This document shows, piece by piece, positions 1-42,539 of a DNA stretch of 42,539 nt; the first letter of the stretch is position 1, and each line of letters starts with the position of its first letter. The notes beneath the pieces are model-generated. The model worked only from the letters and a program-made list of their open reading frames with translations. It searched no databases and was not told the origin of the DNA. Origin of the DNA: Bacteroidales bacterium (GTDB lineage: Bacteria; Bacteroidota; Bacteroidia; Bacteroidales; UBA932); NCBI GenBank assembly GCA_017454265.1, contig JAFTDJ010000070.1:1-42539 (forward strand). The letters run 5' to 3'. The translations under genes and the position numbers were made by a program.

Positions 1-1
1 C

Positions 2-3157
<3,156 letters not shown>

Positions 3158-3178
3158 GGAAAGTCTTTCTCTTTCATA

Positions 3179-3268
3179 CGTTCCGGGAGCAAAACGCTTG
3201 TTTTTACTCCCGGAACGCTTGTTTTATGCACGTTTGGGAGCGAATTGGTCTGTTTTGCTCCCGTAAAC
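3179..3268 (+). terminator. Double hairpin downstream of rpoC
   Basis: An 11-bp perfect stem (CGTTCCGGGAG at 3179-3189 with CTCCCGGAACG at 3207-3217, 17-nt loop) is followed by a T-rich stretch. A second, related and weaker hairpin (GGGAGC at 3236-3241 with GCTCCC at 3257-3262) comes next. Their arms resemble each other (CGTTCCGGGAGC and CGTTTGGGAGC), so the second may be a decayed copy of the first. The position just past the rpoC stop suggests transcription termination, although the U-tract is short. Confidence 0.6.
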
Positions 3269-3290
3269 ATTATCTGGCCCCAGCAGTATT

Positions 3291-3316
3291 GTCATTTCGA
3301 GCTTGTCGAGAAATCT
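3291..3316 (+). repeat. Short interspersed repeat, left copy
   Basis: The sequence starts GTCATTTCGAGC and ends GTCGAGAAATCT. It resembles the short partly palindromic intergenic elements of the form GTCATTCTGAGCGAAG...AATCT that are common in genomes of this phylum. A related copy in the opposite orientation lies at 40824-40858, at the other end of the accessory block. No protein-coding potential is evident here. Confidence 0.5.
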
Positions 3317-3402
3317 CCCCGCCACTGTGCTCGCAGGAGGGTTGCCTGTCTCGCTCCGCCGGTGGCGATGCGGTCGAGTTCGACTTGTCAGAAATAAAAT
3401 AG

Positions 3403-3410
3403 TATATTTG
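3403..3410 (+). promoter_or_regulatory. Bacteroidetes-type -7 box upstream of the FAD oxidoreductase
   Basis: TATATTTG matches the TAnnTTTG -7 consensus and lies 18 nt before the ATG at 3429. No good TTTG -33 box is present at the usual distance; the nearest candidate is a TTG at 3385-3387. Confidence 0.4.
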
Positions 3411-3428
3411 CAAGTATTTTAGTGCAAC

Positions 3429-4802
3429 ATGGCAAAATTCATAAATGAACCCTCCCGCCAGATTCCCGTACGGGACGAGGTGGACGTGCTGGTGGTAGGC
3501 GGAGGCCCTGCGGGGCTTATGGCGGCACAGGCGGCGGCGCTGGTGCCCGGAACCAAGGTTATGCTGATAGAGAACCGCGGCTCGCTGGGCGGCAACATGA
3601 CCCAGGGCCTGCCGCTGCTGGGCTTCCTCGGGCGCAAGGGCAACGAGGTCATCAAAGGCCTGCCGCTGCAGTTCGTGGAGCGCCTTCGCGAGCGCGGCCA
3701 GGCCACGCATCACCGCGCCTGCCCGCTGCACGTGAGCCTTACGATGATAGACCCCGAGGGCACCAAGCGCCTGGCGTGGGAAATCATGGAGGAGTGCGGC
3801 GTGAAGGTGCTGATGTACGTGATGTTCGTGGACGCCATAATGGACGCAGGCAAGATAAAGGGTGTAATAATCGAATCCAAGAAGGGCCGCGAGGCGATAC
3901 TCGCCAAGACGGTTATCGACTGCACCGGCGACGGCGACGTGGCTTTCCGCGCCGGGGCCCCGATGGCCTACGGCAACGACGACGGAGTGGCCCAGCCGCC
4001 TACCCTCATGTTCTCCATGCGCGGGGTGAATTCCCGGGAGCTGCGCGACGCGGTGGCCGACCATCCAGACATTTACGACATAGACTTCATACCCAACGAA
4101 TTCTTCCGTGCCGACGACAATTGCACCATGGTGGGCTTCCGCAACCAGATCAAAGCGGCCCGCGAAGCGGGATACCATCTGCCCGTGGAGCGCACCATCT
4201 TCATGACAGGAATGGCCCCCGACGAGTGGTGGGTGAACATGTCGCGCGTGAACGGAGTGGACTCTACCGACCCCGAGCAGTACACGCGGGGCGAGGAACT
4301 CTGCATCAAGCAGAACGAAGAAATCGCCCGCTACCTGAAGGCCTACATCCCCGGCTTCGAGAATGCCTACGTGGACCGAGTGGCACCCTTTATGGGCATA
4401 CGTGAGAGCCGCCGCATCGTAGGTGAATACATACTGACCGAGCAGGACATCTTCGACTGCGCCCGCTTCCCCGACGCCATAGGAGTGGCAGCGTACCCCG
4501 TTGACCTCCATCATCCGGTGGGAGGCGACTGCACCCTTATGTGGTGCCCCGACTGCTACGACATCCCCTACCGCAGCCTGGTGCCGCAGAAAGTGGACGG
4601 CCTGCTGTGCGCCGGCCGCTGCATCTCCGCCACTCACCTGGCGCTGGCCTCCGTGCGCGTAATGGGGCCCGCGATGTGCCTGGGAGAGGCCGCAGGAAAA
4701 GCCGCGGCGCTGTCAATTGCTGCTGGAGTGGAGCCCCGTGCTCTGGACGTGAAAGCCCTTCAGGCCGCCCTGCGCGAGGAAGGTGTGTATTTCAGGGAGT
4801 AA
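3429..4802 (+). CDS. FAD-dependent oxidoreductase (FAD_oxidored-type)
   Basis: A 457-residue flavoprotein without a signal peptide, so probably cytoplasmic. The N-terminus carries a dinucleotide-binding Rossmann motif (DVLVVGGGPAGL, about residues 19-30) followed by the ENRGSLGGNM segment typical of FAD_oxidored (PF12831-like) proteins. The C-terminus has the second FAD-contacting block (LLCAGRCISATHLALASVRV) and the usual GEAAGKAAALS helix. The substrate cannot be read from sequence; relatives are often vaguely named after fumarate reductase or xanthan lyase. It is paralogous to the lipoprotein at 38176-39594; the two share the C-terminal ending E-(E/D)-GVY. It is a single gene facing the convergent sigma gene: its TAA (4800-4802) directly touches the sigma stop. 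Confidence 0.88.
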   Translation: MAKFINEPSRQIPVRDEVDVLVVGGGPAGLMAAQAAALVPGTKVMLIENRGSLGGNMTQGLPLLGFLGRKGNEVIKGLPLQFVERLRERGQATHHRACPLHVSLTMIDPEGTKRLAWEIMEECGVKVLMYVMFVDAIMDAGKIKGVIIESKKGREAILAKTVIDCTGDGDVAFRAGAPMAYGNDDGVAQPPTLMFSMRGVNSRELRDAVADHPDIYDIDFIPNEFFRADDNCTMVGFRNQIKAAREAGYHLPVERTIFMTGMAPDEWWVNMSRVNGVDSTDPEQYTRGEELCIKQNEEIARYLKAYIPGFENAYVDRVAPFMGIRESRRIVGEYILTEQDIFDCARFPDAIGVAAYPVDLHHPVGGDCTLMWCPDCYDIPYRSLVPQKVDGLLCAGRCISATHLALASVRVMGPAMCLGEAAGKAAALSIAAGVEPRALDVKALQAALREEGVYFRE

Positions 4803-5336
4803 TTATAGCCACTCTGCCAACGCGAGGCGCAATTTCTTGAGCGCCTGAGACATACGGTATTCTATAGTCTTTACGGAGACACCCTCCTCTGCGGCCGCTT
4901 CGGAGTATTTGAGTCCTCGCAGGCGGGTATCTTCGAAGGCGCGCCTCTGCTCCTCGCTCAGCTCGCCCAGGGCCTTCCCGAGCAATGTGCTCAGCTCCTT
5001 TGCAGAGGCATAGCCGATGCCGTCTGTCGCCTCCATTACGGAAAGCCGCACTGCGGAATAGTAGCGTTCGCGTGTCTGCTTCCTGTCGAGTATGTTGAGA
5101 CAGCGGTTGCGTACTGCGCCTTGCAGGTAAGACGAAACTGAAGATGTGATGCTGGTGGCAGCGGCCCGCTTCCACAGTGCGAGCATCACGTCCTGCACTA
5201 CGTTCTCCGCTTCTTCCCTTGGAACGAAACGGTCTGCATAAGCAACCAGCTGGGGGTACCAGCGGCGAAAGAGAGTGTCAAACGCCTCCCTGTCGCCCTT
5301 GCGTATCAGCTCGAATAGTTGCCTGTCTGTATCCAT
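4803..5336 (-). CDS. ECF-type RNA polymerase sigma-70 factor
   Basis: A 177-residue sigma factor of the Bacteroidetes ECF group that usually pairs with FecR and SusC. Sigma region 2 is visible as REAFDTLFRRWYPQLVAYAD and EEAENVVQDVMLALWKRA. Region 4 is the C-terminal helix-turn-helix with SEEQRRAFEDTRLRGLKYSE and GVSVKTIEYRMSQALKKL. The gene is divergent from the FecR gene at 5417, the standard arrangement for cell-surface signalling. It should direct polymerase to the promoter of the adjacent SusC/SusD operon once FecR releases it. The ATG is at 5334-5336; its stop codon abuts that of the FAD oxidoreductase with no bases between them. Confidence 0.95.
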   Translation of the reverse strand: MDTDRQLFELIRKGDREAFDTLFRRWYPQLVAYADRFVPREEAENVVQDVMLALWKRAAATSITSSVSSYLQGAVRNRCLNILDRKQTRERYYSAVRLSVMEATDGIGYASAKELSTLLGKALGELSEEQRRAFEDTRLRGLKYSEAAAEEGVSVKTIEYRMSQALKKLRLALAEWL

Positions 5337-5356
5337 TATTCGTCTTAGTGTCCACG

Positions 5357-5364
5357 CAAATATA
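5357..5364 (-). promoter_or_regulatory. -7 box for the sigma factor gene
   Basis: On the minus strand this reads TATATTTG, a match to TAnnTTTG, 20 nt upstream of the sigma ATG. No clear TTTG -33 element is visible upstream. The 80-bp gap between the sigma and FecR genes must hold both divergent promoters. Confidence 0.45.
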
Positions 5365-5416
5365 AAAACTTTTCCCGAATTTAGGGTAATGACTTATTTG
5401 TTTGTCTATATTATGT

Positions 5417-6433
5417 ATGATATCAGAAAACAATATAGAAAGCCTGCTGCCGGATTATTTCAGCGGCCGGCTTACTGAAGAGGAAGGGAAACTGGTAGAC
5501 GCGTGGATTTGCGAGAGTGCGGAACACCGCAAGATAGCGGAAGATTATTGCCGGCTGGAGCACGTCCTGTCCAGTGTTGAGGCACCGGACAATGTTAATA
5601 CCGAGTTCGCCCTCAAGGCAGTCCACTCCCGGATGCGCCGGAATTCCGTATCGAGCTTTACTCTTCATTTTCAGAGAATTGCAGCTATTGCAACCATACC
5701 TCTCCTGGTCTCTGTAATATGGCTGGGCACCAAGTATTACGGAAGCGGTTCCGACAGGCAAATCAGCATCAGTTCTGTCCCCGGACTCACAGCAAATACA
5801 GTCCTTCCAGACGGCAGTACCGTGTGGCTCAATTCCAACTCCACCCTCAGCTATCCCGTGCGCTTTGGCAAGGTTCGCGAAGTCACACTTGAGGGCCAGG
5901 CTTATTTTAAAGTAGAAAAACAGCAAGGCCGCAGTTTTATTGTGCATGCAAAAGGCTCTGCTGTAGAGGTTTTGGGCACTGAGTTCGACGTAGAGGCATA
6001 TCCTACAGATGATTTGGTACGTACAACTCTGCTTCACGGTTCCGTGCGCTTTGCTGTTCCGTCCGACGGGCCGTCGCCTTTTACCTATCTTCTCAAGCCA
6101 GGAGAACGTTATACTTGGGACCGTGCTGCCGGAAAAGTGCTGCGCAGTACTGTGAATCCTTCTACTGCCGCAGCATGGAAAGACGGCCGAATAGTATTGG
6201 ACAATACCAGTCTGGAGGAAGCTCTCCGTCAGATTGGCAACCGCTTCAATGTGGAATTCCTGATACGAAACCAGAACCTGCTTTCCCATAGCTATACCGG
6301 TACTTTTACCGCCCAACGCTTGGAGGTGGTGCTGGAGCATTTCAAGCGTACCACCAACATTCATTTTGACTATCAGTTACAAGGGACCGAGACGGAAAAA
6401 GTCTCCGGCAGACAGAAAATACTAGTTTATTAA
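5417..6433 (+). CDS. FecR-family anti-sigma factor
   Basis: A 338-residue inner-membrane anti-sigma factor. The N-terminal cytoplasmic part (about residues 1-83, with NNIESLLPDYFSGRLTEEE) should bind the sigma factor. One transmembrane helix follows (IAAIATIPLLVSVIWLG, about 85-102). The periplasmic FecR domain contains LPDGSTVWLNSNSTLSYP and VLGTEFDVEAY, and a C-terminal DUF4974-like domain begins near residue 260 (LEEALRQIGNRFNVEF). The ATG at 5417 was chosen over an in-frame TTG 15 nt upstream because it gives a normal N-terminus. It is followed after 4 nt by the SusC gene, whose STN domain is the expected periplasmic partner. Confidence 0.94.
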   Translation: MISENNIESLLPDYFSGRLTEEEGKLVDAWICESAEHRKIAEDYCRLEHVLSSVEAPDNVNTEFALKAVHSRMRRNSVSSFTLHFQRIAAIATIPLLVSVIWLGTKYYGSGSDRQISISSVPGLTANTVLPDGSTVWLNSNSTLSYPVRFGKVREVTLEGQAYFKVEKQQGRSFIVHAKGSAVEVLGTEFDVEAYPTDDLVRTTLLHGSVRFAVPSDGPSPFTYLLKPGERYTWDRAAGKVLRSTVNPSTAAAWKDGRIVLDNTSLEEALRQIGNRFNVEFLIRNQNLLSHSYTGTFTAQRLEVVLEHFKRTTNIHFDYQLQGTETEKVSGRQKILVY

Positions 6434-6437
6434 CAAT

Positions 6438-9400
6438 ATGAGAGAAACTAACCACTTGCTGAAACGATTGTGCCTCGTTCTGTGTGGTATGCTGTTTTTT
6501 GCATATGCACACGCTCAGACGAGGACAATCTCTATCCAGGCAGACCGGCAACCGGTTTCTGCCGTCATGAAGACGATAGAGCAACAGAGCGGCTATTCCT
6601 TCTTCTACAACGATGCGGCTTTCGACAAGAACCGCACAGTCAGCATCTCTGCCAAAGATAAAGATGTGCTGGAAGTAGTTGCAGAGTTGTTCCGCGGAAC
6701 GGATGTCCAGGCCTCTGTCATAGACAACAACATTGTGCTGAGCAATGTGCCTAAGGCGAGTTCCCGCCCGCAGGCACCGGACGGAGCCGTTCGCGGCAAA
6801 GTAATCGACTCCGAAGGTCTTCCGCTGCCCGGCGCATCTGTATTTGTGGAAGGCACTTCGGTAGGAACCGTTACCGACAATGCCGGCAACTTCGAGATTT
6901 CGGCCCGCGAAGGCAATACTCTGGTCGTTTCGTTCCTTGGCTTCAGCGACGCCCGCCAGAGGGTCGGCAAGGCTGCCTCCGGCTACGTTGTCGAGCTTGA
7001 GACCGATACCGAGTTCCTTGATGACGTGGTAGTCGTGGGTTACGGCACCCAGAAAAAGGTAAACCTTACCGGGGCTGTAGGAGCCATTTCCTCCGAGGTT
7101 CTGGAAAACAAGCCTATTACCCAGGCTTCTACGGCGCTTCAGGGCAGCATTCCGGGAGTTACGGTAACCACCAGCGGAGGCGGTCCCGGCGCCGACACCG
7201 GTAACATACGCATCCGCGGTATCGGCACCTTCGGCGGAAGCAGCGCAGCTCCGCTCGTGCTCATCGACGGCATCGAGGGCAGCATCAACTCCGTGGACGC
7301 CACCCAGATAGACAAGATTTCCGTGCTCAAGGACGCGGCCTCCTCCGCAATCTACGGCTCCCGTGCCGCCAACGGAGTCATCCTCATCACCACCAAACGT
7401 GCAGACAAAGGCAAGTCTACCATCAGCTACCGCGGCTACGTGGGCTGGCAGACTCCGACCACCACTCCGGATACCGTGGGGCCGATAAATTATATGATTC
7501 TGAATAGGGAGGCCACCGAGAACGACGGCAACGTATCCATCTACACCGACGACTACATTGCCAACTACCTCAAGAACAACTGGCTCGACCCCGACAACTA
7601 TCCTATTGTAAACTGGAAGCAGCACGTGCTCAACGGCAACGGTCTCATGCATCAGCACAACCTCACGCTGAGCGCCTCTGCCGGCAAGATCCGCACGCTC
7701 ACCTCGCTGGGCTACCTGGACCAGAACGGTATAGTGAAGAGCGCCGACTTCAAACGCTACAACTTCCGCAACAACATGAACATTGAGATAAACGACAAGG
7801 TGGGCTTCCGCTTCGACATGTCGGGCAGCTTCGGCAGGCGCAACTACAGCCCCTACCAGAGCGGCTTCTTCAATTTCATGAACGCCCGCGACCCTCTCTT
7901 CCTCGCACAGTGGTCCAACGGTACCTACGCCCCCTTCACCGGCGGTACCGTGAACTCCCTGCCCATGATGGACGAGGGTGTGGGCGGCAACGTGCAGGCC
8001 GACTCCTACCGGCTCAGCGGCGCCATGGCGCTCACCTACAAGCCCTGGGAATGGTTGACCCTGGAAGGCACCGTGGCCCCGCGCCTGACCTCCAGCCACA
8101 CCATGAACTTCGTCGACCTGGTGACTTACTATTCCGACCCGTACGGCACCGTGTCGCCCATCAAGAACAGGGAATACAACTCCCTGACCGACAGCTACAG
8201 CAACACAGTGTACAACAACTTCCTGTTTACCGCGAAATACCATAAGCTGTTCGCCCGGTCGCACGAGCTCACCTTGCTCGCCGGCGCTTCGTACGAAGAC
8301 ATGGACAACCGCACCTTGAGCGCATACAGGCGCGATTTCGCATACCCGCAGTATCGCACCATCAACGCCGGAGCAGACAATGAATTCAAGGAGAACGGCG
8401 GCGCCGAGTACCAGTGGGCGCTGGTTTCCTTCTTCGGCCGCGTAAACTACAACTACAAAGAGCGCTACCTGTTCGAGGCCAACGTACGCTACGACGGTTC
8501 TTCCCGCTTTGCTGCAGGCAGGCGCTGGGGACTCTTCCCTTCGTTCTCTGCCGCATGGCGCCTCACGGAGGAGCCCTGGATGCAGAGCGTCAAGAAGACC
8601 CTCAACGAGTTCAAGATCCGCGCTTCCTACGGCCAGCTGGGCAACCAGAATATCGGCTCCGACTATTATCCTACCATCCAGACACTTACCATCTCCAGCA
8701 TCTCCGCCGCGGGCATTATCTACCCCATCGTTGGCCTGAACAACCTCGCCAACACGGAGATTACCTGGGAGACCTCGGAAATGTATGACGTAGGTATAGA
8801 CGCAACCCTCCTGGACAAGTTCAACCTCACCGCCGACTGGTACTACAAGACCACCTACGGCATCCTGATGCAGCTCGACATACCCACCACCATAGGCCTT
8901 ACCGCTCCCTACCAGAACGCGGGTACGGTGCTTAACGTGGGCTGGGAACTGGGCGCCGGCTACCACGACCGCAAAGGCGACTGGAGCTGGGGCGTGGACG
9001 CCAACTTGAGCGATGTTGTGAACAAGATTATCGATATGAAAGGTACGGCTTCCGGCAACCTGCTGCGCAACGAGGAAGGCTATGCCATCAACTCCATTTA
9101 CGGACTCAAGTGCATAGGCATGGCCCGCAGCCAGGAGCAGGCAGACGAGGTGAACGCCACCTGCCCCCAATACGGAATGGAAACCAAGCCAGGCGACCTT
9201 ATATATGAAGATATCGCCGGCGACGTTGACGAAAACGGCAATCCCGTTCCCGACGGAAAGATAGACGACAAGGACCGCCAGATCATCGGCAGCACTATCC
9301 CGCGCTACACCTTCGGTGCTACGCTCAGCATAGGCAGGAAGGGCTTCAACCTCAGCGCCCAGTTCCAGGGTGTGGGCAAGCTCAACGCCTACCTCAACGG

Positions 9401-9800
9401 TTATTACACCCAGCCTTGCGTGCAGGGAGGTACTTTCCGCACAGAGCACCTCGACCGCTGGACTCCTGAGACTCCCGACGGGCGTTTCCCGCGCCTGAGC
9501 TACGCTAGCGAGCTAAGCAAAAAGCACTCCAGCTTCTGGATGGCAGACGCTTCTTACTGCCGGCTTAAGAACTTGCAGCTCAGCTACACCTTCCCCAAGA
9601 AAATGCTGAAGAAGGCGAAAATAAGCAATCTCACTCTTTTCGCCAACGCAACCAACCTCTTCACCCTCACCAAATACTGGCAGGGTTACGATCCGGAGAA
9701 CATGTTTACCACCAGCGGCGACGGCGTACAGGCCGGAGCCACGGCAACCAACTACCCTCTGGTTTCTACCTATACCTTCGGAGTTGACATCAAATTCTGA
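6438..9800 (+). CDS. SusC/RagA-family TonB-dependent outer-membrane receptor with STN signalling domain
   Basis: A 1120-residue outer-membrane transporter. A signal peptide ends near AYAHA-QT (residue 26-27). An STN domain follows (about 28-105, with ISIQADRQPVSAVMKTIEQQ), which in this family contacts FecR and makes the receptor a sensor. Next come a carboxypeptidase-regulatory-like domain (about 117-190, GKVIDSEGLPLPGASVFVEG), a TonB-box-like segment (VVVVGYGTQKK, near 197) and the plug (TALQGSIPGV, IRIRGIGTF, VLIDGIEG, DAASSAIYGSRAANGVILITT). The rest is the 22-strand barrel, ending in an aromatic residue (DIKF), as is typical. It pairs with the SusD lipoprotein 5 nt downstream. The ligand is unknown. 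Confidence 0.97.
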   Translation: MRETNHLLKRLCLVLCGMLFFAYAHAQTRTISIQADRQPVSAVMKTIEQQSGYSFFYNDAAFDKNRTVSISAKDKDVLEVVAELFRGTDVQASVIDNNIVLSNVPKASSRPQAPDGAVRGKVIDSEGLPLPGASVFVEGTSVGTVTDNAGNFEISAREGNTLVVSFLGFSDARQRVGKAASGYVVELETDTEFLDDVVVVGYGTQKKVNLTGAVGAISSEVLENKPITQASTALQGSIPGVTVTTSGGGPGADTGNIRIRGIGTFGGSSAAPLVLIDGIEGSINSVDATQIDKISVLKDAASSAIYGSRAANGVILITTKRADKGKSTISYRGYVGWQTPTTTPDTVGPINYMILNREATENDGNVSIYTDDYIANYLKNNWLDPDNYPIVNWKQHVLNGNGLMHQHNLTLSASAGKIRTLTSLGYLDQNGIVKSADFKRYNFRNNMNIEINDKVGFRFDMSGSFGRRNYSPYQSGFFNFMNARDPLFLAQWSNGTYAPFTGGTVNSLPMMDEGVGGNVQADSYRLSGAMALTYKPWEWLTLEGTVAPRLTSSHTMNFVDLVTYYSDPYGTVSPIKNREYNSLTDSYSNTVYNNFLFTAKYHKLFARSHELTLLAGASYEDMDNRTLSAYRRDFAYPQYRTINAGADNEFKENGGAEYQWALVSFFGRVNYNYKERYLFEANVRYDGSSRFAAGRRWGLFPSFSAAWRLTEEPWMQSVKKTLNEFKIRASYGQLGNQNIGSDYYPTIQTLTISSISAAGIIYPIVGLNNLANTEITWETSEMYDVGIDATLLDKFNLTADWYYKTTYGILMQLDIPTTIGLTAPYQNAGTVLNVGWELGAGYHDRKGDWSWGVDANLSDVVNKIIDMKGTASGNLLRNEEGYAINSIYGLKCIGMARSQEQADEVNATCPQYGMETKPGDLIYEDIAGDVDENGNPVPDGKIDDKDRQIIGSTIPRYTFGATLSIGRKGFNLSAQFQGVGKLNAYLNGYYTQPCVQGGTFRTEHLDRWTPETPDGRFPRLSYASELSKKHSSFWMADASYCRLKNLQLSYTFPKKMLKKAKISNLTLFANATNLFTLTKYWQGYDPENMFTTSGDGVQAGATATNYPLVSTYTFGVDIKF

Positions 9801-9805
9801 CGACA

Positions 9806-11605
9806 ATGAAAAGAATCATATTACCACTTATAGCATTGTTGCTCGCCTGCAGCTGCGAAAAGGCGCTTGAGCGTTATCCCCTCAACGGCCCTTCTACGGG
9901 AACTTTCCCTGCCAGCGAAGAAGAGGCCCTTGCAGGAGTACTTGTGAGCTACAAGAACCTGTCCAACTCCAAGCAACAGTATTCTTCCTGGCCCTGGCGC
10001 TTCGTGGACAACCTTACCGACATAGGCACTACCCGTATAGGCCTCAGCAACTGGAACCTCTTCGTCACGTCCACCCTCACCCAGACTACCAGCGCTGCGA
10101 CCGCACTGTACAGCCGTATATACCGCACTGCAGGGCGTATCCATCTGGTACTCGACAATCTGGACAACATTAAAGACAAGATGTCGGAACAGACATATCT
10201 CCAGTTCAAGGCGGAACTGCTGTGTCTGCGCGCATATATCTACGACATGGGCTGCCAGTACTACGGCGACATCCCCTTCATCGACCACTGCCTGTCTTTG
10301 GACGACTATGCCTACCCTCGCATGCCCAAGGAGCAAGTGATAGACCGTATCCTGGAGGATATGGACGATGCTCTTCTGGAGGCGCTGCCGGTGCGATGGG
10401 AAAAGGCCACATGGGGCACCTGCCGTCTGGGCAGAGCTGCCGCCTACACTCTGAAGGCACGAATCTGTCTCAACTGGGGCCGCTTTGCAGATGCCGCAAA
10501 GTATTCTCGTAAGGCAATGGAACTTTCCGAGGGAGTGTACAAACTGGAGACCCTGGATTGCACCTATTACCCAAATGCCGCGACCGAAGGTGAGCCGTCC
10601 GCTTCCAATCTTCACGGCTTCAAAGGAGAGACGAGCGACGAGTGGATGTGGGCCATACAGTTCGACCGCCTGGCCGCTTCCAACGTGCATTCCATGATTT
10701 ACACCTACTCTTCCCGCGTAGCCAACGGAGCTGCCGGCTGCGGTCCGTCCCAGGCTCTCATGGACACCTTCCAGTGCACGGACGGCCTCTCTATTATCGA
10801 GTCGCCCCTTTATAACTGGCAAGACCCTTGGAATCACCGCGATCCTCGTCTTGACCTCTATTGCCTGAGGTCCGACACCCGCATCAACAATGTCCAGTAC
10901 TCTACCAGCCCCTCCGACAAGCAGGTACGTGACTACAATATCGATGCGATGGTCAACAACAACGATGTCAACGGCAATAAGAGCGAGTACGGTCCCAACG
11001 GCACAAAGGGCCCGGGCGGCTACCTGTGGCGCAAATATGCAGACAAGACGTACTACGGCGAGACCCTGACCGCAAGCTATGAGGATGAGCTGGACGTCTG
11101 CATCATGCGTTATGCCGAGCTTTTGCTCATCGATGCCGAAGCCAATATCGAAATGGACGGCGGCGACCTCAAGCGCGCGCAGAACGACATCAACCAGGTG
11201 CGCTCCCGCGTGAAAATGCCAAAAATCACCACCATGGACCGTGCCGGGCTGCGCAGCGCCCTGCGCTATGAGCGTACCGTGGAGCTCTGCGCAGAAGGAT
11301 TTCGCTGGTTCGATATCCGCCGCTGGAAGACTGCGAACGGCATTACCCTGGCAGAAAAGGTCATGAACGGTCCTCAGTACGCTCCGGCGTTCAACGGAGC
11401 GCGTCCCAACGCCAAGCCTACCATAGATGAGAGCTGGACGGTATCTTATAATACCTCAGACACCTGGGACGGCAAGGCGTTCAATCTCCGCGTGCTTCTG
11501 AACATGTATTACCAGACCGGAAAAGACGAGCTGTGGCCGTTGCCCGATGCAGAAATCCGCACCAATACTGCAATCGGACAGGAAAACCAGAACCCCGGAT
11601 ATTAA
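9806..11605 (+). CDS. SusD/RagB-family surface nutrient-binding lipoprotein
   Basis: A 599-residue lipoprotein that forms the lid of the SusC transporter. The signal peptide ends in a lipobox with Cys at residue 15 or 17 (ALLLACSC). The tetratricopeptide-like helical fold is indicated by RAYIYDMGCQYYGDIPFI, GRAAAYTLKARICLNWGRFADAAKYS and a C-terminal block with LRYERTVELCAEGFRWFDIRRW followed by LWPLPDAEI. It lies 5 nt after SusC, and the next gene starts 13 nt after its stop, consistent with one operon. The bound ligand cannot be inferred from sequence. Confidence 0.96.
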   Translation: MKRIILPLIALLLACSCEKALERYPLNGPSTGTFPASEEEALAGVLVSYKNLSNSKQQYSSWPWRFVDNLTDIGTTRIGLSNWNLFVTSTLTQTTSAATALYSRIYRTAGRIHLVLDNLDNIKDKMSEQTYLQFKAELLCLRAYIYDMGCQYYGDIPFIDHCLSLDDYAYPRMPKEQVIDRILEDMDDALLEALPVRWEKATWGTCRLGRAAAYTLKARICLNWGRFADAAKYSRKAMELSEGVYKLETLDCTYYPNAATEGEPSASNLHGFKGETSDEWMWAIQFDRLAASNVHSMIYTYSSRVANGAAGCGPSQALMDTFQCTDGLSIIESPLYNWQDPWNHRDPRLDLYCLRSDTRINNVQYSTSPSDKQVRDYNIDAMVNNNDVNGNKSEYGPNGTKGPGGYLWRKYADKTYYGETLTASYEDELDVCIMRYAELLLIDAEANIEMDGGDLKRAQNDINQVRSRVKMPKITTMDRAGLRSALRYERTVELCAEGFRWFDIRRWKTANGITLAEKVMNGPQYAPAFNGARPNAKPTIDESWTVSYNTSDTWDGKAFNLRVLLNMYYQTGKDELWPLPDAEIRTNTAIGQENQNPGY

Positions 11606-11618
11606 TGGAGACTACGTT

Positions 11619-13550
11619 ATGAAACGAATACTGACAACATTATCCGCAGCCACTGTACTGCTAGCCGGCTGCAAAGACTATAGCTACGAGACCTGGACTC
11701 CAGACACCAGCCTTCATACTGCCGGCGACGTGAGCCTGATGGTGACTTTCGAGAATCTCCAGACCAAAGTGTTCATGGACGATCGCGGCCACGGCACTTG
11801 GGAGCGCGGCGACCAGATTGCTGTTGCGTGCTCCGACGGCAGCTTTGAGATATTCAACCTGGACGGCACCGGAGATACAAAGAGGGCCGTTTTCAGCGGC
11901 AGCCTTCCCGCCGGGAAGCAGCTGGGCGGCGTTGTGGTTTATCCCCCTTCTGCAGCAAAGTCCATTAGCGGAGACAATCTTACCTTGACCCTTTCCGAGG
12001 TTCAACAGGCCAGCGTTTCCTCCGCTTACCCAGGCGTGCTTGTAGGTAAAGTGGGAAGCGACTGGCAGGTTGACCTTAAGCAAGTGCTCGGCTTTATTAA
12101 CGTGCGCTTTGACAACTTCCCCGTCGAGGCCTCCAGCATCCTCCTGGATGCAGGCGCGGCTTTGAGCGGTACCTTCACTGCCAACGTAGATGACCTGCTC
12201 GCTGCCGGGCTCAAACCATCAGACGCGCAGACTGTCCAGGGCCTGTCTCTTGCAGTTAAAAATGCCTCAAAAAGCATTTATGCCATGGTACCCGTGCCGG
12301 TTGCCGATTACAGCACCATCCAGGCTATCTTCCTCGACAACAAAGGCAAAGAGGTTATCTCCCAGCCACTTAGCGACTATAGTGTGGGCATTTCCCGCGC
12401 TGAGCTGCACGACATGACCGTTACCTGCGCCGAGGCTCCCGCGCCTCCGTGCCGCATCAACCTCGGCGGCGAGCGCATTACCATGGATGCCGTGGCAGAG
12501 GGCATATTCGAGGGCGAATTCGAAGTGCCTGCAACCACCAGTTTCACCATAGAACTTGACGGAGCACCATTTGGCTTTGCAACCAGTTCCGGCGCTGGCG
12601 GATTGGGCACCATAAGTGCAGACAACAGCGCCCTGCCCGTCACCAAGGTCCGCGCCTCCAAGAGCAAGCGTACATACTATGTGAAGCGCGCCCAGGGCAC
12701 GATGGCCTCTACCGACCTGGCAGACAACCCCTTTACAGTTGACCTCGAAAGCCCCGGCAAGATGCACGTACTGGTGGACGCCACCGACCCGGGTGCGCCC
12801 AAGTACAAGATTAACGTGGTGCAGACTCCCGACGCCTCCGTCATTTTCCATGAGGACTTCGACCTTTGCGTGTTCGGCGGCGACTATCTTGCCCCGGCCG
12901 ACGGAAAAGGCTGTAAGGCAGATTCTTACGACGGCTACATGCCGGCCACCGGAACCGTGACACAGAACAACGGCAGCTTCCCATTCGACTACCCGAACGA
13001 TGTTACTTCAGCCGCCGAGGCAAAGCCTGAGTACATGCAGGCATACGGGCTGCAGGATTGGGAATTCGCTTATGCGGCCGAGCGTCCGGGAGGCATGCAG
13101 CTTTGCGCCGGAGCCATTGCCGGCTACATGCTTACTCCTGCGTTTGCCACCGTACAGGGCAGCACCGACGCGGTGATAGAGATAGAGATGGCCCGCTTCT
13201 CCACCTCTTCTACAGACCCTGTGTACATCAAGTTGCAGGGCGGCGGCAGCTTCAGCTCCGGCACCATTACCCGCGACGCTTACACGGCGGCAAGCCAGGC
13301 AGGAGCCAGCTACCCCGAGGTTACCGGCGAGCTGAGCGCTTATGAGGACGGGGGCGCTACTGCAGTACTTGCAGACAACGACTTCTTCCCCCACTCCATC
13401 AACAACGCCGACATAGACAAGCCGGTCACTCATGTACGTCTGGAGGCAAGCGGCATCACCTCTGCCACCAAGCTCATGATAGACTGCCCCAAGGGGGCCA
13501 AAAACGCCCCGCGTATCTTCGTATTCGACATTAAAGTGACCAGGAAATGA
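11619..13550 (+). CDS. Fimbrillin-like lipoprotein in the SusE/SusF position
   Basis: A 643-residue lipoprotein (lipobox LLAGC, Cys18). The ATG at 11619 was chosen because it begins the signal peptide; an in-frame start 72 nt upstream lies inside SusD. The N-terminal part has the fimbrillin-like signature (QTKVFMDDRGHGTWERGDQIAV, about residues 47-68) that recurs as TKVAV...GKVTW..GDAIAVYN in three downstream genes. The second half differs from those genes. It has a beta-rich region opening with VIFHEDFDLCVFGGDYLAP, which resembles carbohydrate-binding jelly-roll domains of Bacteroidetes surface proteins, but I cannot name it. It overlaps the next gene by ATGA (13547-13550), implying translational coupling with the first MBL protein. 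The likely role is surface ligand binding. Confidence 0.8.
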   Translation: MKRILTTLSAATVLLAGCKDYSYETWTPDTSLHTAGDVSLMVTFENLQTKVFMDDRGHGTWERGDQIAVACSDGSFEIFNLDGTGDTKRAVFSGSLPAGKQLGGVVVYPPSAAKSISGDNLTLTLSEVQQASVSSAYPGVLVGKVGSDWQVDLKQVLGFINVRFDNFPVEASSILLDAGAALSGTFTANVDDLLAAGLKPSDAQTVQGLSLAVKNASKSIYAMVPVPVADYSTIQAIFLDNKGKEVISQPLSDYSVGISRAELHDMTVTCAEAPAPPCRINLGGERITMDAVAEGIFEGEFEVPATTSFTIELDGAPFGFATSSGAGGLGTISADNSALPVTKVRASKSKRTYYVKRAQGTMASTDLADNPFTVDLESPGKMHVLVDATDPGAPKYKINVVQTPDASVIFHEDFDLCVFGGDYLAPADGKGCKADSYDGYMPATGTVTQNNGSFPFDYPNDVTSAAEAKPEYMQAYGLQDWEFAYAAERPGGMQLCAGAIAGYMLTPAFATVQGSTDAVIEIEMARFSTSSTDPVYIKLQGGGSFSSGTITRDAYTAASQAGASYPEVTGELSAYEDGGATAVLADNDFFPHSINNADIDKPVTHVRLEASGITSATKLMIDCPKGAKNAPRIFVFDIKVTRK

Positions 13551-14731
13551 GCCTGCTGCTGAGTCTGCTTACAGCGGCTGCTATAGTCGTAGGATCCCCC
13601 CTGCCTGCCTGGCAGGAGGGGTACCTGGACATTCATGCCATCAACTCCGGCAGGGGGGAGTGCACTTTCTTCATCCTGCCCGACGGCACTACGCTGCTTG
13701 TAGATGCGGGAGAGTCGTACGGACGGCCAAACCATAAATACGCTGTCGTACCTCCGCGCCCAGACGCCCAGACGCCGGCTTATATGGTGTATGCCAAGTA
13801 CTTACGCCGTTTTCTCCCGGCCCGTTCCAAGGGAACGCTGGACTATGTGCTTATAACCCACTATCATTCAGACCATTTTGGCACGGAGATAGAGAGCGTG
13901 CGCAAGCATCCTGCCGGGGGATATGCACTCACCGGCATATCCGCCCTCTACGAAGAAGTGCCGGCCAGCAAGCTGATAGACCGTTCGTATCCCGAATACG
14001 AGAGCGTCTGGCTGCCGTCCAGCTCAAAGGCCACTTTCTATCAGGAATTCGTGCGCTATGCCGTAGAACAGCGCGGCCTGCTGGCGGAGTCTTTCCGCGT
14101 GGGCGACGCAGGGCAGATACGCCTCCTGCACCGTCCGCACAGGTACCGCAACTTCCGCATATTAAATTATGCCGGAAGCGGATTTGTGTGGGACGGAGGA
14201 CAGGTGGTGGACGCTTACGCCTCTCCGGAAGACCGCAAAGAGAACGGCATGTCATGCTGTTTCCTGCTGAGTTATGGAGACTTTGACTACTATACCGGAG
14301 GTGATGCCGGCGGCAACGGTCCTGTTGCGCTTCCCGTGGCCAGAGCTGTCGGGCGCCCCATAGAGGCAATGAAGGCGGACCATCATTTCTCCTACCACTG
14401 CATGAAAGATGAGACCATGCGCATTTACCGGCCCACGGTGGTGGTGACGCAGGGGTTCACAGTGCGGGACATACAACCAGATTATACCGTGGTGGACCGC
14501 CTGCTACGCAGCGACGAAGTGTACCCGGGCCCCAAATATTACTATTTTACCAACATGGGAGAAAGCCAGCTGCGGGAGCACCGGGATGTGTATTCACGGG
14601 CGGCCGGTGTAAACGGTCACGTGGTGATACGTGTGATGCCGGGCGGGCATGAGTATTACGTAATCATGCTTGACGATACAGACTTTGAATATCGAGTTAA
14701 ATCAATAGACGGACCTTTCAAATGCAAGTAA
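13547..14731 (+). CDS. Exported metallo-beta-lactamase-fold hydrolase (MBL-1)
   Basis: A 394-residue secreted MBL-fold protein. A hydrophobic N-terminus (MSLLLSLLTAAAIVVG) suggests a signal peptide without lipobox. The mature part opens with LPAWQEGYLDIHAINSGRGE and then PDGTTLLVDAGE, like the start of ComEC/Rec2-type MBL domains. The metal-binding HxHxDH motif is HYHSDH (residues 105-110). A second acidic site lies in GGDAGG (Asp253), and a further HH pair in MKADHH (His279-His280). The C-terminus ends GPFKCK, a motif shared with the two other MBL proteins here. The substrate is unknown: ComEC-like domains act on nucleic acid, but other MBL enzymes split phosphodiesters, esters or amides. 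It is coupled to the genes on both sides by overlaps of 4 and 10 nt. Confidence 0.87.
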   Translation: MSLLLSLLTAAAIVVGSPLPAWQEGYLDIHAINSGRGECTFFILPDGTTLLVDAGESYGRPNHKYAVVPPRPDAQTPAYMVYAKYLRRFLPARSKGTLDYVLITHYHSDHFGTEIESVRKHPAGGYALTGISALYEEVPASKLIDRSYPEYESVWLPSSSKATFYQEFVRYAVEQRGLLAESFRVGDAGQIRLLHRPHRYRNFRILNYAGSGFVWDGGQVVDAYASPEDRKENGMSCCFLLSYGDFDYYTGGDAGGNGPVALPVARAVGRPIEAMKADHHFSYHCMKDETMRIYRPTVVVTQGFTVRDIQPDYTVVDRLLRSDEVYPGPKYYYFTNMGESQLREHRDVYSRAAGVNGHVVIRVMPGGHEYYVIMLDDTDFEYRVKSIDGPFKCK

Positions 14732-16002
14732 AACACTATCTGACAATTATGTCTGCCTTGCTCTGCCTGGCCTTATCATGTAACGAGAAGCCGGATGACG
14801 GAGGCAAGGGGAGTAAAGACACCGCCAACGCCCCGGACGAGGCTGCGGTGGGTGAAGTATTGCCGCCCTGGGCTGAGGGATGGCTGGACATTCACGCAAT
14901 CAGTACAGGTCGCGGCGAGTGCACTTTCTTCATCATGCCGGACGGCACTTCAATGGTTATAGACGCCGGTGAGGTCGTTACATCCACTACCTCGCCTGTT
15001 TCCGTCACCCAGAGGCCGAATTCTGATACGCGTGCCTATTTTACGCAGGCAAAATACATGAAGCATTTCCTGGAGGCTACAGGGCACGATTACCTGGATT
15101 ACGCGGTGATGAGTCACTTCCACATAGACCATTTCGGCACTCCCAAGGGCAAGGGCTTCATCGTGAGCAGCGAGGGCTACACCCAGACGGGAATGATGGC
15201 AATCTACACGACGCTTCCTTACAAAAAGTTGTTGGACCGCGCCTGGAGCGCAGATGATTCTGAATACGATTTCATAGACAAGAGCGCATCTAATTACAGC
15301 ACAGGAACCGTAGGGGATTATACCGAGTTTGTGAAATATGCAACCACCAAGAAGGGCCTTGTGATGGAACGCTTCAGTGCCGGCACCGACGAGCAGCTCA
15401 CGCTCCAATACAATAAGGTAAAGTATCCGACGTTCAAGATCTTCAACTGGGCGGTAAATGGCGAATACTGGAACGGCACTACCATGATAGACGCCTATGG
15501 CAGTGCTATACCGGCAGAAAACGGTACTTCCTGCATTTCCCTTATCAGCTACGGCAAGTTTGATTATTACACTGCCGGCGATGCTGGAGGCAACACCAAA
15601 ATGGCCAACCCTGTTGCAAAGGCAATTGGAAGGCCCATAGAGGCCATGAAAGCCGACCATCACATGTCTGTAAACTGCATGACTCCCACCCAGATGGGCA
15701 TACTCAAGCCCAAGGTGATAGTGACGCAGAGCTTTGCCCGCCGCACAGACCAGCCCATGCTGGAAACGGTAGAAGCATTGCTCAACGGCACATACTACAA
15801 TACAGGAGTATCACTCTATTTTACCAATATAGACCCGGTTATTTCTACCCCGAATGCTAACCTCTACGACAAGACCCATTACAACGGCCACGTGGTAATA
15901 CGCGTTGCTCCCGGAGGAGACAGGTTCTGGGTCTTCCAGCTAGACGACACCAACAACCTGTACAAGGTCAAGAGTGTGGAGGGACCCTTTGAATGCGAAT
16001 AA
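14722..16002 (+). CDS. Metallo-beta-lactamase-fold lipoprotein (MBL-2)
   Basis: A 426-residue lipoprotein (lipobox LALSC, Cys20) followed by a charged Gly/Lys/Asp-rich linker that would hold the enzyme off the membrane. The MBL domain begins at LPPWAEGWLDIHAISTGRGE, continues with PDGTSMVIDAGE and carries HFHIDH at residues 132-137. AGDAGG and MKADHH follow at the same relative positions as in MBL-1, and the protein ends GPFECE. Strong similarity throughout shows it is a duplicate of the upstream gene, but with a lipid anchor in place of a plain signal peptide. It overlaps MBL-1 by 10 nt; 28 nt separate its stop from the small peptide gene. The substrate is unknown. Confidence 0.87.
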   Translation: MQVKHYLTIMSALLCLALSCNEKPDDGGKGSKDTANAPDEAAVGEVLPPWAEGWLDIHAISTGRGECTFFIMPDGTSMVIDAGEVVTSTTSPVSVTQRPNSDTRAYFTQAKYMKHFLEATGHDYLDYAVMSHFHIDHFGTPKGKGFIVSSEGYTQTGMMAIYTTLPYKKLLDRAWSADDSEYDFIDKSASNYSTGTVGDYTEFVKYATTKKGLVMERFSAGTDEQLTLQYNKVKYPTFKIFNWAVNGEYWNGTTMIDAYGSAIPAENGTSCISLISYGKFDYYTAGDAGGNTKMANPVAKAIGRPIEAMKADHHMSVNCMTPTQMGILKPKVIVTQSFARRTDQPMLETVEALLNGTYYNTGVSLYFTNIDPVISTPNANLYDKTHYNGHVVIRVAPGGDRFWVFQLDDTNNLYKVKSVEGPFECE

Positions 16003-16030
16003 CAACACACACAATAATACTATTAACAAG

Positions 16031-16162
16031 ATGAACGGAAAGAACTATCGTGCACCTCAGCTGTGCGTCGTACAGGACGCCTCTACAGACGTTCTCTGTA
16101 CGTCCAACGTCGACGACATGAATCCCGTCGACGGCGAGTGGGATTCCGACCTAGTATGGTAA
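16031..16162 (+). CDS. Small peptide 1 with VLCTSNV core (43 aa)
   Basis: A 43-residue open frame starting at the ATG at 16031 and ending just before the next lipoprotein gene (ATG at 16167). It begins MNGKNYRAPQLCVVQDA, has a central VLCTSNVDD and ends GEWDSDLVW. It has no signal peptide or membrane helix. The peptide at 17931-18050 shares Y-x-(A/P)-PQ near the N-terminus, (V/I)CTSNV in the middle and G(E/S)W near the C-terminus, and sits in the same place relative to a lipoprotein gene. That repeat of sequence and position supports real coding. I do not recognise a named family; no peptide-modifying enzyme is present nearby. Possible roles are a secreted or surface peptide, a chaperone-like partner of the lipoprotein, or a regulatory leader peptide. 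Confidence 0.7.
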   Translation: MNGKNYRAPQLCVVQDASTDVLCTSNVDDMNPVDGEWDSDLVW

Positions 16163-16166
16163 TGCT

Positions 16167-17918
16167 ATGAAAAGAATCCTGTTTGCAATTATCTGCGTAG
16201 CGGTGGCAGCCACCGCTTGCAACAAAGAAGCTGTTGAGCTTTCTGTACAGAAAGCCGACACTCTCAGTGTTTTTGCTTCCCTGCCGCAGACCAAAGTGGC
16301 GGTAGATAACGGTAAGGTCACTTGGACCGCAGGTGACGCTATTGCCGTCTACAACACCGATGGCGCCAAGTTCACCCTTACCCTGAGCGAGGGTGCGGGC
16401 ACCAATTACGGCAAGTTCTCCGGAGATTTTACCGGCACGCTCGCAACCGACGTTGCCGTGTATCCCGCGGCGTGGGCCGGTGAGGTCAAGGGTACCGTGG
16501 TCATTCCCAAGTACGTGGAACGTACCGACGCCGTGACCCCCGTCATGGCTTCTGCGCTCAGCGTAGACGGCGCCAATGTAGAAGCAACCCAGTTCCATCA
16601 CGTAATGGCTATCGTTGAGTTCACTCTCTCCGATATTCCCGCGTATGCCTGCGCGGTGAAGGTTTTCTCCAAGACCGGAGCCCAACTCAACGGAACCTAT
16701 ACTGTCAATGAAAGTCTTAACGGCGTGGAATGCGAAGTTGGCAACTCAGAGACCGGCACCAACGACCGTGTGCTGTACTTCCCCTACAAGACCGGATACG
16801 GCGCCGAGTCTGCGGTGAAGTTCTACGTCCCCGTGGCTCCCTTCGACTATACCGACCTGGCGCTCCGCGTACTCGACGGTGACGAAGACATCATAGAGGG
16901 TACCGCGCTCAAATGCAAGCCCGCCTCCATCAAGGCCGGCGATTATGTTGCAATGCCCGCGTTCAGTGTGCGCAAGCAGGTAGGTACCGCCCGCGACAAA
17001 TTCATCAAGGTGGAAGGCGTCAAGTGGGCCAAGGGCAACCTGCGCGTGAAGCAGGAAGAAAGCTACCAGGACGGCTGGCAGCCCGGATTCAACATCTTTG
17101 AGCACCAGTGGCAGACTGCGTACGGCGAGCGTGACGGCATTACAGTTACGGAAGTGCTTACTACAGATGTAGCACGCGATTCAAAGTTATTCGACCTCTT
17201 CAACTGGGGCGGACTCGGCCGCAGCTGCCAGTTCAACAACTCCGGCTTCATAACTCCCACTACTGCCAAGTTCGATATCTCCGGGCGTGTATTCTCTGCC
17301 CGCGAAGGAGACAAGGAGACTCTTGACGCCGCCGAACTTGAGGGCGAAGCCAGATTCCAGTTCTGGGATGTGTTCAGCGGATATAACGGCGGTGAAGCAG
17401 ATCCTGCTACCGGCTCCGGCAACCCTCCCATCTACGGAGATGTGGCTTTCTGGGCCAGCAAGGGACAGTATCGTATGCCTACTTCTTCAGAGGCTGTGAA
17501 ACTTCGTACCAATAATTCTGCCGCTACCGGGCAGGCCGGATGGTATACAACTCCGGGCGGAGACATGATTTACGGAGCCCTGCTCACATCTACGCCCAGC
17601 TGGGCCGAGCCGTCTATGAATACTACTGCAGTAGAATTTACCGACTCCGACCTGGAGAGCGGACTTTTCCTGCCCAAAACGGGCCGCAGGGCTTCTTCAG
17701 AAACTCACTCAAAGATCCGCTATTTCAACAACCAGTGCGCTTACTGGTCTTCCACCTTTGGCTCTTTGGCCTCCGGATATGAGACTTGCGCAACCATCGT
17801 TGGCTGGAAAAAGGATTTCAGCGGCGGCATCTACGGCTACACCACAGCCTGGAACGGCAATAACATCGGCGACGTAAAGGCCGGCAACCCCATCCGTCCC
17901 GTATATATTGGAGAATAA
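16167..17918 (+). CDS. Fimbrillin-like / FISUMP-like surface lipoprotein 1
   Basis: A 583-residue lipoprotein (lipobox ATAC, Cys18). The N-terminal half (about 35-270) has the fimbrillin-like signature LPQTKVAVDNGKVTW and GDAIAVYN, and then alternating beta-rich sequence. The C-terminal half (from about residue 285, VKWAKGNLRVK) resembles the Fibrobacter succinogenes major paralogous (FISUMP) domain: FNWGGLGR, DVAFWASKGQYRMPTSSE, ESGLFLPKTGRR, AYWSSTFG and a terminal GNPIRPVYIGE. Such domains are thought to have a C-type-lectin-like fold. Two further genes downstream (18070 and 19870) have the same architecture. It probably acts at the cell surface in binding or adhesion; the ligand is unknown. 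Confidence 0.82.
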   Translation: MKRILFAIICVAVAATACNKEAVELSVQKADTLSVFASLPQTKVAVDNGKVTWTAGDAIAVYNTDGAKFTLTLSEGAGTNYGKFSGDFTGTLATDVAVYPAAWAGEVKGTVVIPKYVERTDAVTPVMASALSVDGANVEATQFHHVMAIVEFTLSDIPAYACAVKVFSKTGAQLNGTYTVNESLNGVECEVGNSETGTNDRVLYFPYKTGYGAESAVKFYVPVAPFDYTDLALRVLDGDEDIIEGTALKCKPASIKAGDYVAMPAFSVRKQVGTARDKFIKVEGVKWAKGNLRVKQEESYQDGWQPGFNIFEHQWQTAYGERDGITVTEVLTTDVARDSKLFDLFNWGGLGRSCQFNNSGFITPTTAKFDISGRVFSAREGDKETLDAAELEGEARFQFWDVFSGYNGGEADPATGSGNPPIYGDVAFWASKGQYRMPTSSEAVKLRTNNSAATGQAGWYTTPGGDMIYGALLTSTPSWAEPSMNTTAVEFTDSDLESGLFLPKTGRRASSETHSKIRYFNNQCAYWSSTFGSLASGYETCATIVGWKKDFSGGIYGYTTAWNGNNIGDVKAGNPIRPVYIGE

Positions 17919-17930
17919 AAACATAACTAT

Positions 17931-18050
17931 ATGAATATCAAAGACTTATATACCCCCCCCCAAGCGACGGTGATTACCATTACCGTTCCTTCCGTCATCT
18001 GTACGTCTAATGTAGAGCCCCGCGAAGTGTATCCGGGAAGCTGGTCTTAA
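17931..18050 (+). CDS. Small peptide 2 with VICTSNV core (39 aa), containing a 9-C tract
   Basis: A 39-residue frame from the ATG at 17931 to TAA at 18048-18050, lying 12 nt after FISUMP-like gene 1. It reads MNIKDLYTPPQATV, then VICTSNVEP, and ends YPGSWS. It pairs with peptide 1 (16031) through Y-x-(A/P)-PQ, (V/I)CTSNV and G(E/S)W, and like it precedes a fimbrillin/FISUMP-like lipoprotein. A run of nine C residues at 17953-17961 lies in codons 8-11. Losing one C brings in a TGA after 13 codons; gaining one shifts the frame to a TAA at 18007-18009; either change removes the CTSNV core. Function is unknown. Confidence 0.66.
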   Translation: MNIKDLYTPPQATVITITVPSVICTSNVEPREVYPGSWS

Positions 18051-18069
18051 CGATTAAATGAGCACGATT

Positions 18070-19857
18070 ATGAAAAAGATTCTGATTACACTTGTTTCTT
18101 CGCTTCTTGTACTGGCTTCCTGCACCGAGAAGCCCGAGATTACCCTTGAGCCCGCCACCCTCCCCCGCACCATTACCCTCACCGCCTCCCTGCCCCAAAC
18201 CAAGGTGGCAGTGAATACGGATGAAGGAGCCGATAAAGGTAAAGTTACATGGTCGGCAGGGGACGCTATAGCGGTGTACAATACTGAAGGGGCAAAGTAT
18301 CCCTTGACGATTGTAAGTGGCGTAGGAGAGGATAACGCTACTTTCTCCGGCGATTTTACCGGCACATTAAGCGGCTTTGCCATTTATCCCGCTGATTATG
18401 CTGCTTCTGCTACTTCTATTCAGATATTAGATAAGCAGGAGTGGGCTTCCGGTAAGGTTCCTGCAATTATGGCGGCTAAAATAGAAGGTGAAAATATCGG
18501 AGTGAGTACGGGGACTGCAACGTCAACAGCAACCCTGTACTTTAAGGCTTTGATGCCTGTATTCGAGTTTACTCTGGAGAATGTGCCTGCGTATGCAAGG
18601 GCAATCAAACTGTCGTCTGCAAGCGGCGCAGCTCTTCAAGGCACACACTCAATACAGGAAAACTGCACACTGGCTGCTATCAGTTCGGGGTCCTCGACCT
18701 CCCTCACCATCGGCTTCCCCTATAAACAGGCTTGTGGGTTGTCAGGGCATGACAGTTCGATTACTTTCTATGTTCCTATGCCTTCTTATGCCTACACCGA
18801 CCTTACCCTCGATGTGCTCGACGGCGATGAAGATTCCATTCTTGCTTCCCCTCAGACAATTCCCTCTGCAACAGGAGCCTATTTCGCTAATGGCGCTAAC
18901 GCCTATGTACGTATTCCTACCCCACTTAGTATCAGCACTAAGGTTGACTCTGAAAGGGATAATTATATCAAAGTTGCAGGCATTAAATGGGCAAAAGGCA
19001 ATTTAAGTTTTAATGAGACGACAGGAACGACAGGCGCAGGTTTTCAGATGTATTGGAGTCTGTATGATGAGCAGTGGAAGTACTATAATTATGATGCTCC
19101 TATTTATAATGGTGGAACCGCATACAATGGGACGGCTAAAGATACCAGATACGATAATACTGCAAACATTTTTGAACATTTTAATTGGGGCGGACTAGGA
19201 AAAAACTCACGATTAAAGGATAGTGGTAATTATTTAACAGCTACTACTGCTAATTTTTCCATTGTTAAGAAGATTTTTTCCGATGCTACCATGTCTTCTG
19301 AAGCTGGAGAAGAAGAGCGTTTTTCTAATCCGGGATGGACAGAGGATATTACCCTTATGGGAGATTTGGCTTATTGGGCTAGTAAAGGCAAATACCGTTT
19401 ACCATCATCATCGGAAATAACCGAATTATATGTAAACGATGGTAATAAGAATGGCAAAAAAGTCAAAGTTCAATTTGGTCATATTATTAAAAATGGCTAT
19501 AATATATGGGGCGTTTTATACACCACTATTCCAACATGGGATAGTACAGCGGATAAGATAAGTACAGATGATATAGAATTAACAGATGCAGATTTAGCAA
19601 GTGGAGTTTTTTTACCAAAATGCGGTCGAAGAGCTAATACATCGCAAACTGTTATTCAGCAACGAGTTCAAGGCACTTATTGGACCGGGAATTATGGTGC
19701 GTTAACGAATAATGGGACTGATTATTCGAATTGCCCAAGAATTCTTCATATAAATGGAACAGTCATTGCGTATGGTTTTACTTTAGGCGCAACCGCATAT
19801 ACGAATAATGCTGGTTATGCCATCCGCCCCGTATATATACCTGAAGCAGAACGTTAA
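18070..19857 (+). CDS. Fimbrillin-like / FISUMP-like surface lipoprotein 2 (mosaic base composition)
   Basis: A 595-residue lipoprotein (lipobox LASC, Cys18). The start at 18070 gives MKKILITLVSS like its paralogues; an in-frame ATG at 18058 would add four residues. The fimbrillin-like half shows LPQTKVAVNTDEGADKGKVTW and GDAIAVYN. The FISUMP-like half has IKWAKGNLSFN, FNWGGLGKNS, DLAYWASKGKYRLPSSSE, LASGVFLPKCGRR and AIRPVYIPEAER at the end. From about 18950 to the stop the DNA is markedly AT-rich: I count 16 G/C in the 60 bases 19441-19500, against 41 in 60 at 21001-21060 in the paralogue. The reading frame and domain order are intact, so the C-terminal domain may have come by recombination. 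It lies 12 nt upstream of the fused paralogue. Confidence 0.82.
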   Translation: MKKILITLVSSLLVLASCTEKPEITLEPATLPRTITLTASLPQTKVAVNTDEGADKGKVTWSAGDAIAVYNTEGAKYPLTIVSGVGEDNATFSGDFTGTLSGFAIYPADYAASATSIQILDKQEWASGKVPAIMAAKIEGENIGVSTGTATSTATLYFKALMPVFEFTLENVPAYARAIKLSSASGAALQGTHSIQENCTLAAISSGSSTSLTIGFPYKQACGLSGHDSSITFYVPMPSYAYTDLTLDVLDGDEDSILASPQTIPSATGAYFANGANAYVRIPTPLSISTKVDSERDNYIKVAGIKWAKGNLSFNETTGTTGAGFQMYWSLYDEQWKYYNYDAPIYNGGTAYNGTAKDTRYDNTANIFEHFNWGGLGKNSRLKDSGNYLTATTANFSIVKKIFSDATMSSEAGEEERFSNPGWTEDITLMGDLAYWASKGKYRLPSSSEITELYVNDGNKNGKKVKVQFGHIIKNGYNIWGVLYTTIPTWDSTADKISTDDIELTDADLASGVFLPKCGRRANTSQTVIQQRVQGTYWTGNYGALTNNGTDYSNCPRILHINGTVIAYGFTLGATAYTNNAGYAIRPVYIPEAER

Positions 19858-19869
19858 ACCACCCTCTTT

Positions 19870-22767
19870 ATGCAACACCCCGCAACCATACTGTTGATTT
19901 CCATAGCTTCCCTTGCACTGGCAGCGTGCAGCACCGAGCCGGTGCAAGAGCAAGTACAGGCAGAAGAACAGGCGCGTACGCTGGAACTCACGGCGTACGT
20001 GCCCGCCCCTGCGTCCAAGGTCTCCGTAGCCCCAAGCGGCAAGGTTACCTGGAGCAGCGGCGACGAGATTGCAGTGTACAATACCTCCGGAAAGAAGTTC
20101 CGCGCCACCCTAAGCAGCGGCGCCGGCACCTCCGAGGGGCATTTCACCTGCACCTTCACAGGAGATCCCGGTACGGTTGCGGTCTATCCCTACAGTCTTG
20201 CAGGTGAAGAACCGGGCACGGTGACCTTGCCCTGGATGAGCGAGCGCAGCGACGATACTCCCGCCCTCATGGCCTCTGAATTCAGCGTCTCCGGCACATC
20301 CGTAGAGCCCCTGATGTTCAAGCACATAGCTCCTGTCATAGACTTCACCCTGCACGACATCCCCGCCTACGCACGCGCCCTGGTACTGCGGGCCGGCGGA
20401 GGGCGTATCTGCGGCGACTTTTCATTCAACACATCTACCCTCGGTCCCGTGCAGACGGAGAACGTGGAATCTTCCAGGATAATCACCTTTCCCTGCGGGG
20501 AGGGTTACGGCACTGACTTGCATTTCCGCCTCGCCCTTCCCGCCGGGGATTATTCCAAGCTGTCGATTGGCCTTATAGACGGCGACGAGTCCCCCATCGA
20601 GGGGCTCGAGGCCCTGAGCATCAGCTCAGACTGCCTGCAGTTGTCTGCAAAGGATTATCTGGTAATGCCGGCAGTTGACGTACGAAGCAAATGCGCCCGC
20701 CGTGCAGACCTGCGCAAGGTAGAGGGCATCTACTGGGCGGCCGGCAACCTGATTGCAGAGGCCGGGGGCAAGACCTCAGACGGCTTCCAGACCGGCTGGC
20801 GCATTGCCGACGAGCAGTACGAGTACCTTGGCTGCTTAACAGTAGGCACCAGCACCACTGCAACTTACACCCAGACCGCCGCCTCGTTCGACCGCTTCAA
20901 CTGGGGCGGGCTGGCCGGTGATGCCTGGCTGCCGGACGCGGGCTATATGCTGCCTACGACCGCCAAGTACAGCATCTCCGGCCGCATCTTCTCCGTCTCA
21001 GAGGGCGACTCAGAGGCATTGGATGCGGCGCAGGTGAGCGGTGACGCCCGTTTTGCCGCGCCTGTCGGCGGCTCCCTCGCCACCGGCTCCACACTCCACG
21101 GAGACGTGGCTTTCTGGGCCAGCAGGGGGCAGTACCGTATGCCGGAGGCGGCGGAGATCGTAACCCTGCGGGCCGGCGAGACCACAACGGCGGCCAGCGG
21201 AAAGGCCGGCTACGTATCCGTGGGCGGCAACCGCATCTACGGCATACTGCTCACCAGCACCCCTTCCTGGGAAGAATCTACGCTCAATACTACGGCTGCG
21301 GCGCTTACGGCCGCAGACCTCGAGAGCGGACTGTTCCTGCCCAAGGCGGGCCGCGGCCGCTTTGTAGACGGTACCGCCACCATCAACTATGTAAACGGCC
21401 AGGGCTATTACCGCAGCGGCACTTTCTCCGGCCTTAACCTTACAGACTACCCCAACTGCGACCATTCAACCACGATACTGGGCTTCCGTGCCGGAAACAA
21501 ATGCGACTACGGTTACAGCATACACCTCAACTCGGACGTCTCCTGGGGCGTGGGGCATGTACAGAAGTGCCTGCCTGTACGCCCCGTGCTTGCGAGCGCG
21601 GGCAGCGCGCCTGTCCCCGACCCCCTGCCTCAGCCGTCTGCAACATCGCTGCCGGCCTGGAGCGAGGGCTACCTGGACATACACTCCATCAACTCCGGTC
21701 GCGGCGAGTGTACGCTCGTCATAATGCCCGACGGCACTTCTATGATGATTGATGCCGGCGAGTATTACACCACTTCCGAAACTGCCGTGGAGCAGAAGCC
21801 GTCGGCCGCTGTGCGCCCGTTCAAGGTCTATACTGCATACGCAAAATACTTCCTGTCTGCTACCGGACACGACTTTTTGGACTACTTCCTGCTCACGCAC
21901 TACCACATAGACCATATGGGGCAGGTGCGCGGCAGTTACGGCACTTCCGGCAACGGCTACACCCGCAGCGGCGTGATGGCCGTGTACGACGACCTTCCAA
22001 TACTCAAGCTGGTAGACCGATGCGGGCCGGACAACACTCCTGGAACCTCAGATTACAGCGAAGCCGTGTACGAGGAGTTCCGCAAGTTTGCGGAATACCG
22101 CCGCAGCCACGACGGGATGGCGTGGTACCAGATCAACCTCAACGCCTCCGGCAACTATGCCAAGCAATTTGCGCCAAAGTACAACCCTTCCTGCGGCTGT
22201 ACCGTGTACAACGTCAGCGGCAACGGCAAATACTGGAACGGCAGCGGCTTTACCAGCATGAGCGTGAGTGCAGAGAATGCTTGCTGCGCAAGCGTGCTGA
22301 TTTCTTACGGAGACTTCGACTACCTGAATACCGGAGATGTGGGCACACAGTCCGGAATGCTGCAGGAGATTGCATCCGGTTTGGGTAAGGGTGTAGATGC
22401 TATGAAGGCCGGGCATCATATGTACTACAACACTTTCAACGATAGTTGGACAGCAGAGATTCTGCAGCCTCAGGTGACCATTGCGCAAATCTTCGATTCA
22501 GACAAGCCCGGTGACCCGTCCTTCGGGCTGTACCGCCAGTATGGAGACGTCTTCTGCACCAATTTGCATCCCGGCAGGCTGGACAACAGCGTGGAGCTCA
22601 AGGCCGGTACTCCGGTTTCCAACCTTGGCAGCAAGGTGCGCGACTATGGCGGCCACTTCGTCATCCGCGTATCTCCCGGCGGCACTCAGTTCTACGTGTA
22701 CAAACTCCGCGACACCGACTTCTCCTACACCGTAGAAGCCACCTACGGGCCGTATACCTGCAATTAA
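19870..22767 (+). CDS. Fused fimbrillin-like / FISUMP-like / metallo-beta-lactamase lipoprotein (MBL-3)
   Basis: A 965-residue lipoprotein (lipobox LAAC, Cys20) with three parts. The fimbrillin-like part has APASKVSVAPSGKVTWSSGD and EIAVYN. The FISUMP-like part has IYWAAGNLIAE, FNWGGLAGDAWLPDAGYML, DVAFWASRGQYRMPEAAE, ESGLFLPKAGRG and LPVRPV. A Pro/Ala/Ser linker near residues 575-595 joins these to a full MBL domain that starts LPAWSEGYLDIHSINSGRGE. The MBL domain carries HYHIDH at 677-682 and then MKAGHH (one residue different from MKADHH of the others), and ends GPYTCN. The fusion joins, in one chain, modules that are separate in MBL-1, MBL-2 and lipoproteins 1 and 2, which argues that they work on the same target at the cell surface. 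No small peptide precedes it: only 12 nt separate it from the previous gene. Confidence 0.88.
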   Translation: MQHPATILLISIASLALAACSTEPVQEQVQAEEQARTLELTAYVPAPASKVSVAPSGKVTWSSGDEIAVYNTSGKKFRATLSSGAGTSEGHFTCTFTGDPGTVAVYPYSLAGEEPGTVTLPWMSERSDDTPALMASEFSVSGTSVEPLMFKHIAPVIDFTLHDIPAYARALVLRAGGGRICGDFSFNTSTLGPVQTENVESSRIITFPCGEGYGTDLHFRLALPAGDYSKLSIGLIDGDESPIEGLEALSISSDCLQLSAKDYLVMPAVDVRSKCARRADLRKVEGIYWAAGNLIAEAGGKTSDGFQTGWRIADEQYEYLGCLTVGTSTTATYTQTAASFDRFNWGGLAGDAWLPDAGYMLPTTAKYSISGRIFSVSEGDSEALDAAQVSGDARFAAPVGGSLATGSTLHGDVAFWASRGQYRMPEAAEIVTLRAGETTTAASGKAGYVSVGGNRIYGILLTSTPSWEESTLNTTAAALTAADLESGLFLPKAGRGRFVDGTATINYVNGQGYYRSGTFSGLNLTDYPNCDHSTTILGFRAGNKCDYGYSIHLNSDVSWGVGHVQKCLPVRPVLASAGSAPVPDPLPQPSATSLPAWSEGYLDIHSINSGRGECTLVIMPDGTSMMIDAGEYYTTSETAVEQKPSAAVRPFKVYTAYAKYFLSATGHDFLDYFLLTHYHIDHMGQVRGSYGTSGNGYTRSGVMAVYDDLPILKLVDRCGPDNTPGTSDYSEAVYEEFRKFAEYRRSHDGMAWYQINLNASGNYAKQFAPKYNPSCGCTVYNVSGNGKYWNGSGFTSMSVSAENACCASVLISYGDFDYLNTGDVGTQSGMLQEIASGLGKGVDAMKAGHHMYYNTFNDSWTAEILQPQVTIAQIFDSDKPGDPSFGLYRQYGDVFCTNLHPGRLDNSVELKAGTPVSNLGSKVRDYGGHFVIRVSPGGTQFYVYKLRDTDFSYTVEATYGPYTCN

Positions 22768-22788
22768 CCTTCCTTCTTGGATGCACAT

Positions 22789-24888
22789 ATGAGACGATTT
22801 ATTACTTTTTTTGCATCCCTGTTGCTTTGTGCGGTGGTTCTTGCCGGCCAAAATCCGCCAGTCCTTGCTCCTGATGCTCTGCGCTTCGTTCCCAGGGGGC
22901 AGCAGGCACTGAGCGAGTGGGAGTTTTCGCAGGACGGATGCTCCTGGCAGAGCGTCAACGTGCCCCACTGCTGGAATGCCGCCGACGGGCACAGTGCCTC
23001 GTACCGGCGCGGCCAGGGCATTTACCGCACAGACATCAGTATACGCAATGCTGCAGCACGGTCGTACCTTATCTTCGAGGGTGCCGCCCAGGCCGCAAAA
23101 GTGTATGTAAATGACGCCTTAGCGTGTGAGCACAAGGGTGGCTACACAGCCTTCGCCGTGAATCTGAGCAACCGTGTGCATAAGGGCCGCAACCCGGTAC
23201 AGGTCCTTTGCGACAATACAGAAGACCTTGAGCTTATACCGGTAAGCTCCGACTTCAACAAAAACGGCGGCCTGCATAACCCGGTATGGCTCTTCCAGCC
23301 TGCTGGCGTGCACTTCAGTCCCATGCACTACGGCCTGTACCGCATGCATGTAAGCCAGACTTCGGTCAGCGATACGCTTGCTTGCGCCCGCGTGCAGGCG
23401 TTCGTGGTGGGCCGGGCGCCCGTGACTCTAAGGGTCCGGGATGCTGCAGGACGCATTGTCCACCGGGACACCCGCACTGCGAATGGGGAATACGACGTCT
23501 CTTTCAGCCTGGCCTCGCCGCACTTGTGGCAGGGCCTGGACGATCCTTACCTGTACACGGTGGAGCTCTGTGTCGGCACTGACCGCGCCGTGGCTGAGAT
23601 TGGCTTCCGCTGGTTTTCCGTCAGCCGCGACGGCGGATTTTTCCTCAACGGCCGGAGTTATCCTCTGCGGGGCGTCTGCATGCACCAGGACCTGGACGGC
23701 AAGGCCTCTGCACTCTCGTACGAGGATTACGATGCCGATTATGCCACCGTGCGCGAGCTGGGATGCAACTTCCTGCGACTCGCCCATTATCCGCACAACG
23801 ACTACGCCTTCCGCCTCTGTGACCACCTCGGAATAGTGGTGCAGACGGAGATTCCCTGGGTGAACGTGTGCGGCAGGCGCGCTGCTGAGGCCTATTTCCA
23901 AAATATCCACAGCCAGATGCGAGAGATGATAACGAACCTCTACAACCATCCGTCCATTGTATTCTGGGGAATGTGGAACGAGCTTGACCGCTGGGGTAAT
24001 AAAGAAGAGCTCCAGGGGCCGCTGGACGAGGCTCGCGTGGTATCCGAGACAGCCCGCCTGTACCGCTACGCCAAGTCGTTGGACGCGCAGCGGCTTGTGG
24101 GACTGACCGACGATTCCGTCTTTAAACGGGACGGTTACACGGGGCTCCGGGCCGACTTCTACTCCGAGAACCGCTACTACGGCTGGTACTACAACTACGG
24201 CGACTTCTCCGGCATCACGGGGGCGATGGAGAAGGTGCGAAGCATGATGGGCCCGGCCAATATTTCCGAGTACGGGGTAGGCGTGAACCCCTTCTGTCAT
24301 ACCTGGAACGAGGAAGATATTAGCCGCTATCCCGACGACGCCCGGCACGTTGAGGAGTACGGCAACCTGTTCCACGAGTCGCATGCCGCGCAGATAGCCC
24401 GAATGCCATGGCTCAATTTTACCTCGGTATGGGTGCTGTTCGACTTTCCCGTAGCCAGCCGCATGGAGGGCTACATGGACAGTTCCGACGGCATAACTTA
24501 TACCGAGAACCCCGACCGCTTGTACATAAACGACAAGGGGCTCGTAACGCGCGACCGCAAGACCAGCAAAGACACTTTCTACTTGTATAAGGCATGGTGG
24601 AACCGCTCCGAAGAGACGGTCTATATTGCAGGCCGCAGGCTCCTCAAGCGCCCGGCCGGCCGCGAGTTTACGCTTACTGTGTATTCCAACGCCCCGTCGC
24701 TCCGGCTGCTACAGGACGGAGTTGCGGTAGGCGCGCTCAACTCAAGCGGCGAACCCACGGGAGTTGTATGGAAGTTCCACGGCCTCAGCATTCCGCAGGG
24801 CGGCTCCGAGTTCACCGTAGTGTCCCCCTCAGGCCGCAGCGACTCAGTCCGGTTTGAGGCTATAGTTTTTGCGCGAGGTCGAATTTAA
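22789..24888 (+). CDS. Glycoside hydrolase family 2 (beta-galactosidase-like)
   Basis: A 699-residue exported glycosidase. The ATG at 22789 gives a signal peptide (MRRFITFFASLLLCAVVLAG); an in-frame TTG lies four codons upstream. A sugar-binding jelly-roll domain is followed by an immunoglobulin-like domain and a TIM barrel, with GFRWFSVSRDGGFFLNGRSY, LRLAHYPHND, LGIVVQTEIPWVN and HPSIVFWGMWNELD. The predicted acid/base is Glu398 in WNE and the nucleophile is Glu494 in NISEYG. Family 2 contains galactosidases, mannosidases and glucuronidases, so the exact sugar is uncertain. It is the last gene of the sigma/FecR locus, 21 nt after the fused MBL lipoprotein, and the only recognisable carbohydrate enzyme in it. 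Confidence 0.93.
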   Translation: MRRFITFFASLLLCAVVLAGQNPPVLAPDALRFVPRGQQALSEWEFSQDGCSWQSVNVPHCWNAADGHSASYRRGQGIYRTDISIRNAAARSYLIFEGAAQAAKVYVNDALACEHKGGYTAFAVNLSNRVHKGRNPVQVLCDNTEDLELIPVSSDFNKNGGLHNPVWLFQPAGVHFSPMHYGLYRMHVSQTSVSDTLACARVQAFVVGRAPVTLRVRDAAGRIVHRDTRTANGEYDVSFSLASPHLWQGLDDPYLYTVELCVGTDRAVAEIGFRWFSVSRDGGFFLNGRSYPLRGVCMHQDLDGKASALSYEDYDADYATVRELGCNFLRLAHYPHNDYAFRLCDHLGIVVQTEIPWVNVCGRRAAEAYFQNIHSQMREMITNLYNHPSIVFWGMWNELDRWGNKEELQGPLDEARVVSETARLYRYAKSLDAQRLVGLTDDSVFKRDGYTGLRADFYSENRYYGWYYNYGDFSGITGAMEKVRSMMGPANISEYGVGVNPFCHTWNEEDISRYPDDARHVEEYGNLFHESHAAQIARMPWLNFTSVWVLFDFPVASRMEGYMDSSDGITYTENPDRLYINDKGLVTRDRKTSKDTFYLYKAWWNRSEETVYIAGRRLLKRPAGREFTLTVYSNAPSLRLLQDGVAVGALNSSGEPTGVVWKFHGLSIPQGGSEFTVVSPSGRSDSVRFEAIVFARGRI

Positions 24889-25002
24889 TGGCTCCTGCCT
24901 CGCGCATTGATTATGCCTCCCAGTGCTACCAGGCAGCGATTAGCTGTACAAGGCAGGCACTTTATATTTCGACCACGTACGTTATTACAAATCGCAGGCG
25001 CC

Positions 25003-25033
25003 TTTGTTTTTGTGATTGGAAACACTATATTTG
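25003..25033 (+). promoter_or_regulatory. Canonical Bacteroidetes promoter of the protease/SusCD locus
   Basis: TTTG at 25003-25006 and TATATTTG at 25026-25033 are separated by 19 nt, an excellent match to the housekeeping TTTG-N19-TAnnTTTG promoter. The ATG is 38 nt downstream. AGGAGG at 25062-25067, four bases before that ATG, is a full Shine-Dalgarno sequence, which is unusual in this phylum. The rest of the 183-nt gap after the GH2 gene shows no convincing terminator. Confidence 0.8.
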
Positions 25034-25071
25034 CAAAAGTAGTGTAGTAATTACAAAAAACAGGAGGTACC

Positions 25072-28000
25072 ATGAGAAGAAGTATTTTGTTCTTCGCGGC
25101 CGTGTCGTTAATTGTCCCGACGGCCCTTTTTTCGCAGGAATCACCACGCTGGCTCAGGCAGAGCGCTATCTCTCCGGACGGCAAGACAGTGGCGTTCAGC
25201 TATCAAGGAGACATATTCACTGTGAGCTCACAGGGCGGCGAGGCCAGGCAGATAACCAGTTCCGCTGCATACGAGGGCAATCCGCTATGGAGCAAGGACG
25301 GAAGCAAGCTTGTATTCACTTCCTTCAGGGAAGGCTCCAAGGATATATGGGTCGCACCCGCTGGAGGCGGCACCCCGTTGCGTCTCACCACCTACCAGGG
25401 TGCGGAGACCCCTCTTGCCACCGGCAATGACGGATTTGTATATTTTGCGTCCAACATCCAGCCCTCCGCCGAGTCCTCTGCCTTCCCCGGCACCACCCAG
25501 CTGTACAAGGTGAGCCTCGAGGGCGGGCGTGAGAAAATGGTGGCGTCCGTCAGTTTCTCCAACATGTGCTTCACCTCCGACGGCACCATACTGTACGAGG
25601 ACTACAAGGGCTACGAAGACCCTCTACGTAAGCATCATACATCCTCCGTTACACGTGATATATGGCGTTACAACAGCGCCGAAGGCAGCTTCAGCCGCAT
25701 TACCAAGTTCAAGGGCGAAGACCGCAACCCCGTGGCGGCCCCGGACGGAAAGTCATTCTACTACCTCAGCGAGCAGGCCGGAAGCTTCAACATATGGAAG
25801 GCCTCCGCAGACGGTTCCGGCGAGCCCGTGCAGGTATCTTTCATGGAAAAGCACCCCGTCAGGTACCTGAGCATCTCCGACGACGGCCTGATGCTGTTCT
25901 CATGGAACGGAGACCTGTACACCTTCAGGGAGGGCGGTCAGCCGGAGAAACTGAATATCAGCGTAACCAAAGACAAGACCGTAAAAGACAAGGTGCGCAG
26001 GAGCGTTAACTTCGGCGCAACCGGAATCGCACCTTCCCCCAACGGCAAAGAAATCGCAATCGAGTCCAGAGGCGACATATTCGTAACCTCCATAGACAAC
26101 AAGACAACCCGCAGGATTACCTGCACGCCCGAACGCGAAAGGGGCCTGAGCTTCTCTCCCGACGGCCGCGAGCTCTACTATGCAGCGGAGCGCGACGGGC
26201 ACTGGGGCATCTGGAAGACCAGCCTCGGTTCAAAGGAAGACAAGTATTTCACCTACACCTTCAATTTCAAGGAAGAAAGGGTAACGGCTCCCGGAGTCAC
26301 CTGCTTCGGGCCATCAGTATCCCCCGACGGAAAATACCTTGCATTCTTCAAGGACCGCACGGACATCGTGGTAAAGGACCTCAAATCTGGGAAGGAAAAG
26401 ACTGTCCTTACAAACGCCCTCTACTCATACAGGGACGGAGACCTGGGCTTCGAGTGGAGTCCCGACAGCCGCTACATACTCAGCGATTACCAGGCAAACG
26501 GCGGCTGGAACAACTCCGACGTAGCCCTGATAGAGGTTGAAAGCGGAAAAATCACGAACCTCACCCGCAGCGGCTATTCCGACGGAGGCTTCCGCTGGGC
26601 GCTCGGCGGCAAGGCCATGACCTGGACATCAGACAAGGCCGGCTTCCGCAGCCACGGCAGCTGGGGCGCGGAAAGCGATGTATATATTATGTTCTTCGAC
26701 GGAGAGGCTTACTACAAGTTCACCCGCGACAAAGAAGAAGATGACATAGAAAAACTGCTTAAGGAAGACGACAAGAAGGCAAAGAAGCAGGAAGCCAAAG
26801 ATAGCGTGAAAGCAGAAAAAGGCAAGGTGGACAAACTTGTGCTGGACCTGGACGGCAGGGAAGACCGCATCATCCGCCTTACCGGAGCCTCCGGACGGCT
26901 AAGGGATCACTTCCTCACCGCAGACGGCTCCAAGCTGCTTTACATCCAGAGACTGGAAAAGGGCTTCGACCTCTGCCAGCTGGATATCAAGAGCCGCAGC
27001 GTCAAGGTGATTGAAAAAGGAGTGAGCGGCAGCTTTGTACCATCCAAGGACGGAAAAACCGTATTCCTGATGGGCGCAATGAGTATAAAGAGCCTGGATC
27101 CCGCCACCGGCAAAGGAAAAAGCATAAGCTTCTCCGACGACTATGACTACTACCCCGCCGCGGAACGCAGCTACATTCTGGGCCATGCCTGGAAACAGGT
27201 GAAGGAGAAGTTCTACGATCCAGAAATCCACGGCATAGACTGGGACGGCTTCTATGCAAATTATGCTGAGTTCCTTCCCTACATAAACAACAATTACGAC
27301 TTCACCGAGCTGCTCTCGGAGATGTTGGGCGAACTCAACGCCTCCCATACCGGAGCCCGCTACCGCACCCTCTCCAGCGTGAATCTCGGTTTCCTGGGAG
27401 TCCTTTACGACCAGGGCTATACCGGAGAAGGCCTGAAAATCAAGGAAATACTCCCCGGCAGCGTGCTGGCCATGGTCAAGCCGGACCTTAAAGAAGGCGA
27501 CATCATCACATCCGTGGACGGAGTGAAGATTGAAGCCGGGACAGCCTGGTACGAGGCCCTCAACTACAAGGGCGGCAAAAAGACCGTACTCGTGATACGA
27601 AGCGGCAACAAAGAGAGCAAGGTCACGGTAAAGCCCGTATCATCAGACAGCGAAGGCCTGTACAAACGCTGGATACGCCGTAACGAGAAAATGGTGGAGA
27701 GGCTTTCCGGCGGCCGCGTGGGCTACGTACACGTGAAAGGAATGAATTCTGAGAGTTTCCGCGAGGTATATTCGGCCGCCCTCGGCAAATACAGGACCTG
27801 CGAGGCTCTCATCGTAGATACCCGTCACAACGGAGGAGGCTGGCTGCACGACGACCTGGCCACCTTCCTGAGCGGCAAGCCCTACATAGACTTCGTACCA
27901 CGCGGCCAGTACATCGGCACGGAGCCGTACAGCAAGTGGAACAAGCCCTCTTGCGTAATAATGGGCGAAGACAACTATTCCGACGCTTCCGGATTCCCGT

Positions 28001-28272
28001 TCGTTTACAAACAGCTCGGCATAGGCAAACTCATAGGAGCACCTGTTCCCGGCACCATGACCGCCGTCTGGTGGGAAAACCAGATAGATCCTACAATTGT
28101 ATTCGGTATTCCTGAAGTAACATCCGTAAGCCGTGCCGACGGCAGCATCCTCGAGAACCAGGAAATCGAACCGGACATCCTCGTTTTCAATGATCCCGCT
28201 TCCGAAATAAAAGGTGAAGACAGGCAGATAGAAGCCGCTGTGGCGGAAATGCTTAAACAACTGGAAAAGTAA
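25072..28272 (+). CDS. Tricorn-like S41-family protease
   Basis: A 1066-residue exported protease (signal peptide MRRSILFFAAVSLIVPTALFS-QE). The first half consists of WD40/TolB-like propeller repeats with recurrent S-P-D-G-K/R motifs (AISPDGKTVAF, LSFSPDGRELYYA, GPSVSPDGKYLAF). A highly charged Lys/Glu/Asp linker lies near residues 555-590. A second set of blades is followed by a PDZ domain (about 775-865, GLKIKEILPGS, EGDIITSVDGVKI). The C-terminal peptidase domain has IVDTRHNGGGW and the nucleophile region DNYSDASGF, with Ser970 followed by Asp971 as in tricorn. It probably degrades peptides in the periplasm or at the surface. Its TAA is followed directly by the SusC ATG, so the protease and transporter are co-expressed. 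Confidence 0.93.
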   Translation: MRRSILFFAAVSLIVPTALFSQESPRWLRQSAISPDGKTVAFSYQGDIFTVSSQGGEARQITSSAAYEGNPLWSKDGSKLVFTSFREGSKDIWVAPAGGGTPLRLTTYQGAETPLATGNDGFVYFASNIQPSAESSAFPGTTQLYKVSLEGGREKMVASVSFSNMCFTSDGTILYEDYKGYEDPLRKHHTSSVTRDIWRYNSAEGSFSRITKFKGEDRNPVAAPDGKSFYYLSEQAGSFNIWKASADGSGEPVQVSFMEKHPVRYLSISDDGLMLFSWNGDLYTFREGGQPEKLNISVTKDKTVKDKVRRSVNFGATGIAPSPNGKEIAIESRGDIFVTSIDNKTTRRITCTPERERGLSFSPDGRELYYAAERDGHWGIWKTSLGSKEDKYFTYTFNFKEERVTAPGVTCFGPSVSPDGKYLAFFKDRTDIVVKDLKSGKEKTVLTNALYSYRDGDLGFEWSPDSRYILSDYQANGGWNNSDVALIEVESGKITNLTRSGYSDGGFRWALGGKAMTWTSDKAGFRSHGSWGAESDVYIMFFDGEAYYKFTRDKEEDDIEKLLKEDDKKAKKQEAKDSVKAEKGKVDKLVLDLDGREDRIIRLTGASGRLRDHFLTADGSKLLYIQRLEKGFDLCQLDIKSRSVKVIEKGVSGSFVPSKDGKTVFLMGAMSIKSLDPATGKGKSISFSDDYDYYPAAERSYILGHAWKQVKEKFYDPEIHGIDWDGFYANYAEFLPYINNNYDFTELLSEMLGELNASHTGARYRTLSSVNLGFLGVLYDQGYTGEGLKIKEILPGSVLAMVKPDLKEGDIITSVDGVKIEAGTAWYEALNYKGGKKTVLVIRSGNKESKVTVKPVSSDSEGLYKRWIRRNEKMVERLSGGRVGYVHVKGMNSESFREVYSAALGKYRTCEALIVDTRHNGGGWLHDDLATFLSGKPYIDFVPRGQYIGTEPYSKWNKPSCVIMGEDNYSDASGFPFVYKQLGIGKLIGAPVPGTMTAVWWENQIDPTIVFGIPEVTSVSRADGSILENQEIEPDILVFNDPASEIKGEDRQIEAAVAEMLKQLEK

Positions 28273-31200
28273 ATGAAGTCAGCAAAAGAGATAGTCTGCG
28301 CGATTGCACTGCTTCTGTCTTGCTGCGGATTCGCCCAGAAAAAGGGATTCACGGTGGGCGGCTGCGTACGCGACACCGAAGGTGAAACGCTCGTCGGCGT
28401 GTTCGTGCAGATCAAGGGCACAAAGACAGGCGCCACCACAGACCTGGACGGGAACTGGAAGCTCAGCGTCCCGGGGCCATGTACCCTGGTATTCCAATAT
28501 CTGGGTATGGAGACCCAGGAGCTGAAGGTGGACAAGGCCGGCACGTACAATATTGTGCTGAAAGGCGACAACACCCTCGAGGAAGCCGTCATCTCTGCCG
28601 GCTACGGCCTGGCGCAGAAGCGCTCAGACATGACAGGCTCCGCTTTCCAGGTGGAATCGTCGCAGCTCAGGACCCTTCCCGCAGCCCGGGTGGACAACCT
28701 GCTGCAGGGAATGGTCCCCGGTCTTACCATAGAGGAGAGCAAAAACTCGGCGGCGCGTACACGCTACACCATCAGGGTACGTGGCGACGCATCCCTTAAC
28801 GCCAACAGCGAACCGCTGTGGATAGTGGACGGAGTACCAATCTACACCGGGTCTGACACCGGAGGCGGCATTCCCGGCACAACCTATACCGTGAGCCCCA
28901 TGTCGTTCATCAACCCCGACGACATAGAGTCCATAACCGTACTGAAAGACGCCGCCACAACCTCAATATACGGAGCAGACGGTGCCAACGGCGTTATCCT
29001 GGTCACCACCAAGCAGTCCAAGGGAGACGGCAAGCTGCACGTCACCGCTTCTGCCAAATACGGCGTATCTTCGGTGGACCGCGCAACATTGCCCAAACTT
29101 CTCAATGCACAGCAGTGGTGGAGCCTTGCCCGCGAATCCTGGACCAACTCCGGCTACAGCCTGGACAACTTTCCGTATCAGGACAATTACCTCAACAAAT
29201 ACTCCACCACGGATACTAACTGGTACGACGTTTATCTTGGCACCGGCAGCAACGGAGAGCTCAGCCTGCGCATCGATTCCGGCGGCAACAACGCAAAGCA
29301 TTACCTGTCACTGAACTACTACTTCGAGAACGGGACACGTAAAGGAAATACTCAGCAGCGTTTCTCCGTGCGCGACAGGGCTATCTACAAGTTCAACAAA
29401 AAACTTTCCCTCGACGCCAACATTGCGCTCACATACAACATCAACGACATCACTTCCATATCGGATTCCTACTTCAAGGTCATTCCAATTTTTGAGCCTT
29501 ACGACCTGGACGGGGTAACGCCGCGCCTGTACAACTTCTACAGCACCGACACCGAAACGTACAAGCCCACTCTCCGCAAATTCGTGTACTCTGCGGTCCC
29601 TAACCGCGACCTCAGCGACAATACCCAAAGAGGCATCACGGTGGACGGAAACGTCAACCTCAGTTATGAACCCATTGAAGGCCTGAAACTCACCTCGATG
29701 GTAGGCGTGAACGCCCTTACGGTCCAGGAGCTCATCTACTATCCCAAGAACACCCTTGACGGAAAGACCAGCTACGAACAGGACGGAATCTCCCGTCGTG
29801 CCGGTTCCTTCAATTATGTCTGGAACAATATCAACAGGATTAACTTCAACCGCAAGTTCGGCAAGCACACCGTGGGTGCGCTGGCAGGCGTGGAACTCGT
29901 GAGCCGCGAGAACCGTAGCCTGTACGCCACCGGTTCCGGCTTCGCCAACGACCACATCAAGGAAATCGGATACGCAATTGCAGAATCCGTGAAGGGTTCG
30001 TCTTCGGCATCAAACAGCCGTTCCCTGTCTTACCTGGGAACCGCCAGCTGGTCTTACGACAGCCGTTACTACCTGTCTGCCTCTTACCGCCGGCAGGGTT
30101 ATTCCTCGTTCAGCACCTATTCCAGATGGGGCAACTTCTCTTCCGTGGGCCTGTCCTGGAACGTGCATAACGAGAAATTCTTCAGAGTTCCCTTCATCAA
30201 CCGGCTCAAAGTCAAGGCCAGTTACGGCAACAGCGGCAACTCACGAGTGGATACCGGCGCCTCCTACGGCACCTACAGTTACGGAAGTTCATCTTATTAC
30301 GGCGGATTGATGGGAGCCACGCAGGGCAACGCTCCCAATCCGGGGCTCAGCTGGGAAACTACTTACATAAGCAACGTGGGCCTGGATATCGGCCTGCTGA
30401 ACAACAGGATAGACCTGCAGATGGAGTACTACCGCAAGTATACCACCAATATGCTTTACAAGGGCAGGGTGTCCTCCATTATCAGTGACGGCACCGTAAT
30501 GCGCAACGTGGGAGAAATGGAGAACCAAGGTTTTGAGCTCTCCCTGTCCACGAAGAACATCGTCACGCCGGGCTTCAGCTGGTCCACCGACTTCAACGGA
30601 GCCCTCAACCGCAACACAATCAAGAAGCTCTACAAGGGCACGCATACCGGTTTCTTCGACTATGTATGGATGGAAGGGGCAAGCAAGGACGCCTGGTGGC
30701 TGACCCGCTGGGCCGGCGTGGATCCTGCTACCGGCGCCCCAATGTGGTACGATTACAACGGAAACCTCACCTTCACGTTCTCTTACGACAACCGCGTGCT
30801 CCTGCCCCAGTATAGCAAAGAACCATACTTCCGGGGAGGTATGAGGAATACTTTCAACTTCGGTAACTTCTCCGTAGTGCTGTTTATCACTTACACTATG
30901 GGAGGATGGGACCTGCTGACTTACGGAGAAGACGGGTACGACATCATCTCAGAAAACACCGTCGTGGAAGAACTGGACCACTGGCGTAAGCCCGGTGACG
31001 TCTCTGCATACCCTATACCATTGTATAAAGTATCCCGGAGCACAAACTCGTCGTCTACCCGTCACCTCTACAGCCAGACCAATATCCAGGTTAAAAACCT
31101 GGTATTCAGCTACAACCTCCCGGCTGCATTCTGCCGCAAGCTCAAGATAAGCGGCGGTACCGCATCCCTTATCGCAGACAATCTCTATATCTGGACTCCG

Positions 31201-31293
31201 GACCAGAGCGCGAACCACAACAGCTACAAGACCCTGCGCTATCCGGGAGGTCTTACACGCAGTTTTTCCGCCCAGTTAACCCTCAGTTTTTAG
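28273..31293 (+). CDS. SusC/RagA-family TonB-dependent receptor without STN domain
   Basis: A 1006-residue outer-membrane transporter. After a signal peptide (ending near CGFA-QK) a carboxypeptidase-regulatory-like domain is present (about 25-97, VGGCVRDTEGETLVGVFVQI). The plug then shows AVISAGYGLAQKRSDMTG, LLQGMVPGLTI, IRVRGDASLN, WIVDGVPIY and DAATTSIYGADGANGVILVTT. The barrel ends with LTLSF. There is no STN domain and no sigma/FecR pair beside it, so unlike the receptor at 6438 it should not signal and is probably driven by the promoter at 25003. The start codon follows the protease stop with no gap. Confidence 0.97.
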   Translation: MKSAKEIVCAIALLLSCCGFAQKKGFTVGGCVRDTEGETLVGVFVQIKGTKTGATTDLDGNWKLSVPGPCTLVFQYLGMETQELKVDKAGTYNIVLKGDNTLEEAVISAGYGLAQKRSDMTGSAFQVESSQLRTLPAARVDNLLQGMVPGLTIEESKNSAARTRYTIRVRGDASLNANSEPLWIVDGVPIYTGSDTGGGIPGTTYTVSPMSFINPDDIESITVLKDAATTSIYGADGANGVILVTTKQSKGDGKLHVTASAKYGVSSVDRATLPKLLNAQQWWSLARESWTNSGYSLDNFPYQDNYLNKYSTTDTNWYDVYLGTGSNGELSLRIDSGGNNAKHYLSLNYYFENGTRKGNTQQRFSVRDRAIYKFNKKLSLDANIALTYNINDITSISDSYFKVIPIFEPYDLDGVTPRLYNFYSTDTETYKPTLRKFVYSAVPNRDLSDNTQRGITVDGNVNLSYEPIEGLKLTSMVGVNALTVQELIYYPKNTLDGKTSYEQDGISRRAGSFNYVWNNINRINFNRKFGKHTVGALAGVELVSRENRSLYATGSGFANDHIKEIGYAIAESVKGSSSASNSRSLSYLGTASWSYDSRYYLSASYRRQGYSSFSTYSRWGNFSSVGLSWNVHNEKFFRVPFINRLKVKASYGNSGNSRVDTGASYGTYSYGSSSYYGGLMGATQGNAPNPGLSWETTYISNVGLDIGLLNNRIDLQMEYYRKYTTNMLYKGRVSSIISDGTVMRNVGEMENQGFELSLSTKNIVTPGFSWSTDFNGALNRNTIKKLYKGTHTGFFDYVWMEGASKDAWWLTRWAGVDPATGAPMWYDYNGNLTFTFSYDNRVLLPQYSKEPYFRGGMRNTFNFGNFSVVLFITYTMGGWDLLTYGEDGYDIISENTVVEELDHWRKPGDVSAYPIPLYKVSRSTNSSSTRHLYSQTNIQVKNLVFSYNLPAAFCRKLKISGGTASLIADNLYIWTPDQSANHNSYKTLRYPGGLTRSFSAQLTLSF

Positions 31294-31297
31294 GAAG

Positions 31298-32749
31298 ATG
31301 CGCAAATTATTCACTACTTTGGCCATTGCCCTGAGCCTTACGGGCTGTTCCTCTTTCCTGAACGTGGAGACGCTTGGGAAGAGCACCATCGCAGGATTCT
31401 TCGGCGACACAGACGGACTGAAGGCCGCAGGGCTCGGCCTGCACAGGCTGATTACCGAATTCTACGACGACGACTACATCCGCATGGGAGAACTGGCAGG
31501 AGACAATCTCACCCTTGTGAGAGTCAACGCGTCGCTGAGCTTGCAATTGATTTATGACTTTGCCAGCCAGCCTTCCGACAACTCCGGCTACCCTTACTAT
31601 ATTTGGAAACACGCATACGAGATTTGCACAAACGCCAACAACATCTTGTACTACGGAAAGTTACTGTTGGAAAACTACCCGGAAGAAGCCGAGCTTATAA
31701 ACAAGCATTTCGCATACGCCTACTTCGCACGCGCCCTGGCAATCTTCTCTCTCTGCAATGTGTATTCCATGCCATACGACTACACGCCGGACGCCTCCCA
31801 TATGGGAGTTGTTGCAATAGATTACATACCGGGGTTCGAATCTGAACTGCCCAGGAACACGATAAAGGAGTGCTACGACCTTATCCTGGGAGACCTCTCC
31901 CGCGCACTGGACTGCTTCGGAACTGCTACGGAACTCACTCCCAACTACATCTCGCCCCTTGCCTGCAAAGCAATGCTAGCCCGCGTCTGTCTTTACATGA
32001 AAGACTATGAGAATGCGGCATCCTACGCAAAGGAGGTAATGGATGCAGTGCCTCTTGCATCCCGTGAGATATACGTAAATATGTTCCGCAAGGCTCAGGA
32101 CAACCCCGGCGAAGGCATACTGAGGATGAACACTTACGACAGCGGCACCGGCATGCGCAGCCTCTGCAATCCCCTGACCTCCCAGACCTGCACCCCGGAC
32201 CAGACCTTCATCGCCTCGTTCCAGGACGGCGACATACGCAAGGAGCTTTTCACCTATGTGGCCGAAGAAGAAGACGGCGAGGAGTATGCCGGACAAGTCT
32301 ATACCGCCGTATGCAAATATTTGCCCGTCAAGAAAGGGGTGTCAAACGAACTCAACCGGCGCTGCGACCATGTAGTGCTCCGGGTCTCCGAGATGTACCT
32401 CATTCATGCCGAGGCTGTTTGCCTTGGAGGAGGCAATATGGACGAAGCCCTTGAAGACATAAAGGCGCTGCGCGCAAGGGCGCTCGGGAAGAGCCCTTCG
32501 GAAATAAGCATCAGCTACAGCGGAAAGGACGACCTGGACCGGATCATACAGGAAGAGCGCAGCAAGGAGCTGTGCTTCGAAGGCCACCGTTTCTTCGACC
32601 TTAAACGCCGCGGAGAGGATATCGTACGCAGCAAGACCTCTACGTCCACGCTCGGAAGGCTGGAGTATCCCGACTACCGGTACGTATTGCCCATCAGCCA
32701 GATGGAAATGCAGGCAAACGAAAAGATGAAGCAAAATGAAAAGTATTGA
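31298..32749 (+). CDS. SusD/RagB-family surface lipoprotein
   Basis: A 483-residue lipoprotein (lipobox LTGC, Cys17), shorter than the SusD at 9806. Family features include YPYYIWKHAYEICTNANNIL, YAYFARALAIFSLCNVYSMP, ISPLACKAMLARVCLYMKDY, LRVSEMYLIHAEAVCLGGG and the C-terminal QEERSKELCFEGHRFFDLKR followed by YVLPISQMEM. It lies 4 nt after its SusC partner behind an AGGAAG ribosome-binding site and overlaps the next gene by 14 nt. The adjacent protease suggests peptides or glycopeptides as ligand. Confidence 0.96.
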   Translation: MRKLFTTLAIALSLTGCSSFLNVETLGKSTIAGFFGDTDGLKAAGLGLHRLITEFYDDDYIRMGELAGDNLTLVRVNASLSLQLIYDFASQPSDNSGYPYYIWKHAYEICTNANNILYYGKLLLENYPEEAELINKHFAYAYFARALAIFSLCNVYSMPYDYTPDASHMGVVAIDYIPGFESELPRNTIKECYDLILGDLSRALDCFGTATELTPNYISPLACKAMLARVCLYMKDYENAASYAKEVMDAVPLASREIYVNMFRKAQDNPGEGILRMNTYDSGTGMRSLCNPLTSQTCTPDQTFIASFQDGDIRKELFTYVAEEEDGEEYAGQVYTAVCKYLPVKKGVSNELNRRCDHVVLRVSEMYLIHAEAVCLGGGNMDEALEDIKALRARALGKSPSEISISYSGKDDLDRIIQEERSKELCFEGHRFFDLKRRGEDIVRSKTSTSTLGRLEYPDYRYVLPISQMEMQANEKMKQNEKY

Positions 32750-33218
32750 TAAAGCAACGGCCATTTTTGCTGCCACCGTGCTGCTGCTGGGATGCAGCAA
32801 ACACGAAAAAATATATTTCGACACGCCTTTCGTCCGCATTGAAGACTCCAACGGCGTCGCATCCATGGTAGTGGACAGGAAACTGGACAATCTGCTTACG
32901 GAGATACGCATCGTCCTGAGTGCCAGCAGCAACTATTTCAACCAGCCCATAGTAGTGGAATATGAGGCAATCGTCGGCGACGGGCTCAAGGAAGGTGAAG
33001 ACTTCCGTATCCAGTCCAGCCACCGCAGTCCGGTCACTTTCGATCCCGGGACCTACACCATGCCGATTCGCGTCATATGGTACCGCACAGACGGCTTCGA
33101 CCCCGGAAAGGACAACACCCTGACTCTCCGGCTTACAAACTCAAGCCTGCAGGAAATGCTGCTGGGCTGCCCCGGTCCCGACAACATCAAAAAAGAATTT
33201 GTATTTACCAAACAATAA
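32736..33218 (+). CDS. Small surface lipoprotein, DUF4843- or Calx-beta-like
   Basis: A 160-residue lipoprotein (lipobox LLLGC, Cys20). The mature part is one beta-rich domain with VVEYEAIVGDGLKEGEDFRI, PVTFDPGTYTMPIRVIW and DNTLTLRLTN, a pattern seen in DUF4843 or Calx-beta-like proteins that follow SusD in Bacteroidetes loci. The family assignment is from pattern only. Translation is probably coupled to SusD through the 14-nt overlap. A role in surface ligand binding or complex assembly is inferred from position. Confidence 0.78.
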   Translation: MKSIDKATAIFAATVLLLGCSKHEKIYFDTPFVRIEDSNGVASMVVDRKLDNLLTEIRIVLSASSNYFNQPIVVEYEAIVGDGLKEGEDFRIQSSHRSPVTFDPGTYTMPIRVIWYRTDGFDPGKDNTLTLRLTNSSLQEMLLGCPGPDNIKKEFVFTKQ

Positions 33219-33227
33219 TTAGTTAGT

Positions 33228-35042
33228 ATGAAACGTATTATCTTTTACGCAATCTGCGTGATTGCAGCGGCTGCCTCACTGGCGTCTTGCAAGAAAACGC
33301 TCCCCGACGGCGAGTGCTCCATCAAGACTTTTTCCCTGCAGGCCAGCCTCAACAGCTCCTTGAGCTCCGACATTAACGGAGTTATCGACCAAAGCGCCAA
33401 GACTATTACGCTGGTCATTCCCGCCTCCGTCTCTACAGTATCTTTCATCCCAAGCTTCGAGGCAACCAAGGACGATGTAGTGTATGCAGAAGACCAGATC
33501 ATTGAAAGCGGCGTTTCCACTGTGACAATCAGCAGCGGCGTTCGCATCAGCGCGATAGATGCAGTTTCCGGCCTGGAAGCAAGGTACACCCTGGTAGTTA
33601 ACTACAATGACGGGATGGCCGAACTGTGCTCCGTGGTATTCAAGCAGGAAGACAACAGCCTTCTCTCCGAAGATGTCTTCCCATGGGAAATCGCAGAAGA
33701 GATGATAGTCCGCGTACCCTCCGAGGCCTTCCGCAAAGAGCTCGTGCTCACTGTTGAAGCCGGAGACAACGATGCAATCAAGGTTAACAATACCGCCGTG
33801 GAGAGCGGCTCGTCCATCAAAGTGGACACCAGTTTCCCCATAGACATCACGGTCACGGACGAGTACGCCGGAGCCAGCGCCAAATATGTGCTCAAAGTGG
33901 GCAAGATTCTGGGCTACGTCATAAGCAAGCTCGGAACATATGCCGAAGGCACGGTGGCCGATTTCTCCATGGCTCTGAATCCCAACGACAAACTCCCTTA
34001 CTTTGCCTATACCCGCAAAGTCGGCGACGAGAAGTACAACGGCGTATCCATTGCAAAATGGGATGGCAGCGCATTCGCCCTCGTAGGTCCCTCCGGCATA
34101 GCCGACAACTCGGCACGTGCAGCCAGCAAGCCTAAGGTCGCATTCGGCAAGGACGGCTCAGTGTATGCATATTACCTTGCAGGCGACGTCGCCAGCAAGC
34201 CTACCGTGAGAATCCTCAGCGGCGAATGGAACGTCGTGGGAACTGCGGGCATCACTCCCCAGAACTGCAACAGCAGCTACCTGTACCCGTTCTTCGTGCA
34301 TCCCGCCACAGGCAGGCCCGCATTCTTCTGGAACGGAAACACCAAGAACCAGGCAAGCTACCGCGTGATGAATTATGCCGGCTTCTCCGGTGACGCCTGG
34401 AGCGTCAACGTGGTAGCCGCTGCTCCCGCCCTCGGTTCCGGCGGCACCACCAACTCCGGAATGTACTATACTTCCTCTGCATATGTGTCCTCCGAGAAAG
34501 TGTTTATCGGAAGCTCCTTCAACGAATTCGGATACTACGTGCACGAAGTTGCCGCTGACGGCACACTGACCCCCATCGTGGAGAACTTCCTGCCCGCCGG
34601 AGCCCCTTACGGACTTCCCGGCAACCTCGGTCTCGCCGGCATCACGGACGATGAACTGTACCTGTTTGCTGCAGACGCCGCCGCAGGGACCATGCAGATT
34701 TACAGCGTGGACAAGGAAGAAAAGACCCTCAAGCCCTTCGGCGCCGGCCTTCCCGTAACCATAGCGGCCAACGGCAACATCAGCACCAACGCCAGCTTCG
34801 GAGTCAGCCCTGCGACACCTCTCGTCATGGCTGTGGCAGACCAGGACGGAAAAGTTCCCGGTTTCTTCTTCCTCAACGAAGGTCTCCAGTGGGACGCAGT
34901 CAGCGTTGACGCACCGGTTGCCAGCAAGTCGGTTTACTACGTAGCCTTCAACCAGGACGGATACGGCTATGCAGCATACCTTTCCGCCGACGGCATAGAA
35001 CTCTATGGAGTAGGACTGGAAGCCGATATCCTGCCTGAATAA
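33228..35042 (+). CDS. Surface lipoprotein with Ig-like N-terminus and probable beta-propeller
   Basis: A 604-residue lipoprotein (lipobox LASC, Cys21). Two short beta-sandwich repeats follow (about 25-125 and 130-225), each ending in a strand of the type ARYTLVVNY or AKYVLKVGK, as in DUF5018-like surface proteins. From about residue 228 a repetitive beta-rich region begins (ISKLGTYAEGTVADFSMAL, VAFGKDGSVYAYYL, PFFVHPATGRPAFFWNG) that looks like a propeller, though I cannot name the family. It is the last gene of the protease/SusCD locus, followed by a terminator. It probably binds the substrate at the surface. Confidence 0.78.
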   Translation: MKRIIFYAICVIAAAASLASCKKTLPDGECSIKTFSLQASLNSSLSSDINGVIDQSAKTITLVIPASVSTVSFIPSFEATKDDVVYAEDQIIESGVSTVTISSGVRISAIDAVSGLEARYTLVVNYNDGMAELCSVVFKQEDNSLLSEDVFPWEIAEEMIVRVPSEAFRKELVLTVEAGDNDAIKVNNTAVESGSSIKVDTSFPIDITVTDEYAGASAKYVLKVGKILGYVISKLGTYAEGTVADFSMALNPNDKLPYFAYTRKVGDEKYNGVSIAKWDGSAFALVGPSGIADNSARAASKPKVAFGKDGSVYAYYLAGDVASKPTVRILSGEWNVVGTAGITPQNCNSSYLYPFFVHPATGRPAFFWNGNTKNQASYRVMNYAGFSGDAWSVNVVAAAPALGSGGTTNSGMYYTSSAYVSSEKVFIGSSFNEFGYYVHEVAADGTLTPIVENFLPAGAPYGLPGNLGLAGITDDELYLFAADAAAGTMQIYSVDKEEKTLKPFGAGLPVTIAANGNISTNASFGVSPATPLVMAVADQDGKVPGFFFLNEGLQWDAVSVDAPVASKSVYYVAFNQDGYGYAAYLSADGIELYGVGLEADILPE

Positions 35043-35062
35043 CAAACAGAGTTTCAGTAATA

Positions 35063-35099
35063 AAAAGAAGGCAAAGTTTTTCTCTTTGTCTTCTTTTTT
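35063..35099 (+). terminator. Rho-independent terminator of the protease/SusCD locus
   Basis: A stem of about 14 bp pairs 35063-35076 (AAAAGAAGGCAAAG) with 35084-35097 (CTTTGTCTTCTTTT), with one G-T wobble and a 7-nt loop, and runs into a T-rich tail. Confidence 0.85.
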
Positions 35100-35102
35100 G
35101 TT

Positions 35103-35110
35103 TATTTTTG
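35103..35110 (+). promoter_or_regulatory. -7 box upstream of the DUF5692-like gene
   Basis: TATTTTTG fits TAnnTTTG and lies 40 nt before the ATG at 35151. The candidate TTTG at 35085-35088 is too close for an ideal -33 box and lies inside the terminator stem. Confidence 0.45.
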
Positions 35111-35150
35111 CACTGCGTTACTAAACCAATTTTTATTCTATAATAACACT

Positions 35151-36248
35151 ATGTTCTTTCAAGTTTATGGGGCTAACGCCCTTTCCCAATGGGGAATGCT
35201 TCTGGTAGTCCTTGCCGGCCTTATTCTCCTTAACGAATTTGCACGCCGTACCAAACTCGGCGGCATCATTACATTCCTGGCCGTACCTCTGGCCCTTACC
35301 GTTTACTTCCTGGCTATTTTCTTCGGCGTAAAGTCCGGTGCCCAGTGGGCTCTCGAAAACCAGACCCACGTTTATATGCAGGGCTGGTTCCACTATGCCA
35401 AACTGTATGCGGCAACGGCAGGATGTATCGGTTTCATGATGATCAAGTACAAGTGGGGTATCGGTGCCAAGCACTGGTTCAAGCCTTTCCCCTTCATCAT
35501 CGTGGCTATCAACATCCTCATCGCATGCGTTTCCGACTTCGAGAGCGCAATCTGCGGCTGGAACAAATGGTGGCTCACCTCAGAAGGCGTATGGCAGTAC
35601 GGCGGCTGGCACAATGTGATGAACGGTGTCGCCGGACTCGTCAACATTTTCTGTATGACCGCATGGTGGAACGTATATCCTTCCAAAGACAAGAAGGATA
35701 TGATCTGGGCGGATATGACCTGGGTTTACATCGTGGTCTATGACATCTGGAACTTCGCCTATACCTACAACTGCCTCCCTACCCACAGCTGGTACTGCGG
35801 CGTCGCCCTTCTGCTTGCCCCCACCATCGCAGCTCTCTGCTGGAACCGTGGCGGCTGGATCCAGAACCGCGCCAACACCCTGGCTATCTGGTGTATGTTC
35901 GCACAGGTATTCCCTCTCTTCCAGGAGACCTTCAAGAACGGTCAGCAGTGGTTCAGCTGGGCAACCCTGCCCGTGCTCTATCCCCAGGGAACCGCTACCA
36001 TCGAGCAGCTTTATGCAGCTGCCGGCGGCGAGGCTGCAGCAGTAGGAACCACCGTGGACCCTTCAGTGGTTGCAGCCAACCCTACCATGATGATTGTAAT
36101 CAGCGCCCTGGCCCTTGTAACCAACTGCGTTGCACTGTGCTACATCATCGCACAGAGCAAGAAGCGCAAGATCAATCCTTACAAGCAGGATGTCTTCATC
36201 AACCAGAAATACTACAAGGACGCAATGGCCCGTGCTGTTGTGGACTAG
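35151..36248 (+). CDS. Multi-pass membrane protein, probably DUF5692 family
   Basis: A 365-residue membrane protein with several hydrophobic helices (for example WGMLLVVLAGLILLNEF, ITFLAVPLALTVYFLAIFFG, FIIVAINILIACV, VALLLAPTIAALCW, IVISALALVTNCVALCYII) separated by Trp-rich loops (AICGWNKWWLTSEGVWQYGG, CMTAWWNVYP). This matches my recollection of DUF5692 proteins, whose function is unknown. It is monocistronic: a terminator precedes it and another follows. No catalytic motif was recognised. Confidence 0.75.
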   Translation: MFFQVYGANALSQWGMLLVVLAGLILLNEFARRTKLGGIITFLAVPLALTVYFLAIFFGVKSGAQWALENQTHVYMQGWFHYAKLYAATAGCIGFMMIKYKWGIGAKHWFKPFPFIIVAINILIACVSDFESAICGWNKWWLTSEGVWQYGGWHNVMNGVAGLVNIFCMTAWWNVYPSKDKKDMIWADMTWVYIVVYDIWNFAYTYNCLPTHSWYCGVALLLAPTIAALCWNRGGWIQNRANTLAIWCMFAQVFPLFQETFKNGQQWFSWATLPVLYPQGTATIEQLYAAAGGEAAAVGTTVDPSVVAANPTMMIVISALALVTNCVALCYIIAQSKKRKINPYKQDVFINQKYYKDAMARAVVD

Positions 36249-36268
36249 TCCTCTGCAGATATTATATG

Positions 36269-36305
36269 AAAAAAGTCTCATTCCTGTCGAATGAGACTTT
36301 TTTTT
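36269..36305 (+). terminator. Rho-independent terminator after the DUF5692-like gene
   Basis: A 10-bp perfect stem (AAGTCTCATT at 36273-36282 with AATGAGACTT at 36290-36299, 7-nt loop) is flanked by A-rich and T-rich tracts, so it could work in both directions. Confidence 0.88.
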
Positions 36306-36322
36306 ACTATATTTACAACTGG

Positions 36323-36739
36323 ATGTTTGACTACATAATTTACACAGACGGGGGTTATACAATCAGTAACAATGTCGGTGCGGGTGCGTACGTTATCCTT
36401 GAGGCCGACGGGCAGACTCTCGTTCAGCAGAACTCCTTTCTCCTGAAGAAGGAGAGCAGTCAAAGGGCGGAGCTGAAAGCCATTATAGCAGCCGTCGAGG
36501 CTCTCCCGGACTACATCAGCGCACTTGTCTGCACAGACTATCTGAACGCCGCCGTAGTATTGAGCCACTATCCAAGACGCAAGAACAAGCCGGACAAAGA
36601 CCTCATCATCCAGTATCGTCAGCTTGTACGGGAAAAACACTTGAAGATAGAACTCAAATGGGTCAGGAGCCACAAGCACTCCTGGAACGAGTTCTGCGAC
36701 AATCTCTGCAAAGAAGCTTATTGCCATAATCGGATATGA
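36323..36739 (+). CDS. RNase H-like protein
   Basis: A 138-residue protein of the RNase HI fold. All four acidic positions expected for two-metal catalysis can be seen: Asp9 in YTDGG, Glu50 in QRAELKA, Asp72 in CTDYLNA and Asp126 in EFCDNLCKEA; WVRSHKHSW precedes the last. The ATG at 36323 was chosen because upstream in-frame starts fall in the terminator or in the previous gene. It probably hydrolyses RNA in RNA-DNA hybrids. It is short for a housekeeping RNase HI, so it may be an accessory paralogue. Its TGA overlaps the ATG of the esterase gene (36736-36739). Confidence 0.85.
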   Translation: MFDYIIYTDGGYTISNNVGAGAYVILEADGQTLVQQNSFLLKKESSQRAELKAIIAAVEALPDYISALVCTDYLNAAVVLSHYPRRKNKPDKDLIIQYRQLVREKHLKIELKWVRSHKHSWNEFCDNLCKEAYCHNRI

Positions 36740-38163
36740 AAAAAATCACCATAATCATTCTCGCCACACTGGCTGTTTGCGCCAACGCGAACGCCAAGGT
36801 AGAGCTCCCCTCCATTTTTACAGACAACATGGTGCTCCAGCAGGGACGGAAAGTGAATCTGTGGGGTAAGGCGGTTCCCAATGGAAAGGTTACCGTACAG
36901 CCTTCGTGGTCTAAATACAAGTATATCGCGGAAACGGGATCCGACGGTTCCTGGGCCCTGTACCTTCCTACATCCGAAGCGGGTGGGCCCTACAGCATCA
37001 CTTTCAGCGATGGCGGCAAGGAAAAGACCATACTTAACAATGTGCTGATCGGCGAAGTCTGGTTCTGCTCCGGACAGTCCAATATGGAAATGCCTGTACG
37101 GGGTTTTCCCGGTCAGCCCGTAGAAGGCTCAATAGATGCCATAATGGGAGCAAGGCCGTCTGTTCCCATACGTATATGCACAGTCAAACGGCAGTGCTCT
37201 GCTGCAGAAGAAAAAACCTGCGACTGCAGATGGCTGGAGCACAATCCCGAATCTGTAGCCGACGCCAGTGCGGTGGCATACTTTTTCGCACGCCGTTTGA
37301 ATGAGGTGCTGGACGTTCCCGTCGGGCTTATAATAACAGACTGGGGCGGTACGCCCATCGAGGCCTGGATGAACAGGGAGACCCTGCGCCTGGAGTTCAA
37401 GGGAGAATTCGACTTCTCCCACCTGGACTCCCGCATCCTGCCAAAGAAACACCCTCAAAACAGCCCCTGCGCCATGTTCAACGGCCAGGTAGCTCCGCTG
37501 GTGCCCTTCACCTTCCGGGGAATGCTCTGGTATCAGGGAGAAAGCAACCGCGGCCGCGCTGAGCAATACATACGCCTTCAGACCTCATACGTGCGTATGA
37601 TGCGTTACCTTTTCCGCAACGAGAACGCACCATTCTACTTCGTGCAGATAGCACCCTACAATTATTCCGACTCAGACCTCAACAGCCCGTTGTTTTACGA
37701 AGCCCAGGAGGCAACCCTCTCCACTATCCCCCGCAGCGGCATGGTCGGCACGGCAGATATTGGCGAATGGGGCACCATCCATCCCCGGAAGAAAAAGGAA
37801 GTGGGTGACAGGCTCGCACTGCTTGCCCTGCAGGACGAATACGGAATAGATTATATAGATGCACACAGCCCTTCGTACGCAGATGCGGAATTCAAGGACG
37901 GCAAGGCCGTGGTGACCATGAACGTAGGAGACCGCAACCTGGCTCCCATAGGCGTTGACCTTGAGGGATTCGAGCTGGCAGGTGAAGACCGGGTATTCCA
38001 TCCCGCAACCGGCCGCGTATCCGGCAAGACCGTGGTGGTAAGTTCTCCTGAAGTCCCCGAGCCGGTGGCCGTACGCTACTGCTTCCACAACTGGAGCGTT
38101 GGAACCTTGTTCAACAGCTACGGTATCCCGGCATACCCCTTCCGTTCAGACGATTGGAAATAA
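36736..38163 (+). CDS. Sialate O-acetylesterase-like carbohydrate esterase
   Basis: A 475-residue exported SGNH-type esterase (signal peptide MKKITIIILATLAVCANANA). An N-terminal beta domain begins VELPSIFTDNMVLQQGRKV. The catalytic Ser115 is in CSGQSNMEMP, the oxyanion regions are in DWGGTPIEAWM and LWYQGESNRG, and the catalytic His349 is in EWGTIHPRKKKE. A C-terminal beta domain follows (VRYCFHNWSVGTLFNSYGIP). Relatives remove O-acetyl groups from sialic acid or from plant polysaccharides such as xylan; which applies here is not known. It is translationally coupled to the RNase H-like gene and followed after 12 nt by the FAD oxidoreductase. Confidence 0.93.
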   Translation: MKKITIIILATLAVCANANAKVELPSIFTDNMVLQQGRKVNLWGKAVPNGKVTVQPSWSKYKYIAETGSDGSWALYLPTSEAGGPYSITFSDGGKEKTILNNVLIGEVWFCSGQSNMEMPVRGFPGQPVEGSIDAIMGARPSVPIRICTVKRQCSAAEEKTCDCRWLEHNPESVADASAVAYFFARRLNEVLDVPVGLIITDWGGTPIEAWMNRETLRLEFKGEFDFSHLDSRILPKKHPQNSPCAMFNGQVAPLVPFTFRGMLWYQGESNRGRAEQYIRLQTSYVRMMRYLFRNENAPFYFVQIAPYNYSDSDLNSPLFYEAQEATLSTIPRSGMVGTADIGEWGTIHPRKKKEVGDRLALLALQDEYGIDYIDAHSPSYADAEFKDGKAVVTMNVGDRNLAPIGVDLEGFELAGEDRVFHPATGRVSGKTVVVSSPEVPEPVAVRYCFHNWSVGTLFNSYGIPAYPFRSDDWK

Positions 38164-38175
38164 TGTTATTCATAT

Positions 38176-39594
38176 ATGAAAAAGTTACTCAGCTTAGTTT
38201 GTCTCGCAGGTATTATGGTATTCAACTCCTGCGGTAATCAAAATGAAGTCAAATTCAAAGTCACACGCAGTTTCGATTGCGACGTACTGGTTATCGGCGG
38301 CGGCCCCGCAGGCATAGGTTCGGCAGTTTGTGCCGCCCGCCACGGAGCCAAAACCATACTCGCAGAGCGGGAAGGATACCTGGGCGGAATGGCCACCAAC
38401 GGCCTTGTAGCGCCTTTTATGTCCAGCACAACCCCCGACGGCCAGACACTTCTGATACGTGGCATGTACGAGGAACTCGTCAACCGCATGGTTGAGCAGG
38501 GCGGCGCCATTCATCCGCTCAAGGCGGAAATAGGCTCCTTCTCCGCTTACCGCGACAAGGGGCATCACGGCCTTACCACCTTCGACTTCGAGTGCCTCAA
38601 GCGCACCACCGAGCAGATGTGCAAGGAAGCCGGCGTAGAGTTGCTTTACCATCTGCTGTTCGTCAAAGCAGACACCAAGGACAATAAGATTACTGCCGCA
38701 TACTTCGCCACCAAGGACGGCATCTGGAAGATTACCGCCAAGAACTACATAGACTGCACCGGCGACGGAGACCTGGCTGCCCAGGCCGGAGCCCCGTTCA
38801 TCTACGGCGACGGTGAGGGCGGCGTGCAGGCCACCTCGCTCTTCATCGTGCTGCGGAATATCGACTGGAAAGCCATGGACGCCCACGATGCGGCATGCCG
38901 GAAGGCCGGCGACTTTGAGGGCCAGTTCTACATGCGCGAGATTCTTGCCGCCCGCGAGAAGGGCGAGTTCCCCATGTGGCGCCAGAAAATCGCCCTTTTC
39001 CAGAACATGGACGGCACTGCTACCGTGAACATGACACAGACCGACGAGGTTGACGGCCTTGACCCCAAGCAGGTAACCGAGGCTGAAATAACCGGACGCG
39101 AGCAGGCGGACTATGTGGTAAAGTTCCTCCGCAAATATGTCAAAGGCTGTGAAAACTGCGAACTTGCCCAATCTGCAGAAAATCTGGGAGTCCGCGAGAC
39201 CCGCCGCATCATCGGAGAATACACCGTTACCACAGAAGACGCAAAGAATTCAGTGAAATATCCCGACCCTGTGTTCTGCTGCGCAAACCACATGGATATC
39301 CACCGCAAGGGCTATGTAGAGTACGTCGCACGCAACACCAACGACCCGTACTATTTCCCTTACCGCGCCCTGCTGCCGCAGAAGGTTGACAACCTGCTTT
39401 GCGCCGGCCGTTGCGCCGCCGCCGAGCGCCCCGTAATGGCCGCTGTCCGCGTCATCCCCCCGTGTTTCGCCATGGGACAGGCCGCAGGTACTGCAGCAGC
39501 ACTGTCTGTAGCAGCGGGTGTAGGGCCCAAGCAACTGGACCCTTCCGTCCTCGTGTCCACGTTGAAAGAAGACGGAGTCTATCTGCCGGAGTAA
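38176..39594 (+). CDS. Lipoprotein FAD-dependent oxidoreductase (FAD_oxidored-type)
   Basis: A 472-residue flavoprotein with a lipoprotein signal peptide (VFNSC, Cys19), so it should act outside the cytoplasm, unlike its paralogue at 3429. The dinucleotide-binding motif is DVLVIGGGPAGIG, followed by EREGYLGGMATNGLVAPFM. The C-terminal block is LLCAGRCAAAERPVMAAVRV and GQAAGTAAALSVAAG, and the end is EDGVYLPE. The substrate is unknown. Position after an O-acetylesterase suggests sugar-derivative oxidation, but that is inference. It converges on the metallophosphoesterase gene; the 17-nt gap between the stops has no clear terminator. Confidence 0.88.
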   Translation: MKKLLSLVCLAGIMVFNSCGNQNEVKFKVTRSFDCDVLVIGGGPAGIGSAVCAARHGAKTILAEREGYLGGMATNGLVAPFMSSTTPDGQTLLIRGMYEELVNRMVEQGGAIHPLKAEIGSFSAYRDKGHHGLTTFDFECLKRTTEQMCKEAGVELLYHLLFVKADTKDNKITAAYFATKDGIWKITAKNYIDCTGDGDLAAQAGAPFIYGDGEGGVQATSLFIVLRNIDWKAMDAHDAACRKAGDFEGQFYMREILAAREKGEFPMWRQKIALFQNMDGTATVNMTQTDEVDGLDPKQVTEAEITGREQADYVVKFLRKYVKGCENCELAQSAENLGVRETRRIIGEYTVTTEDAKNSVKYPDPVFCCANHMDIHRKGYVEYVARNTNDPYYFPYRALLPQKVDNLLCAGRCAAAERPVMAAVRVIPPCFAMGQAAGTAAALSVAAGVGPKQLDPSVLVSTLKEDGVYLPE

Positions 39595-39611
39595 GCGTCC
39601 CCGGCAGATAA

Positions 39612-40748
39612 TTATCTGAGCGTAAAGCGCTTGCTGAGGCGGGAAGAATCTCCGGCGTAGAAATCTACATATACCCGGGGACCATCGACAATCAGTTTGT
39701 AGGAGCCTGCGGCATCTGAAGTACTGTACTCACGGATGCCCGCACGGTACTCGTCGAACAGTGCTTTGTTGGCCTCCGTTGCAAGCTCCGGCTTGGCTTT
39801 GAACAGCAGGGTGCAGTATTCGTCGGCACCTGAAGCAAGTTCGCGGTAAGTGGCCTGGGAGTCCGTGCGCCAGACGCTGCTCATGGTCATCTGGGTGATG
39901 CGTCCGCCGTCTCCTCTCCAGTCCATGAATTCGGTGGCGTGCGTGTGGCCGCACAGTACAATGGCATTGAGACTTGCAAGCAGAGCACGCATTTTGCGGC
40001 GCTCCTCTGCCTTTGAATCCTTGCGATTGCCGAGCAGATACCACCAGTAGTACTTAGGGTGATCGAAGGGGAAAACCGGAGAGTGCACGATTACGAATAC
40101 GTGCCTTGCACCGCGCGCCTGCTCCAGGAGGGCAGTGATTTCGTTAACCTTGGGCTTGGTGAAGTTCACAACCACGAACGCGTCGGGGCCGCAGCGGAAG
40201 AGGAAATTGGTCCCGTTTATTTCCTGTCCCAGTTCCCGGCTCATGCGTTCGGACATATATTCCGTATAAGCCTGGGTACATACGGCATCATCATTGCCGC
40301 GAAGGTCGTGATTGCCGGCAACGGTAACGAAAGGCAGGTCCGGAGCCAGGTCGTTCTTGAAAAGGTTCAGGGCGTCTTCCAGAAAACGCTTGTGAGTAGC
40401 GGCGTCGGCAGTGTCACCCTGGATCAGGTCGCCCATCTGGAAGACGTAACGGGTGTCATCGTCCACCAGGCACGCTGCACGCTTGACAAGGTCCTTGCTG
40501 CGTCCGGCCCACATCTGGCCGTTACGCACAAACTCCCGCTGGTGGTTTGCGAGGCGTTCAGGACTGGGGTCAGTGTATCCCTTGTGGTACTTCAACGGGT
40601 CGGCGTCGTCGTAGTGGGTATCGCCCAGGATTACTACGGAGTATTTGCCGTCAATACTTTTGGGGCCCATGCCGAGGGCAAGCTCGCCGGGCAGGGCGAG
40701 ACCGGCAAGCCCCGCCGCGCTGATTTTGAAAAAGCTTCTCCTGTCCAT
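39612..40748 (-). CDS. Calcineurin-like metallophosphoesterase with Tat-type signal
   Basis: A 378-residue exported phosphoesterase. The N-terminus MDRRSFFKISAAGLAGLALP has a twin-arginine motif (RRSFFK) and a hydrophobic stretch, implying export of the folded metalloprotein. All family metal-binding blocks are present in order: ILGDTHYDD, MGDLIQGD, AGNHDLRGND, VIVHSP and LCGHTHATEF. The substrate is not evident; relatives act on phosphomonoesters, nucleotides or phosphodiesters. It stands alone on the minus strand. Confidence 0.92.
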   Translation of the reverse strand: MDRRSFFKISAAGLAGLALPGELALGMGPKSIDGKYSVVILGDTHYDDADPLKYHKGYTDPSPERLANHQREFVRNGQMWAGRSKDLVKRAACLVDDDTRYVFQMGDLIQGDTADAATHKRFLEDALNLFKNDLAPDLPFVTVAGNHDLRGNDDAVCTQAYTEYMSERMSRELGQEINGTNFLFRCGPDAFVVVNFTKPKVNEITALLEQARGARHVFVIVHSPVFPFDHPKYYWWYLLGNRKDSKAEERRKMRALLASLNAIVLCGHTHATEFMDWRGDGGRITQMTMSSVWRTDSQATYRELASGADEYCTLLFKAKPELATEANKALFDEYRAGIREYSTSDAAGSYKLIVDGPRVYVDFYAGDSSRLSKRFTLR

Positions 40749-40794
40749 ATAGTTGATGACTTTATTTGTTTCCTTCCGACATTGCTTCAGCCAT

Positions 40795-40802
40795 CAAATG
40801 TA
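40795..40802 (-). promoter_or_regulatory. -7 box for the metallophosphoesterase gene
   Basis: On the minus strand this reads TACATTTG, a match to TAnnTTTG, 46 nt before the ATG. A clear TTTG -33 box is not seen. Confidence 0.45.
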
Positions 40803-40823
40803 CAACTTTTTTTCATAAAACGC

Positions 40824-40858
40824 AGATTCTTCGACTCGCTTCGCTCGCTCAGAACGAC
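40824..40858 (-). repeat. Short interspersed repeat, right copy
   Basis: On the minus strand this starts GTCGTTCTGAGC, carries GAGCGAAGCGAGTCGAAG and ends AGAATCT. It is of the same type as the element at 3291-3316 but in the opposite orientation. The ends match closely; the middle is longer here. Confidence 0.55.
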
Positions 40859-40898
40859 AAGGAGCGGGAAGGCAGCAGAATGACAGGGCGGCAGGGCA

Positions 40899-40932
40899 TA
40901 AAAAAGGAGGCCGACTTGAGGTCAGCCTCCTT
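40899..40932 (-). terminator. Rho-independent terminator downstream of rpsC
   Basis: On the minus strand AAGGAGGCTGAC (40932-40921) pairs with GTCGGCCTCCTT (40915-40904) with one mismatch and a 5-nt loop, followed by a run of T. It ends the rplB-rpsS-rplV-rpsC transcript 21 nt after the rpsC stop, where rplP would be expected in relatives. Confidence 0.87.
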
Positions 40933-40953
40933 AAGTATTACCGTAAGAGTAAA

Positions 40954-41712
40954 TTACTTCCTCTCTTCGCGACGGGGACCACGACGGTCTCCGCGACGGT
41001 CGCCACCGCGGCCACCGCGACGGTCACCGCGAGGTGCGCCGGCTGCCTGGGAGTTGGCTGCTGCAAGAGCGGCGGGAGTGAGGTCCTGACGGCCATACTT
41101 CTCACCGTTGCAGATCCATACCTTGATACCCAGGGTACCGACCTTGGTGTTAGCCACTGCAAGGGCATAGTCGATGTCTGCACGGAAAGTGTGCAGAGGG
41201 GTACGACCTTCCTTGAACATCTCGCTGCGGGCCATTTCAGCACCACCGACACGGCCGGCAATCTGAATCTTGATGCCCTCAGCGCCAACGCGCATGGTGT
41301 TGGCGATGGCCATCTTGATAGCACGACGATAGCTGACGCGGCCTTCGATCTGGCGGGCGATGGAGTCTGCCACGATGTGAGCGTCAACCTCAGGGCGCTT
41401 GACCTCGAAAATGTTGATCTGGATGTCCTTGCTGGTGACCTTCTTGAGCTCTTCCTTAAGTTTATCGACCTCCTGGCCGCCCTTGCCGATAATGAAACCG
41501 GGGCGTGCGGCATAGATGGTGACGGTAATGAGCTTCAGCGTACGCTCGATGACAATCTTGCTGAGGCTGGCCTTGGCAAGACGGTTGCCGAGATACTCGC
41601 GGATCTTGTAGTCCTCTGCGATTTTCTCTGCATAGTTACCACCACACCAGTTAGAGTCCCAACCACGGGTGATACCGATTCTGTTGCTGATAGGATTTGT
41701 TTTCTGTCCCAT
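40954..41712 (-). CDS. rpsC: 30S ribosomal protein S3
   Basis: A 252-residue S3. It begins [20 protein letters not shown], has the KH domain with [20 protein letters not shown], and the C-terminal domain with [20 protein letters not shown] and [13 protein letters not shown]. The last 40 residues or so form a low-complexity tail of Ala then RG and RRG repeats ([19 protein letters not shown]) that is absent from E. coli S3. Bacteroidetes S3 proteins often have a basic tail, but this one is notably RG-rich. It is the last gene of this S10 fragment. Confidence 0.99.
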
Positions 41713-41713
41713 A

Positions 41714-42130
41714 TTACTTATTCTCCACTGGTTGTTTTACATCGAGAATCACGGTCACGTGGTTGGAACGCTTGCGGATACGTCCCGCACGTCCCTGAGG
41801 GCACGGGCGGATGCGCTTCAGCGTGCGGCCTTCACCTACCATAATAGTCTTTACGTAGACGTTGCCGTTGTCCAGCTCCTTGGCCTTGTCCTGGTTCTTG
41901 GCTTCCCAGTTGGCGATAGCGCTGCGGAGAAGCTTCTCCAGACGGACGGATGCCTCCCTTTTGCTGAATTTCAGCAGGTCGAGGGCGTGATTTACCTCCT
42001 TGCCGCGGATAGTGTCTGCTACCAGACGCATCTTGCGGGGGGAAGTGGGGACGTCATTCAGCTTTGCAACAGCTGTAACCTTCTTAGCCTCCTTGAGGCT
42101 TTCAGCCATAAGTCTTTTACGCTTTCCCAT
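41714..42130 (-). CDS. rplV: 50S ribosomal protein L22
   Basis: A 138-residue L22 that lines the peptide exit tunnel. Typical blocks are [38 protein letters not shown] and [20 protein letters not shown]. It is separated from rpsC by one nucleotide and from rpsS by five, as in a normal S10 operon. Confidence 0.99.
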
Positions 42131-42135
42131 AATGA

Positions 42136-42408
42136 TTACTTCTTATTGTTACCTGAATGACCCTTGAATGTGCGGGTGGGGGCAAACTCTCCGAGCTTGT
42201 GGCCAACCATCTGCTCAGTAACGTAAACAGGAATAAACTTGTTTCCATTATGAACTGCAATAGTGTGGCCGATGAAGTCCGGGGAGATCATGCTGGCACG
42301 AGACCAGGTCTTGACCACCTCTTTCTTCTTGCTACCATCATTCATAGCAAGAACTCTCTTCTCCAGGGCTTCCTGGATGTACGGTCCTTTTTTAAGTGAA
42401 CGACTCAT
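42136..42408 (-). CDS. rpsS: 30S ribosomal protein S19
   Basis: A complete 90-residue S19 ([50 protein letters not shown]). It lies between rplB and rplV in the usual S10 order. Confidence 0.99.
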
Positions 42409-42431
42409 AATCTCTTACTTGTTTTATTCCG

Positions 42432-42539
42432 TTATTTCTTTCTTCTCTCAATGATGAACTTGTTGGAAGCGGCCTTCGGATTGCGGGTCTTGTATCCCTT
42501 TGCGGGCAGACCCTTGCGGGAACGGGGATGTCCACCGGA
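42432..42539 (-). CDS. rplB: 50S ribosomal protein L2 (3' end only)
   Basis: The last 35 codons and stop of L2, cut by the right edge of the window. The peptide reads [18 protein letters not shown] and ends FIIERRKK, which is the basic C-terminal end of L2. The stop is the TAA read from 42434 to 42432. rpsS follows after 23 nt. Confidence 0.96.

Follow-up and report, generated by a model that had tools for sequence, protein, structure and literature searches.

A recurrent fusion of two lipoprotein modules with a Pce-related MBL domain in a SusCD gene run of Bacteroidales

The window considered here is the whole stretch of DNA that was analysed, 42,539 nucleotides of contig JAFTDJ010000070.1. 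Its source bacterium is related to rumen species. The window carries susC and susD in tandem, the mark of a PUL-like SusCD locus, within a set of genes that leads to an unusual fused gene. Four relatives of the fusion (starting at 13547, 14722, 16167 and 18058) form one run of + strand genes with it. The features are as follows.

3429..4802, + strand: PF12831 FAD oxidoreductase beside the locus (380 bits)
4803..5336, - strand: ECF sigma factor (Pfam Sigma70_r2/r4_2)
5402..6433, + strand: FecR anti-sigma (Pfam FecR, FecR_C)
6438..9800, + strand: SusC-like TonB-dependent transporter (Pfam Plug, STN, CarbopepD_reg_2)
9806..11605, + strand: SusD-like lipoprotein (Pfam SusD_RagB)
11547..13550, + strand: LP0 lipoprotein, with orthologs that have a fimbrillin-like N-terminal part; MKR start inside the listed ORF
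13547..14731, + strand: MBL-1, stand-alone, with an N-terminal signal-like stretch (Lactamase_B 27.1 bits, cut-off 22.7; HYHSDH)
14722..16002, + strand: MBL-2, stand-alone, with a lipoprotein-type signal (45% identity to MBL-1; HFHIDH)
16167..17918, + strand: LP1, fimbrillin-like and FISUMP-like lipoprotein (matches fusion residues 8-573 at 41-43%)
18058..19857, + strand: LP2, fimbrillin-like and FISUMP-like lipoprotein (matches fusion residues 7-538 at 34-37%)
19870..22767, + strand: fusion ORF, 965 aa (alignments to window relatives, own-copy HMMs)
19870..20724, + strand: signal, Cys20 and fimbrillin-like domain, residues 1-285 (own-copy HMM 466 bits)
20725..21609, + strand: FISUMP-like module, residues 286-580 (HMM 495 bits to own copies; FISUMP resemblance weak)
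21640..22764, + strand: MBL domain, residues ~591-965 (HMM 627 bits; family profile-Pce match E=3e-13)
21898..21915, + strand: metal motif HYHIDH, residues 677-682
22327..22344, + strand: NTGDVG, including a conserved Asp (95/95 MBL-family rows)
22405..22419, + strand: KAGHH, the HH motif (both His in 95/95 MBL-family rows)
22777..24888, + strand: GH2 glycoside hydrolase, next in the run (Pfam Glyco_hydro_2_C/N; listed from TTG, ATG 12 bases on)
39612-40748, opposite strand to the fusion: calcineurin-type phosphoesterase, 17 kb from the fusion

The fusion is a single ATG-to-stop frame with no internal stops, and it encodes, in order, a lipoprotein-type signal, a fimbrillin-like domain, a FISUMP-like module and an MBL domain. 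Residues 1-285 are 41% and 34% identical to the upstream lipoproteins LP1 and LP2, residues 286-585 are 43% and 37% identical to the same proteins, and the MBL part shares 38% and 34% identity with MBL-1 and MBL-2; the weakest of these module alignments has an E-value of 3e-33. By HMMs trained on the copies in the window itself, the modules span 1-285, 286-580 and ~566-965. The sequence-only reading had described a three-module fusion standing beside unfused copies of its parts, and this description is borne out by the single frame and by the alignments, with one adjustment: the LP2 start given there, 18070, is an inner, alternative ATG of the ORF 18058..19857. Cys20 of the lipoprotein signal is invariant in 15 rows, and a loose lipobox pattern is present in all 17 other fused copies. 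LP0 matches no Pfam family over cut-off, and its orthologs in four other loci (L028, L030, L031 and L034) match the fimbrillin-like HMM. MBL-2 on its own gives no match to Lactamase_B at E <= 1.

The names given earlier to the modules fared unequally. For residues 1-285 a fimbrillin-like identity is supported by profile comparison: against Mfa_like_1 relatives, P was 2.1e-7 over 122 columns with the signal excluded, and ten column shuffles gave 0.45-0.85. The signal-free figure is used because an earlier score of 2.8e-14 owed part of its strength to the signal peptide common to both sides; between unrelated families, signal stretches by themselves reached P values as low as 9e-6. None of 15 members matched PF13149 (Mfa_like_1) directly at E <= 1, and one of the 15 matched NCBIfam fim_Mfa1_fam, at E=0.12. 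The fusion further differs from Mfa_like_1 fimbrillins in the modules joined to this domain. The second module of about 300 residues (286-580) may be FISUMP-like: its profile-profile score of 24.0 (P=0.021) is a weak match, to be set against a maximum of 22.9 in 60 column shuffles, a few motifs are in register, and none of the 15 members matched the NCBIfam FISUMP model TIGR02145 at E <= 1.

The C-terminal third, earlier assigned to the MBL fold, is by its sequence an MBL domain in which the metal motifs are complete. In an alignment of 95 rows (92 of 93 non-redundant MBL rows plus three from the window), H92, D96, H97, D238, H264 and H265 occur in every row and H94 in 94, so that HxHxDH and the downstream metal Asp and His are kept in all rows save for one single-His change. 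N218 is likewise invariant (95/95) and is a candidate for the motif III position, which is His in Pce and Asn in ComEC. The nearest solved relatives of the family profile are Pce/CbpE (1wra, E=3e-13; also 12qj and 2bib), followed by ComEC (9ic4, 3e-8; 30bt, 1e-7), and the best other MBL in the PDB reaches only 1.4e-3. Two other assignments were rejected: scores for a beta-lactamase are far below cut-offs, and for the 6A-MBL anti-phage enzyme (NF058524) the fusion scores 13.6 bits and MBL-1 13.9, against a cut-off of 220.

The fusion is recurrent. A search of 400 genomes of the same genus, in which two candidates were scored per genome so that counts are lower bounds, found the full-length, single-frame form in at least 18 copies (window included) from at least 17 genomes, which excludes a unique occurrence. 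Over five pairs of fused copies dN/dS was 0.14-0.23, and it was below 0.3 in both halves. The fusion is thus no chance or assembly join; it is conserved and under purifying selection. The three-module arrangement has at least two origins, forced by the tree, and fimbrillin+MBL fusions were also found, so the argument for a functional link between lipoproteins and hydrolases is stronger than when it was first drawn from the sequence of this locus. SusC or SusD is present in 15 of the 18 fused stretches, and the remaining three break off at the edge of a contig. Sigma plus FecR were found in 7 of the 18, and were absent from four further fused stretches whose sequence upstream of SusC was covered. 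One listed frame of 1025 aa (G032) was discarded as a fused copy and is a split form, since the two modules are separated by a stop codon and a second lipoprotein start.

The enzyme part most resembles an enzyme that cuts phosphate links, and the system may therefore serve to obtain phosphate-containing polymers or lipids. We tentatively propose, as a reading about which we remain slightly more doubtful than confident, that the fusion could be a phosphodiesterase tethered at the surface that supplies a SusCD importer, of a kind close to the phosphate utilisation systems (PUS) of Flavobacterium. The protein would sit on the outer surface, with the N-terminal modules as stalk and docking part that may hold the hydrolase next to a bound ligand, and the MBL domain would cleave phosphodiester linkages in phosphate-bearing polymers or lipids; candidate substrates are teichoic-acid-like, glycerophospho- or head-group phosphates. 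The nearby SusCD importer would import the product. MBL-1 and MBL-2, at the surface or in the periplasm, would serve the same class of substrate, and the fusion would tie one enzyme copy to a lipoprotein that otherwise stands beside the enzyme. Sister lineages have GDPD, a GlpT-like transporter and a glycerol-1-phosphate-dehydrogenase-like (G1PDH-like) enzyme that would complete the use of the product. The hydrolase substrate, left unspecified in the sequence-only reading, may in this way be narrowed to phosphoester types. Counted in favour of a phosphodiesterase are the Pce/ComEC kinship, the metal residues, phospho-gene partners, the lipobox, the repeated fusion and the dN/dS values.

The partner genes come from a wider set of 80 MBL loci, from which eight were left out because the frame picker had kept no MBL frame (in several, an overlapping antisense frame was kept in its place). 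Within 6 kb of the MBL gene, the remaining 72 loci hold PF01676/PF01663-type metalloenzymes (14), calcineurin-type phosphoesterases (12), PafA-like proteins (11), PbfA (8) and GDPD (6). GDPD is enriched: six loci have it, where 1.5 would be expected on scaling to 72 (P=0.005). Its densities come from 38 of the 72 genomes, and the 38-genome figure (0.81 expected, P=2e-4) is biased because these were chosen to take in all six GDPD loci. The Bacteroides oleiciplenus locus has the order SusC-SusD-MBL-GDPD-GlpT-like, and one further locus (L080) has PbfA, PhnX-like and TIGR03364 over cut-offs and a PafA-like protein below its own (43.6 bits vs 650). Near the fusion itself, a G1PDH-like plus GlpT-like pair occurs in two separate fusion lineages. 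In G260, G304 and G349 it lies in the same gene run as the fusion, and these count as one data point because the pairs are 99-100% identical; in G162, GDPD directly precedes the fusion and the pair lies ~9 kb downstream, separated from it by an opposite-strand gene.

Several observations count against a phosphodiesterase. The G1PDH-like and GlpT-like proteins fall below their curated cut-offs, and G1PDH-like genes, found in 17 of 17 fusion genomes, are mostly away from the fusion. The presence of GlpT-like genes alone is weak evidence since the source genome has nine matches to the family, none over cut-off, and they were therefore counted only by position beside MBL genes. PbfA over cut-off was found in none of the 400 genus genomes, so phosphonate was rejected as the substrate in the window and retained as a hint about the chemistry; phosphonatase TIGR01422 gave no match at E <= 1e-20 in the 17 fusion genomes, a negative of little weight because the search controls were equally silent. 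In 37 of the 72 wider loci, and likewise in 12 of the 43 from the genus, the 6 kb around the MBL hold neither SusC nor SusD, in some cases because the contig or flank stops short. The next co-directional gene in the window encodes GH2 and no phospho-enzyme, the calcineurin-type phosphoesterase lies 17 kb off on the other strand, and flavobacterial MBLs are only ~30% identical to that of the fusion.

The commonest enzyme partner in the genus, PF12831, is left unexplained by a phosphodiesterase and could point to sugar oxidation, in which the MBL would hydrolyse a lactone or ester made by the FAD oxidoreductase during plant or microbial glycan breakdown, as an unusual accessory hydrolase of what would be a polysaccharide utilisation locus. 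PF12831 lies within 6 kb of the MBL in 20 of 43 genus stretches (which include orthologous loci and were partly selected for the fusion), against a baseline of 42 genes in six whole genomes (14.4 Mb). GH2 adjoins the fusion, and GH27, sulfatase, UxuA, SASA and rhamnosidase genes were found in or near MBL loci. Sugar oxidation is nevertheless rather unlikely: the sequence kinship of the MBL is with Pce and ComEC, PF12831 is near the MBL in just 7 of the 72 wider loci (six being from Bacteroidales or Bacteroidia MAGs), and the window copy matches the PDB only over its FAD-binding end.

The N-terminal modules could also lack a binding role, serving as surface anchor and spacer only, with the fusion a neutral join of adjacent genes. 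Fimbrillin-like parts do precede several different C-termini in the loci studied, and the FISUMP resemblance is weak, but the same modules were fused at least twice separately and dN/dS in the N-terminal part is 0.18-0.29 over the five pairs, and we regard this reading as unlikely. An extracellular nuclease that degrades surface DNA or RNA like the ComEC C-terminal domain, with SusCD importing the fragments, is improbable: ComEC is the second nearest solved relative and N218 may sit where the ComEC Asn replaces the motif III His (PMC8579336), but the MBL is closer to Pce, and no nucleotide or nucleoside genes occur among the annotated neighbour representatives, which are part of all neighbours.

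Among known enzymes, Pce, the pneumococcal teichoic acid phosphorylcholine esterase (1wra, 2bib), is a modular enzyme that shares an MBL with HxHxDH, GD and HH. Pce has choline-binding repeats after its MBL, whereas the fusion has fimbrillin-like and FISUMP-like modules before it, lies in a SusCD gene run and would act on a substrate proposed here from kinship. ComEC is a membrane DNA channel, of which nothing was seen in the fusion gene. According to PMC8579336, its domain has phosphodiesterase activity, with Pce as nearest homologue of known structure, and carries Asp for a His of motif II and Asn for the His of motif III; the fusion family, in contrast, keeps HxHxDH in 94 of 95 rows.

The sequence-only reading knew of no Bacteroidetes system with this make-up; the flavobacterial PUS is close in kind. 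In PMC8115612, PUS (PusCD) combine a SusCD-like pair with phosphodiesterases, phosphomonoesterases, phosphonate enzymes and lipoproteins, and a term count over its text gives 'lactamase' 0 times. Compared with these, the window locus adds sigma/FecR and the fusion. SusCD genes with phosphatases or phosphodiesterases were seen in flavobacterial and some other MBL loci, and the candidates in the window run are the MBLs only. Open-access literature searches with narrow terms (SusCD/SusD with MBL, fimbrillin, phosphonate, teichoic acid or phosphodiesterase) returned, by title, general genome and enzyme papers only.

More broadly, and with greater doubt, these MBLs might form an unnamed Pce-like family of surface or periplasmic phosphodiesterases in Bacteroidota and several other phyla, in Bacteroidota often with SusCD, that harvests phosphate-linked material of other organisms, whether polymers or lipids (teichoic acids, glycero-phospholipids, phosphonolipids), and that has repeatedly been joined, in rumen-type species, to a substrate-docking lipoprotein. 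SusCD systems are usually taken for sugar importers; should the one described here take in material joined by phosphodiester links, Bacteroidales of the gut and rumen would possess a surface pathway dedicated to reaching the walls or membranes of neighbouring organisms, through an enzyme family not annotated for such a role. Fused and split versions stand side by side, and the link between lipoprotein and hydrolase is therefore directly testable.

The fusion gene is one uninterrupted frame of 965 codons, and the window that holds it is contig C53 of a 1.94-Mb draft genome (completeness 75.65%). The fusion begins 12 bases after the end of the preceding gene, and a GH2 gene lies directly downstream, at a gap of 9 bases if the listed TTG start is correct. 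FecR, then SusC and SusD, head the run, with an ECF sigma gene divergent from it. The main features are:

19870–22767, forward strand: the fusion (fimbrillin-like, FISUMP-like and MBL modules)
3429–4802 and 38176–39594: PF12831 FAD oxidoreductases flanking the region, frequent neighbours of the MBL family in the genus

A second SusC–SusD pair lies downstream (25072–32749), with a Tricorn/S41-type peptidase carrying beta-propeller repeats at its head. In BLASTP comparisons, fusion residues 1–285 share 41 and 34% identity with the lipoproteins at 16167 and 18058, residues 286–585 share 43 and 37%, and the MBL part is 38% identical to the stand-alone MBL-2 and 34% to MBL-1.

A profile of the MBL family (31 rows) matched Pce/CbpE first in the PDB (3e-13), then ComEC (3e-8) and the next MBL at 1.4e-3, and the metal residues are invariant or almost so in the family alignment. 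Pfam Lactamase_B was found in 69 of 95 members at E ≤ 0.01, the fusion's own domain giving 0.0075, a match that falls short of the family cut-off. The first module gave no PF13149 match in a family-model search of members; profile comparison with the signal peptide removed related it to Mfa_like_1 proteins of relatives (P = 2.1e-7, ten shuffles giving 0.45–0.85). The second module matched none of the family models searched, and its resemblance to FISUMP proteins (P = 0.021, score 24.0) exceeded all 60 shuffles by a narrow margin (maximum 22.9), so that the name FISUMP-like is used with doubt.

The sequence-only reading took the fusion as a sign that lipoproteins and hydrolases serve one purpose, and the fusion does recur in other genomes. 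A whole-protein search of 101 relatives gave five additional full-length copies, and across 400 genomes of the genus, inspection of frames left 18 full-length copies in a single frame, spread over 17 genomes with the window counted, a lower bound because two candidates were scored per genome. Three further copies are incomplete, each at a contig edge (G234, G248 and a second copy in G192), and that of G349 (L174:3529–6271) is two adjacent frames broken within the FISUMP-like module, either a broken gene or a sequencing error. Named records with the fusion are all MAGs: RGIG9677 (yak omasum), RGIG9266 (water deer rumen), RUG12750, RUG12551 and the more distant RUG784, the RUG prefix denoting rumen genomes. 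Across five pairs of copies, dN/dS was 0.14–0.23 for the whole fusion, 0.18–0.29 for the N-terminal part and 0.08–0.15 for the MBL part, rough values because synonymous distances are high (0.6–1.6).

A tree of 96 MBL domains placed 20 of its 21 three-module rows (three partial or split copies included) in one clade (100/100). The fused MBL of G162 clustered instead with unfused ones from G162 itself and from G032 (100/100), and branches with good support force at least two changes in three-module architecture. The tree carries a long-branch warning in places, including the join of a six-row subgroup within the fused clade. In G032 the modules of the fusion are encoded by separate genes that alternate, and each MBL gene there has a start of its own. 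G047 and G048 carry, next to the sigma gene, a fimbrillin-like domain joined directly to an MBL without the middle module (L029:5770–7884, L033:3607–5847); in the window this position is taken by a PF12831 FAD oxidoreductase. Because lipoprotein module and hydrolase came together on more than one occasion, the case for a shared task is stronger than a single fusion would make it. Proteins of about 1250 aa at L065:7346–11113 and L099:8813–12547 carry a C-terminal MBL after a different N-terminal part of about 870 aa.

Whether SusCD and sigma/FecR always accompany the modules had been posed as a check. The SusCD part held as far as contigs reach: among the 18 fused copies, 15 had SusC or SusD within the sequence retrieved around them, and for the other three (G048, G303, one G304 copy) that sequence stops at a contig end. 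The sigma/FecR part did not hold, both genes being found at 7 of 18 (window, G047, G027, G023, G199, G335, G145); four had sequence upstream of SusC without a match to either (G192, G291, G205, one G304 copy), and seven had no sequence there. Many genomes are draft MAGs, and missing neighbours may be contig effects. Near the locus, rpoC occurs in the window and five genomes (G199, G145, G047, G048, G192); in G048 it is on the SusCD contig and the fusion on a separate one.

From its kinship and neighbours, the fusion may be a surface phosphodiesterase acting with SusCD, a reading we hold tentatively. A genome scan gave at least 80 MBL loci; among those listed, 72 had a usable MBL frame, and within 6 kb of it lay SusC (32), SusD (29), a PF01676/PF01663-type metalloenzyme (14), a calcineurin-type phosphoesterase (12), a PafA-like protein (11), PbfA (8), PF12831 (7) and GDPD (6), counts that pool non-independent orthologous loci, with neighbours named by similarity to few annotated representatives. 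GDPD was about fourfold enriched among listed loci (6 observed, 1.5 expected; P = 0.005, scaled); Bacteroides oleiciplenus has SusC–SusD–MBL–GDPD–GlpT-like, and MBL with GDPD was found in other loci. Seven Flavobacteriaceae-type loci (L070, L074, L077, L080, L083, L087, L097) have the order SusC–SusD–PafA-like–MBL–PbfA–phosphatase–metalloenzyme, with PhnX-like and TIGR03364-type genes close by, most family names having been tested on L080 only and the PafA-like match being weak (43.6 bits versus 650). They are likely a phosphonate-harvesting cluster. PbfA is described as acting on (R)-1-hydroxy-2-aminoethylphosphonate, and FAD enzymes recurrent in PbfA-type clusters as oxidising N-methyl-aminoethylphosphonate (PMC8154272, PMC10590968).

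Against a phosphodiesterase stand the adjacent GH2 gene, MBL loci with neither SusC nor SusD within 6 kb (37 of 72 listed loci, 12 of 43 genus stretches) and the strong link to PF12831 in the genus, where it lies near MBL in 20 of 43 stretches. That link would suit action on a lactone or ester, tied to PF12831, which we consider unlikely. The nearest described kind of system found is the PUS of Flavobacterium, in which PusCD complexes are described beside phosphomonoesterases, phosphodiesterases and phosphonate enzymes (PMC8115612). The window locus likewise has SusCD, and would share the substrate class if the phosphodiesterase reading is right; it differs in its MBL family (the word 'lactamase' is absent from the text of PMC8115612), fimbrillin-like lipoproteins, fusion and sigma/FecR pair. 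As membership of the PUS would require evidence of phosphate control, the locus is set beside the PUS and not within it.

G260, G304 (contig C73) and G349 have, in a row, the fusion (split in G349), PF12831, MBL, G1PDH-like and GlpT-like genes, counted once because the last two proteins are 99–100% identical. G260 and G349 also share identical MBL rows, as do G304 (C72) and G248, although the genomes are rated different species; this near-identity (L169, L171, L174; also L170, L176) reflects either recent transfer or shared MAG contamination. G162, of separate fusion origin, has GDPD directly before the fusion and a PF12831 protein directly after it. Its G1PDH-like/GlpT-like pair shares the fusion's strand and lies about 9 kb downstream, separated from it by a gene on the opposite strand. 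G1PDH-like genes occur in all 17 fusion genomes, mostly not beside the fusion; the window's genome has a stand-alone G1PDH-like/GlpT-like pair on C16 (L229, G000:C16:104000–119000), with a PF12831 gene about 8 kb before it. Six genomes hold 42 PF12831 genes, and the protein at 38176–39594 has PDB matches only across its FAD-binding end.
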